Part shown: piece after piece, positions 1 to 64,000 of the stretch
How positions within the stretch are numbered: the first letter of the stretch is position 1
Layout: each line of letters begins with the position of its first letter
NCBI RefSeq assembly: GCF_026151205.1
Contig: NC_087077.1
Location: 15,226,983 to 15,290,982 of the forward strand
DNA from: Bolinopsis microptera
Taxonomy: Eukaryota; Ctenophora; Tentaculata; Lobata; Bolinopsidae
Direction of reading: 5' to 3'
Length of the DNA: 64,000 nt
The notes under the pieces: generated by a model
What the model saw: only the letters and a program-made list of their open reading frames with translations
Told to the model about the DNA's origin: nothing
Database searches by the model: none
Made by a program: the position numbers and the translations under genes

Positions 1-1887
1 CAAATTGTATAACATTTACAGTAAAATATCTGACAAATTTGCTTGTACAAATGTAGGTGACATGCAATAATGTGCTACGTAGCAGGTCGAACCCGAATGA
101 TGTTTTGATGTGATTTGTGTCCTGACTTAACATTTCTTTCTTCTGGTGATTAAAATATGACGCACAGCAATTCCACACCTCCAGAATCCAGATGTTATGA
201 AGATTGAAGGCTAGTAGGAAAAAGAATTCTTTCTCAGGATGAAATACCTCTCTTCATAGAAATCTTTCTTCTCTGTAGATTTATGAATGGTTTAAGCAGG
301 CAGGTTCAGCCTAAATTTATTGTGGAACTTGATTTCACGGTAGCCATTTGGCCAACAAATTAAGGGCCATTGTCGAAATTTTGAGAGGTTCACGAACCAG
401 TGCCCAAAATAAATATATATATATTTTTATTTTTATAATTCGAACAACATACATAAATAAATTCAGCAATCGTAATTGTCTAACTATAAGTTTGGACACC
501 TGAAAGTAAACTTATGTCAACAAATAAATAAATAGAAACGTTATAAATTTTAAAACTAGAGTAGAAAACAAAACCCTTCATAACTTATATAAAATTATGT
601 TATAAAATGGTCAACTAAAAACTAAAAATAAAATTGAAATATAGTAAAAGGTCATTCAAACAATGTGTACATTCAATTAAATCAAGTGATGCAAGTGGCA
701 GAGCACAATCAAATTAAGTATTGCATTTGGCAGAGCACAATACATTGCTACCAATATTTTTAAACTTTAACAATTAAATATATAGTACACACAAGTTTCA
801 AAACACAATAGGCTCTACTCCATTATAGGGGCAGGGATGAGGTTGTGTGAAACTTCTGTGCATCGATGAGCCTGTCATATTTGATGCAGATGTCCACCTT
901 CCATAAATTCACATCACAACAAGTACAACATGCAGTTCATTCACCATTAAACACTTCCGACCTTTTTGCAGTCTGCATCTGACAAATGACATCACATCCA
1001 ACATCACAGTTAGTAAGTACCTAGCTTTGTGTTTTGTAATTGTGAAGCCTCAAATGCCATTCCTCCTGTTATACTTAACATCAAGTGCTTAAAAATGGTG
1101 AAGGAATTCAAAACACGGTCACCAAATTTTTTTTGAGCCAAAATTAAAAATCCTTAAACACAAATTGGTCAAAATATCGCTTACTGAATGTAATTTAATA
1201 TTTTTTATAATTCTGACCAAGTGCAGCACCGCGCGGCACAACAAAATATTTGGCAAGTTTTTTTAAAATTACAAATATATATATTTACGTTTATAATTTG
1301 AATTTTTAAATTTGTAGTTAGTTGATCATCGTTTGACTTAATGTCGTAAATGCATTTCATTTAACAGACAAAATTGTAACTGTGTATATTTTATTTAATA
1401 ATTTAAAATGTTGAATTTCGCCTATGTTATATTGAAATCGCGCCGCGCGCATATTATAGACTGTATAAATCGAGCGCTGTATTGTATTATTTGGCAATAC
1501 TCATTTATAACTGGAGGGATGAGTATTTTGTATTCTCGGACCTCGGTTCGTCTTTTCTGTAGTTCTTTGTTCTTGTTTGCTAATTATGAAGTAACCCGTA
1601 TACTCATCAATCATATGCGCATTATCATAATTTATAGTAGCAGTCGATACAATTTCTATGCCAGCCATTTTCTTACACTATTTATGAAACCTAAGTATCT
1701 CGTGACACTCACTCAGGACTGCTCCCATTAAAAAGGTCTTCAGCATTCTTGACTAACAAAATTGTCTTCTCAGCATTGGTACGATAGACATACCAAGGAC
1801 CAATTTTCAAATAGTCTATTCCACCATTGCATTGGAGAAGATGGATGAAGCTCCCATAGGCAAAGCTCCCATCAGCGTACTTAACCA
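1..1887. other. AT-rich non-coding flank with one unrecognised ORF fragment
   Basis: No recognisable gene. The sequence is AT-rich with scattered homopolymers. On the minus strand a short open frame (about 1709-1887, ending NAEDLFNGSSPE-stop) reads up to the LINE A insertion point. If LINE A is mentally removed, this frame stays open into the flank beyond 5121. LINE A may therefore have landed inside an older coding or transposon-derived ORF. I do not recognise the peptide. The small plus-strand ORF at 1408-1731 has no family features. Confidence 0.4.
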
Positions 1888-2076
1888 TGATTAGTAAGTA
1901 AGTAAGTATAAGTAAGTAAAGATTATGACATAACATCATCACAAGTGTCTACAAAATATCATTGCACTAAATAAAAAAATAATTTAAATAAATATATTTT
2001 TCCATCAACATTAATAATTTATCAAATTCAATTTTATTAATTAATAAAATCTAATACATTATCTATAAATAATTCA

Positions 2077-4071
2077 TTAATACTTCCCAGTGGAATAAAG
2101 ATTTATGAAACGCTTCTTTGCCACAAAAGGATGAAACCAAAGATATTCATTATGTGTCTCCTTATTGCTTAAATAACTGGGTCCTTCAATTTTCCCTAAA
2201 ACTTCATTCGAAACATTCCAAAAATAAAAATCATTTACACTGTTTTTAGAAATCATTTCTTTCTTAAATCCTTCCAATCTAACTTTAAAGCTTAAAACTG
2301 TCGAGCAGTTCTTGACATCTGAAGGGAGTTTGTTCCAGTAAGGAATGACTCGCTCCGGAAGAAAAGAAGACTGGAGATTCTTAACTTTAGTTACACTCTT
2401 ATTACACCTATTGGTTGAAACTAGATTAAGACCAGATCTGCTCATTCTGAACAAACCCGATCCATATTCAGTCAAACCACTAGTTACTTTAAAAGCTTCG
2501 ATAAGGTCCCCACGTATTCGCCGCTCTGCCAGCGTTGTCAAATTGAGGATATCCAGTCTGCAGCTGTATGGAAGAGTACCCACCTCATCAATAAGACGGG
2601 TAAACCGCCTCTGGACGCTCTCCAGCTCCAAAACAGTCCCCCAACTTCCATGAGCCGCAACTGGATTCCACAATTGGACACAATACTCAAGATGAGGTCT
2701 TATCAAAGCTTTATAAATAGCTATCATTACAACCTTTTCTCTAATAACTAAGTTCCTTACAATCCAGCAGATCATACGATTTGCTTTAGAAATACATGCT
2801 TTTATCTGTTCATTCCAAAGCAAGGAGCTATGGGTAATAACCCCCAAATCTTTTTCCTGTGCAGATACTTCTAGTTCTACTCCATTTACAATATAATTCG
2901 AGTTAGGATTATTATTCAAATTAATATGGACTACTTTACACTTGGCAGGATTGAAGTTTAAGTGCCAAATACTCTCCCAAATTTCGAGTTCTAAAGTATC
3001 ATCAGATACACTTCTATGGTTAGCTGCATTACAAACTAACTTGAGATCATCTGCAAATAATTTAATCTTATTTTTAACATTGTCAGGTAAATCGTTTATA
3101 TAAAGAATAAATAGCAAAGGACCCAATACTGACCCCTGGGGAACACCAGATAACACGTGTTTCACCTCAGACCATTGTCCTTCTACACAAACCCTCATGG
3201 TTCTGTCTGTCAGAAAGTCTTTTATAACATCTAAAACTTTTCCCTTGACCCCAAACCCCTCCAATTTAGATAGAAGTCTAAAGTGGGGGACTGTGTCAAA
3301 AGCTTTACTAAAATCAAAATACAAAAGATCGACAGGAGCACCTTCGTCTAAAATATCAAGAATATTATCAAATGTCTCTAAGAGATTAGATAGACAAGAT
3401 TTACCCTTCACAAATCCATGCTGATGTTTTGAAATTCGTTCTTCTAAAAATGTTAATAAATGTGCCCTCAACAACTTTTCATACACTTTGCACAAAATAC
3501 AAGTTAATGAGACAGGTCTATAATTTAAGGGATCAGATTTAACACCCTTTTTGAACAATGCTACAACAGATGCTGTCTTCCAAATGTCAGGCAGGACTCC
3601 TGTTTCTGAACACTTAACAAATAATTTAGTTACAGCTTCAACAAACTTTTCATCGTATGCTAAGGATTTCAACAACTTTGGATGAACGCCATCCGGACCA
3701 GAACTCTTAAAAACATTAAGCTTTAAAAGCTGCTTCTTGATATCAGAACTGCTAATTTCCATATCATCAATAACCTCTTTGTTATAACTTATTAAAAATG
3801 AGCTCACTAATGAAGCATTGCAACTGTTTTTAATATAAATAATAGAACCTCCACCTCCACTTATGTTGCTAGTGGAGTTATCGATTTTAAAATCTCTGTC
3901 TTTTCTAAACATACTAAAACCTTCAATAAAAATTTCAGCATCTAAAATATCACTATTAAAATGAGTTTCTGTAATGCAGATTACATGAATGGATTTATAA
4001 ACTGATAGAATACATTTAAGTTCATCAATTTTATTAAATAGTCCATTAGCATTAGTATAAAAAATATTCAT
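2077..4071 (-). CDS. LINE A ORF2: endonuclease (internally deleted) and reverse transcriptase, 664 aa
   Basis: Open frame of 664 aa. Residues about 1-95 are the N-terminal part of an APE-type endonuclease: YTNANGLFNKIDEL supplies the catalytic Asn region, then CITETHF the catalytic Glu, then a GGGG stretch. The text then jumps directly to the RT N-terminal block (SSGPDGVHPKLLK), so roughly the last two thirds of the endonuclease and the linker are missing. The RT keeps block 1 (NYRPVSL), KAFDTVPH, GVPQGSVLGPLLF and the catalytic FADD box, then the C-terminal thumb and tail. The deletion keeps the reading frame. Family knowledge says the endonuclease is needed for normal target-primed insertion, so this copy should be defective. 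The start lies 29 bases after the ORF1 stop. Confidence 0.88.
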   Translation of the reverse strand: MNIFYTNANGLFNKIDELKCILSVYKSIHVICITETHFNSDILDAEIFIEGFSMFRKDRDFKIDNSTSNISGGGGSIIYIKNSCNASLVSSFLISYNKEVIDDMEISSSDIKKQLLKLNVFKSSGPDGVHPKLLKSLAYDEKFVEAVTKLFVKCSETGVLPDIWKTASVVALFKKGVKSDPLNYRPVSLTCILCKVYEKLLRAHLLTFLEERISKHQHGFVKGKSCLSNLLETFDNILDILDEGAPVDLLYFDFSKAFDTVPHFRLLSKLEGFGVKGKVLDVIKDFLTDRTMRVCVEGQWSEVKHVLSGVPQGSVLGPLLFILYINDLPDNVKNKIKLFADDLKLVCNAANHRSVSDDTLELEIWESIWHLNFNPAKCKVVHINLNNNPNSNYIVNGVELEVSAQEKDLGVITHSSLLWNEQIKACISKANRMICWIVRNLVIREKVVMIAIYKALIRPHLEYCVQLWNPVAAHGSWGTVLELESVQRRFTRLIDEVGTLPYSCRLDILNLTTLAERRIRGDLIEAFKVTSGLTEYGSGLFRMSRSGLNLVSTNRCNKSVTKVKNLQSSFLPERVIPYWNKLPSDVKNCSTVLSFKVRLEGFKKEMISKNSVNDFYFWNVSNEVLGKIEGPSYLSNKETHNEYLWFHPFVAKKRFINLYSTGKY

Positions 4072-4100
4072 GGGCTGACTACATTCTTTATCACTGCTAT

Positions 4101-5072
4101 TTACTTCTTCTCCACCTTTTTCTCTGTCTTTTCCTTCTCTGCTTCTTCCCGCCTCTTCTTCCTCTCTTCTCTGGCTAAAAAACGGATCTCTCGGTCTGCT
4201 CTGCAGAGATCCAGATTTATCCAGTATGATGACTCTTTCCAGCCCTTGCCATGGTTGGAATAATAGTTAACTGACTCCTCGTCAGCTGTCTGGATGATCA
4301 ATGGCCGACAGGAGTCTGGCTTACCTGGATCCACTTTACCTGCACGATGGCAACTGATAAAGTCACTTTTTTCAATCTTTAGTGTCTCCTTGCAGAACTT
4401 CGAGTCCTCTTCCTGGCGTAACTTGGAGTTAGCTTTCTTGCTCTCTGGTACATTCAAAACACACAGATTGAGCTTCCTTAAATTTCGCTCATATGCATCA
4501 GTGTGCATCTTTGTCTGAACTTTACTGACAACACTTTGTGAAGCTTGCTGTAGGCTCATTTCTTCCATAACTTTCTTCTGACTATTTGCAGTAACATCAG
4601 CGAAGGACTGGAAAGCCTGGTTCACTATCTTTGATATTTCTTTAGGTTTTTCAGACTCAAAGTTAGTTGGAATGTTCTCGTTCACTGCGTTTTCAACAAC
4701 CCCTCTGATACAAGGTGTAAGAGCCTCAAGTTCCTGCCTAATAACATTCCGTAGTATTTTTGTTTCTTCATTATCAGGGTTCGAGGTCTGAGTCCTTTTG
4801 CTTTTTATGTAAGGTGATATAAAACAATTCTGACAACGCCAGTTAGACAGATGGTCGCCTTCTTCTTGTGTCAGACCTGTCAGTCCAACACAGCAATAAT
4901 GCCAGTACATATCACAGGTTGCACAAGCTAATGAAAACTCCTCTGCGATATACCTTCTGCATTCACAACTACGGTCTCCTTCATCTTCAGTTACATCCGT
5001 TTCTGCTGTAGCACCAGTTTTCTCTGGACTTTTCTTGACATTTCGTTTTCGTGCCGTTTCTCCTCGTGTCAT
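4101..5072 (-). CDS. LINE A ORF1: PHD-finger nucleic-acid-binding protein, 323 aa
   Basis: 323-aa ORF1. An N-terminal basic segment is followed at about residues 35-83 by a PHD-like zinc finger with Cys-x-Cys, CATC, a WHYCC segment and a final CQNCF. A middle region rich in Glu and Lys with heptad-like spacing follows, then a domain around LCVLNVPESKK...RAGKVDPGKPDSCRPLIIQ that resembles the RNA-binding ORF1 core of many CR1/jockey elements. The tail is highly charged and Lys/Glu-rich (REERKKRREEAEKEKTEKK). The ATG lies inside the 50-base 5' module shared with LINE B, so the 5' UTR is only about 45 nt. Probable role is an RNP chaperone for the LINE transcript. Confidence 0.85.
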   Translation of the reverse strand: MTRGETARKRNVKKSPEKTGATAETDVTEDEGDRSCECRRYIAEEFSLACATCDMYWHYCCVGLTGLTQEEGDHLSNWRCQNCFISPYIKSKRTQTSNPDNEETKILRNVIRQELEALTPCIRGVVENAVNENIPTNFESEKPKEISKIVNQAFQSFADVTANSQKKVMEEMSLQQASQSVVSKVQTKMHTDAYERNLRKLNLCVLNVPESKKANSKLRQEEDSKFCKETLKIEKSDFISCHRAGKVDPGKPDSCRPLIIQTADEESVNYYSNHGKGWKESSYWINLDLCRADREIRFLAREERKKRREEAEKEKTEKKVEKK

Positions 5073-5117
5073 ACCTCAAATTATTTGTTATATAGTAGTG
5101 TTGAAAGTATTAAAACT
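5068..5117 (-). repeat. 50-base 5'-terminal module of LINE A
   Basis: Identical over 50 bases to 12581-12630 at the 5' end of LINE B, although the ORF1 proteins of the two elements are unrelated. In LINE A it supplies the ORF1 start codon near its 3' edge (GGTATGAC). It may be a conserved internal promoter or leader. A diverged copy lies at 22684-22717. Confidence 0.85.
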
Positions 5118-5268
5118 GATTGTATCTGTATAGGTTACAAGATTGTATAATCTCCTAACCAAAGATATCAGATAAAGAGCTTTGATTGATGTTTTTTAGG
5201 AACTGGTGAAACAGTGGGCAGGTTGTTGCAAGAACCTGATCTCTGTGTAAACTGTTGAAAACATTAGA

Positions 5269-5401
5269 TTTTAATTCAATAAAGTGAGACAGTAACACTA
5301 GTGGATGATAGAAACATAAACTTCAAACGAGGAATACAAATCAAGTCAGACAAAGCCTCCTGGAGTTTCTGCCATCCTGTAAATGGTATATAAGATTAAC
5401 A
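5269..5401 (-). repeat. Copia 3' LTR
   Basis: 133-bp direct repeat of 14441-14573. On the minus strand it is preceded by a purine-rich tract (AAACTAAAAGAGGACTGA) that can serve as the polypurine primer. The target duplication TTAGA follows at 5264-5268. Confidence 0.9.
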
Positions 5402-5518
5402 TCAGTCCTCTTTTAGTTTTTCTTTCTGTTTCTTCACGGTATCCGGCTTTATTAGGCGATCTTCACGGATACCAGAACATGTAGCAGGAGAACTTATTCG
5501 TTAGGCGTTGGCAGCTGT

Positions 5519-7096
5519 TTAGAAATGCTTCTTCTGTAGATCTTTATAAATCTTCTTTCTTCTGTGTATAAATGGCCATATGTGAATGATGATTAAATGA
5601 GATTTCCTTAAACCAGCTTGTTCACTGTGGTCTTTTACATTTCTGTACCACATCTTTGCAGCATCTGACAGTCCATAAACACATTTGTTCAGCTTCCACA
5701 GTATTCCTGGTTTATAGCATTCCTTTGGAGGGGTAAGATAAACTAGTCGCTCAATTGGTTTACCTTGTAGAAATGCTGAGGTTATATCAAGAGAATGAAT
5801 AGGCCACTTCATTGATGCTGCTACTGTGAATAGAAGTCTTAGAGATTCTTTTCGACAAGTAGGACTGACTCTTTCGGTACTATCAAGAGGAATTTCCTCA
5901 AAACCTCGAGCTACCAAACGGGCCTTTTTCTTATGACCATTGTCATTTGTGACCCACCTTGTCGAAATGGGGACAAACTGATCATCTACTTCGTGAGCCT
6001 CAACCTCTTCATACACATTGTTTTGCTTCCATTTTTCGATTTCGTCAGTCTTCTGTGACTTATAGGGGTCAGTGTTTAACACTTCGATACTGACCTTCTT
6101 CTTCTCATACTTTGACTTAGCTTTGCAGAACTTCTGCTCCTTTGTAGACATTGATTCCTCTACATTAGTTTCGTTGCTTTGTGGTATATTATCTGTGCTT
6201 ACAGTATTATTATCATCCTCTTCAGCAGGAGCAATATCGAAAGCGTTCAACAGAACATCATTTTTCAGCATTTGAGTTGCATTGTAAAATTCTTCAACAG
6301 TGGGATTAGGCTCATCTGGTGGATCGGTCCCACTTACTTCGGAAACATCTTTTGAGTACAGTTCATTTACGTTGACAACATGAATCCGGTGGCATCGAAC
6401 AATATACCCACCATGTCTTACAACTACAACTTTCTTGTCCACACCTATAACTGTTCCTGGTCCTCGCCATCGCTTATCATCATTTCTTTTGTAGTATACC
6501 ATATCACCCGACTGTATCTCATCAGTGTACACTTCTCTAGTTTTTGATCTAATGGCTCGTCTGATCATCTCACTAGCTTCGCTTTCCATCATTCTTTTTC
6601 GAGCACTGTAGATGGCAGAGATGTTCTTGGCAACAGTTTCACTTGGACTCTCATCTTCAACAATCGTTGGACTAACATAGGGATCATCAATAGAAGTGAG
6701 AGATGGATTTTTGCCAAAGATTAACTGATATGGCGAGAAACCATTTACATTTGCCAAAGTGTTCTTGGCATGACAGGCCCATGCTAAAGCAACTTCAACT
6801 GAGCATTTAGTATCTTCCATGATCTTTATCATACTGTTAGACAAAAGGGCATGGTGCCGTTCTACAAGGGCATTGCTCCAAGGTGCTTCAGCTCCAGTAG
6901 TGATGATATGAACGTTGAATTTCTCACAGAGGTCAACAAAACTTTTGTTAACATATTCCCCTCCATTGTCACTCATGAACTTCTTCGGTGGTCCAAAAGT
7001 GTTGATCCAGTGTGTAAAGACACTTTCCACAATGGTTTCCTTGTCTTTTGACCTGATAACTTTTGCAGCAGAGAATCTGGTTTTATGGTCAATCAT
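5519..7096 (-). pseudogene. Copia integrase C-terminal part and truncated reverse transcriptase
   Basis: Downstream half of the interrupted copia polyprotein. It starts at the LINE B 3' junction inside the integrase core (IDHKTRFSAAKVI). It contains the second catalytic Asp (MSDNGGEYVN) and the Glu (NALVERHHALL) of the DDE triad, the GKNPSL segment, an SH3-like C-terminal region (KRWRGPGTVIGVD), and the copia RT start (STRWVTND, KARLVARGF, DITSAFLQGKP, KCVYGL). The frame ends soon after MWYRNVKDHSEQ in an unrelated tail. The YVDD catalytic box and RNase H are missing, so a 3' deletion preceded or followed insertion. The ORF's N-terminal 30 or so residues come from LINE B, not copia. Confidence 0.88.
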
Positions 7097-7543
7097 TAGA
7101 ATTAGAATTAGAATCAAATTTACACAGCAATACAATAAGAATAAAAATAATTTAAGAAGCTTCAATCTGCTGTGCAGGACATTCAAGTCAGTCGAAAACT
7201 GTTAGCAGAACACCCTTCTAGGGACATAAGGATATAGTATGTAAAACATAATGAGTAATAAATTAATGAGTGATAAAATAAGATATGATTTAACAGTGAA
7301 CTGTGGGCATGAAGGTAACAATTAAGATTACATAGATGCCCACTTTGGGATTACATTAGTAATGTTATTTACAGTTATATACAGAGAAGTATAGAACAAT
7401 AATAGATTGGCAATGATAACAAATGGGAACGAATAAAGGAGATGTTTAAAGTTCTATATTTCTGGAAAAACCTAGGTCATATATAACGCAGGGGGCCTTT
7501 CCACCCGACAAAAACTCCAGCACCATAAAATTTGTTTCAGTTG

Positions 7544-10540
7544 TCACATAGCTAGAGTGTAGAAATAGTCGAAACTATTGTTTATTTCATAGGATGAGAC
7601 TCCTTGAATTACATCTGACATAAATTTAGATTTCATACATTGTGAGAATTTTACACTACATTCTATAGTCCTTATGTTCTCTGGAATTGTATTCCAACAT
7701 TTTGCACCTAAATATGTAAAGGTTTTGTGTGTTCTGGATTTGTGAATATAAAGGTTGCACCTCTCAGCATCACGTGATCCTCCGGATACATAAGAAAATT
7801 TATCTGTGAATGATGATGGTGCAGCCTCATTAAGAATTTTATACATATACGTTGATAGATGGAGTTGTCTTCTTAAGTGTAAGGGTAACCACTTCATATT
7901 TCGATATACATTTACTGATGGTTCCTGCCAATGAACATCCAGAGCAATTTTTGCTACTTTCTTGTATAATATATCAAGAGAATTAAGTTTGGTTTTGGCA
8001 GCCCTACACCATATTATATCCAGGTAGTCAAATTGGGGGAGCATAAGAGCATTTACAAACATTTTTCTATATTTCAGTGGAAGAAGATTTTTCGACCTGT
8101 ATAATGCCCCTATTCTTTTAGCAATTTTTGATTTCACATAATCAATATGGTCTTGAAAGTTCAATAAATTGTCTATCATGAGACCTAAATATTTTTGAGA
8201 TTTAGTTTCTTCTATAAATAGGCATTCTTTTTCCAAATCCAGAGGGATTGACAACGTGTCCAGATTAGGTGATCTATCAAATACAATGAATGAAGATTTT
8301 GCAGCATTTAGTCCTAGCTTGTTGATTCTAAGCCATTCATACACAATTTTCATATCCTTAATTACATTCTCATATATGCCTCGGGAAATGTTATCAAAAT
8401 ATAGTGCACTATCATCTGCAAATAAGTAAACAGTAGATTGTGTGCAATTTCTACTGAGATCATTTATGAATAAACTAAATAGAATTGGTCCTAATATGCT
8501 ACCCTGTGGCACACCTGTTTTAACAGGGAGTGATGTGCTTACATTACCACGTATTTTGGTGTGTTGCGTTCTGTCCCCAAGGTAGCTTTTGAACCACTTT
8601 ATGACAAAGCCATCAACTCCATAATACTTAAGTTTTTTTAATAAAATATTATGGCTTACTGTGTCAAAGGCCTTTTTGATATCTAAGAATACAATTGCAG
8701 GTTTCTTCTGTGATTCCTTAGACGTAAATATTTTATCAAATAGATTAAGCATTAGAAAAGTGGTGGAATGATCTTTTCTAAAACCATACTGATGGTTGGT
8801 AAGCAGTTTATTTGTTTCAACATACTCTGTAAGCTGTTGGTTAACAAAATATTCTATGCATTTTCCAAGTAGGGGGAGTATGGATATTGGCCGGTAGTTA
8901 TTTGGATCATTAGGGTCACCAGTTTTAAGAATTGGAGTGACTGATGCAATTTTACATGCCAACGGCATTGTTCCACTTTTCATACTAAGGTTTATAATAT
9001 GAGCTACTGGATCGATGATTTGGGGAATAATATACTTATATATTTTAATGGGCATGATATCGTTAATCGATTTATCTGATGGTATACTGAGTATATATTC
9101 TTTTACTTGTTCAACAGTCACCTCTTCGAATACAGAGAGTTTACACTCTGTTGGAGGCGGCATATATTCTAGGAAGTCGTCTGAATCCTTTTCCTTAATC
9201 GATTCTTGTATTATTGTACCAACTGTGGCAAAATGCAGGTTAACTCCGTTAACATTTAAGTTGCTTGGGGAAGAGCTACTTATTTTTCCAGGTAAGTTTG
9301 AAGCATGTTTGATAGTTTTCCAAATGCCTTTTAAATCGTTTTTTGCACTTTTCACAGTAAGGTCCTGAACAATATTTGTACGTCTGTTTTCTTTGGATAA
9401 TTTTGTCACATAGTTTCTTTGGGGACGATAGTTATCCCACGAAGTAGAGCATTTCTTATGTAGTTCACTTTTTCTGCATTTACATATTCCATTAATACAA
9501 TTACACTTGAATTTGTTTAATTGTCCTAAACACTTTTTATACTTTCTGAAAAGCATCTTCTTCTTCCGTATTTCTGCCAACAGTTCTTTAGAGGGATTAC
9601 AGAGAAAGTTACTATTACATTTTATCTGTTTAGGTGGACAGTAATTATCATACGATTCCTGGATGTGATGATTAAGTCCATCTAGGGCATGGTCTACATT
9701 AGTACAGCTTAGAATATTACTGTAGTTGCTGCAGGATCCCAGAAAATAGCTTAAGGCTTTCAGATTGTTTAAGGAGTGGTCTCTGATAAGAACCTTCTGG
9801 AATTTACTAGCTTTACTTACTTTAAAGTCGAGAACACATTTGAGAGCTTGGTGATCTCCTATTCTATCATCAAGTACTTTACACTCTATGAAATTAGAGT
9901 AACAGTTAGTCATGACAACATCTATTGTGCTCTGCGTTATCCTACCATCTAAGTTTGCAACTCTAGTAATTCCTGTAACAGTCTGTATCATTCCAAAGAG
10001 CTTCATTGTTATATCTAACTTTTTATAATCTAGATCAGATAAAGAGTTTTGGTTAACATTAACATCGCCAATCCATATTACTTTCTTACCTTGAAGTTTC
10101 ATCATACATTCAGTCATATAATCAAGGAAAGTATCTAGGTGACAAAAGTTTTGTGATCTGTAGAAGCAGCAAATGTAAAGATTGGCATCCTTGAGTTGTA
10201 TCCATATAGCTTCGATTTTAGAAATATCAGAGTAAGTTATATCTAAATTGAGTAATTTGTGGTTTACATTTTGGTTGATCAATATACCACACCCTCCTCT
10301 TCCTCTATCGTTAGGTCTATCACACCTTATAAAATCAAAGTTTAAGGGGAAGTTAAGTGTACTAGTGTCTATATCAGATTTAAGGTTTGTCTCATTAATT
10401 CCAATTATGTCAAGCTTTTCGCGAAATATTAGCTCCTGTAGTTCGAGAGTTTTTGCCAGATTAGTCAGGCCACCCTGTATATTACATAGACCAAGAGAGA
10501 GATTATCGTTTATTGAGGTACGAATGTGGTAATAATAAAG
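7544..10540 (-). CDS. LINE B ORF2: APE endonuclease and reverse transcriptase
   Basis: Continuous open frame with no in-frame ATG before the endonuclease core, so the start codon is uncertain. A frame starting at the first upstream stop (about 10541) contains the whole endonuclease: LCNIQGGLTNL, GINETNLKSD, GRGGCGILI, IWIGDVNVN, STIDVVMTN and a final DHQALK. Then come RT blocks NYRPISILPLLGKCIEY, HQYGFRKDHST, DIKKAFDTVSH, GVPQGSILGPILF and the FADD catalytic box, and a thumb. The final segment (NTIPENIRTIECSVKFSQC) is a typical CR1/L2 C-terminus. In the linker a cluster CNCINGICKC is an unusual Cys-rich knot. Translation may depend on reinitiation or a non-AUG start after ORF1. Confidence 0.88.
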   Translation of the reverse strand, partial: LYYYHIRTSINDNLSLGLCNIQGGLTNLAKTLELQELIFREKLDIIGINETNLKSDIDTSTLNFPLNFDFIRCDRPNDRGRGGCGILINQNVNHKLLNLDITYSDISKIEAIWIQLKDANLYICCFYRSQNFCHLDTFLDYMTECMMKLQGKKVIWIGDVNVNQNSLSDLDYKKLDITMKLFGMIQTVTGITRVANLDGRITQSTIDVVMTNCYSNFIECKVLDDRIGDHQALKCVLDFKVSKASKFQKVLIRDHSLNNLKALSYFLGSCSNYSNILSCTNVDHALDGLNHHIQESYDNYCPPKQIKCNSNFLCNPSKELLAEIRKKKMLFRKYKKCLGQLNKFKCNCINGICKCRKSELHKKCSTSWDNYRPQRNYVTKLSKENRRTNIVQDLTVKSAKNDLKGIWKTIKHASNLPGKISSSSPSNLNVNGVNLHFATVGTIIQESIKEKDSDDFLEYMPPPTECKLSVFEEVTVEQVKEYILSIPSDKSINDIMPIKIYKYIIPQIIDPVAHIINLSMKSGTMPLACKIASVTPILKTGDPNDPNNYRPISILPLLGKCIEYFVNQQLTEYVETNKLLTNHQYGFRKDHSTTFLMLNLFDKIFTSKESQKKPAIVFLDIKKAFDTVSHNILLKKLKYYGVDGFVIKWFKSYLGDRTQHTKIRGNVSTSLPVKTGVPQGSILGPILFSLFINDLSRNCTQSTVYLFADDSALYFDNISRGIYENVIKDMKIVYEWLRINKLGLNAAKSSFIVFDRSPNLDTLSIPLDLEKECLFIEETKSQKYLGLMIDNLLNFQDHIDYVKSKIAKRIGALYRSKNLLPLKYRKMFVNALMLPQFDYLDIIWCRAAKTKLNSLDILYKKVAKIALDVHWQEPSVNVYRNMKWLPLHLRRQLHLSTYMYKILNEAAPSSFTDKFSYVSGGSRDAERCNLYIHKSRTHKTFTYLGAKCWNTIPENIRTIECSVKFSQCMKSKFMSDVIQGVSSYEINNSFDYFYTLAM

Positions 10541-10716
10541 TTAAAAGGAGGACAAATCTATACGTTTCTTCTTCAAGCAATTTAAATAAAATTCATGACA
10601 TTTAGTTTTATGTCATGCTGATTTATTTGTGACTTAATAATTTAAAATGTGATTCTTTGATAAAAGTATCAAATACTCATTTAACTACAGAACTTTCTAC
10701 AATCTGAATGGAGAGA

Positions 10717-12453
10717 CTAAGTTTGCTCATTGTGGGATAAATATTTTAAATGTTTCGCCAACCTGGCGATTCCCTTGATATTAAGGTGAACATTATCTAT
10801 TCCCTTTTTGAAAAATACCTGTTTCCTTACTCCAGTAACTCGGCTGGTAAATAGTCTATTGGTACGTTCTAAATCTATATAATTTAACCCATGGCTAGAG
10901 CAGGTGTTAGAAATAAACCTATTTAATTCGTTGATAACTTCATTTTTGTTATAACTGTTCCTAGGTAAAATATTTATAACTGAAATTCTTGCTCCAATAA
11001 ACATTCCCCAAAGTATACTAAGTATTTGATCAATTCCTTCTGTTGCATTTTTCATAGAAATATAATTGTTACAGACAGAATCTACGTAGTTTGTGCCTGT
11101 TAGTATGAAAACACGCTTTACATCCTTTTTGTCCAGTTTTTTAAACTCCTCATCATGTAACAGCCTATTTAACATTTGAGCAGAGTTCGCTCCAGGGTAG
11201 AAGAACACCTTAGCTTTCTGCTTCCTCGAACTTAGTAGAGTTCCGTTGAGGTCCCTGAACATACTGCTGCTGATGTAGATGGTATCAATTGGCAGGTCAC
11301 TTGGGATCTGTTCAGGTGAAGGAGGCGCTGCAGTTGACTTGGCTGAACTCATAACTCTGGAATGGTGGACTTCAAATTCACTTTCGTTGTAGGGTACATA
11401 TCCACTAGCTGTAGAAGGTGATTTTCTTGGTTGACTGCAGACAACTGGTTTGATAAGTCTAAAAGTTAAACTGATCCTTTTGTCTGTGCATAGTGGATCG
11501 GGACATAGTTCATGGTTGAATTGATGTTGGGACTTTTTGGACATAAGACATACATCTCCATGTTCTAAAATTAGGGAAGTCACCACTTGTCCTGTTTTGA
11601 TTTCAGTCAACTGCATCATCCTGGAAGCACCAAGGGACACTGTTACAATGTACGAATCTTCTTCAATAAATTCTTCATTGTCACTATGAGCAGGCATATG
11701 TTCCTCTCCAGATTCATAGAGATTGACCAGAACACTGTTGTAGTTGTATTCTGGGAATAGCTCATCTAGAAAGGAACATATACTTGCCATGTAAGATCCC
11801 TGGGGGATCTTCTTTGGGTCATGCATTCCTCCACTGTACACGTAAGGATGTTTCCCAAAGTAGACTGATTTCCTGTTATGGAAGTGGTGGCTGAACTTTA
11901 ATTCCTCAAATAAGATTTCAACAGAAAATTTGCTGAATGGTGCCTGTTCAATAAGTTCAACAGGTGTGATGGCGATATCAGGGATTTCATAGTCTGTAGT
12001 AAGGTCTGAACTTGACACAGGTGTTAAATCTAATCCTGCATAATATTCACCACTTCTTGGAATAACTGAGCCAGTGTCTGTAATCTCGCTGGTTGAAATG
12101 TCTATGTTGTTAGAAATAATTGATAGAGGTGCTTCTACATAGCCATCATCATCAATCAACAAAAATGATTCTGGTACCTCACATTCATTGTCATACTGAA
12201 TGTTATTGTTGCTGGAGTCCGTTTGCACTGATACATCGAAACACTTGTATTGAGCAATTGATTGGTTTCCACTTTGAGGCGAAATAGTTTCATTAATCTC
12301 TGCTATTGTTTGTGAGGTTTGAACAATCTCCTCTAAAATGAACACTTTACGCTCCAGAAACTTCACGCGAGTTTCAAGATCTGAACAGTTTTTACATTTT
12401 GTATCACATTCCATCAATAATTTGCCGAAAAATGTTTCCAATGAATCGTTCAT
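10717..12453 (-). CDS. LINE B ORF1: coiled coil, AlkB-like dioxygenase and SGNH-esterase-like domain, 578 aa
   Basis: Residues 1-50 hold CDTKCKNC followed by a short coiled coil (LETRVKFLERKVFILEEIV). Residues about 170-335 match the AlkB 2OG-Fe(II) oxygenase fold: NLYESGEEHMPAHSDNE gives the H-x-D iron ligands and substrate-loop Asn/Tyr, TVSLGASRMM follows, QHQFNH gives the distal His, and DKRISLTFR the 2OG-binding Arg. Residues about 390-575 resemble an SGNH hydrolase: DTIYISSSMF (block I Ser), PGANS, GTNYVD (block III, Asn), and DNVHLNIKG (block V Asp-x-x-His). Esterase-type ORF1 proteins are known in CR1/L2 LINEs. The AlkB addition is the striking part. All key residues appear intact. Function is inferred, perhaps removal of methyl groups from the LINE RNA. 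Confidence 0.85.
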   Translation of the reverse strand: MNDSLETFFGKLLMECDTKCKNCSDLETRVKFLERKVFILEEIVQTSQTIAEINETISPQSGNQSIAQYKCFDVSVQTDSSNNNIQYDNECEVPESFLLIDDDGYVEAPLSIISNNIDISTSEITDTGSVIPRSGEYYAGLDLTPVSSSDLTTDYEIPDIAITPVELIEQAPFSKFSVEILFEELKFSHHFHNRKSVYFGKHPYVYSGGMHDPKKIPQGSYMASICSFLDELFPEYNYNSVLVNLYESGEEHMPAHSDNEEFIEEDSYIVTVSLGASRMMQLTEIKTGQVVTSLILEHGDVCLMSKKSQHQFNHELCPDPLCTDKRISLTFRLIKPVVCSQPRKSPSTASGYVPYNESEFEVHHSRVMSSAKSTAAPPSPEQIPSDLPIDTIYISSSMFRDLNGTLLSSRKQKAKVFFYPGANSAQMLNRLLHDEEFKKLDKKDVKRVFILTGTNYVDSVCNNYISMKNATEGIDQILSILWGMFIGARISVINILPRNSYNKNEVINELNRFISNTCSSHGLNYIDLERTNRLFTSRVTGVRKQVFFKKGIDNVHLNIKGIARLAKHLKYLSHNEQT

Positions 12454-12580
12454 GATGTTGAGTTGGTTGAGTTTGTTGTAGATAAAAAGATTGATTGAAG
12501 TCGATTGAAGTTGATTGAAGTTGATTGAATAGATTTGATACCTCCAATTACATTACATTTTTGTCATGTTGGTCATTTTG

Positions 12581-12630
12581 GTCATACCTCAAATTATTTG
12601 TTATATAGTAGTGTTGAAAGTATTAAAACT
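12581..12630 (-). repeat. 50-base 5'-terminal module of LINE B
   Basis: Identical to 5068-5117 of LINE A. In LINE B the shared ATG opens a ten-codon upstream ORF (ATG ACC AAA ATG ACC...TAA) well before ORF1. Likely a 5' promoter or leader. Confidence 0.85.
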
Positions 12631-12633
12631 CAT

Positions 12634-14427
12634 GTGCTGGATGTAAATGTTTTTATTCTTGTCGTACACCTTAATATCCATGGCAACGGTATCATTGAAG
12701 TCTTTGGCTAAAGGCATACAGACTACTGGACGATTATTCGGTCGCTTGTATCTCTTGCACACATCACAGTTAGACGATACTGTGTCAATCTCTCGAGCAA
12801 TTTCCTTGGTAAGCTGTCCTGCTGTTCTTAAGAGTGACTTTAACTTTTCAGGTGGGGGATGGGCGAATTGCTTATGTAGCTTAATCGCTATCTTTCTTTT
12901 GTCAGTACTTTCCATGGTCAGGTTTACAATTTCCTCTCCTGATTTACATAAGCAGACTTGTTGATGGATAGTATTCTTGCTCAGAGGGATGCTACAGTGT
13001 CCTGATTCATTGAAGATGATTTTCTGCTTTACACCAAAAGCCTTCACTGTGTCATCTCCAAAGTCCAATACCATTCTAGCATCTTTCATTGACTGTTTGC
13101 TAATCAGTAATGGAATCTGATCATCAACAACTTGTGCCACAATGTTCACCTGTTTGTCACATACAACGGCTGGGAATGTGCAGCATGTCCTTGACTTTGA
13201 TGGTGCATTATCTCCAAATTTAAACGATACATGTTTCTCTTCATAGCACACCTTAACGAAATCTTCTGGAGACAGCGACTGAAGATAGACTTTCAACCAT
13301 TCCTTTCCACAAACCGTTTTGTTGCATCCACTGTCAAGAACTGCTAACCCAAAGTTGTCACTGGTAAATTGGTCCATAACATTTGAGTTCTCTTCTTGGG
13401 CAGGAGCATTCATAAAGAGATTTACATTCTCACTCGTTACCTGATTTCCACTTTTGTTTATTCTGCGGCGTTCTGGACAATCTCTAGAAAAGTGGTAAAT
13501 CGACTTGCAAACATTACAAGTAAAATGCCGCCCATATTTGTCTGTTGGGTTCATTTTTCTGTCACTTCTGACACCCGCAGCTACCTGATGTTGACTTTCC
13601 TGCTGTTGATTCTGTTGTCGGTATCCTCTGGCTCCTCTACCATTTCCTCTTCTAAAGCCATATCCCCGGTATCCTCTTCCCGAATAGCCACTTCTTCCTT
13701 GGCTGTAATATGCATGCTGCTCCATTTCCTGAGCATTCAGTACTTCATTTTCATTTTCGTATTCATCATACATATTAAACTGATTTTCAATACAGGAGTT
13801 ACCAGTATAAAATGTAGAGTCTTCTTTAACTACACCAATCATTCTCTGGTGTGAACTTTCTGGATCTTTCATAGTTGTGATCTTCTTTATCGTTTCTTTC
13901 ATGTTAGTGTATGTTAAGTCGCCACACATAGTAATGGCAACAGAATACTTGTAATCACTAACATTACAACTTCTAAGTAATTCATACGCTAGAACAGGTT
14001 GTGGAAGCTTAATATCATGCTCTTCCATTCGTTTTACAACTTTTTCGAATGACGAAATAAACTCCTTGACATCTTGGCTTCCTTCCCGACTTAACTTTCT
14101 GAACATGTCATAAGTCTTGAACTTTTCCTTAGCCAAATCTTCAAGATAAATTCCATCAAGGACCTCCAGGAGGCAGTCTAATCCCGATGTCTTTACTTCA
14201 GCACCTTCTACTGTGTCTGTTCTGCCATTTTGTAATACTTCAAGTGGAACTTCCACTGCCTCAGACTTAGCCTTCTGAGGTAACATAAAAACAATACATC
14301 CTGCTTGACGCTTTTCTTCGATCAATGTGGTTGCCGACCACAATTTCACTTCTTTCTTGAACAAAAGATAAGAATCTCCTAACTTAGGGATAGGTGGTCC
14401 ACTACTGTTCACTTGATTTTCCGACAT
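12634..14427 (-). pseudogene. Copia gag, protease and N-terminal integrase, cut by LINE B
   Basis: Upstream half of the copia polyprotein, starting 14 bases inside the 5' LTR. Residues 1-200 are copia gag (YLLFKKEVKLW, FKTYDMFRKLSREGSQDVKEF). A Gly/Arg/Gln-rich stretch leads to a CCHC knuckle (CNVCKSIYHFSRDC) at about 303-316. The aspartic protease site is LAVLDSGCNKTV. The integrase zinc-binding HHCC region (LHKQFAH...CDVCKRYKRP) and the first catalytic Asp (VAMDIKVYD) follow. The last 11 codons of the open frame (SFNTFNTTI-stop) are LINE B sequence, which marks the insertion junction. Confidence 0.9.
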
Positions 14428-14440
14428 TTCCTGCTATCAC

Positions 14441-14573
14441 TTTTAATTCAATAAAGTGAGACAGTAACACTAGTGGATGATAGAAACATAAACTTCAAAC
14501 GAGGAATACAAATCAAGTCAGACAAAGCCTCCTGGAGTTTCTGCCATCCTGTAAATGGTATATAAGATTAACA
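14441..14573 (-). repeat. Copia 5' LTR
   Basis: 133-bp repeat of 5269-5401, flanked on its outer side by TTAGA (14574-14578). The sequence between LTR and gag ATG (GTGATAGCAGGAA on the minus strand) is the primer-binding area. It does not look like the canonical copia initiator-tRNA site. Confidence 0.9.
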
Positions 14574-14848
14574 TTAGATGCATCAACAAGGAGAAGGTAT
14601 TGCCAGAAGAGCTGCTACTTTTACAAAATAATAGTAAATAGCAAATGATTGGTTTGAAACAGAAACTTCCCACATCGTTCCAATATTATACTGTAACTTA
14701 TTTAGGAGTTTAAATTCTGTCAATGCATCACTTAGGATCCTTCATCTGCTAATATCCCAAATTTACTCCTGATGTATTCAAGAAGACAAATATTTGTGCC
14801 CAATGCCCTGACAACTTAATTCACGCTGGTTGTATCAACATATTTATA

Positions 14849-15563
14849 CAGGGGGGGGGGGGGGGGGGTGAGGGGGTTTAAAAGTCAGTGCACATACGTT
14901 GGCATTTATAGCTCAGTCACTGAGTCCCCAATTGAAATAATTGTTTCTGGTATGATTTATCACCACTCAATACTCATGCAAGGAATATGTCAAATTGAAA
15001 AATATTCACGTTAATTTTTTAAGAGAAGGTTAATTTTGGCATTTATTTGATAGTTTGGATAACCGGAATAAAGCCAAATTGTATTGGATTGTAATTGGCC
15101 ATTCAAATTACATTTGTCCTGAAAAAATGAGAATTTTAGCGTCCCCTATGACCAAGATATAATGAAGCTTAACGAGTTTATTCATAACGTGTGATCTGGT
15201 GTTTGAGTTGACAATAGATGCTCATTAATTGTGCAGAGATCCAATTACGGTGTCGTAGCAAGCTGTCATATGATTAGCGAATGGGTAATTATTGATGACC
15301 CAATTAATTTTGCTAACAAGATAAACAAATTGCTTGATAACTTCGTCATTTTACATCCGTTTTGCACCATCTTTTCAGATCATATTCCTGACTTCATGAC
15401 CTAAAGCAGTATGTTGGCCCTTGAAAATTTTGGTGACGGAATCCTCGAATGAGTAATTACAGTATACCATCTGCAAAGTTACAAGTCTCAAATATAAAAC
15501 ACGGCGGTGGTATAATAAGACCCAACGTATGTGCACTAACTTTTGGCCCCCTCCCCCCCCCTG
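14849..15563. mobile_element. 715-bp MITE with G-run terminal inverted repeats and TA target site
   Basis: The two ends are inverted repeats of about 45-50 bases. The left reads CAGGGG..., with an 18-base G run, then AAAAGTCAGTGCACATACG. The right end is the reverse complement with a shorter G run. Both sides are flanked by TA (14847-14848 and 15564-15565), as for Tc1/mariner-type insertions. No transposase is visible inside, so it is non-autonomous. The small ORF at 15375-15671 straddles the right end and is not credible. Confidence 0.7.
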
Positions 15564-15874
15564 TAGCTTGTTGCAAAACCCTACATTAACCTCAATTGAA
15601 CATATATACTTTACATTATAAATGATGACCTGGTAGCTTTTACAAAAATCAACATCCATAATATATCCCAACTCGAAATAAATGTCAGTTGTTCAGATTA
15701 ACTTAAACTGAAAGTGTCTGAAAACACGTTTTCACCAATTGAAGTATAGGCACTTCTTGTGTAATAGTGATTGTGTGTCCGTTTAATATTTCCACAGAGA
15801 GATTCTAAAGGGAAATATGCTGGACAACCTGTATTTAATATGTATACATGATTAATGCGATCTGAGGTTGCTTT

Positions 15875-16349
15875 CAGTAAAACCTCTACCGTGATTCGCT
15901 TTACCAGGTACCTCGATATAACGGACCTTTTCTTTTCCCCCAAACTTTTGTCTTTTGGCCAATTAGCCCATGTTTTGATATTTCGCGAAAGTAATGTGAT
16001 TTTTCAGTGCTGACATTGCATTTGGTGGTAGTGTATTGTGTATACTGTGTATTGTGTATTCACTATTCAATAAAGTACTTATCACTTTTGTATCCTTATA
16101 TATCCTGTATCCAGCTGTAATTCAACGCTATACATTATACAACACAATGCAATACAAGCAGTTAAGTTCGTTAAGTATGTTTTAGAACGTTTTCCAAGAT
16201 AAGTCCCATAATGAGGTACTTGACAGTTGACATGTTATGAGATGCTTGACATGTTACAATATGATATGCTACAGATCATGTGAACCTCTATACCAGGTAT
16301 TTCTATACCTCACAACCGTTTCCCGGTATAGAGAGGTTTGACTTTACAG
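15875..16349. mobile_element. Possible pogo/Tigger-type MITE relic
   Basis: The left end reads CAGTAAAACCTCTACCG and the right end, reverse complemented, reads CTGTAAAGTCAAACCTCTC. Internal copies of CCTCGATATAACGGACC and ACCTCTATACC resemble the ends of pogo/Tigger elements. The ends match only with gaps and I see no convincing target duplication. Confidence 0.35.
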
Positions 16350-16919
16350 TATTACAGACCACTTCAGTAGGATGTTAAGTTCTAGCAAGCAGAAACTTTG
16401 ATATATTCTTAGCATAATATGTAATTAATTCCATAATATGTAATTAATTCCATCCTGTGCAATCAAGCTCAATGTTACACACTCACACACGTTACAATTT
16501 ACACAAAGGTTGTACTTTTCAGTTTTCCTGTTCGTCAACTTTAACATGGGGCTGTGGAGATTCGGAGAACATTATAACACATCTTTTGCAAACTTAAATG
16601 AGGGAAAATTAACTAGACTTGCAAAAAGTCTTATCACACAACTCTACTGTGTTCTGGGGATTGTCGTTGAAGGCTGATTAGTTTTAAATTTGCACTGATT
16701 AATAACCTGATTAGTATTATACATAAAATCTGTTCCAACATTTAACATAATGATAATAAATTGAAGTTTAATAACACCACTTTTAAGATAAAACTTATAC
16801 TCAGCAGTGTTTAATCTAAACATCCCAGAAAAGTACTTGAATAAGATAAGGACTGGTAACGTATGCATATGCTTTAAAATACATCGCTAAGTCTAATGAC
16901 AGAAAATGATAAAAATAAA

Positions 16920-17230
16920 TTATCGATAAAGTTTTTCAAGTTCATGAAGGGGCAGTTTAAACAGAAAAGTTTTTAGGAGAGCCAATGATTCCAGTGATTG
17001 AGCCAATGAAAGATCTACAATCGTCTGCATGATACCAATCAGGCAGACGATTGTAGATCTTTGGAGCCACCACAGAGAAGCTACACTCACCAAACTTAGA
17101 GTTAAAAGATGGTACAATAAGTTTCAATGTGTGACCATGATGTGAGTACCTAAACATGTCCTGTAGATAATTTCGTGCCAATCCTGGCAATGCCTTGTGA
17201 GACAGCATTAAGATTTTGAAAACAATTTTT
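16920..17230 (-). pseudogene. Truncated LINE ORF2 C-terminus
   Basis: Two overlapping minus-strand frames, joined by a frameshift, give the typical end of a CR1/L2/jockey ORF2: GLARNYLQDMFRY, LIVPSFNSKFGECSFSVVAP, KIYNRLPDWY, and FLFKLPLHELEKLY. Only the last 100 or so codons remain, so this is a dead 5'-truncated copy. Confidence 0.65.
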
Positions 17231-17369
17231 TTCTCGTCTTCTTCCTCTTAAGTCAAGGATTATTTCGTCGAGTCTAATAAATGAATGTAATATATTTTCC
17301 CCTCCAAAATTCCTTTGTTTTGTTCAACATAATTGTTACAGTATAAGTACATTAAAATATAATTTATAG

Positions 17370-18907
17370 GGTCAAGTTCGGAGACAACCTGTACATAAAA
17401 TCAGTCACTAATTACACTCATTTCACTGCCATAAACGGTAAAATTAATTATAATTCCTCTGAAAGTCCAAGGGGTACAGGCTCTTCAGATATTATACTCC
17501 AAACCTTTCTATAATGATATCTGGGTTCAAAATTTAAATAACTCAACCTTGGTGGAGACAGTGGCCACCTGAAAATTACAAAAATAAAGGAGCTGTAAAT
17601 CACTTATGAACAAAATATTTACTCCAAATTTCACAATTTAAAGTTACGTAAGACAGGTGGGTACTCAAAAAGTGCCGGTTGAGCAAGTTTGTCTGCTCAA
17701 CACAGGTGGAGCAGCTCACTGACTACATGAGCTAATATAAGTGACTAGAACTAACCCTCTCATGCTTTTTAATTGCTCCAAAGTCCTAATATTTAATATT
17801 ATGGGTTATACCAATCATATTTCATAGAATAGGATCCTCAGAATCGGCTCAACCGAGGTGGAGACAGCATAACATGCAGTTCAAAATCTGTTATTCTGTA
17901 GTTTAGGAGCTGTAGAGTGACTGTGGCAGTCCATTTGCAATACCAATGATTCTAAATCATGTACCAACTCATATTACAAGGCATCCTTGCTGAAAAGTAC
18001 ACTCAACATAGGTGGAGACTCAAATTTGGCAAATTTGGGCGTAAATTTGACCTCAGAAGTCAAGGTTCTCCACCGCGGTTGAGTGGTTGATGGCTAGTTT
18101 GATGAGTTGTATACATGCTAAAGGGTCACCCAATGTTATTTCTTCCAAAAATCAACTGCCAAAGCTCAACTCAACCCGGTGGGGCCAGTTTTAATGCATT
18201 TTTTACTGTTTTAATGTTTAATCAACAATTTCTCCACCTTGTTGAGTACCTTTTAACAACTTTGATAATTTTTTCATTTGCTAGAACACTTTGTTTTAAG
18301 ACAGAAGGGATAACAGTTTTATGATCCCCTACAGTAGCAGTTAACAGAGCAGATTAGAATTAGTGATAAAACCAATACAATGAATTTAGGCATGTTTGAC
18401 AGGCTTTTTACTGTTTCTTAATGAAAGATCTCCACCCTGTTGAGCGTCAATGGAAAAAACAAAATTTAACGGGAAGTAGAAAAGGCCGAGACGCAACTTT
18501 CTAGCTAACCTAGAACTCTCTAAACCTTTCTCCACCCCCGGTTGAGCAGCTTTGAAAAGTGCAATTAATTTCTCCACCTCGGTTGAGCACTTAAATAAAA
18601 TATTGATAAAACTATCAGATTGCAAATTTGATGTAGTTTGTGTTACCAATAACCTTTTCCAACTTAATCAAAAGTTTCTTCAACCAGAGCCAGTCTCCAC
18701 CTTAAATCTCCACCTTTTAAGGGTTTGTTTAATACCACCTGTATCTGCTCAACCGTTCAACCTTTTAATTTTATTTTTTTACTCAGAGAAAGTCCTGAAA
18801 AATGTCTTGTCAGCCATATAATCAAGGAGTTTCAGTCTGTTTTGAGCTGGCTCCACCACACACTTCTAAAAAAGTAAAAAATGTACAGGTTGTCTCCGAA
18901 CTTGACC
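17370..18907. mobile_element. 1538-bp non-autonomous DNA transposon with perfect 27-bp TIRs and mirrored internal motifs
   Basis: The terminal 27 bases (17370-17396, starting GGTCAAGTTCGGAGACAACC) and the last 27 (18881-18907) are exact inverted repeats. The target duplication is ATAG (17366-17369 and 18908-18911). Inside, a motif of the form CTCAACC-nn-GGTGGAG recurs, forward in the left half (17542, 17696, 17848, 18002) and mainly as its reverse complement in the right half (18067, 18231, 18429, 18529, 18571). Partial copies lie at 17675, 18170, 18695, 18746 and 18849. This mirror layout suggests transposase-binding sites. No transposase ORF is present. I cannot place the superfamily; 4-bp duplications occur in, for example, Sola and Ginger. 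Confidence 0.8.
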
Positions 18908-18911
18908 ATAG

Positions 18912-19322
18912 TATGACTACTTGACTAATGTTATCGTATTTTTTTTTCTGTTGGGGACCGGCCCGAAGTACCAGCCAATGTTTACTCAAAAAATAATATA
19001 TATAATAAGTGTTATTAATTCAAACTCAAAACTCGCACAAGATTAGATCTCATTAAAAAGATTAAAATGTATATAATGGAGCTTGTCGAACAAAACATAG
19101 CTGAGCACATATAAAGTTGCCTTTAGTTGAAATTATCATATTAATGCGCTATAAGAGTTGTTAGAGTGGAAACAGGTGCATAGCTACGGCTAGCTAGCTA
19201 TTCCAAAATTTTAAAATTTAACGACTGTTATCAGTCGCATAGCGTCATGCCGTTTTTGTTGGCGAATTGATGGCAGTGTAACTGAGATGGTATGCAGTGA
19301 AATTGATTCTGTGATGGCGTGC
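18912..19322. other. No gene seen
   Basis: AT-rich sequence between the TIR element and the third LINE. It probably includes the LINE 3' untranslated region (minus strand). No poly(A) or repeat tail could be fixed. Confidence 0.5.
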
Positions 19323-21565
19323 TTATGGTATTGAGACAGAGTTATTATTAGCATTACGGTTGATGTTGCGCTCTGATTTCCTTAGTCCCGTTATATTGTG
19401 TAACATAAAGTTAGGCCATTCGTCTGTGATGCCCTCGTTTTGTTGATCAATCAGCATGTTTTTTATGCACCTTTTGTAGATGTTAAGGTTGAAGAGACTT
19501 GGTAAGGAAGTTGCTGCGACACTATATCTGTTTATTGCTAATAGTGGACCTTTGTAGAATACTGAATTATTGTAAGGGTGTTTACCGTATTCATCTGACC
19601 ATAAAGTTGTAAAACTCGAATACGGATCGGCGACGTTAAATATTGCAATTGGTGCACTGTTAGGTATTGTTTTCTTTATAGAGGGAGGCACTAGACTTGG
19701 GAAGTTTTTCAGCTTATGTATAAAAACTAATGCGTTCTTCACGATGATACTATGAACTGTCAATATTTTGTGTACATAGAAACCAGACTTGGTACTTGCT
19801 GGTGGTGTACCATCTTTGTACCAGTAATTAACAAAACCTGGTAGTATTGCTCTAAGACCCATTTTTTGTTTTACAAATAGTGTTTCTATATGGGATTTGG
19901 CAGCAAAACCCCAGACGAGGGAGCAGTAATTAAGGTGAGACTGAACAAAGCTGTGATATGTTTGTAAACGTGCTTCCAGAGGCAAATATTTTTTAAGTTT
20001 GTACATGACTCCAATGTATCTGGCCATTTTCATTTTCATGGCAGAAATATGTTGCGACCAGTTCAGTTTGTTATCTATTATAACTCCTAAGAAACGGGCT
20101 TCTGTTTTTCTTTCGATTGTGACACCAGAAATTACTACATCGCGATAAATGAGGTTTCTTTGCCGAGAAAAGATCATATAATTCGTTTTTTTAAGATTTA
20201 GAGCTAAACCGTTGTTATCTACCCATTTAACTAAGACATCGCTAAGAATTTTGAGCTTATCATAGACCTCGTTTATATTTTCTCCTGTTAGGAAAATGTT
20301 TGCATCATCTGCGTACATGATGAAATTAGCTATTTCTGATATTTGAGGAAGATCGTTTATGTAGATAATAAAAAGGAGAGGTCCCAAAATTGAACCTTGG
20401 GGTACACCGTAAATAATGGGGTTGGCTGAGGATTCAGAGGATCCAATAGATACAAACTGGTTTCTGTTCCTAAGATATGATTTTTAAAGTGGTTTAAAAA
20501 CCAGTTTAGAGCGAGACCTCTTATGCCATAGTGCTCGAGCTTATTCAGGAGTATGGAGTGATCCACAAGGTCAAAGGCTTTGCTAAAGTCAATCAAAAGG
20601 AGCAAAGTAACTTGCTTTTTGGACATTGAATTGAGAATTCTGTCTTTAGCATTAAGAAGTGCATGTTCACAAGACCTGCCTGGGCGGAAGCCGTATTGAT
20701 TTTCACAAAGTATATTGTAGGTATCCAAAAAATTTATGACTCGATTGTGCATAAGCTTTTCGTAGACTTTTGAGAAAGTGGCAAGTAGAGATATCGGTCT
20801 GTAATTTTTGATGTCAGTTTTAGATCCACCTTTATGAACAGGAACTACTTTTGCCGTTTTCAAGGCTTGGGGAAAGACCCCTTGTTCGAACGAGCTGTTA
20901 ACAACGTGGGCCAATACTGTGGTAAAATTATGACAGCTGTTGGCAATTTTGAGTGGTTGGATTTTGGTGTCAAGAGTAGCTTTATTCTTAAATAGGTTAA
21001 TAACGTCTTAAACTTCGGTAGTTGTGACTGGTTTTATGTAGATGCTATTTGGAGAAGGGTTGCGAAGTGTCCCCTGGGCCCCACCAGGATCGAAAGTGGT
21101 CCTACTACTAATTTCAGATTTAATTTTTGGAGCGATGTTTGAGAAGTGATCATTAAATTTTTCTGCTACTGCTGCCGGAGTGCTGACTTGTCCGTTTTCG
21201 TCCGACAGTTTTATCGATGTAGGTTTAGCTGGTTTCCTATTTAGAAGACCGTTAATCATCTGCCACTGCTTCTTAGAATTATCTTTGTGTTGTTCAAAGA
21301 ATTTTTTGTAGTGTATGTTTTTGGCTTTGTCAACGTGTTTGGTGCAAAACTTTTTCAAACGGTCGTATTTTAGCTGGTTCCTATCAACTGGTTCCTTAAC
21401 AAAATCATGATATGCCTGATTTTTACGTTCTATAGCTTCTTCAAGCCAGGGCAGTATCCATGGTTTGGGATTTACACGTTCATTTTGTCTGCGCTCGGAC
21501 TGTCTTTTTGTCGGGTAGGCAGCGTTATAAATCCTGTTGTATAAATGTGATACCACTATGCACAC
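19323..21565 (-). pseudogene. LINE C: broken, 5'-truncated non-LTR retrotransposon ORF2
   Basis: Three successive minus-strand open segments belong to one ORF2. 21008-21565 holds the linker before RT (PWLEEAIERKNQAYHDF, KKQWQMINGLLNRK, FNDHFSNIAPKI). 20357-20914 holds RT blocks (NYRPISLLATFSKVYEKL, YGFRPGRSCEHAL, DFSKAFDLVDH). 19323 to about 20400 continues in another frame with GVPQGSILGPLLF, MYADDANIF and the thumb and tail. A stop near 21008 and a frameshift near 20460 break the frame. No endonuclease is present; the element is cut at about 21570, only 350 bases before the synaptogyrin start codon. Confidence 0.85.
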
Positions 21566-21924
21566 TGCACAGTATACTAGGCACTAGCTAACATTGTACT
21601 GTGAGATCGTCGAGATTATCTAAATTTACACTTTGAATAATTACAAATTATAATATCAGAGATTTACTGAAAGTTTTGTTTGATTCAAATAGTAACACAT
21701 GGCGAAAGATTTGTATTTGTATTTTATACATAAAATAACATGTTATGTAACGAAGATCTGTAAAGGGGGAGCTTGGGAGTTATTACAAAGCGGGGCAGCT
21801 CAATTTTATTACATATATTATTATTTATTACTCTCGTCACCAAATTTACTTCAGTATAAACTTCGATGCTTTCTTTCTTTTCTTTGTGTCTATTTTATAA
21901 TCGCCATTAATAAAGGTATTAGAG

Positions 21925-24900
21925 ATGGACTACGCACGGAGTTTTGCCCATTCTGATTCCTTTACCAGCTTTATTCAGAAGCCAGCTGTGGTACTCCGTC
22001 TTGTCACCACGGTAAGTTCAATAAAATAATATCTTATTGAGTTGATATTGTGATAATTCCAGTCAACCCTGTATTTCCCACAGTTATTATGGGTCATGTA
22101 ATGAAGCAGTAATCTCTGTATACGAGTTCATTATATTTCTTAAATGTACAGTATTATTTTGCTTCTTATCTAGAATTCTCAGGAATGAAATTTGAGAAAG
22201 CTACTTTCGTTGTTTTTTGTATTTCATGTCCAAAGGGAAATAAAATGTTCGTTAATGTACTAGGAATACTACAATTACGTAAGCTAGAGTATTGCATTTC
22301 AGAAGTCTTTTCTGTGATGTCGACACTATTGCATTAGAGCTGAATTTGTACCCGTATTTCAATGAAATGAGTTAGTTTCATGGTAAAATTCTTAGAATTT
22401 CATGGCTGAATTCGTAGAATTTGACAAGAATTATGTATAATATGCTCATGGGTACTATGAAGTTATTCACAGTAAGCTGTGAGCCTCATTTCCGCCTCAC
22501 TTAACTAAGACCAAGGTTACAATGACAGAGGATTAACCTTAACCTCAACATGCTTAAAATTGTCTATACTCTATACCTTTACCTAAACGTAGTAAGAGTG
22601 CCTGAAGTTGTCATCGTCAGATTTTCTTCTGTTAGAATGGGTGTTCTTGCTTAAACAAGCGATAGTAACACCCGCTATAAAAATTCAAATTATTTGTTAT
22701 AAATAGTGTTGAAAGTGAGTGAGGAAGGCAACCTCCTTATCTATAATGCAGAACAATAACTTTCCTTGTGTTTGACGTATTAGAGAATGTACAGTTACAA
22801 TTTCTTGTTGACTCTGATTGAAATGTCTTATACAGGGTCACAAACATTTCTAAATTTGCAGATTTGGTGTCATGAGGCTATTATACACGAGGCTTTTTGA
22901 GGCATGACCGGACAATATAGTCTGTGCGATTATATATATGTTGATTAATCAAGAGAATTTGTACGTGAGCGTTATGTATTGATGATTTGAGTTACATTGA
23001 TAATGTGTAGCACATCTCTAGTAATAACGGCGAATAAAGGTTAAATAGACTATTCTAATAAAGGATAAACACAGCAGTCGTAAAACTCACAGCTGGGTAG
23101 TTTACCAGGTTGAGGGGTTGTTGTTTGGTAGGTGGGGGGGGGTTGTTGGTTCAAGCTCTTTATTGCCCAGTGGAATTACATTGTAACGACCTTTCAGTTC
23201 AGCTCAGCTGCTGTCAGAAGACCAATAATCACACACTTGATACAATATGTCGTGGTCCTTAAAGTTAAACAACAATTCTGTGCTGGCTTACCTTCATGTT
23301 ATAAGTTATAATTATGAGTGGTGATTTCGCTCTGAAAATCAGGAACAGTAGCTCAATAGGTAGAGCAAGGCATGCGATATGTCGAGGTTCTGGGATCATT
23401 TTCCAGTTGTTCCCAGTTTTTCAGAGTTAATCATCACATATAGACAGCATGAGAGTAGGCCCTGCCATCTCGAAGTGATTATAATTATCTGTTTGAACAG
23501 ATTACGGCCAGGTTAAATATATCCAATCTCATCATATTCACATATTCACTGAAATGTAAAATATGCAACAAAATATAAGCCTACACAAAATCTTAGAACA
23601 CAAACAATAGGAGACATCATGCGAAGGCGAATATAGCAAACGATAAATGCCGCTACAAATTCTCATCAACAACAATGTACATTGTACAATGTACATATAT
23701 TCTTAAATCCAAACTATATTTATAATTTAATGCACTTATACTACACTATAATGACGATACCCTTATCTATTTTCAGTTTATCATGATGCTGATATTTTCC
23801 TGTGTATTAGACAAGGGCTACAACCAGGCTAACGTGTGCGAATACAACCACAAACAGGGAGCATGCAACTACACTGTGGGTATTGCTGTCATTGCTTTCT
23901 TTGCCGGCCTGGGCTTTCTGGCAGTCACCTACTTCTGGGAACAAATCTCCAACACTGTCACTAGGTAAGAGCTAAATTTAGATTCGAGTTTTTGAATATT
24001 GTTTTTGTTGAAGAAGATTGTACTACGGCATTTTAGAAGGCTGTAAAATCGAGAAAACGTACATATTTTACGCTTTGCTTGTTGTTTGGAATTTACAATA
24101 TCCAACAATTACGGTAGATGTTAATTATATTAAACATATCATGAATAAGTTACATACATGTTACATGGTAAGGTCTCCTCCTAGTCGTTGGAGTGGCCTG
24201 CATCACACACATCGCGTTGGCGGCGTAACATATGTCTCCACTGTACTCGGTTGATAGCCAAAGCTTCTGTTGTGCCGTTGTCGATGTTTTCAACACCTGT
24301 AAACTTAGCAGCATATTCGAGTACGCAGGACTTCCAGTTCTTACGGGGTCTGCCCCTTGACCTCTTTCCATAATTTGGCTCCAGTTCAACAGAAACCTCG
24401 GTAGTCTAGAGTCTGGCATTCTAACTACATGTCCATACCAACGTAGCCTGGCAGCACTAATGAAAGTCTCAACTGACTTGATGCCAGCCCTCCTAAGAAC
24501 TTCGTCGTTGGTCACATGAAAGAACCATTTAATCCTAAGGATCCTTCTCAAGGAGGTTTGATGGAAAACCTCGAAGCGTTTCATCTGCTTTTTGGTGGTG
24601 TTCCAGACTTCAGCTCCATACAACAAGATGGTGAGGACAGCAGCCCTATAGATCCTGATCTTGGTTGGAGTCTTTATAGTTCTGCTATTCCAAATGTTCC
24701 AGAGCTGATGAAAGGCGCCATTAGCCTTCTGGATACGGACATCCAGGTCTCTGTTGATTGTCCCATCCCCACTGATAGTTGCACCCAGGTAGACAAAGTT
24801 GCTGACCTGCTCGACGGGTTCATGAATAAGTAAATATTATATATTAACAACGGCAAGATTCAGACATTTAGAATGTTTGATATTTACTAAATTAGAAATT

Positions 24901-27371
24901 AGAAATCAGAAAAAAATGTTCATATTTTTATTTAAACTCCCAAGTCCCAATTTTCAGGAAATATGTGGTATTCGGGGACATGTCGTTCTATGCATTCTGG
25001 GCATTCCTCTTTTTCGTTGATTTCTGTTTTATAACTGATATGTGGAGGAAAACTCCAGATGCTACTAAAACAAGTAAGTTTTAAATTATAGTTATTTTAT
25101 ATACTAAAACAAGTAAGTTTTAAATTATAGCACTGTTACATGTGACATTAATGAGCAAGTGAACTATCCCGGCCCATTATTTCCTAGCAAATTTAACAAC
25201 TATACCACCCACTTTTTAAAAACCTGTCCTCTGCCCCCCCCCCCCCCCCCCCCCTCTGCCCCATGACCTGCAGTACTGGATGTGTTCTGTATATATCCGC
25301 TCAATGCAGCAAACAGGCCAATGAAGCAGCTGCAAAATGCTTTCTTCCAGTAATTGACACTTGACAGTCAACTACTGTTCTTCAATTAGCGATTGATGTA
25401 GTCCAATCATATGCAAGGAAGGCGTGATTCCCACTTCTCGTCCGACAGAACGCATTTGAACCACATCAAACATGTAACTTACGATCAATAAAATTCAACT
25501 TTAAACAGAAAAACTAGAATAATATTTTACTCTTAAACTAACCCATTTCAGTAATGAGTGCTATGACAAAGTCTAATCTACAATTTACGATCGTGTGTTC
25601 GCTGGTCTGCATCTTTTTACTGGTCAGTCTATTTACTAAACACATTTTGATACAGATAATTGCTTAGAAGTTCATATTTGCTAACACTATTAATGCTAAG
25701 TACCAAACAACAAGTGGGAGGTGGATCGTTGGTATACCGTTAAATCGATTTAACACCGCAATTCCAGTCGCAAGCCTGGGACCACTACTAGCATTGTGTC
25801 ACAACATCTACAAAGCTGCCATATAGCCTGACTGACAATTTTCTCGACTGACTGACAATGTTTCTTCTTTTCCCCATTTAGAATACAAAGATTAGTACAT
25901 TTTAGCTTATGATTAATATTATATTTTACCTATAGTTTACCTAGACTTAATAGTTCATATTTGTACTGGCCAACAATGTGGCCGATTGAGGCGGCTCGAA
26001 TATGCCGTGCATATTTAATGGTATTCAGGGAGCATGAATGTAATGTACTATGACCTGGTCCCAATGACGGACACAACTATTAGTTATTTGTTATTACGAT
26101 TATCGACTAGTCATTGTTTACCGATTACAATAAATATGGATTGGAAGTTAAACTTCTGATTCACCAAAAAATGATGACGAAACCACATCCATGTTAGCTG
26201 TTAAGTATGATCTCATTTCTAATCTGATTTCTTCCCCTTCTGTTCCATGTATTCCAGTTGGTAACCGTATGTAGAATTTGATACGGGTAATCTTTGATTT
26301 AAAGAAAGATTGCACCAATTTTATCCTTTGTACTTGACACCACTGTGAACTGATAATGTTTGTAGCTAAATAGTGTCTGACTAATCAGTTGCCAGATATG
26401 CCCAACTTCATTCAGTACTATAATTACCGCCATGTACACTTGTAATAGCTTCAAGTGAGCGGGTGTGCGGTTATTATGCCGCACTGTTTGGGGCTCGGTC
26501 TAATTTGCCACATCTCAATTTGTATTACACATTTTCTATGTGTTATTTGTATCGGCATTCAATAGCTTGTCACGTGTGGCATAGTACAATACAATCACAT
26601 GATTGTACGGCATAGACGTCCGCCGCTATGCGTTTCCACAGTACAAACTTGATTTTACTTCCCGTTTTGGCGCCGCACGCGCGCACGCACTTAATATAAC
26701 GCACGTAAACTTGACTAGTTCTGAGTTCGGCCATGACCGATCCCAAGATAATTTGTCAATAATTACCAAAGTTGAAAGTAAAGTGAAGTGGAAACGGATC
26801 GAAGCCTGAATTCTGAAGAATCGTCATACGAATTTCTAGAAGTTTCCTCCACTGTCCAATAACTCAACCATCCTTTTAAAAGGCTGCTAGTAGATCTAAT
26901 TTAAGTGTAGTAATATATCGAGCCTAAAATTTTGAAGAAGTATAACTTCTCGTTACATTCTTATCAAGAATATCGATTTCTCATCTCTTTTGAATGTCCT
27001 TGAGTCCTTCTTAAGCAATTTTCTTCAAATTACAACCCGCCCGCTTTACATATTCGTGATGCATTTGATTTAACTTAGAGTTATAATTGTGGCGGTGGCC
27101 AAAAAACGTGCTTTAAGACCGCTGTTATGAGATTTATATATAATGTGACCACTAAATCCAAGATCTTGTGTCCTTGTTTTACCATTCTCTGATATTTCAG
27201 GCCCTACAAGCATACATGGCCTACAAGCAACTGAACGAAATACAGAACGACGCCTCTGGTCTTGGTGGCTACAACGATACCGCTGGATTTGCTGGCAGCT
27301 ACGGTGGTGCTCCTTTCCCGCCCCATACAGAGACAGCTGGTGGTAACTATCAGAGTCCATATGCCTCATAA
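21925..27371 (+). CDS. SYNGR: Synaptogyrin-family MARVEL-domain vesicle protein, five coding exons, 210 aa
   Basis: Coding exons 21925-22011, 23777-23964, 24958-25073, 25552-25622 and 27201-27371; all junctions are GT-AG and phases fit (633 nt). Synaptogyrins are four-pass membrane proteins of synaptic-like vesicles with cytoplasmic ends. TM1 spans the exon 1/2 junction (VVLRLVTT then FIMMLIFSCVL). The first lumenal loop has two Cys (VCEYNHKQGACNY). TM2 is VGIAVIAFFAGLGFLAVTYF, TM3 FYAFWAFLFFVDFCFIT, and TM4 TIVCSLVCIFLLALQAYMA. The C-terminal tail is Gly/Tyr-rich with GGYNDTAGFAGSYGG and NYQSPYAS, typical of the family. Length fits synaptogyrins. The start ATG at 21925 is the only one in frame in exon 1. 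Intron 2 holds an RTE insertion; the exon 3 donor is duplicated downstream. Confidence 0.92.
22684..22717 (-). repeat. Solo diverged copy of the LINE 5' module
   Basis: In synaptogyrin intron 1, TCAAATTATTTGTTATA followed by TAGTGTTGAAAGT matches most of the 5' module shared by LINE A and LINE B, with a small indel. No LINE ORF follows. It is either the remnant of an aborted or 3'-deleted insertion or a host sequence the LINEs borrowed. Confidence 0.6.
23342..23413 (+). repeat. tRNA-derived SINE or tRNA pseudogene
   Basis: GTAGCTCAATAGGTAGAGC matches a Pol III A box and D arm (GCTC/GAGC pair), and GGTTCTGGGATCA a B box. A 6-7 bp end stem (GGAACA with TGTTCC) can form. The T arm does not pair, so it is not a working tRNA. 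It lies in synaptogyrin intron 1. Confidence 0.5.
24151..24819 (-). mobile_element. 5'-truncated RTE-like LINE insertion with 12-bp target duplication
   Basis: TCATGAATAAGT occurs exactly on both sides (24139-24150 and 24820-24831). The insert encodes, on the minus strand, the end of an RTE-type endonuclease-RT protein: FVYLGATISGDGTINRDLD, RIQKANGAFHQLW, LLYGAEVWNTTKKQ, LRRILRIKWF, RLRWYGHVVRMPDSRLPRF. The C-terminal section is in a shifted frame. The 3' end carries a short ACATGTATGTA tail. It sits antisense in synaptogyrin intron 2. Confidence 0.85.
25064..25130 (+). repeat. Tandem duplication of the synaptogyrin exon 3 donor site
   Basis: A 28-bp unit that starts in the exon (ACTAAAACAA) and includes the donor GTAAGTTTTAAATTATAG is repeated exactly at 25064-25091 and 25103-25130. 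The second copy is a decoy donor inside intron 3. Readthrough to it would meet TAA just after the first donor. Confidence 0.9.
25234..25254 (+). repeat. Poly(C) run of 21 bases
   Basis: Homopolymer in synaptogyrin intron 3, flanked by CCTCTG on both sides. Length may vary between individuals or be a sequencing-sensitive site. Confidence 0.9.
25785..25955 (+). repeat. Dispersed repeat, copy 1
   Basis: About 170 bases (CTGCCATATAGCCTGACTGA region through TAGTTTACCTAGA) recur in inverted orientation at 55288-55460 with only a few differences. One copy lies in synaptogyrin intron 4, the other between two ApoL-like genes. The second copy is bracketed by TTGCTCACTAA and its reverse complement, so a short TIR element is likely. 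Confidence 0.75.
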
Positions 27372-28030
27372 ACATGATGTATTGTTACAAGGCCCTGGTG
27401 GCTATTGGTGCTTTTTACATATTAATCATTTCACTATACGTGCAAATTCAGAGATGTTGTCGAGTTTAGAGATGATCTGTAATACTTTCCCGTTCATTGG
27501 AATGATTGGCCGGAGGAAGTTGTTATAGATTGCATGATTATTTATAAGAGTTTAATGACTTGTAATAGTGAATTATTTACGGGGAAGTGGAAATATTTTA
27601 AGTTGGCAGATGACATCCAGAGGCAGAACCACTGGTTCTTGTGACACTTAGCAGCACAGACTTATCAAAAATGTGACACGCTGTTACGTTTCAAAACATA
27701 GTAGTTCTGCCTCTGTGTGTCACCCACCTTGTTAAATCATGCCAATTTATTATTGATCTTACCATGAAATGCCTTTAAAATGAGCAATTTCGATAGATTT
27801 TGGGGACAAAATGTGATTTTTATTTTGAAACTCGCACGTTTCGTCTTCCTTGCTCCTTCTAGATGTGCATTTAAGTGAATTTGTGACTTTCGTTTGAGAC
27901 TTACATTTTGTTTTGGTTTTTGATTTGTCTACAAGTTTTATATATGTCAGTAATGTTTGCTTAATGATAAGCTTCTTTGATTTGTGTATTCTATTCTAAA
28001 CAAATTAGAATAAAAGTGTGTTATCCCTCA
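27372..28030 (+). promoter_or_regulatory. Synaptogyrin 3' UTR and poly(A) signal
   Basis: About 640 bases of T-rich non-coding sequence follow the stop codon and end at AATAAA (28009-28014). No other AATAAA hexamer was noted nearer the stop codon. The ORF at 27262-27528 overlaps the last exon in another frame and is not credible. Confidence 0.6.
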
Positions 28031-28989
28031 AACTTGCTAGTAAAAGGTGTTGGAAGTAAGGTGGTGTAATCACGAAGTAACTTATTTAAAACCTATCAAA
28101 TTACTAAAATTCCTCCGTCGTTGAGAGAAATATCACGAACTGGAGTGGGTCGTATTTGTTTCGTTGCAAAGCGTTACGCTGCTGCCGAAGTATTACCACG
28201 ACCTCCAGCATCAAACAGGTTGGTTTGTCATTGTCAGTTTTGTAGAGTCTGGTTTTATATCTCAATTTCACCTTACTTTTACTAATACAACTGTGGACGA
28301 CCACAGCAGCTGTGCTGTGTTCAACCCCTACTTGCCGTCTCTTTGTTATGCTGAACAAAATAAGGTTTTACAAATGGAGTAAATTGACAATATTAACAAT
28401 TCTTGGACACATACGGCTACGGCATGCTTGATCATTGATACTAGTCTTACTGTGCACATACAAAATAACAAAGGAACGGGGGCTAAAATACCTTTTAAGA
28501 TTACAATAATTTAAATGGCCAGACGTATTATATCTATTTATAACATGTTTATAAACATGCTTGGTTCGGTTAATGTTATAGTTACTTCATAATTGCAATT
28601 ATGTAATGCATAACAAAATCTCAATAATCACAACACTGTTACTAGGAGGATTTTAATTTTTACAATGTCATTCCAGTGTGCACGATTACAGTATCTCGAT
28701 TAGCCACTCAACCGTTCAATATTCACAAGGTTGCTCATTTATAGCGTTAAGCATTAAACTGCACTTAGCCTTTGCTTGTCATGGTCCAACGTTTTTAACT
28801 GTTAAATTTTTTTTGTGATAAGTGAGACTTGAGATTTGTAAGTTTATAATCAGAGCCATTTAGACTCGTATCAATATATCTATACTCCGTTTATCAATCT
28901 TTCTTGATCGTTGGTCGGTAGACGGTAAGGCGGAGGTCATATCATTTCACTTAAAGGTCACCTATATAATTACTCACTTTGGTTACTTT
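28031..28989. other. Intergenic, no gene recognised
   Basis: Overlapping small ORFs on both strands at 28104-28382 show no known motif. The rest is AT-rich. Confidence 0.5.
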
Positions 28990-29340
28990 GGTGTGCTTCA
29001 TAGAATCCTCTATCGGGTCATCAGAGTTGCTGACCACCCGGACAGCGAGATCGCTGCCTTTATTCCACTCCAGTCCAGTAACGAGTTTCCATTCCGACAG
29101 CTGTATCCTGCCACTAGAGGCTCATCCGGGAATGTTTTCACAAACGTTGTGAGCATTTCTTTAAAGTGCAGGGGATCTTCGATAGTATGCATGTTTGGTG
29201 GGATTAAGTTCCACAATCGAGGTCCAATTACTGCAAACGAATTGTCGTAGAGCGTTTGGTTGCGCTGACTGCTAGATTTATTCAGAGTGGGAATAACTGC
29301 CTTTTGGCCATGTCGGAGCATCTTAAATAGAGCATCTTAA
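28990..29340 (-). pseudogene. LINE ORF2 C-terminal remnant
   Basis: Minus-strand frame reads TLYDNSFAVIGPRLWNLIPP, FKEMLTTFVKTFPDEPLVAG and NSLLDW, the typical end of a CR1/jockey-type ORF2. Only about 100 codons remain. Confidence 0.7.
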
Positions 29341-29946
29341 ATAGCAGCGATTGGTATTTTTATCATTTAAATAAAATCTATCTGAAACTTGTTTATAGCC
29401 ATAGGCTTTACAGTTACACCGTAATATCAATACTAATAGGTATTTACTCATTTTATTATTCGAGCTTTTCATTTACAACTACTGCTTTAATTATAACTAA
29501 AATCATACCAACATTTCATATATTGCACAATCAGTAGGCAGTAACTGTTAGTAATAGTAATAGTATTGAGTGTGCTACGAATAGTTCAACTTCAAGTTGC
29601 GACATTGGACCGGCTGTCATTTTGTTAAAGTGCATATTTCTCGACTCAATTCTTCGACTACAAAATCATCACAAATTAATTAAATATAAAATAGCTATAG
29701 GATTTGATGCTTATTTTGTGAACGTAATACTTAGGTAATCTGTCTAATGTCACTTTATACGACACAAGCTTGACGCACTGTTGACGCAGTAATTATACAC
29801 ATCAAAAAATAATTTGACGCACGGTTAACGTACACTATAAATATCATAATATTAATAAAGTAATTTGACGCACGGTTAACGCATAATCATGGATCAGTGA
29901 CCGGCCTATTACACGTCAAACTCCTACTATACAGAAACGATCATAT

Positions 29947-30094
29947 GGGGTCGTTCACATATTACGTAATCAGCTGAGGGGGGCCGAGGGGTTTCCGAAT
30001 GATTACGCTAGTGTAATTTTGACACAATAGCTATGTGTTAAACTGATTAAAAATGTTCCAAAAAATGATTACGTAATAATATGTGAACGACCCC
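29947..30094. mobile_element. 148-bp MITE with near-palindromic ends
   Basis: The left end GGGGTCGTTCACATATTACG and the right end (reverse complement, with one AA insertion) are inverted repeats of about 25 bases that enclose a G-rich centre. MITEs with this kind of end are common in invertebrate genomes. A target duplication is not clear. Confidence 0.7.
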
Positions 30095-31189
30095 TTATTG
30101 ATTATTGCCACTGGTATCACTATTATAATAGCAAAGTGCCAGTGGGTAGGTTGCACCGGACAACAGACTGGTAGACTATTTTGTTTCTCATTTTATTTTA
30201 AACCAAAACCCTGTGGCCGAAATTCAAATAAACTAGAATCGGTTTTGAATTATAATGCTACCGGCTCGTCGTATATTTTCATTAGGCGGACAAAGTATAA
30301 TCATAATTATTATTATTATGTTAAAAATCTGCGAGTATGTGCAACTGTTCATGTTAGTATTAGTAACATTGCTACTAACTGCTAACACTAACAGTGCTCT
30401 CTGATCGTCGATCACGTTCGTCACGTCCATGGTTTGTTCTTGCATTCGATCTGCTGCGACTCAGTTTATTTAAAGTTAAACATTCCTGCTATCACCGTGC
30501 ATAATGACGTTTTGTTGAAACTGCAGAAATTATTCAATTCATTGAACCTATTTTGCTTTACCGTTACGATCATCTAAGTTTAATAACATGCGTGATAACT
30601 TTGAGACAATGTTTGTCACTGTATCCAGCCACACGACCGAATCACTGAATAGTGGATTTAGCAGCATCACGTCCGAACTTTGTGTTTTACATTCATAACT
30701 ATTGGTGACTTTTGTTTGTTAAATTAAGCATATACTTGAGTTACAAAGCAAGTACATTCACTTTATTATACTGATTATAAAGCATGCTTTCGGCCACGTT
30801 TTAATTTAGGATTTTTTTAAGTTGAAAAGAACTCTAGTAACATCATGTTACTAACAAGTTACTAACTAAAGTTACTAACTAAGTAACATCGTTACTAACA
30901 AGATGGACCACAGCATCAGAAAATAATTGACGTAATTTTTTAAACCTTATAGTTATACCAGATACCTATCTGATGCCATGTGAATTCTTTAATTTTAATT
31001 TTTGTATCGAATCTGCTAATTTAGATTTAATCGTTATAATTATCGACGTGTAAATTTTAAATGAACACCTCCGCCGGCTTGTGACGCCCAAAATAAACCA
31101 TTTATTAAATGGTCGATCCTCACTTTGACGACTATGAATATCAGTAGGAAATTACGTAGTCATTAAAACCATCAATAAGTCTCCAAGTA
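30095..31189. other. Upstream region of the SAXO gene
   Basis: No gene. Contains a cluster of GTTACTAAC repeats at about 30838-30905. A promoter is expected here but no clear TATA or initiator could be chosen. Confidence 0.4.
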
Positions 31190-31313
31190 ATTACTAATTG
31201 AATTTGATAACATTACTAACGAGTAGCTCACAGGTGTCACAATGGTTCACAAGTGATTACTAATTGATAACATTACTAACGAGTACCTCACAGGTGTCAC
31301 AATGGTTCACAAG
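31190..31313 (+). repeat. Tandem duplication spanning the SAXO start codon
   Basis: A unit of about 60 bases (TTACTAATTGA...CAGGTGTCACAATGGTTCACAAG) occurs twice. The first copy gives ATG GTT CAC AAG TGA (31242-31256), a four-codon upstream ORF. The second copy supplies the genuine start (31302) with the same Met-Val-His-Lys. Confidence 0.9.
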
Positions 31314-31409
31314 GAGAGATGTGTCTGTGAGATTTGCAGCTGTGGTAAACATCACTGCGGACCTCAGAACAAGTTCAAGAGTACTGGCAAACTCGACCTC
31401 AAAAGTCAG
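31302..31409 (+). CDS. SAXO: SAXO exon 1: N-terminal Cys-rich microtubule-targeting motif
   Basis: 36 codons. CVCEICSCGKHHC (residues 7-19) has the spacing found at the start of SAXO proteins. Ends in phase 0 at CAG|GTGAGA. Confidence 0.88.
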
Positions 31410-34400
31410 GTGAGAATCCACATGTTCTAGAAGTATCTTTATAATAAATCGGACCTTATCTCTTGCAGAATTTTCATCCATGTGTGACACATGGATGTGT
31501 CTAAACTATTTGAAGAGAATGGTCCTTAACATGGAGACTGGAGTTAGGGTTTAGTATGTTCGAGTTATTTGGCCAGGATACCGTTAAAAGCAAATCGTAC
31601 GCCCAATTTTTAGGCGTACGATTTAGTAGGTACAACTGGAAAACAGCCTACGTTCTTTAAAATTTGTTCTTTTAGTAAAGAATTGGATAACCTCACACTT
31701 CACAGTCTCAGAGTGGCAACGTACCCGGTTGCAAATTGCATTCAAAACGTGATAAAGTTATTCATATATGTTTACTTCGTTAAAAAGTTGCAATAAGAAA
31801 TTATAATAGGTTTAAGGTTGGAAGTGTGTTGGAAGTGTTTCAAGTTTCTTCATTTACGGCTCCCACTCAATAGTGTGTTAACCATGTCAGCCAGCCATAG
31901 AAAAAGATACTCTTTGTGACTGCACTGTAATAATGAGATATTCGAAAGAGATCGCTGAATGCTGATCATTATTGAAATTACAATTTTATGGAAAATAAGA
32001 ACTGCTTTACGAATACACATCTTCAACTTGCTTTAAACTTCTAATCACTTGACATTTTTGAGACATGATTAGCAATTGCCATTAACCAGTATTATCAAAT
32101 TTGTGCATGTTGGCGAAACACGTTTATGAGTGCAACCGGATTTGTCACGTTGTATAAACATTAGTGAGCTGTACGACAATCTAGCTTAAAAAGTAGCTGG
32201 TGGTCGTCAAGACAAAAACCACCATATACAACTCGCAATTCAATAGTCATGTTACTTTAATAACTGTGTTAATTATCATGATAATATTATGAAATATGTA
32301 AGTTATATTGTGCTTTAGATGCAACTACTGTGATCTAGTAATATGTATATATTTTCAGGGTGACATCTATGTGGCCTCCAAGGCATCATTCGAGTTTCCA
32401 GACACACTAAATCTCTTCGAAGGGGGACAACAGCATACAACTATCGTCAGAGGGGATTACAAGGTAGTGCTATTATACACATATTATACACATATTATAC
32501 ACATATTATACACATATTATACACATATTATACACATATTATACACATATTATACACATATTATACACAAATTATACACATATTATACACATATTATACA
32601 CAAATTATACACATATTATACACATATTATACACATATTATACACATATTATACACATATTATACACAAATTATACACATATTATACCCATATTATACAC
32701 ATATTATACACATATTATACACATATTATACACATATTATACACATATTATACACAAATTATACACATATTATACACATATTATACACAAATTATACACA
32801 TATTATACACATATTATACACATATTATACACATATTATACACATATTATACACATATTATACACATATTATACACATATTATACACATATTATACACAT
32901 ATTATACACATATTAAACACATATTATACACATATTATACACATATTATACACATATTATCTTAGTTGTAGTGAACGTACGGAACGTTCACTAAAAATAG
33001 TTTGTGAACGCGTTTGCTAAAAGATTTTAACGTTCGGAACATAAGGAACGTTAATTGCTATTATGAAATTAAAATACCGGACATAGCCCAATTATCCGGC
33101 AAAGTATTAGCGTTTCCATTGCCAGGCCTTCAGGGCCTTGAGGTATGTTACAAATACAAATGTTGTTTGATCTTGAGCCCCATTTCTGGATAGAAGTCGA
33201 CTATTTATGCTCAATTCTCGAGCCGATAATAGTCTTGCTTAGATTTTCAGACAATAGTCTTAAGATTCCTGTTGGTTTCATCGGTGTAATTTATTACAAA
33301 TATTATCTGTTCACCTTAAAGTTAGCAAATTTTGCTTTCCGCAATTGAAACTATAAAAGCGATATGGTTAGTCTTGCCAACAAAAGGTGGCTCGAGCTCC
33401 ATTCCCCCCTTTTGTGTTCACCCGGCTTATCAGGGATATGATCAGTACACGAATCAGGATGTCTGGAAGGAGTTTCTATATGTCATGGACACGTGGTGTG
33501 ACGGCGCAACAAAGAAGAAGATACTTTCGCAGCACACGTTCTACCGAGAGAAAAGAGGCTCATTCTCTACTGACGCTGCCTCAAGTTTTAGCCAAGATTC
33601 TGACGATCCAGTCTCTTGGTGGAGCAACTTCGGTTGCGAGGTACCCGAACTACAGAGTTTTGCAATGAAAGCGCTGTCGCAATCGACATCAGCCTCACCC
33701 TGTGAGACGAATTGGAGCTTGTACGACTGGGTGTTAAACAAAAAAGAAACCGCCTCACAGTTGACAAGCAGCGAGACCTTATTTATGTTAACGCAAGTTT
33801 GCGTCTTATGAACAATTCACGAATTAAAGAGCAATAATTTCATTACTATTTGCTATAATACTAGTGACTTATTTTTATTCATTATTGTTTATTTACTGTC
33901 TAATTCCGACAACATGGTTTTATCTCATTGTATCCATCTAAAGTTAAAAACTATCGGAAAAATTATCAAAATATTGACTAACGTTCACTAACGTTCACAA
34001 ACGTTCACTACAAAATGATTGGAACGTACGTTCAGTACGACTAAGTTCAGCGTTCACTACAACTAAGCATATTATACACATATTATACACATATTATACA
34101 CATATTATACACATATTATACACATATTATACACATATTATACACATATTATACACATATTATACACATTACATATATTATACACATATTATACACATAC
34201 TATACACATATTATACACGTCATATTATACACATATTATACACATATTATACACATATTATACACATATTAAACACATATTATACACATATTATACACAT
34301 ATTAAACACATATTATACACATATTATACACATATTATACACATTACATATATTATACACATATTATACACATACTATACACATATTATACACATATTAA

Positions 34401-37400
34401 ACACATATTATACACATATTATACACATATTAAACACATATTATACACATATTATACACATATTATACACATTACATATATTATACACATATTATACACA
34501 TACTATACACATATTATACACGTCATATTATACACATATTATACACATATTAAACACATATTATACACATATTATACACATATTAAACACATATTATACA
34601 CATTACATATATTATACACATATTATACACATACTATACACATATTATACACGTCATATTATACACATATTATACACATATTATACACATATTATACACA
34701 TATTATACACATATTAAACACATATTATACACATATTATACACATATTATACACATTACATATATTATACACATATTATACACATACTATACACATATTA
34801 TACACGTCATATTATACACATATTATACACATATTAAACACATATTATACACATATTATACACATATTATACACATTACATATATTATACACATATTATA
34901 CACATACTATACACATATTATACACGTCATATTATACACATATTATACACATATTAAACACATATTATACACATATTATACACATATTAAACACATATTA
35001 TACACATATTATACACATATTATACACATTACATATATTATACACATATTATACACATACTATACACATATTATACACATATTAAACACATATTATACAC
35101 ATATTATACACATATTAAACACATATTATACACATATTATACACATATTATACACATTACATATATTATACACATATTATACACATACTATACACATATT
35201 ATACACATATTAAACACATATTATACACATATTATACACATATTAAACACATATTATACACATATTATACACATATTATACACATTACATATATTATACA
35301 CATATTATACACATACTATACACATATTATACACGTCATATTATACACATATTATACACATATTATACACATATTATACACAAATTATACACACATTATA
35401 CACATAATATTATACTTTGCCTTGATTTACTTTAAGACTGGAGTATTGAGCGTACTACAGCTATAATTGTATCTTTGCTCCTGGTGGTCTAAGTTCTAAT
35501 ACACCCCAACTCAGGGTCAGCTCAATGCCGATATATCCCGTCCCAAGCCCGCCGACCAGATAGAGCTCAGTTCCGCTAAGATGGGCGGTCTTACCTCCAC
35601 TAACGTTCAGTTCCCTGCCTACGATATGAGTCTGAAGGTGACATCAGAGGACGTGAAGAAAACTAGCGCTAGCATAGGTGTGAGATCTGACGGAACAACA
35701 GGTGTGAGATCTGAAGGAACAACTTGTCTTGTTTTCATTTTCTCTTTTACCTTAATCTAATTTAGAATGAAGCCCAGTCGACGAAGTTATGATGAAGTTA
35801 TACTAAAAGTTTATACCTTAATTTATACCATTTGTGAGGATGAACATGAACTAGTTGTCTTTACAGACGTCTCTGCTGCTGCTGCAATGAAAGTGAGCAC
35901 CACAACTAGCTACGCTGACCACTATCCGGGAAAGAACGTTAAATTTGAGAAGTCCGTAGCTGCTGTTCATCACGATGGTAACGCATTTTAAATTAATATG
36001 ATACGTAAGTCCGTAATTTTGTCTAGGCTGCAGAATCGTTTGAGCTCATAGTCATACACCTTTTTTTAATTGTCATAGACAAAAACTGCATACATTTTAT
36101 CAACATTTTATACCTTTGACGGAATGTGGAAGATTCTTTCACCATGCCGTTTAATTTATTAATTAATTAATTAATTATTAATTATTAATTTAAAAATAAT
36201 TAAAATTAAAAATAATTCATGATCTCCAGCTCACGCTACAGATCTTAGTACCCCTGGATATTTTAGTACAATCTGTGGCAATTGTGTTTAACTTTATTAT
36301 TGCAGTGCATTGCAGTGCGATGCTTGATGTTATAGTGACCATTGAACGATTCGTGGAAATAAGCGGCGTCATTTGTTGATAATTTTATTTACGAAATCTG
36401 AGAATTGGTGGTTAATAATCACAAGCTTGTATTCTCTGTTGCTGATTGCAAGCTGTTGATCGTTATAAATTATAATGTCTTTTATTAACAAATCTCGACG
36501 TCGAACTATTATTCCCGAAACTAATGGTGGTAAAACATGTCTCGAATCATTTTATTTTTGAATAGCCTTAAAGGCGCCGAATAATAAATGAAAGTCCGTA
36601 ATTTTATAAAAGATGTTAATGGTGCTTGGTCATTGTTGTATATAATATTATGTACAATATAACAAGTACATCACTTGACGGTTTAATAACGGGATAGTTC
36701 TAAATATCTGAACTTACTCTCTCCCTCAGAGCTGAAAGGTCCATCAGGAGAGCTCGAATTATCCACCGTCAACAAGTCAGACTATGTAACCTTCAAGTAC
36801 GGCCGACCCCATCTTAACACAATCCCGGACAACAATCTATTCGGAGTATCAGATAAGGATCACTCGAGCAAGAGAACCACTGCCAGGGAGCACTTCCCCG
36901 GCTTTAAGTCCGAGCCTGCTAAGCAAATAAAGTTCGTTTATTTCACACATTTTTTGAGTGCTTGAGAAATGAGATATTTGGAGCTATAATCGCTGACTTA
37001 AACTTACAAATCTTAAATTTTGGTATTTAACTGGACGTCCAAAACAACGATTTTATTTCTCCTTATTCAGTTATTGAGTTATCGTCACTCTTTTCAATAA
37101 TCATCCATCATAAATCCATTTGTTTCAGAGCAGAGGAAAATGGAATAGAGTTCGGTTCTGCGGACAGAACGAAAACGTCAGTTTACGGCGAGGATTTCAC
37201 ACAAACTGCACCTAAAGTTAGGAAGAGCAAACGAAGGGGAACTGGAGTGGACTTTGGAGCTGACTTCGATCATGTGACCAGTTATGGAACTCAGTTTGAG
37301 GTATGTGAAGCTGGAAACGGAATTTTGTTCTGATAATCTTACAATTATAGAGAATATTGTCCCAGTTCTAAACTGGTAACATGACTCCTGTCCGACAGCA

Positions 37401-40400
37401 CTATTGTCTTGTGTTTAAAGTGATATCTCAAATTTGACGCATAGAAACTCACCCAAACTTGCACAGATTATCCCTATTAAATTTAATAATCACGATTCTC
37501 AATACTGGTTACTGATTGCGTAAATCTAAAATCAAGAGATATCAATTACAAATCAAATAATTCTGTTTAAATTGTGACACTCTGTTCAGAGTAAATCAGG
37601 CGGCAAAGGGAAACTAGCGTCGTTTGATGACGAACTAACGTTGTTTAGTGGTAAACAAGACCTAACCACAATCGCAAGGGCGGACTACAAGGCCAAGGGC
37701 CATGATAAGGTCGGGGTTTTCAGACATAAACCAAAGGACCAAATCGAGGTTAGTAGTTACCTTACAAGACATATTTATGGCGGCCTAATTTGCGACGACC
37801 AAAATTTTGGCGGTCCGAAAATATGGCGAAATTGAACAAAAACCGTCAAATTTCGGACGTCACAGAAAATAAGGGTATTTTTCATCATTTTTTGTGACAG
37901 TAAGCAGTAAGGAAATTTCTGAAATTCGGTAAAATCATATTCAAACTTAGTCTGTATTAAGACTGTAAGACTTTCATGTTAGCACATACATGTATTTTAA
38001 TACAAATTTAAACTGTATTGCTTGACATTCAATTCGTCATTAGTGTGGTGATAATTTGTCCCAAGATGCCAGAATTTATTTATTTATTTTACTTGATATT
38101 ACTTTTTAGAAACAAAATAAAGCAGTGAAGGCACAGTCATTGAAATAAGCTAAAAGATAATGCGACGGATTCTATTACGACGACCGAAATTTTGGCGGTC
38201 CGAAAATATGGCGAAATTTTCGGAAAACCTCCACATTTCGTACGTTATAAATATGTCTTGTAAGGTAGTACACCCTTAGTATACCCTTAGTATACCCTTA
38301 GTACACCCTTATTACAGCTGTTATAGTAGTGGGAGGCGGTGAGGGATAGGTTGAAGCTTATGCTTGCAGCCAAAATTACTGATTTTGTCAATATCTCTAC
38401 AAATAAGCATTAAAGAGCTTATATTGCTTTATAACTTATAAGTTGTATATAATTGTGACTTTTGCGGTTGTTTTAAGCTAAGAATCGAGTAAAATGTTCT
38501 GGATTTTATGTTAATTTAATTGGTTTGGTATCGACGTTACATGTTTTAAATGTTTAATTACACTCCAGATCCCAAGCGACAAGATGACAATGGACACAGT
38601 AACTCTGGGACACTTCCAAGTGCCGGTAGTTACTGCTGATATTGTGGCTGATGTTAAATCTGCTGGCAAAGCAGCTCTTTCTAGTACTAAGGCTTTTGGT
38701 AAGACGTGTTCGTGGCACTTTTTCGTTAATTTAGATAAATTTAAAAGATGAAGTTATTTCTACTCGCTGACAGTTTATTTTATTTAAATCTTAGTGGAGA
38801 CTTTGATCCCTATTTTTGCAGATGTAACGAAGTCCATGGCCAACGTAAAGATGTCCTCCGATACCAGCTATAAACAACAATTCGAAACTAAAAAGCTAGT
38901 GAAAGTGGAAAAGTTCTCTTACCAAGACGGTTAGTTATTCTGAGGAATATAAGGGGCAAACCATACTATGACTGTTGTCAACATTACTGTTGTCACGAGT
39001 ACAGGCACGCCCTCTAAACACACTATGCCATTTTTCATGATTTTAGGTACGACCTCTAAACATACTATGACAATTGGCATAATAATAGTAAAAAGTGAGT
39101 GCTGTCACGTCGGCCGGGTGGTGTAGTGTTTACTACATTTGCTTCCCAAGCGGACGACCGATATCTGAACTAACTCTCTCCCTCAGAGCTGAAAGTTCTA
39201 AATATCTGAACTTACTCTCTCCCTCAGAGCTGAAAGTTCTAAATATCTGAACTAACTCTTTCCCTCAGAGCTGAATAGTTCTAAATATCTGAACTAACTC
39301 TTTCCCTCAGAGCTGAATAGTTCTAAATATCTGAACTTACTCTCTCCCTCAGAGCTGAAAGGTCCGTCAGGAGAGCTCGACTTATCCACCGTCAACAAGT
39401 CAGACTATGTAACCTTCAAGTACGGCCGACCCTATCTTAACACAATCCCGGACAACAATCTATTCGGAGTATCAGATAAGGATCACTCGAGCAAGAGAAC
39501 CACTGCCAGGGAGCACTTCCCCGGCTTCAAGTCCGAGCCTGCTAAGCAAATAAAGTTCGTTTATTTCACACATTTTTTTAGTGCTTGCGAAATGAGATAT
39601 TTGGAGCTATAATCGCTGACTTAAACTTGATTGATTTTTTTATTTGAAACTTTTACAAAATAGCAAATATACAAATGTACAAATCTTAAATTTTGGTATT
39701 TTAGCTGGACGTCCAAAACAACGATTTTATTTCTCCTCATTCAGTTATCGAGTTATCGTCACTCTTTTCAATATTCATCCATCATAAATCCATTTGTTTC
39801 AGAGCAGAGGAAAATGGAATAGAATTCGGTTCTGCGGACAGAACGAAAACGTCAGTTTACGGCGAGGATTTCACACAGACTGCACCTAAAGTTAGGAAGA
39901 GCAAACGAAGGGGAACTGGAGTGGACTTTGGAGCTGACTTCGATCATGTGACCAGCTATGGAACTCAGTTTGAGGTATGTGAAGCTGGAAACGGAACTTT
40001 GTTATGATAACCTTACAATTATAGAGAATATTGTCAGGGTTCTAAACTGGTAACATGGCTCCTGTCCGACAGCGACTCCTGTCCTACAGCGACTGCTGTC
40101 CGACAGCACTATTTTCTTGTGTTTGAACTTTGAGTGATATCTCCAATTTGACACATAGAAATTCACCCAAACTTGCACAGATTATCCCTATTAAATTTAA
40201 TAATCACGATTCTCCATGCTAGTTACTGATTGTGTAAATCTAAAATCAAGAGATATTGCAATTACAAATCAAATAATTCTGTTTAAATTGTGACACTCTG
40301 TTCAGAGTAAATCAGGCGGCAAAGGGGAACTAGCGTCGTTTGATGACGAACTAACGTTGTTTAGTGGTAAACAAGACCTAACCACAATCGCAAGGGCGGA

Positions 40401-43400
40401 CTACAAGGCCAAGGGCCACGAGAAGGTCGGGGTTTTCAGACATAAACCAAAGGACCAAATCGAGGTTAGTAGTTAGTACACCCCTAGTACACTCGCTGTT
40501 ATAGTAGTGGGAGGCGGTGAGAGGTTAGTAGTTAGTACACCCTTAGTACAGCTGTTATAGAAGTGGGAGGTTAGTAGTTAGTACACCCTTAGTACAGCTG
40601 TTATAGTAGTGGGAGGCGGCGAGGGGGAGGTTGAAGCTTATGCTTGCAGCCAAAATTACTGATTTTTGTCAATATCTCTACAAATAAGCATTAAAGAGCT
40701 TATATTGCTTTATAAGTTGCATATAATTGTGACTTTTGCGGTTGTTTTAAGCTAAAAATCGAGCAAAATGTTCTCGATTTTATGTTAATTTAATTGGTTT
40801 GGTATCGACGTTACATATTTTAAATGTTTAATTACACTCCAGATCCCAAGCGACGCGATGACAATGGACACTGTAACTCTGGGACACTTCCAAGTGCCGG
40901 TAGTTACTGCTGATATTGTGGCTGATGTTAAATCTGCTGGCAAAGCAGCTCTTTCTAGTACTAAGGCTTTTGGTAAGTCGTGTTCGTGGCACTTTTTCGT
41001 TCATTTAGATAAAACTATAAAAGATGAAGTTAATTCTACTCGATGACAGTTTATTTTATTTAAATCTTACACTTTGATATCTATTTTTGCAGATGTAACG
41101 AAGTCCATGGCCAACGTAAAGATGTCCTCCGATACCAGCTATAAACAACAATTCGAAACTAAAAAGCTAGTGAAAGTGGAGAAGTTCTCTTACCAAGACG
41201 GTTAGTTATTCTGAGGAATATAAGGGGCAGACTGCATACTATGATTGTTGTCACGAGTACAGGCACGCCCTCTAAACACACTGTGCCATTTGTCATGATT
41301 TTAGGTACGCCCTCTAAACATACTATGACATTTGGCATAATAATAGTAATAAGTGAGTGCTGTCACGTCGGCCGGGTGGTGTAGTGTTTAATACATTTGT
41401 TTCCCAAGTGGACGACCGGGGTTTGATTCTCAGTGGGGTCGGATGCAGGTCGGCCACCAAACCATGGTGTGAATCAGAATGGTAGATGCCCTCATTAGAG
41501 CTTCGAAAAACCCTTAAGCGAAAAATATATATTTTCAAATTGCGTGTTGCATTCGCCAAGAGTTATAAAATACTCTAAAGTGACAAATAATATGATGAAC
41601 ACTGAACAGTAGCCGTTACTAACACTACTAAGTATCTGGAACACAATTAACACGAATTAACACCAAATACCAATCGCAGAGATCCTCGCCAGCACCGGAG
41701 AAATCGACTTAGCCACCCTGAACAAATCTGATTACACCAAACACGGTTACGGTCGACCTCAGATTCACAAAACGAAGGATAACAATATATTTGGAATCAA
41801 CTATGATCTGGGCAAAGTTGGATTGGAGGTGAGATTGTAATTGTCATTAGTTTGTTCTCTGTTATCTATACTAATCATCTCAAAATGTCCGTCTGTGTGT
41901 GCGCGTGTAATTTCCGAGCGGCTTAATCTTGAAAACGGTACTAAGAGTTGCGGAACTGGTTTTTTCGGTATAGTTTCGACAAAAGTCTTACGAAGCCAAT
42001 AAGCAAATATTTTTTAAATCGGCCGGTGGTAAGTGGTTAAGGTTTAATTGATGGTTATTTACCCCAAATGTGATACAAAAGTGTCTCACTTTTTCCCTCT
42101 CTGACACTCTCTCTCTCTGACACTCTCTGTCCCCATTTATAGCTCCCCTATTACAGCTTTGGTTTATAATTAGGTCATTTTTGTAGAATTCATTATTGCT
42201 TATATAATAATAATTATACTAATATAATATAGATAATAATTATAATAAAAATCCCGACAAAATATCCCGACCCCCGGCCAACTTCCGGCCAATCCCAGCC
42301 CCCGGGTCCCGGGTCATCCTGGCCCCAAATCTTGATTCTAGTGGGCCTAGTTTAAAGTCATATTAAGACTGGACCAGTCTAACACCGCACCAGGGACAAC
42401 AGGAAATCGCGGCATGTGCGGAATCGCGATTTTTCCCATTATTTGCGACAAATTTTATGTATAGTTTAATGTATAGCCTGTTAAAAATCGCGTTATCGCG
42501 ATTTTTGGCCAAAATAATCGCAAAATCTGCACCGCACAGACGGAGGATGTAGATGAATACGGTCTGGATGGTATCAGCGTGTCACGTGGATCTGTGGGCG
42601 TGGTCCAGGCAGCAGCTGTAGATATGGAGGTACGCCACAGCCGCCCTCTGTTGTCCTGTCTCATTGAATGGTCTTGTCATCCTAAGTTGCTGGTGTTTTC
42701 TGATTAGGAAATAATTGACTGGATAACAAAGTGACGTTACAACATACAAAGTTATATTCGTTTGTAAGAAGTAGCCAGAAAATGAGAAAACATCAGCAAT
42801 TTTGAATACAAGACTTATAGTGTAGTCTTAATCTTTGTGCCTTACTCTAGTGCATTGCGTAGAGATTCTACTGGAGAGTGTTATATACTTGAGAGCACAT
42901 TCGAGAAATACATTTCTTAAAAACAAAAGAAAGCAAAACTCTATGTTAGTTGATAAATCTTCTGTACGTCACACGTGTTTTCATAAAAATATGACGTGAA
43001 TTTTCTCCTCATGAAAATATGGTGTATTTTCTTCAAAAATGTTAATCTCTTTCTTGAGTTATCTCATGTCATGACGTAGCTGTTATTATTTTTCAGTTCA
43101 TTCAACTAAACTTACTGTAAATGCGCGTGAATAATAAAATTTATCACAGCGATTCGACTTTATGTTTACCCCTTTTACTTTTAGTATTCGTTTAACCACA
43201 AATAACAAATAATTTTACCAATAAATTTTGTGTATTGCACACTAGAATCAATAATCACATAATTCGATTCATAGAACTGGAAATCACAGTTTTAAACAAT
43301 CACAGATATCATTAAAATGCTGACATCTAGCAAGGCGGCACAGTTCTGATCTGAAACGACCGGGTGCCAACTGCTAAGGTACTTACCGAGCCTTACTAAC

Positions 43401-46400
43401 ATCTTACAAAATTTATTTGTATTACTTTTTGTTGAAAATATTGTGCCCGTATCTTTTAATCGATACAGTTGAAACTTTTGTTGATGAAACAATGTACTGC
43501 AGACTGTGATGTGACTCATCTCACCCCAAACAGTATAACTGTAAGGTTGCTGTTAAGTTCATGTGATCAACAGGAATGCATTTTATTATATGCATATTTC
43601 CGAATCCTCGCAAGAACAATGTACATTCACAGCTTTGACATAGCAGATTAGCAGATGTTATAACTCGATGCCATATTTTGTATCGTGTTACTGCACTGTA
43701 CAGAATTATTTCGCGTACAGAATTTGTATACTTATTTTAAAACTTTATTTTGTACATTCTTCATATTTTATAAGACCTTAATTTAAAGATGGAGTTATTA
43801 GATTAAAATTAGCAATTTCTAATTTGTTATTTTTAGCAAGAGCAATTCTATCTCAGATAGTATCTGCAAATTCATTTTTAAATGAGATCGTGCACATAGA
43901 AATTGGGGACCCGAAATTTGAAATCTTGTGAATGAGAACGTTTTTTACATCTGCTCCACTACACTATGGTGGCTTTCACGGAAACAGGTTGATATTTGTT
44001 ATCTGTTTTATTAATCGCTTAGTATCGTCTTTTTTAAATTGACATTAAGTCTTGAAAATTATTCGAGAAGAATTTCTCTAATCGGATCATCAAATTATCA
44101 TCAAATTATTGATGAAGGAGTAACCTTACATTCTACCTACTACTCATTTCTCAAGATGTCCACTACATGATGTTGCTCTAGTACCACTTTGACTTATGTC
44201 CCTTAACCGCTTTTAACTACCGTTCACCGAACCTTGACTGCGTCTTTGTTAACAAGGTTTGGCCGGTAGAGGGTCTGCAGTAGTCCCATTATCTTAGTAT
44301 TGCTGTACAACTACTACAATTTTATTAACAATAAAACTTTGCTAATTTCCTTAATATTAGTACTTCGGTGAACTGAACTCTGCTGACCATCACCAACTGT
44401 TTAAATCAGTCGCATACTAGTTTTCTCTGTATACACCCGTCAACATTTCTATACCCCCTCGCTGGCCGACGTAAGTAAGGGGGTTAAGAAGGCAAGGGGT
44501 TCTGGCGAATGCTGACGTCATTAGGGGGGGGGGGGGGGTGTCACTCAATGCTAACAGTTGCTAAGAGAGAGAGGGGTAAAATTGGCTAAAATCTTTCTGA
44601 CGTCATATGTGAACGCTCCCTTCATAGGAGGAGTTAAGTCAATTATTAAGCTTAATTCTGAGCCACTCGCCCACACTCACACCGTGTTCGTTCCTACTTT
44701 GAATGCCTATCACTCAGATCATGTTCAGATCATATTAGTTTTACTTTATATTATATTAATCATCTTAGATTGTTTGTTGAATGATTATTAAAATTTAATT
44801 TAAAGTTTGTTGTTATGGATAGCATAAATTTATTTGCGACATCTTGGTTGACAGTACTAGAAGTTGGATACTGCAGTTAGTGGCTATTGTGTAATGTCTA
44901 GTAAGCCTTCTAGTTTCATGCCAACTATTGTCTTGCTTAGTTAATATTAGTTAATAATTAGAATAGTATACACTATACAGTCGATAAGTATCATTTGCAA
45001 TATATTAGTCGAGGACGTTGACAGTTGTTATTTTCAAAAGTCGTGATTTTTGACATTTACATCGCGGTGGTTACACACGATATCTACTAAATAATTTTCA
45101 ATTTTCTTACTCAGTGCAGTTTACTGCTTAGATTTAGAATTGACTTACTCTCGTCAGGATGAATCTCACATCAGAAAATGAACTCATGTTGCAAAAAGAG
45201 TTTCTTGTTTTACAAGAATTTCATGAAGAATTTTATGAAGAATTTCATGAACAAATACATCTCGTTGCCGACAAAAATATGTTCCAAAAAAAGAACGGGT
45301 TCACACTGTCTGACTACTTGAGCAACAGAAGAGAATTCTCTACAGTATGCCGGGAACACGCTGACCACCTCGAGAAATTTGCCATGGGTTCTGGAATCGC
45401 CAAAACAGTTGGAGGATCGGTAACTGTTGTGTCCGGTGGTCTTCTAGTTTTGGGAGTAATACTTTCACCCTTCACTTTTGGTGCTTCCTTAGGGTTAACT
45501 ATTGGAGGCATTGCTGGCGGGATTGTGGGATCAGGCACCACCATTGGTGCCACGATAGCTAAAGATCGCAATATTATGTCGGATCAAAAGAAAATCACGG
45601 AAGCTTTAAAGACATTTGAACACCAAGACAAAGTTGTCAGTACATTGCTGAAAGGAGTGAAGGATAATGTAAAGAGGATATCTAAGATTATTGAAAGTGG
45701 CATATTTGATAAGATATTACGGGATATTACAGGAGGTGGTATAGGCTTTATTTACAAGGGACACAAGCTCGGAGATATTATTGCCGACACTGTCAAAATT
45801 GCCACAAAGTTTGCGAGCATAGCTGATGACATTGCAGTAATTTCCGCCGAGACAACTGCCAAAGTATTCTCTGGTATTTTCGCTGGAGTTGGCATGCTCT
45901 TCGGGGCTTATGATATTTATAACGGGGTAAAAGATATAAAAGGGTCGGAAATCGCAGAAAAATTCCGTAAGTTTGCGAAGGAATATGACGAGGAGACAAT
46001 ATGTTTAGAGAATCAAATCTTTCGTCTGACCATCTGCTCCTTGAACCTTGACGTGTCTTTGAGACAAATTACAAATTACAAATGACTAGAACAAATTCCA
46101 AGAGGCACTAAAAACGTTTTGGATCCTTTTTCATTACAATGTATCTAAAATGTATACCAAATTTGCTTCAATCTTTGTCCTCTGATATTTACTATTTGTC
46201 CTCTGATATTTACTATCTGGCGTGACAGATATGATGAACGATCACTTGCGTACTGGACACTTAATGTTATTAATGTAATTTGATTATTCATGTTGCTTCA
46301 ACAAGGCCATATTTTGATGGTACAGATTTTTATATCTCCGTATTTTGTTATCACACTTTAATAAATAATAAATATGTATGTTATATTTTTTTTGTTGAAA

Positions 46401-49400
46401 AATTCATATATTGATTCTAATGTTCTGTTTCAAAATATTTTCAATAGAAAGTGCTGAATTTGAGCCAAACTTTCTCTGCGAAGGGAGACATACTTAGAAT
46501 GGATCCACGGTATCAAGGATGGTTATGGCACCATATTCTAATAATTTGTATTGATAAAACCTTTTAAAATTAACCAGCAATTGTTAGTTTCCCGGTTCTT
46601 ACAATTTCTATAGATTCTTGACAAATTGTTTTTTTTAATGTCAGGTGATTAGTCGATACGATAATTTTCTAATAAGCGGTGTTAAACAGGTCGACAGGAT
46701 TTTGCTGATCTGAAAATTATGTTTGTAATCAGTTCGATTCATGTAGATAGGCGGTGTAATACTGGGTTATGTTACAGCAAACATGAAGCCATTCCATAGT
46801 AATTTAGTCTTTGTACTTAAATGAACGCTAAAAGGCATTCAAAACCAACAAAAATCCGAATTTTTTCATTTTTTGGACGTTTTTTTAATTTCAGCAAATG
46901 ATTTTTAAATGCATTTTTATACATTTAGTAAGAAAAGCAGTCGGTAAGCAGTAAAAATGTTAAAATATGTGTACATGATCAGTGTATAATATCACATATC
47001 ATCTTCATCGAATGGGTTTTCGTTCATGAAATAGTCCATGATTAAAGCATCAGTGATTTCTAGCTTTATGGAAACATTTTTTATCAAACTACCCCAGTCA
47101 TGCATTTCAGTGTTAACTTTTACAAGCCATTCGGCGTGAAGTGGTTTTATCTTAGACAACTTTAGGCTAACCTTGACATCACGTGGAGCTTTCTTAGCAC
47201 TGTTGTCTGTTTCATTACCTCCCCTGAGTAATATGAACTATAACAAAGTCAGAAAATGTCCTTGGCAACACGATTTACCGTCATATTTAGAGGCTGGAAC
47301 AAGTTTGTAATGTTGGCGGGGACTAACTCATGAACTATGTTGTTGAGTGCCATAATTTCGTTGACTTTTTCCGCAAAGTGACCCTTGAAAACATCATATA
47401 CTAGTAGAGTTGTCTGTGCCTCCGGCAGACCAAGGAGCGAATAAATGGTCACGGAGAAAGTGTAACTTAAAGTTTAACGAGGTCGAGGAATCTAATCACA
47501 ACACAATTAAATGACCGGGTGAAGGGGATTATTGTTATTGATCACGTATTTCTACGGAAATGTTATGGTGTACGAGGTCGAGGATACTTTACTCACTAGC
47601 CAGGGTGATATCAGGAAGTGAATTACAGAGTTTATTTTTTTACTTTTGACTATCGTTTGTACGAGAAAATATAATTTAAAATGGAAGTGCGTCTAGGTTC
47701 TTTAGACGTGTTTGACCGCTTTATTTTTTCCCTTTTTACTCCATTAGTAGGGAGATGTTCACTGTTCAGTGTGCACTTTGCTGTATAGAGTTGTTTGCTA
47801 CTGAATCGAGTTAAATAGGGCATTGATAATGATAACCCTCTAGTTCCATGGCCAATTTTTCACTGTATTAATACGCTCAAAAAAATATATCAGATTTTTT
47901 GGCTCTCTCTTTTCGATTCACTGAATTAATACAGCTTTAAAAAATCGTAAACATGTTTACGATTTAATTTTTCTCACTGTATTAATACAATAGACAGTTT
48001 TTGGGAATTCCAAATAGTTTCTGATTAATCTGATTTCTTGCGACAAATGATACTGCACTGTTAGGATAAACGACGTTTCAAAGTAACAACTTCTTATTCA
48101 TGCTGAAAAAATTGGTAAATATGTGAGAAAACTGTCTCATAAAATTTATTAATCATAAATGGCTAAACGACAACAAATTGTTCAAATACTAGACTAAAAT
48201 TAGAATCAAAATCTATATATACACCAATACTCGATCTGCTATTCAATAAACCTAAAACATCAACTAAACAGCAAGTACGTGATTGTGATCGTGTGATGGA
48301 ATGACATGTACAGTGATAACAGATAATAAGGTAAAAGATACAATACATGTGAGATGGTGTATACACAATGTGAGTGAAATTATAGTGATTGAGAGCGAGA
48401 TGTGAAAAAACATTAAAACTTACTACTACTAGAAAACTGAAACTGTATGCAATAAAAAGGGAATGAAACTAAAATATCTAAAATTCTTCAGTACTAGCTA
48501 TGATAAAACGTTTAATAGTATCCAGTTCTTCTCTCTTGTTAATTATAGGGTTCAGATTAATAATAAACATCGCTTCGAAAATCTTTCTTCTGACAGTATT
48601 GGGCTCAATTCTTAAAACATCTACTTCTAAACTGGGATTTAACCCCTCATGACAGCTCGAATAATGTATGGCAAAAACTTGACTAACATTAGAAGGGGTA
48701 GCAGGGTAGCTGTAGCGTAACGTAAGTGTTCACCTACACGAGCATGTACTTTCCTACTGGTTTCTCCAACGTACAGCTGGTCACATAATTTACACTTAAT
48801 CTTATATACAACATTCTTCACTTCACAATTTTTATTACAAACTATCGAAGGACAAATTTTACATGAATTAATACTGCACACACGTTTATCATACGGTCTG
48901 TTACTACATAAAATATTTCTCAATTTCGAAGTAAAGTTTACTTTAATAGGTAAATTGTTCTGCTTTACATAATTTCTAATCTTATTGCTAGTACTGTCCG
49001 AAATAAAATCTAAATTAAGAACTGTCCTGGAATCATCCTCAACACTCTGACGCCTGTTAGAATTACTACTGCTACAATAACGTCTTGGGTTCTGCAGGTA
49101 ACCGTTTTTCTGTAATAGATCATCAAGGAGTCTGAGAAAGTGCTCCTTTTCCGCTGGGCCAGATGAGATGCGGCAAGCCTCGCTATATAGGTTCTTCACT
49201 GTATTAATCTTAACAGACTCAGGATGACAAGAGTTGTTGTGCAGGGTAATATCCTTTTGTTGCGGCTTGCGGTACAATCTGCTGGTTAATTTACCGTTTG
49301 ACTCGATCCGGACCTCAGTGTTCAGGAAGGGGATAAAATCGTCCTGTTGTTCTGGAAAGTCGACCTCCCACTTCAACTTTTTGTCCGGATCTTGGTCTGC

Positions 49401-52400
49401 AATCTGTTGAACCAGAGCAAGGGCTTCTTCTTTCTTCTCTGCAGTACTGGCAGCATCATCTATGTAGCGTTTGTAGAAGTTCGATAAGTATACCGATAGG
49501 TAGTGTTGATCGGTGTAGATAGAGTTCTTCTCGAACTTGCACACTCTAATGATGGCACAGAAGGGCCCTGGCCTCAAACCCATGAACAGACCATCCTGCT
49601 GTAGCCAGAGAGTCCTGTTATACACAAAGAAAGAGTTGGTAGGATGTGTAGTAGGATCTCATGAATGTCTGTCAGGCTGAGTCCCATCAGGTCCAAACTC
49701 TCTCGGTGCTCTGTAGCTAGCACAATGACATCGTCTATACAGCCTTGTACGTTGATGTTAGTGTATAAAGCTGAAATATCCGCGGCAAAGAACTTTCTCC
49801 TGGCAAGCTGTTCCTGAGAGATCTGGCGGAGCATCTCTATGTGCTGCATTAAATTACTCAGGTGACTAGGCACCTGTATTAATACAGTCGCTGTGGTCGT
49901 TATCGATATTATAATTGCATTTTGTTGTCCCGCAAGTTTTTGGGATTAACTTTATTCGTCTGGCCGCAGTCCTGATCTTGCCCGACACCACCAATAGTAA
50001 TACGCGTATCGATTACTGCGTGCAAATTAATACGGGCATGGAGCTTTCCTAGCACTCTTGTCTGTTTCATTACCTACCCTGAGTAATGTGAACTATAACA
50101 ACGTCGGACAATGTCCTTGGCAACACGATTTACCGTAATATCTAGAGGCTGGAACAAGTTTGTAATGTTGGCGGGGACTAGCTCATGAACTATGTTGTTG
50201 AGTGCCATAATTTCGTTAACGGGTGATACTCGTAAAATATCTGTCCAACTCGGCGCGCGTCCTGGTAGGTTGTAAACCTACAATAATTTCGTTGACTTTT
50301 TCCGCAAAATGCCCCTTGAAAACATCATATACTAATGGAGTTTTCTGTGCTTCCGGCAGACCAAGGAGAACCTTTCTGTCGTTAACTTACGGCACAATAA
50401 AGTTCTCATAGTTGTCTTATTCTGGACAAAAAGTTCGAATTTTTTGAAAAAAATTCAACGGACTTTATTTGAACGGACATTAAGATGAACTTTAGGGCCT
50501 CCAGCGTTCAATTAATGTCCGTTCAAATAAGGTCCGATAAGGTAGATTTAGAATTGACTTAAATTGAACAATTTGTTAAAGGAGGTTATGTGGGGATGTA
50601 CGGATAGTATTCGCCACTAGGAAACACCCTTCCATCTGTGATACACTAATGAAAAATCGACAACTGGGACAACTGGAAACCCTTGATGTAGGACAACAGA
50701 GGTGCAAAACTTGCCCCGTACTATTTGACAAGGAGTCAAAGATCATGGTCAACAATGCAACATAGAACTGGTGCTAGACGGAACTCTAAAATGCAAGGGC
50801 AAGCATGTTATCTATATTTCACATCCGTCTTAATGGCCACCATAGTAAAATTATTTGTTATATTGAGAACAAAAATATCTTTAATTTTGAAACTTTTAGA
50901 TTTGGGATCATAAAGAGACCAAAACCAATTTTATTAGACAGAGAAGAGTCAAGATTTTGTTCAAAATTCAAAACTAACGTTTGGAGATAAAACGGTAATT
51001 TGCAAATTTTTAGATTTCTTTATTCATCTCACACAGTGCATTTGATACATTTGGTCGTGTTTACAAATAAATCAGATATATAGAAGAGATAATATTATGC
51101 TTTTAGTGTTACCGTCACTACTTTAACGAGATTTCTTAGCGTTATCAATTTACAGTAATGGGACACAGCAGTTTTAACTTTTAAGACCGATTAGTGCATT
51201 TTTGTTTGATAAGTAGTTCTAGTCATTGCCTATCAGCTTTACTAAAGTGTTTAGTTTGTTTCATGCTATACTATAATTTTCCAAGTGGACTTGTGTCTTG
51301 TACCCCAATCCCCATCCATAATTACTTACATGCTACGAATTTTGACTGATTAATTTTTGCCTTTGTTACAATTTTTACGTTTGAGTTAATAAACTATGAT
51401 GATTATAATATATGAATTTTACTTGTTAGAGTGCCTATCTTAAAGTAACATGTTTTTACAGGCTCTAATGATGTAGTTTAACGAAGATTTCAAGCCTTAC
51501 GTTGTGTGTTTCCCTTCATGACCGAAAGCATTATATGCATTAGAAATAGAATTGACCTACTCTCGTCAGGATGAATCTCACAGCAGAAAATGAACTCATG
51601 TTGCAAAAAGAGTTTCTTGTTTTACAAGAATTTCAGGAACTAATACATCTCGTTGCCGACGAAAATACGTTCCAAAAAAAGAACGGGTTCACACTGCCTG
51701 ACTACTTGAACAACAGAAGAGAATTCTCTACAGTATGCCGGGAACACGCTGACCACCTCGAGAAATTTGCCAAGGGTTCTGGAATCGCCAAAACAGTTGG
51801 AGGATCTGTAACTGTTGTGTCTGGTGGTCTTTTAGTTTTGGGAGTAATACTTTCACCCTTCACTTTTGGTGCTTCCTTAGGGTTAACCATTGGAGGCATT
51901 GCTGGCGGGATTGTGGGATCAGGCACCACCATTGGTGCCACGATAGCTAAAGATCGCAATATTATCTCGGATCAAAAGAAAATCACGGAAGCTTTAAAGA
52001 CATTTGAACACCAAGACAAAGTTGTCAGTACATTGCTGAATGGAGTGAAGGATAATGTAAAGAGGATATCTGAGATTATTGAAAGTGGCATATGTGATAA
52101 GATATTACAATACATTGCAACCAAGCGACTCAAGAACAATATTCCAATCCGGAGTTTACATAAGATATCGGGTCAAATTAGTACCACAGGAGGTGGTATA
52201 GGCTTGATTTACAAGGGATTCAAGTTCGGAGATACTATTGTCGATGCTGTCAGTATTGCTTCAAAGTTTGCGAACATAGCTGATGACATTGCAGTCATTT
52301 CCGCCGAGACTGCTGGTAGAGCTGTAATGGCTGCGGGAAGTACAACTGCCATAGTATTCTCTGGAATTTTTGCTGGATTTGGCATTGTCTTTGGGGCTTA

Positions 52401-55400
52401 TGATATTTATAGCGGGGTAAAAGATATAAAAGGGTCGGAAATCGCAGAAAAATTCCGTAAGTTTGCGAAGAAATATGACGAGGAGACAATATGTTTAGAG
52501 AATAAAATCTTTCGTCTGACCATCTGCTCCTTAAACCTTGACGTGTCTTTGAAACAAGGACAAATTACAAATGGCTAGAACAAATTACAAGAGGCACTAA
52601 AAACGTTTGGGATCCTTTCTCATTACAATTTATCTAAAATTTCTACCAAATTTGCTTCAATCTTTGTGCTCTGATATTTACTATTTAGTTTTAACTGGCG
52701 TGACAGATATGATGAACGATCACTTGCACTGGACACTTAATGTAATTAATGTAATTTGATTATTCATGTTGCTTCAACAAGGCCATATTTTTATGGTACA
52801 GCTTTTTAAATCTCCGTATTTTGTTATCACACTTTAATAAATAATAAGTATGTATGTTATATTTTTTTGTTGAAAAATTCATATATTTATTGTTCTGTTT
52901 CAAAATATTTTCAATAGAAAGTGCTGAATTTGAGCCAAACTTTCTCTGCGAAGGGAGACATCTTACTATATATAAAGCGAGACGATATATATATATATTT
53001 CGTTGCTGTACTCCTACACATTAAAAGTCGGTGTTGATTAGATCTTCGAAATAGTTCTTTGCATCATTTTATTAAACATCGTTATCTGAGATAAATTTGT
53101 TCTAAAAGCAACTGGAATATACACAAATCTTTAAAATAACTTACAAACTAGGAAAGGAAAACAAGTCTTAGGAAGACGTACAAAACTATTTGACTCAAAA
53201 CGGTACAAAACTTATATATATATATATTTATCCGTGCCATTTTACTGACACCACGGCATCAACTTTAACGCGAATTTCTGCAAAAACCGTAAAAGATATA
53301 CAACTGAAACCTTTTTGACTGGGTCAAATGCTTTAATGGCCTCCAAATCAGCATGAAAAAATAAAAAATTGGCCAAGAAATAGGAGTTTTAGAGCCCAAA
53401 ATTTGGTACCCCAAGTGGTGTCAAAAACGCGAATTAAATAGGTAATAATTGTTTTAGTCTCTTGAGTCTTGACACCATTTTAGGGTTAGACGGGTTCCTG
53501 CTAGTACTTATAATGGATCCACGGTGTCAGGATGGTTATAGCACCATATTCTAATAATTTGTATTAATAAAACCTTTTAAAATTAACCAGCAATTGTTAG
53601 TGTCCCGGTTCTTAACATTTTTATAGATTCTTGACAACTTGATTATTCAATGTCAGGTGATTAGTTGATAAGATAATTTTCTAATAAGCGGTGTTGAACA
53701 GGTCGACAGGATTTTGCTGTTCTGAAAATTATGTCTGTTATCAGTTTGATTCATGTAGATAAGCTGTGTAATACTGGGTTATGTTACACCAAACATGAAG
53801 CCATACCATATTGATTTAGCCTTTAAACTTCTTAGGGATCACATGACCCTACGTTTCTAATACTGTTGCAATTGTGTGTCGCTCGCTTTCTATTATATCT
53901 ATACTTTACGTCTATCATTATTATTTAAATTTACATTATGATTATGAACAACTTTTCTTTGATTTAGCTTTAAATGTTTAAAACGTTTTTAATGTTTAAA
54001 TTTAAGATTAAGCAAAAGTAGGATGTGTCATTCTGATGATACAGAGCTGTTAGAAGTGCTTTTAAGCCAAGTCGAGCTGATCACTAGCAAAGATGAATTC
54101 TACAAAATGTATGGATTTACTCTTGAAGATTATTTATCCAACCGAAGAATCTTCTCGAAAATTTGTCGAGACCACGCTGACCACATTGAACAATTTGTTA
54201 AAGGATCTGGGATTGCCAGAGCGATCGGCGGCTCAGTGACGATTGTGGCTGGCGGAGTTGCTATTTTAGGAATTATTTTAGCACCTTTCAGTTTGACTGC
54301 TGCTGCTTCATTAGGATTGACTGTCGGTGGAGTGGCAGCTGGAATGTTAGGAGCAGGAACATCAGTCACCGCCGGAATTGTCAAAGACTCAAATATAAGG
54401 TCGGATAAGAAGGAAATTGAGGAAGCTTTGGAGAAATTCGAAACCCAAGAGGATATAATAAATAACCTGCTAGAAGGGGTCTACGAAAGCTTAAATAAAC
54501 TTTCTTATCTCATGAAAAAAGGTCCAACTGAAGTTGTGATCGCAATAAAAGGACTTGCAGGCGCCAGTGGTATGGCAATAAAAGGAGTGAGACTAGCTAA
54601 AACAGTTGGGACCACAGTCAAATTAGCAGACTCAGCCAAGATTGTCAGCTTCGCAAATAATGTTTCCAACTTTATTGATCCAGCTGCTGTAAGCACCATC
54701 GCAGAGGCTCCAGGACTGCGCCTCTTTGGTAAGGCAGTAGTAGTTGCTGGCACCACTACAGCTAAAGTATTCTCAGGAGTGTTTGCTGCGTTTGGTATCG
54801 GAATTGGTGTCTGGGACATAGTTACAGGTACCAAGGATATTCAGGGCTCGGAGATTGCAAATAATTATATAGAGTTCGCTGATCAGTATGACGAGAACAC
54901 TGCAAATCTAATAACCGGAGTCGAGCAGCTTTCTAGGTTACTTGACCAAAATTGTGATACGCATTACGCAATGATTTAGAAGTAGAATGGTGTGCGTTTT
55001 GAATTTAGATTGTTTTATACAAAAGGTGAATAAAGTTGTAATAGATGAAAAATTGGACCTTTAGCGATTGTTGAAATTCAACATCTAGCGTCATCTAGCG
55101 TCATATAGCGTGAAATGACGGTTAAGGTCCGAAAAATCAACGAGGCGAATCAAAAGTAAGTTACACAATATTATGTTAGTTAGGATATCATGTCGAGAAG
55201 GGTTTATTAGGCTACCTCCTCTTTTAGAAACTCGCTGGTTCTAATGCTTGGTGGATCCTGGACATTCAAGTAAGCTTATTGCTCACTAAATCTAGGTAAA
55301 CTATAGGTAAAAATATAATATTAATCATAAGCTAAAATGTACTAATCTTTGTATTCTAAATGGGGAAAAAGAAGAAACATTGTCAGTCAGTCGAGAAAAT

Positions 55401-58400
55401 TGTCAGTCAGGCTATATGGCAGCTTTGTGGATGTTGTGACTATGCTAGTACATCTAAACTAATTACAACACTACAAATCTATTATATTTGCTCACTAATC
55501 ATCAATTGGAGTAAGGTGAGATTTATAAATTCACTGATACTGATAGTTAGTGAGCAGCGATAGATAGCAAGTGATCATTACCCATCCTCCCAATACAGCT
55601 TATCACTTCTGGTAGTGTCATATTACATATATTAAAGCATACATCATAAGATACATACTACACAGTGTAGACTAGCTGCGTTGACCACGAACTGGTAGCT
55701 AGAGAATATATCTATATTTTATATGCTGTTCTCTGCTGAACATTTCGTACTCATTTTCGTTACCAGTTATGTACATAGAAGATGTGTTACTGATACGAAT
55801 GTTGAAGTTCATTGTTTATATAATCAGTTTTGATGACCTTTTTTAAAAAAAGTTCATCAAACCATTTTCCTACTGTTCCCATTTCAGTGGTGCAGCGTAG
55901 CTTTTAGTTTTATGTTTTCTTGTTTTTTCGGTTGAATTTGATATTACCATCTTTATTGTCTTGACCATTGACCAAGATTTGTCACGGTAGTAAATATTGT
56001 TTAACAATAAAATGTATGGTCCCTACTTTTGATTAGTTTAAAATATATCTAATATTTTTCTTATGAATCACATTCACACATTTGCTCACATTTGAGCCAT
56101 TTAGAATGAATGATACGGAGCTGCTACTCCTGCTCCTTAACCAAGTCGAGCTGATCATAAGTAAAGATAGCTTCCACAAATTGTATGGATTTATTCTAGA
56201 AGATTACCTAACTAACCGGAGAATATTCTCGAAAATTTGTCGTGACCACGCTGACCATGTCGAACAATTTGTAAAAGTATCTGGGATGGCTAGAACGGTG
56301 GGCGGCTCAGTGACGATAGTGGCTGGTGGAATAGCTATTTTGGGAATCATTCTGGCACCTTTCACTGCTGCTGCTTCATTAGGATTGACCATTGGAGGAG
56401 TGACCGGGGGGATCTTAGGAGCTGGTACCTCAGTCACGGCAGGAATGGTGAAACACATCAGCATTAGATCTGATAAGAGGAAAATTAAGGAAGCTTTAAA
56501 GAAATTCGACGCCCAAGAGAAGGTTATCAGCGTTTTATTAAAAGGAGTTCATGACAATTTAAATCTTTTAACTGATCTAAAGAAAAGAGGTGTGACCAAA
56601 TCCAAAGCTGGAATAGCATTTAAAGGGCTGACAGGTGCTGGTAGTGTAGCTATGGACGGAGTCAGGTTAGCAAAAGCTGTCAATGGAACAGTTACATTTG
56701 GTAAGTCTGCCAAACTGGCCGCATTTGCAAATAATGTTTCTACTTTCATCAGAGCGGATGTGGCCCATGCCACGAACTTAGCAGAGGGGGCTGCTGCTCC
56801 AGGACTCTTTGGTAAAGCAGTGGTAGTTGCTGGCACCACCACAGCTAAAGTGTTTTCAGGAGTGTTTGCTGCATTTGGTATTGGGTTAGGTATATGGGAC
56901 ATAGTTAAGGGTGTAAAGGACATTAAAGGTTCAAAGATTGCGCTCGCTTTCAGAGAGTTTGCTGATGAATATGATGAGAGCACTGAAAAATTGCTAATCG
57001 GGATTGAGCAGTTGCCTAAGTTGATCCATCATGACTGTGTTCCGTGACTTAAATTTTGTATTTAAAATTTTCAGACATCATCCTGATCTTTCGTTGTGCT
57101 TAGCTGGTGGAACATGTACGTGATTCTACCGTTTTTATTTACTGTACATATTATAAATATTTTATACAGGATGTACATGTATTTCATTAATGGTCCAGTA
57201 AAAGTTATTATCGTTATTTACCCAAACATTTTTCGCTCTTTTGAGAGGGTCAATCATGATTGATTACTGGGGACAATACTTGATTTTTTTTTCTTCATAT
57301 TGAGAGGATAATATAGTAATAAATTTATCCAAACATTTTTAACGACTTTGACTATTTAATCTTTATGTATATTTTGATAAGATTCATGATTAAGTTCAAC
57401 AGCGCTTATTTTACAGTTGTTATTGCTTAATAATTATTGTCATTCAGAATTGGTTATGATGCAATTAAATTTATTTAGTTTCATTTTCGCTCGTAGAATG
57501 TATTGAAACTGGGGATCTTATTATACTTTTTAAAACTAAAAATTTACAATCCATCTCTAAGTTAAGACCTGTTCTCTCTTCAACCTTAACCCTTGAGTTC
57601 TTCTTCTTTTTTCATCTAAAATAGAACAAAATATATCAAAAGTATCGGTACTAAATTTTGATCAAATAAATGTGGCACAAGAATTCTGTTTTCGAATGAT
57701 AGTTAATTATACGATGAGAACTATATCTGGATACCGTGCTCTTATCATTAAACGTCGACTCTTACTTTTCTTAAAAAGTGCAAGTGTTTTCCTTGTCGCA
57801 ACAACATGATAGTCAACAATTTGGACGTTGTCATTAGTAAAGTCAATCCCAATCAAGATATTTTATCCCGGGAATTGAGAAAATTTGGCTTGAAATACGT
57901 CGGGAATCCTGGTGTCGGGATCGACGTAATATCGTGAGTGGCTGACTCTAAACCACTTTCCCGTGCAGGTAGAAAGTTTGCCTTCATCAAGGAGAAGTTC
58001 GGCGGGAATAACGGTGGGAGTTGACAAAGTAGCCAAGTTCAAATCTGCTCCTGCTAAAGCTAAAGGGTAAGCCAGATCAATGTAGTGAACATGGGTGCTT
58101 CAGTCATCAGTGCAGATCACATCAATTTTGTTTACATAGCGATTCTTATGTGTTATATGTTTTTTATAGTTGACCGGAAATGTTTCAAATTTGTGATTCC
58201 AATTATGGAAATGGTTGGAATTTCAAACATTAAATTGAATTATTAAATTTGAAACTGAAAGTATTGAGATCATTTTGAAATGTATCTGCTTCAGGTAGTT
58301 TCTTAATTCATATTCCATATTAATTATACTGTTGCTGAACATTAGTCAGCGGAGGGAGGAACATCTTGGAATTGTTATAAAAAGCAAACCGTTATGGAAT

Positions 58401-59341
58401 CATATAATATTTACTCATGGTCCATTATTAGTCAGTTGTTCTTAAAAATTGTTCTTATTTTCAGTGATCTCGCTGATCAAACATCATACGCTGGACACTT
58501 CAAGGCCACAGATGGCAAAATGAGGTCCTCAAAGAAAACAGGTAACTGAATTGATAAATTCTGCTTCTGTCAAATTGGAAAGCTAAATTGTACCACTAAT
58601 AAACAAGGCGAATATTTGTAAATTCATAGATGATCTGTGATCGCGGTCACTGATCGTGAGCATGAGGCGGTTTGTAATAGGACTTTAAAATCAAAACCAC
58701 ATATAACATTATAACTGTCGAATAACTAAAATAAGATTAGAATATAAATCTACAACCAGTACACCTAATAACACGGTTGTTTCTTTCAGACGCCACAGTA
58801 AGTTTCGGAAGGGACTTCTACGCGGGCACCTCATATGCTGATCATTACAAGACTAAAACCTGTCTGGTACCAACCCTGGACAAACTGGACGAGTACACTT
58901 TTAAGAACCTTCAAGCCGGCCACAGGATTTATTCGGTATGTAGCACAAACCATATTTTATAGTTTTTACAAATAGTGCTATTAAATCCCCACCATGACAA
59001 ATATGCAAATGCCCGGGTATGGATGTCTGATTTTCCCGATTTTCCAGAAACTGTATTTGGCAATTTTTGGGCTTATAACATGCTCTACGATAATAACGAC
59101 CAATGCTGCATTCTAAAGTCGTAAAGAGCTAACATTAGAATTCCTTTTAAAAATATAATATTGCTACAAGAGTGAACAATGAATAGATTATATTTAAGTT
59201 TTAAAAAGGGAAATCTCTGAAAAATATATTATACTCCAGAAATACTAATCTTATGATCACCAGATCAATTGCGGATGTCCTCCAGTGGGCGCCTGTGGAT
59301 GTACACCACCACCTACTGCTACAAGTGTAAAAGCTGGCTAG
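31302..59341 (+). CDS. SAXO: SAXO-family axonemal microtubule-stabilising protein, 20 coding exons, 888 aa
   Basis: Exons: 31302-31409, 32359-32463, 35515-35677, 35867-35977, 36730-36931, 37129-37300, 37590-37748, 38569-38698, 38822-38929, 39353-39554, 39803-39974, 40306-40464, 40843-40972, 41093-41200, 41680-41828, 42540-42629, 57969-58066, 58465-58541, 58790-58935, 59264-59341. All are GT-AG and all phases fit (2667 nt). The N-terminus CVCEICSCGKHHC is the SAXO Cys-rich motif that targets microtubules or centrioles. The body repeats Mn-like modules (TSYADHYPGK, TKTSVYGEDF, SDTSYKQQF, QTSYAGHF, TSYADHYKTK). A second Cys cluster (CGCPPVGACGC) ends the protein. Exons 5-9 and 10-14 are a recent in-frame duplication. 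The 15-kb intron 16 contains four ApoL-like genes. Two separate genes remain possible, but phase continuity and the lack of a stop or start at the gap favour one. Confidence 0.85.
31592..31624. other. Perfect 12-bp-stem hairpin in SAXO intron 1
   Basis: AAATCGTACGCC at 31592-31603 and its exact reverse complement at 31613-31624 enclose a 9-base loop. Possibly a short palindromic insertion. Confidence 0.7.
32470..32960 (+). repeat. 11-bp-unit satellite, array 1
   Basis: About 44 head-to-tail copies of ATATTATACAC in SAXO intron 2, starting within 10 bases of the exon 2 donor. A variant unit with ACAAATT occurs at intervals. The long ORF over it (YTHIIHIL repeats) is a by-product of the repeat. 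Confidence 0.97.
32961..34067 (+). mobile_element. hAT DNA transposon inserted in the satellite, 8-bp target duplication
   Basis: Ends are inverted repeats (CTTAGTTGTAGTGAACG at left; its reverse complement at right). The 8-bp duplication CATATTAT lies at 32953-32960 and 34068-34075, both within satellite units. Near each end there are extra copies of GAACGTTCACT-like motifs in both orientations. Internally it keeps the C-terminal part of a hAT transposase. Confidence 0.92.
33145..33832 (+). pseudogene. hAT transposase C-terminal remnant
   Basis: 33145-33348 resembles the region before the dimerisation domain (FWIEVDYLCSILEPIIVLLR). 33332-33740 contains the hATC dimerisation motif (DPVSWWSNFGCEVPELQSFA then LSQSTSASPCETNWSLYDW). 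A +1 frameshift in an A run near 33740 separates it from the remaining RNRLTVDKQRDLIYVNASL. The N-terminal zinc finger and most of the catalytic core are missing. Confidence 0.85.
34068..35408 (+). repeat. 11-bp-unit satellite, array 2, with higher-order repeats
   Basis: Continuation of array 1 beyond the hAT insertion, now organised into longer repeats of about 120-175 bases. Each is marked by ACACATTACATATATTA followed by a CATACTATACAC unit and often ACACGTCATATTA. Markers lie near 34166, 34341, 34469, 34600, 34753, 34873, 35028, 35154 and 35282. Confidence 0.93.
35678..35725 (+). repeat. Duplicated donor of SAXO exon 3
   Basis: AGGTGTGAGATCTGA-GGAACAAC occurs twice in a row. Use of the second donor (after 35701) instead of the first would add 24 nt, in frame, encoding GVRSDGTT. 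This is the only duplicated splice site in the window where the alternative is open. Confidence 0.8.
35978..36703 (+). other. SAXO intron 4, no gene
   Basis: AT-rich; includes a TTAATTAATTAA-type low-complexity stretch at about 36155-36220. Nothing else recognised. Confidence 0.5.
37760..38265. mobile_element. 506-bp MITE, TA target site, with empty site in the duplicate
   Basis: The 19-base ends (CCTTACAAGACATATTTAT and its reverse complement) are exact inverted repeats flanked by TA. The matching position in the second SAXO copy (about 40475) reads straight through as GTTAGTAGTTAGTACACC, the uninterrupted target. Two direct copies of TTTTGGCGGTCCGAAAATAT lie inside. Confidence 0.92.
39110..39160 (+). 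repeat. Truncated tRNA-derived SINE at the duplication junction
   Basis: First 50 or so bases of the SINE found whole at about 41370. It stops abruptly after GACGACCG, where copy 2 of the exon block begins. Confidence 0.85.
39161..39352 (+). repeat. Five-fold tandem array of the exon 10 acceptor site
   Basis: A 41-42-bp unit with branch-like CTGAAC(T)TAAC, polypyrimidine tract CTCTCTCCCTCAG and the first exon bases AGCTGAA is repeated. Acceptors would open exons at 39187, 39228, 39269, 39311 and 39353. Only the last is productive. Tested upstream sites run into TGA or TAA within a few codons. Confidence 0.95.
40460..40625 (+). repeat. Three-fold array of the exon 12 donor site
   Basis: GAGGTTAGTAGTTAGTACAC occurs at 40462, about 40520 and about 40567 with the following CAGCTGTTATAG-AGTGGGAGG segment. 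The first is the real donor (exon 12 ends at 40464). Copy 1 of the block has only one such unit. Confidence 0.85.
41366..41480 (+). repeat. tRNA-derived SINE (tRNA-Gly-like head)
   Basis: GGCCGGGTGGTGTAGTGTTT carries an A box, TTCCCAA resembles a Gly-CCC anticodon loop, and GGGTTTGATTCTC is a B box. A non-tRNA body follows. Lies in SAXO intron 14. Confidence 0.75.
41865..42341 (+). mobile_element. Non-autonomous Helitron, 477 bp, in SAXO intron 15
   Basis: Begins TCTATACTAAT and ends CTAG with a preceding GC-rich potential hairpin (CCCGGGTCCCGGG region). It sits exactly between a host A (41864) and T (42342), the Helitron rule. No coding capacity. Confidence 0.65.
42630..45130 (+). other. 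Start of SAXO intron 16, no gene
   Basis: AT-rich. Around 44495-44640 there is a G-rich stretch with a 17-base G run and two GACGTCAT motifs near the ends, the last next to ATGTGAACGCTCCC. This resembles the ends of the MITE at 29947, so a degraded relative is likely. The ORFs at 43292-43651 and 44558-44791 are unsupported. Confidence 0.5.
45130..46820 (+). repeat. Gene-sized duplication unit 1 (ApoL-like gene 1 and flank)
   Basis: Matches 51548-53830 from just before the start codon through about 700 bases beyond the stop, so gene 1 and gene 2 arose by DNA-level duplication, not by retroposition of an mRNA. The counterpart contains an extra Helitron. Confidence 0.85.
45159..46085 (+). CDS. 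APOL: Apolipoprotein-L-like protein 1, intronless, 308 aa
   Basis: ApoL-family proteins are membrane-inserting, amphipathic and channel-forming proteins of the vertebrate and invertebrate cytoplasm or secretory route. Here residues 40-75 carry the block shared by all four copies (NGFTLSDYLSNRREFSTVC). Residues about 83-134 form a long Gly-rich hydrophobic hairpin (GSVTVVSGGLLVLGVILSPF, TIGGIAGGIVGSG), the family's hallmark. Residues about 235-285 carry the second conserved block (AKVFSGIFAGVGMLF, GVKDIKGSEIAEKFRKFA). No signal peptide is apparent. Compared with gene 2 it has an extra HEEFYEEF repeat near the N-terminus and lacks about 25 and 9 residues at two places. The frame is open. Function in this animal is unknown. 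AG lies two bases before the ATG (CGTCAGG-ATG), so an upstream 5' UTR exon is possible. Confidence 0.8.
   Translation: MNLTSENELMLQKEFLVLQEFHEEFYEEFHEQIHLVADKNMFQKKNGFTLSDYLSNRREFSTVCREHADHLEKFAMGSGIAKTVGGSVTVVSGGLLVLGVILSPFTFGASLGLTIGGIAGGIVGSGTTIGATIAKDRNIMSDQKKITEALKTFEHQDKVVSTLLKGVKDNVKRISKIIESGIFDKILRDITGGGIGFIYKGHKLGDIIADTVKIATKFASIADDIAVISAETTAKVFSGIFAGVGMLFGAYDIYNGVKDIKGSEIAEKFRKFAKEYDEETICLENQIFRLTICSLNLDVSLRQITNYK
46992..47460 (-). pseudogene. pogo/Tigger-type DDE transposase remnant, copy 1
   Basis: Minus-strand frame 47249-47452 reads LLVYDVFKGHFAEKVNEIM and LVPANITNLFQPLNMTVNRV, the DDE_1 core of pogo/Tigger transposases (first-Asp strand region and the P-N-x-T-x-x-x-Q-P-L motif). 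After a stop, KIKPLHAEWLVKVNTEM continues to a stop at 46992. N-terminal half absent. A second copy lies at 50040-50375. Confidence 0.75.
48478..49873 (-). pseudogene. Penelope-like retroelement: RT with GIY-YIG endonuclease, broken
   Basis: 49574-49873 contains RT start (KFFAADISALYTNINVQGCI). After a frameshift, 48639-49625 continues with GLRPGPFCAIIRV, YKRYIDDAAS (catalytic), WEVDFPEQQDDFIPFLNTEV, RLYRKPQQKDITLH, then a Cys-rich linker (CSINSCKICPSIVC) and the GIY-YIG domain (VVYKIKCKLCDQLYVGETSR). A further shift near 48700 leads to the last part (RRKIFEAMFIINLNPIINKR) and a stop at 48478. Three frames mean it is dead. CACTGTATTAATAC-type motifs recur on both sides (47868, 47990, 49875). 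Confidence 0.85.
50040..50375 (-). pseudogene. pogo/Tigger-type transposase remnant, copy 2
   Basis: Close DNA match to 47190-47455. It is interrupted by a 60-base insert flanked by ATAATTTCGTT(A/G)AC on both sides (about 50205-50295), which looks like a 14-bp target duplication of an unknown small insertion. Confidence 0.75.
50459..50536. other. 78-base near-perfect hairpin
   Basis: A 25-base arm (50459-50483, CGGACTTTATTTGAACGGAC...) and 50512-50536 pair with one mismatch around a 28-base loop. It could be a tiny palindromic MITE or a small-RNA precursor. Confidence 0.75.
51571..52578 (+). CDS. APOL: Apolipoprotein-L-like protein 2, intronless, 335 aa
   Basis: Near-identical to gene 1 in its N-terminal block (HLVADENTFQKKNGFTLPDY) and hydrophobic hairpin (about residues 75-126). 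It carries in full the middle region missing from gene 1 (QYIATKRLKNNIPIRSLHKI and GRAVMAAGS). The C-terminal block is VFSGIFAGFGIVFGAYDIYS with GVKDIKGSEIAEKFRKFAKK. The frame is intact and the ATG context (TCGTCAGG-ATG) is identical to gene 1. It is probably closer to the ancestral form of the pair. Located inside SAXO intron 16 on the same strand as the host gene. Confidence 0.82.
   Translation: MNLTAENELMLQKEFLVLQEFQELIHLVADENTFQKKNGFTLPDYLNNRREFSTVCREHADHLEKFAKGSGIAKTVGGSVTVVSGGLLVLGVILSPFTFGASLGLTIGGIAGGIVGSGTTIGATIAKDRNIISDQKKITEALKTFEHQDKVVSTLLNGVKDNVKRISEIIESGICDKILQYIATKRLKNNIPIRSLHKISGQISTTGGGIGLIYKGFKFGDTIVDAVSIASKFANIADDIAVISAETAGRAVMAAGSTTAIVFSGIFAGFGIVFGAYDIYSGVKDIKGSEIAEKFRKFAKKYDEETICLENKIFRLTICSLNLDVSLKQGQITNG
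52961..53504 (+). mobile_element. Non-autonomous Helitron, 544 bp, with paralogous empty site
   Basis: Starts TCTTACTATATATAAAGCG, ends TCCTGCTAG, with an imperfect stem (GTCTTGAC / GTTAGAC) about a dozen bases before the end. Host flanks are A and T. The duplicate of this region near gene 1 has the uninterrupted A-T site at 46490/46491, which defines both ends to the base. Confidence 0.85.
54023..54979 (+). CDS. APOL: Apolipoprotein-L-like protein 3, intronless, 318 aa
   Basis: Diverged paralogue. Shared block YGFTLEDYLSNRRIFSKICR at residues 30-49, then HADHIEQFVKGSGIARAIGG, a hydrophobic Gly/Ala hairpin at about 67-120 (ILGIILAPFSLTAAASLGLT), a middle hydrophobic region (KGLAGASGMAIKGVRLAKTV), and the C-terminal block TAKVFSGVFAAFGIGIGVWD with KDIQGSEIANNYIEFADQYD. 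It is closest to gene 4. The ATG follows AAGTAGG, again AG just upstream. Open frame, no signal peptide. Function unknown; family membership is by motif order. Confidence 0.82.
   Translation: MCHSDDTELLEVLLSQVELITSKDEFYKMYGFTLEDYLSNRRIFSKICRDHADHIEQFVKGSGIARAIGGSVTIVAGGVAILGIILAPFSLTAAASLGLTVGGVAAGMLGAGTSVTAGIVKDSNIRSDKKEIEEALEKFETQEDIINNLLEGVYESLNKLSYLMKKGPTEVVIAIKGLAGASGMAIKGVRLAKTVGTTVKLADSAKIVSFANNVSNFIDPAAVSTIAEAPGLRLFGKAVVVAGTTTAKVFSGVFAAFGIGIGVWDIVTGTKDIQGSEIANNYIEFADQYDENTANLITGVEQLSRLLDQNCDTHYAMI
55288..55460 (-). repeat. Dispersed repeat, copy 2
   Basis: Inverted near-identical copy of 25785-25955. The wider unit 55279-55556 starts ATTGCTCACTAA and ends TTAGTGAGCAGCG, suggesting short inverted termini. 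Confidence 0.75.
55561..56105 (+). other. Upstream region of ApoL-like gene 4
   Basis: AT-rich, no gene. The sequence before the ATG ends CATTTAGA, again with AG close to the start codon. Confidence 0.4.
56106..57047 (+). CDS. APOL: Apolipoprotein-L-like protein 4, intronless, 313 aa
   Basis: The ATG at 56106 (MNDTELLLLLLNQVELI) is preferred because it aligns with gene 3; the frame is open eight codons further but without an ATG. Shared blocks: YGFILEDYLTNRRIFSKICR, HADHVEQFVKVSGMARTVGG, hydrophobic hairpin at about 59-112 (ILGIILAPFTAAASLGLTIG), and C-terminal TTAKVFSGVFAAFGIGLGIW with GVKDIKGSKIALAFREFADE. Frame intact. Together with genes 1-3 it forms a same-strand tandem family wholly inside one SAXO intron. 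Confidence 0.82.
   Translation: MNDTELLLLLLNQVELIISKDSFHKLYGFILEDYLTNRRIFSKICRDHADHVEQFVKVSGMARTVGGSVTIVAGGIAILGIILAPFTAAASLGLTIGGVTGGILGAGTSVTAGMVKHISIRSDKRKIKEALKKFDAQEKVISVLLKGVHDNLNLLTDLKKRGVTKSKAGIAFKGLTGAGSVAMDGVRLAKAVNGTVTFGKSAKLAAFANNVSTFIRADVAHATNLAEGAAAPGLFGKAVVVAGTTTAKVFSGVFAAFGIGLGIWDIVKGVKDIKGSKIALAFREFADEYDESTEKLLIGIEQLPKLIHHDCVP
57048..57968 (+). other. End of SAXO intron 16, no gene
   Basis: AT-rich. Contains the gene 4 3' flank; no clear AATAAA close to the stop. The SAXO exon 17 acceptor is CCCGTGCAG at 57968. Confidence 0.5.
57969..59341 (+). CDS. SAXO: SAXO exons 17-20: C-terminal modules and Cys cluster
   Basis: Exons 57969-58066, 58465-58541, 58790-58935 and 59264-59341. 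They encode VDKVAKFKSAPAKAKG, QTSYAGHFKATDGKM, FYAGTSYADHYKTKTC and the final CGCPPVGACGC. Exon 17 begins in phase 0, matching the end of exon 16 15 kb upstream. The last exon ends TAG at 59341. Confidence 0.88.
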
Positions 59342-59660
59342 AGACTCCACTGGTGCTACCATTTTAGAACGATGTGGCGGAGATACTCCTTGAATTTTGA
59401 TGAAAACGAAATCATTGAAAGGATTGACCTTCTAGTTTTAGTGAATAGGAAGGAAATGAAGTTATTTTAGCACCGTAAAATTAATTTCAGTCAGAATTAC
59501 GGTACCAGTGAAACGATAGTTTTATTGTTGTTTTGAAATGTTAATGATGATGTGAAGAGAAATTATGATGATTATTTATATAATATATTAGTAAATTTTT
59601 ATTTAATTATTTATTAAGAAGTTCTATCTTTAGCTTGAATAAAATGTAAATAAATATAAT
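59342..59660 (+). promoter_or_regulatory. SAXO 3' UTR and poly(A) signal
   Basis: AATAAA at 59638-59643, followed by a second AAATAAAT. No competing hexamer nearer the stop was noted. Confidence 0.6.
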
Positions 59661-60420
59661 AGTCGGCAACTTCCTACAATTGGGTAATCACGAAATTAAG
59701 AGTTGGGACCCGGCGGCCCGTACAGCACAACCTCTATTAACCGTGACAAGTAGTGTCTTCAAGTATGCAGCTAGTATTAGTAAACCCGCCACCCGGCCTC
59801 GTAGATACAAATGGTACGCCAAATGGTTGTAGTTGTCTAGTTGTAACGTTTAGCACTGTTCGTGTTATATTTTGGGCTCTTTTCTACTTTTTTGAGATTT
59901 TCAGTTTTTTATTGAATTCTGTGGTCACATATCTGAAAGGTAGGTCTGCTATAAAAATCGGGAACCACGTGAAAAAAAGTCTGATACATCATATGGTCCT
60001 TTTTACCCTGTAACTCCACAATAGACGTGGATTCTCGTGGGGAGTTGATGCACATTTGTTCACTTTTAAGGGTAAGTACCTGTTCAGCAGAGGAAATAGG
60101 TGATGCACATTTTGTTTTATGGAACGCTTGTAACTCCTTCTTGTTACCCCCGTTTGAAGGTCCCCAATTATTTTCTGAACGAAAGCTTAAAAATAACCGA
60201 GAAATCGACTCATTTTGATGACTGTTCTTGAGCTAAAATCGATTTAACTAGGTTTCAGAACCTATAAACACTTCCTTATCCATCAAAATTGATATTTTAT
60301 AGTTAATATGAGCAACCTGCAACAAGCAACATATATTTTGATCCTTCGGTTCTTGGTTCTACTCATGGCCTAGGGGGTTAAGCTGAAACCGAAAGATCGA
60401 GCAATAGTCACCTTAACCTT
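59661..60420. other. Intergenic, no gene
   Basis: Small ORFs at 59753-60218 show no family features. Confidence 0.5.
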
Positions 60421-60433
60421 AGGTACACGTACT

Positions 60434-60556
60434 CAAGTTCGACACGCACTCTAGTTCGACACGTACTGTAGTTCGACAAACCCTAAGGTTCGACTCTGTC
60501 GAACTAAAGTGCACTACCTGGACTCAATTTCGACACGTACTAAAAAATTCGACTTA
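60434..60556 (+). repeat. 17-bp tandem repeat with TTCGAC core
   Basis: TTCGAC falls at 60438, 60455, 60472 and 60489, an exact 17-base period, with AGTTCGACACGTACT as the common unit. Further copies are at 60529 and 60548, and a reverse copy (GTCGAA) at about 60498. Confidence 0.8.
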
Positions 60557-60560
60557 CCTG

Positions 60561-61050
60561 GGGACCCCAGGCTATCATGTTCATGAACATATTCCGCCGA
60601 ACAGAGATGGCAACAAGTTCAGCCCTCTCCGCTGATAAGAACATGTGCCTGATAAGTGATAACATGTGCCAATGTAATAATTACTAGCAAATTTCCACGC
60701 TGAAGATAGCGCGGAGCAAAATTTTGTAAATAATAAACTGTTGTTCGCGCGGCTTTATCAATAATTTGGAGCATGTCTTTGGCGCGTTACATAAACGCAC
60801 CATCGCAAGTCCGCCGAACATTAACCAGTCACCCAGAAATTGCCACGTCACCACGCGGCTGTGTACAGTGCCACGTCTTTTGGAATCACGCATTACCCTG
60901 CAACTAACCAAGTTGTGTTTAAAATCATATTTATACAAGGTGACAAATGACTCGAGTCTTGAAGACATTATGCCCTCATCGACATTAGCAAGTGACTTCA
61001 ACTAATGTAACTTAATTATCTCCTATACCTTATTATAATAGAGTTGTGTG
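60561..61050. other. Intergenic, no gene recognised
   Basis: Overlapping ORFs on both strands at 60684-61005 show no motif. Confidence 0.4.
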
Positions 61051-61065
61051 CAGCCCCCGGAAAAG

Positions 61066-61385
61066 CGACGAATCATTCTAGAAAAAGCAGGTTTTCTCAA
61101 TTTCGTGGAGATTCCAGAATTTCCGTTAAATCGCTAGACTTTCTAAATTTTATCGTATGAACAGTTAAATACTTCTAGAACATACTACTTCTAGAACATA
61201 TTACATAAAATAAACCTATGAAGGAAAATGCCTTCGTCCCGGGAAAGGGACGAAACATTGCAGAATCGTTAGAACTTTCTAAATTTCATGGTGATTCTAG
61301 AATTTCTGTAAAGTTGCTAGAATTTATAAATATCGACGCGTAAACAATTAAATACTTCTAGAACATACTACATAAAATAACACTG
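61066..61385. repeat. Two diverged tandem units rich in TTCTAGAA
   Basis: Two units of about 145-150 bases (61066-61212 and 61245-61385) share ACTTCTAGAACATACTACAT and several other blocks. TTCTAGAA or TTCCAGAA occurs at 61076, 61112, 61173, 61189, 61295 and 61356, which has the form of paired heat-shock-element half sites (TTCnnGAA). Confidence 0.7.
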
Positions 61386-61390
61386 ACCTA

Positions 61391-62020
61391 TGTAATGGAC
61401 GGAAAATGCTTTTCCTTGTTTTTCAAAATACTGCCGCCTGACACAGTAAAACAACAATTTCAGACTGTACAAAAAATATGTACAAATCATAAATGCAGGT
61501 ATAAAATCTTCTTGAAAGTAAAGTTATAAAAATAAAAAGTTTTGATGGTAGGCCCTCATACATTTTTTCGTTCTAAATGTTTTGATTCTATTAAAGTGAA
61601 AAATAAGGTCAAACCGGCATATAAAAGTATAAAGGAACTAATAACAAAAGATTGGCATCATCTTAATAATTTAATATTTATAAATTGACATTTTATAAAA
61701 CTCTTATTATGAAATGTATTTAAGATGATTAATCATAATTTAAAAATAAAACATATAAATTGTATCAAAATATATTTCGTAATCCATACGGCTTAAATAA
61801 AATACCCTAGATTAAAAGTAGCATAATTCGGAAAAAACAATATCTTAATGAATCCCTTTTGGTCCGATTTCATATAACAATTAACACTGTGCAATTAAAT
61901 TAAAAAAACCCTAATTCATGACTGTATCAAATATTTGGCAGAGAGATATCATTATCTAAGTTGTTAAGTTCTGTTTCAATTCAATCATCAGTAAATCTGC
62001 TAAAGTAATTCCGTGATTGT
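61391..62020 (-). other. Presumed lysyl hydroxylase 3' UTR and flank
   Basis: AT-rich. On the minus strand downstream of the PLOD stop, no single poly(A) signal stands out among many A-rich sequences. Confidence 0.4.
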
Positions 62021-63663
62021 TTAGGGGTCGTTAAAGCTAACTAAGATATACCGTGTACCTTGAGTAATTGGCTTTCCTTCATGATAATGGGTTAATCTTC
62101 CGGGATGCATCAGAGTCCAACCAATCTGAGGAACAATTGCAAATTACTAATTGGATAATTAACTAATAAGGCTAGTTTTGGCTCACCCTTGAATACCTTG
62201 AATACCTTGAATCTTGATGCATAAAACATGACCCTTGAAGCCTTGAGAGTGTTTCTAAAAATTCCAACAATTTGTGACTCAGTCAATACACTGCAAATTA
62301 AAATCACTAGTTATTACACTTACATCAACATCTCTGACGAGACAGTTCTGTCTGATAAAATAGCTGCCACCACCCTGAAATACGAGATATGTTAGAGAGT
62401 GCTGAAATATTAAAGTTGGTATGTTAGAGAGTGCTGAAATAATAAAGTTGGTATGTTTGCTTACTTAGTTAAATATGTTACCGTTTCACACCAACGTAAC
62501 TTCCACTCCATTAACAAGTAGTTAACCATTAGTACAATTACTAAAATATCTGATCACACCTACACAACTATTATATTACTGGAACTTTGTTGGTTTCATA
62601 CGATAGTGTATCTCAGCAACGAGTGATAACATACAATAGTGGCACTCATAACCTGTAAACTGTAAATTACTTACAAATCTTTAACCGCTACGACACCTTT
62701 CACAGTTTATAACCGTGACAAGGACAATTGGAAAAAATAACCAGAATATAACAAATCCGAAACACACACCTGATAATCAATACCCTGTCTGTTGAGAGCA
62801 GTGTTGGTGGTAAAGGTGGAGTAAACACACACCTGATAATCAATACCCTGTCTGTTGAGAGCAGTGTTGGTGGTAAAAGTAAACACACACCTGATAATCA
62901 ATACCCTGTCTGTTGAGAGCAGTGTTGGTGGTAAAAGTAAACACACACCTGATAATCAATACCCTGTCTGTTGAGAGCAGTGTTGGTGGTAAAAGTAAAC
63001 ACACACCTGATAATCAATACCCTGTCTGTTGAGAGCAGTGTTGGTGGTAAAAGTAAACACACACCTGATAATCAATACCCTGTCTGTTGAGAGCAGTGTT
63101 GGTGGTAAAAGTGGAGTGGTCATGGTGGGGACGCAGCTCTCTCTGGCCTTCTTCGTGGTACTTAACCACAAAACTTAGCAGTGCGTTACCGTGGAAGGAG
63201 TAACCTTCAAATACTAGACGCTGAATGGGAGCTACATAGTCTCGCAGCAGTTTCATCCACTCTTGCTGAAATATTAGTTTTATCTACCGCTCGATTGAGA
63301 AGTTCAGACTTAAATGATGGGGGCGAGGCAGAGTGATCATGTTATTGTAAGCATGATAATTACAATAACACCTTTTAAACCTTTGTAACCGGTTAAAAAG
63401 CCGACAACTGGATGCTAACAGGTGTTGTGTCCAAATTCCCAAAGTGAAATATTTACAAAAAGATAATTTAATGATTAATGAGCGACTTCATTAACCAATT
63501 AAATAAGCCCCAACCTGGAAGTTTATTTGAGTAAAATGAACGTCGACAGTAGGAACATTCTCGTACCCTCCCTGCAGTCTCTTATCATCAGTTTTACCAG
63601 ATCCAGCAAATATGTCTCCAGGCATGCTCTCAAGTTCGTGGATTATGTGCCAGGAGAACTTGG
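62021..63663 (-). CDS. PLOD: Procollagen-lysine 2-oxoglutarate 5-dioxygenase (lysyl hydroxylase), last four exons
   Basis: PLOD enzymes hydroxylate lysines of procollagen in the ER. Minus-strand exons 63515-63663, 63065-63265, 62324-62374 and 62021-62125 all join in phase with GT-AG. Encoded in order: [113 protein letters not shown]-stop. HHD in RPHHDHS gives the H-x-D iron ligands, the His in GRLTHYHEG the third ligand, and the Arg of GTRYI binds 2-oxoglutarate, so the catalytic domain is complete. The first visible exon starts in phase 1, so more exons lie beyond 63663, past the window end. The exon ending DYQ has a six-fold repeated donor. Confidence 0.92.
62762..63118 (-). repeat. Six-fold tandem array of a PLOD exon end and donor site
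   Basis: A 58-bp unit made of the last 45 or so exon bases (TTTACCACCAACACTGCTCT through GATTATCAG) and the donor GTGTGTGTTTAC is repeated with near-perfect identity. Exon-end positions are 63065, 63007, 62949, 62891, 62833 and 62770 (last spacing 63). The rightmost is the first met in transcription and the only one keeping the frame; reading through the first donor reaches TGA within one unit. Confidence 0.95.
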
Positions 63664-64000
63664 CTGAAAGAGGGAATTGTGAGAGGTTGTACAATGTACA
63701 ATGTACAATGTACAATGTACAATGTACATCACAGCTAGAGGGCATTTTAGAAAACTTACTTGGTGAGTAATTTCATGTTTAAAATTCTCAATATGTTGGA
63801 ATGTATTGAAAGTACATTGCTACTTGTAGTCAAAACAAAACACGCATTTTGTTTTGACAGCAGCAGTGCTGCAGCACACCTAATTACAAATTGCTTGACC
63901 ACCGGCACACAGGTACAGCTCACTTATTGGCTTGGGGCTGTCACGTGACCAATCCTTATACAGTGTATTTGGATTTGTCACGTGACCAATACACCCGAGA
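63664..64000 (-). other. PLOD intron to the window edge
   Basis: No further exon recognised. Two copies of GTCACGTGACCAAT (E-box core CACGTG) lie at about 63941 and 63978, 37 bases apart. Confidence 0.5.
63688..63728 (+). repeat. 7-bp microsatellite (GTACAAT)n
   Basis: Five to six exact copies in the PLOD intron. A shorter related palindromic cluster lies at about 23672-23700. Confidence 0.9.

Follow-up and report, generated by a model that had tools for sequence, protein, structure and literature searches.

Intron 16 of a SAXO-like gene of the ctenophore Bolinopsis microptera (42630..57968 on the + strand of the window, that is, of the whole 64,000-nucleotide stretch analysed) holds in its 15.3 kb four reading frames resembling apolipoprotein L (ApoL). 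The interpretation favoured here, with moderate confidence, is that they would encode separately expressed, cytosolic, membrane-inserting ApoL-like proteins from an array that multiplied in this intron. An intronless ApoL-like gene would have lodged in intron 16 and multiplied there; a first split would have produced the lineages of copies 1/2 and 3/4, followed by duplication within each, and the latest event would be a recent DNA copying of a gene together with its 3' flank. We infer that the array originated inside the intron and did not reach it piece by piece.

All four frames lie on the + strand as single exons: copy 1 (45159..46085, 308 aa), copy 2 (51571..52578, 335 aa), copy 3 (54023..54979, 318 aa) and copy 4 (56106..57047, 313 aa), the last with a leucine run at its start. 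Their Pfam ApoL (PF05461) scores of 56.9, 57.1, 45.3 and 45.2 bits, respectively, all exceed the cut-off of 25.9 bits. In 200 mononucleotide shuffles of the intron no stop-free run exceeded 199 codons, so four frames of more than 300 codons are not a product of chance. The first-pass annotation had described four intact, intronless, same-strand ApoL-like genes nested in this intron, and the open frames and the Pfam matches of 4/4 copies agree with that description; each copy is a whole gene inside one intron. The hexamer AATAAA occurs 275, 258, 50 and 271 bp 3' of the stops of copies 1 to 4 and is a candidate mRNA end signal downstream of each, although it is common in such A+T-rich DNA.

The Pfam match of the copies spans only profile positions ~72-186 of 298. 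By hydropathy, all four proteins carry two adjacent hydrophobic segments round a P-F turn at residues ~65-133, that is, a hairpin, and all four have a C-terminal hydrophobic segment followed by a charged tail. Copy 1 is missing 11 aa that copies 2-4 have ahead of the second hydrophobic segment. The proteins share with vertebrate ApoL (PF05461; APOL1-6) the Pfam match, seen in copies 1-4 and in the first of the two frames of a fifth, the glycine-rich hydrophobic hairpin, and the second hydrophobic stretch near the C-terminus with its charged tail; the tandem duplication of the intron 16 array is a further likeness. They differ in lacking the N- and C-terminal Pfam match, in having only ~64-83 aa before the hairpin, and in their single-exon coding frames. 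Profile positions 1-71, the region of the N-terminal bundle, have no match in the copies; of the C-terminal membrane-addressing/leucine-zipper region, the copies show the hydrophobic segment with its charged tail, while the profile after position 186 is unmatched. Searches of the PDB with the ApoL-like proteins gave no credible relative (best E 0.018 and 0.17); the N-terminal bundle of apolipoprotein L is known from structure as a four-helix bundle, according to the available text of PMC8316464. Because the proteins have no clear signal peptide they are predicted to be cytosolic, and the hairpin, perhaps with the C-terminal hydrophobic segment, would be inserted in intracellular or pathogen membranes in a manner resembling the intracellular ApoLs of vertebrates. 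This location, membrane insertion and any role in defence or stress are putative.

A whole-genome search with PF05461 and two protein queries returned the same five ApoL-like loci and no more, a detected total of four copies in intron 16 plus one in talin. The fifth locus lies antisense between talin exons, the exact talin intron ends not being set, and is split over two frames, the change of frame falling at a run of six G; the first scores 46.8 bits against Pfam ApoL and the second gives no match. Each of the five detected copies lies inside another gene, the SAXO-like gene or talin, and these two hosts are unrelated. COX1 was also sought in the assembly and was not found.

Nesting as such is documented in this phylum: in Hormiphora californensis, for which 14,265 protein-coding genes were annotated, 2357 nested intronic genes have been reported (PMC8527503). 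In the available text of that paper, several nested genes may share a host and lie inside one intron, many run parallel to the host and many are transposon-flanked, all of which is likewise seen here. The present locus differs in consisting of tandem paralogs of one family, whose sole other detected member sits in a second host. The arrangement appears to be another case of the nesting already documented in ctenophores. The earlier proposal of an open intron serving as a nursery is weakened, as nested genes are ordinary in these animals (PMC8527503, in part), and gains a little from the other ApoL-like locus in talin. Searches of the open PMC literature found nothing that links apolipoprotein L to a nested gene and an intron.

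Alignments and substitution rates bear out the proposed pairing of copies 1/2 and 3/4 through two or more duplication rounds, and a tandem family has expanded within the intron, its four members still open. The co-duplication of flanking DNA, also claimed in the first reading, stands for pair 1/2, mostly on the 3' side, and fails for pair 3/4, whose 300-bp flanks align like shuffled ones. In pair 1/2 the shared flanks comprise 31 bp upstream and ~733 bp downstream. The 3' flank of copy 1 (46086..46818, +) corresponds to that of copy 2 (52579..53830, +) with 91-95% identity over aligned bases, the latter containing ~540 bp of extra DNA. The duplicated segment starts 31 bp before the ATG, and its interpretation as a unit without a promoter was set aside, as repeat DNA abuts the same edge upstream of copy 2; since this repeat DNA ends there, the original edge of the duplication may have been overwritten.

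The intron also contains repeats and probable remnants. Between copies 1 and 2 lies a probable transposon (47184..50368) with a frame on the - strand (48639-49658) bracketed by direct repeats (47184-47437 and 50039-50368). The frame gives a weak GIY-YIG match of 16.4 bits, under the Pfam cut-off of 22.6; the element may be of Penelope type. A 41-bp stretch at 50543..50583 (+) places 19 bp of copy 1 leader beside 21 bp from the coding frame of copy 3, both matches being weak taken singly (E 0.094 and 0.013). For the first, at 50543, a target-site duplication was weighed; the adjoining copy 3 match makes an ApoL remnant likelier, neither being proven. Dispersed repeats follow immediately upstream of copy 2 (50584..51539), with at least 49 genome matches (40 of 369 candidates scored); among the matches listed, 26 of the 48 others stop at 51533-51537.

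Signs of decay raise the possibility of relics, or of duplicates on their way to loss, whose frames are open through recency (copies 1/2) or luck; we consider this improbable, though it is the most probable of the competing accounts. Pair 1/2 has dS 0.07 and dN/dS 0.77, with a bootstrap range of 0.42-1.49 that spans 1 and is compatible with neutrality; the conserved 11-aa stretch has been lost from copy 1, and decay of copies is also suggested by the probable 41-bp remnant and by the fifth, split copy. Against this, pair 3/4 combines a dS near 1 with dN/dS 0.207 (0.14-0.28), and its coding indels are multiples of three in 5/5 cases; relics would not remain open for so long. The coding indels of pair 1/2 measure 69, 33 and 24 bp, with two more, of 4 and 1 bp, in the final 18 bp; in its 3' flank none of the 8 indels has a length divisible by three. 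Residue changes between copies 1 and 2 also avoid the ApoL core (4/113 in the Pfam core vs 28/186 elsewhere; Fisher p 0.0017), with no significant difference between core and rest in the replacement-to-silent ratio (p 0.17). The 3/4 duplication is old and its copies evolve under purifying selection, whereas that of 1/2 is recent; dS between the two lineages is saturated or undefined, and three comparisons with the first piece of the fifth copy are left out of the rates. The apolipoprotein-L family is best known from vertebrate immunity, where it is a fast-evolving defence family. Fast evolution, suggested for the present copies as well, is supported in part: pair 1/2 is compatible with neutrality, and pair 3/4 shows ordinary purifying selection.

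Under the favoured interpretation of separately expressed genes, the four copies would be read in the host direction, each making its own mRNA. Ctenophore-type spliced-leader RNA genes are present in the genome: four exact ones, alike in their flanks, are clustered in 83 kb of C13 and have a Hormiphora-like leader, and among the exact matches listed one on C10 lacks the flanks of the C13 cluster. Two glutamate receptors of the genome likewise point to a ctenophore, a Mnemiopsis receptor being the best match of both: one scores 407 bits with ML032222a of Mnemiopsis leidyi and 243 with the next, kainate 2, and the other 212 vs 189. Only exact matches were counted, because a search allowing up to one mismatch gave 133 matches vs 87 for a reversed control. 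The leader in these RNA genes ends in the same AAATTAATTTGAG as described for ctenophore trans-splicing in the available text of PMC8527503, and the acceptor-like site that copies 1/2 have one base ahead of the ATG fits that process, in contrast to copies 3-5, which have no good acceptor near the ATG. The motif AATTTGAGGT is found 2 times in the window against an expectation of 0.41; both matches (5073 and 12586, - strand) are away from the ApoL genes.

Acceptor-like sites were ranked with a model built on the 19 acceptors of the host, ten of them from a duplicated cassette, with percentiles taken over 859 intron AGs. The sites one base before the ATG lie in the 98th percentile in the leader of copy 1 (45128..45158, +), which is shared with copy 2, and in the 99th in that of copy 2 (51540..51570, +). 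A still better site is found 39 bases before the ATG of copy 1 and a near-equal one 109 bases before that of copy 2, and the best AG within 150 bp of the ATG reaches the 81st, 78th and 92nd percentile for copies 3, 4 and 5. A spliced leader could use the sites one base before the ATG of copies 1/2, and the precursor, whether long or short and separate, could be cut into host mRNA and ApoL mRNAs; trans-splicing could separate the nested mRNAs from that of the host, since the genome has leader RNA genes. Expression of the copies and their trans-splicing are presumed, and transcriptional interference between host and nested genes is possible. The location of 5/5 detected copies in two unrelated cytoskeletal genes would offer a concrete case for studying nested same-strand expression with trans-splicing.

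A bolder extension, which we hold to be rather unlikely, would make the whole ApoL-like family intronic in cytoskeletal genes and the SAXO-like intron an "intronic operon", in which transcription from the host promoter would give one precursor, separated by spliced-leader trans-splicing into the mRNA of the ciliary gene and several others encoding membrane-inserting proteins. Copy number would then grow through a promoter-free unit of acceptor, frame and polyadenylation site; the promoter-free reading of the duplicated unit survives solely within this case. A 2021 paper states, in its available text, that operons are unreported in ctenophores (PMC7986045).

The acceptor-like sites could also be read as those of alternative last exons, the ApoL frames being spliced to exon 16 (42540..42629, +) to give SAXO-ApoL fusion proteins. 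The strong sites of copies 1/2, on the host strand and downstream of exon 16, are what such a scheme calls for, but the last codon of exon 16 is complete, and a splice from it to the site one base upstream of the start codon in copy 1 or copy 2, the two sites covered, meets a TGA as the eighth codon (by eye). Copies 3/4, moreover, lack a good acceptor at the start codon, and fusion is accordingly given little credence.

Carriage of the ApoL frames as cargo of an intron-targeting mobile element is about equally implausible. It would account for five detected copies in two unrelated hosts and for the repeat DNA adjoining copy 2, but the stretches of SAXO intron and talin compared share ApoL coding sequence only, with no common flanks or termini, and the repeats upstream of copy 2 occur genome-wide while ApoL is confined to five loci.

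Recent acquisition from a bacterium or virus would explain the coding frames without introns and is very unlikely: searches with two short peptide patterns matched 127 stretches in a prokaryote genome collection and 190 in viral contigs, of which 0 were confirmed in either. The Pfam family PF05461 is animal-centred, which also argues against such a source. The ctenophore branch is often placed sister to all other animals, and if the candidate orthology of the ctenophore copies were true, the ApoL family would be as old as animals. Genes named ApoL have been reported in a sponge and a mussel, according to the available text of PMC9012834 and PMC4581086, a further point against foreign origin. 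In the open PMC literature nothing was found joining ctenophores with apolipoprotein L, Mnemiopsis and ApoL co-occurring only through an author's name.

The host gene (31302..59341, +) comprises 20 coding exons encoding 888 aa; with exon borders placed at GT...AG, the joined exons give one open frame, continuous across 19 GT-AG introns. Exons 5-9 (36730..38929, +) and exons 10-14 (39353..41200, +) are two near-identical copies of a five-exon cassette. Intron 16 has the limits first assigned to it, exon 16 ending at 42629 and exon 17 starting at 57969. The identification of the host as SAXO depends on its N-terminal cysteine motif; SAXO1 (8ou0) is its top PDB match (E 8e-4), and the N-terminal cysteine motif and internal repeats are common to SAXO1/SAXO2 (stabilizers of axonemal microtubules), from which it differs in its length of 888 aa, its duplicated five-exon cassette and a Pfam SAXO1-2 score of 22.4 bits, under the cut-off of 26.5, for which reason we call it SAXO-like. 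Exons 17-20 (57969-58066, 58465-58541, 58790-58935 and 59264-59341, +) encode a cassette-like peptide that matches no Pfam family and aligns to the exon 5-6 cassette with 36.6 bits, the maximum of 100 shuffled peptides being 22.7. That the host is two genes, one ending in or after exon 16 and another made of exons 17-20, with the ApoL-like genes intergenic, is most improbable: an unspliced exon 16 continues for only 25 codons to a TAG (by eye) and the downstream peptide lacks a Pfam family, but frame and splice sites run on from exon 16 to 17 and the peptide of exons 17-19 repeats the exon 5-6 cassette. Exons 17-20 therefore are part of the same protein as exons 1-16, and the host continues past 42,700, as first read. 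In a genome search with the host, 20 of 21 matches were its own exons and the remaining one was weak (E 4.1e-4); the SAXO-like gene is single copy.

Intron 16 of the SAXO-like gene (42630-57968, 15.3 kb) holds four intact ApoL-like frames of 308, 335, 318 and 313 aa on the same strand as the host (copies 1-4: 45159-46085, 51571-52578, 54023-54979 and 56106-57047, all +), in agreement with the first-pass annotation. ApoL is the sole Pfam family over the cut-off in each of them and the hydrophobic hairpin typical of the family is found in these copies; the longest stop-free run in mononucleotide-shuffled DNA of the intron was 199 codons in 200 trials.

The host comprises 20 coding exons (31302-59341, + strand) with GT...AG borders placed by eye, and joining them gives a single open frame of 888 aa. 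Exon 1 encodes the cysteine motif of SAXO1 (PDB 8ou0, E 8e-4); the name "SAXO-like" is used because the protein scores 22.4 bits against Pfam SAXO1-2, below the cut-off of 26.5. Intron 16 separates exon 16, whose last base is 42629, from exon 17, whose first base is 57969. Nesting presupposes that exons 17-20 belong to the same gene as exons 1-16, and this was shown by the continuous frame and by the peptide of the last four exons, which is homologous to the cassette of exons 5-6 (36.6 bits, vs a best score of 22.7 among 100 shuffled peptides). The host is single copy, 20 of 21 genome matches being its own exons and the remaining one weak (E 4.1e-4). Exons 10-14 are a near-exact tandem copy of exons 5-9, introns included (36730-41200), and therefore the SAXO-like protein became longer by ~257 residues recently. 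By eye, a TATTATACACA-type minisatellite fills intron 2 (32464-35410), broken by ~1.1 kb of other sequence (~32960-34066), and a tandem repeat of ~58-bp units in about six copies lies 3' of the gene (62760-63110).

Judging by the selection recorded in their sequences, copies 3 and 4 are genes: they share 69% identity at a dS of ~1, with a dN/dS of 0.207 (0.14-0.28) and 5/5 coding indels in frame. Copies 1 and 2 are identical at 89% of aligned residues (dS 0.069, dN 0.053), and their dN/dS of 0.77 (0.42-1.49) has an interval that includes 1 and is thus compatible with neutrality of the whole protein. The dS between pair 1/2 and pair 3/4 is saturated. The large coding indels of pair 1/2 (69, 33 and 24 bp) are in frame, indels of 4 bp and 1 bp fall within the last 18 bp, and none of the 8 indels in the 3' flank has a length divisible by three. 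Between these two copies 4/113 residues of the ApoL core are changed vs 28/186 elsewhere (p 0.0017); the replacement-to-silent ratio did not differ significantly between core and rest (p 0.17). A conserved stretch of 11 aa is missing from copy 1.

The proposal that the array arose by at least two rounds of duplication is borne out; pair 1/2 is recent and pair 3/4 old. Co-duplication of flanking DNA, also proposed, holds for pair 1/2, where homology extends from 31 bp before the ATG to ~733 bp past the copy 1 stop with ~540 bp of extra DNA in the copy 2 flank, and fails for pair 3/4, whose 300-bp flanks have no detectable relationship. Repeat-like DNA makes up ~4.1 kb of the 4.7 kb separating copies 1 and 2, including 3.2 kb that has direct repeats at both ends and contains a frame weakly matching GIY-YIG. 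Dispersed repeats reach the edge of the copy 2 homology (49 genome matches, with 26/48 non-self matches ending at 51533-51537); the 559 bp ending at the copy 1 ATG match only themselves. A 41-bp scrap at 50543-50583 is made up of leader sequence of copy 1 and coding sequence of the copy 3 type.

An AATAAA lies 50-275 bp downstream of the stop in each of the four frames, a hexamer that is common in such DNA. Acceptor sites were scored at 859 AGs of the intron with a model built from 19 acceptors of the host itself; as ten come from the duplicated cassette, these sites lack independence. In copies 1 and 2 the AG located one base before the ATG outscores 98-99% of these AGs, with rival sites at -39 in copy 1 (better) and at -109 in copy 2 (near-equal); no AG above the 92nd percentile occurs within 150 bp of the ATG in copies 3, 4 and the fifth copy described below. 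The leader RNA gene is present in four copies within 83 kb on one contig (C13), and the leader ends in AAATTAATTTGAG, followed by GT; the same ending, AAATTAATTTGAG, is reported for the Hormiphora leader. Trans-splicing of copies 1 and 2 is plausible because the AG at the ATG scores high and ctenophore mRNAs often carry spliced leaders (reported for 56% of Hormiphora Iso-Seq reads). Fusion of host exon 16 through this site would meet a stop at the eighth codon, so host-ApoL fusion proteins of copies 1 and 2 by that splice are unlikely.

No clear signal-peptide-like stretch is present at the start of copies 1-3; copy 4 starts with a short leucine run, and for it a membrane-targeting start is less firmly excluded (maximum hydropathy in an 11-residue window over the first 35 residues: 0.88, 1.06, 1.53 and 1.97 for copies 1-4). 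The N-terminus is followed by a conserved charged segment and by a hydrophobic hairpin, rich in glycine, with a P-F turn. A charged part and a variable middle come after it, and then a second hydrophobic segment that carries a charged tail. The hairpin of vertebrate APOL1/3 is reported to be able to insert in membranes and its loop to be needed for killing (PMC7891394), and by analogy the ApoL-like copies may be intracellular membrane-inserting proteins.

The genome-wide count suggested by the annotation was obtained from 264.65 Mb in 232 contigs with two proteins as queries as well as the Pfam profile, all of which returned the same set of at least five loci, four in intron 16 and one on contig C2. 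The latter, on the + strand, lies between exons of talin (- strand), where 9/10 of the surrounding - strand frames given to Pfam match talin-type domains. Talin begins with FERM and ends with I/LWEQ, and the locus, read from the right, has FERM_M, two Talin_middle matches in order, VBS2, ApoL, R4, VBS (below its cut-off of 21, at 19.4 bits), IBS2B, rod segment/VBS and I/LWEQ. The fifth copy consists of two overlapping frames meeting near a run of six G, either a genuine frameshift or a base-calling error. Its two pieces are 55-56% and 51-52% identical to copies 3/4, and 48-52% and 44-48% to copies 1/2; ApoL coding sequence is all that the SAXO intron has in common with the talin stretches (L001, L009). 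Just upstream of this copy, a long minisatellite of short units was noticed by eye (L001:844-3831).

All detected copies (5/5) are nested, but they count as two independent places, and the pattern is suggestive, not proven. For Hormiphora 2357 nested genes and 14,265 annotated protein-coding genes are reported (PMC8527503), roughly one in six, and at this other species' rate the chance of 2/2 places being nested is roughly 3%. Earlier work on ctenophores has described nested genes as well as spliced leaders (PMC8527503); the second host, talin, is an added twist that lifts the finding slightly. ApoL-named transcripts are reported from a sponge (PMC9012834) and from mussel haemocytes (PMC4581086), and no paper treating ctenophores and ApoL together was found among open PMC papers.

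Other genes and elements were noticed. The glutamate-receptor ligand-binding domain has 32 matches in the genome, of which 10 each lie in one open frame >900 aa and several are clustered (contigs C3 and C12); these frames indicate that the genome has a large, partly single-exon iGluR set. The best match of two such receptor stretches is the ligand-binding domain ML032222a, which we take from its number to be a Mnemiopsis leidyi gene (L005, 407 bits, next kainate receptor 2 at 243; L003, 212 bits vs 189 for the next). Together with the leader RNA genes on C13, these matches give good support for a ctenophore as the source of the genome. A LINE-like element at 7544-14433 (-) comprises a frame that resembles gag and a zinc knuckle weakly, in each case below the Pfam cut-off (12601-14433, -), a frame that combines an AlkB-like 2OG-Fe(II) oxygenase domain (E 1.2e-20) with a weaker match to a GDSL esterase-like domain (10717-12552, -), and endonuclease plus reverse transcriptase (7544-10540, -). 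Esterases are known in LINE-like elements (PMC3905857); the AlkB-like oxygenase in such an element looked unusual.
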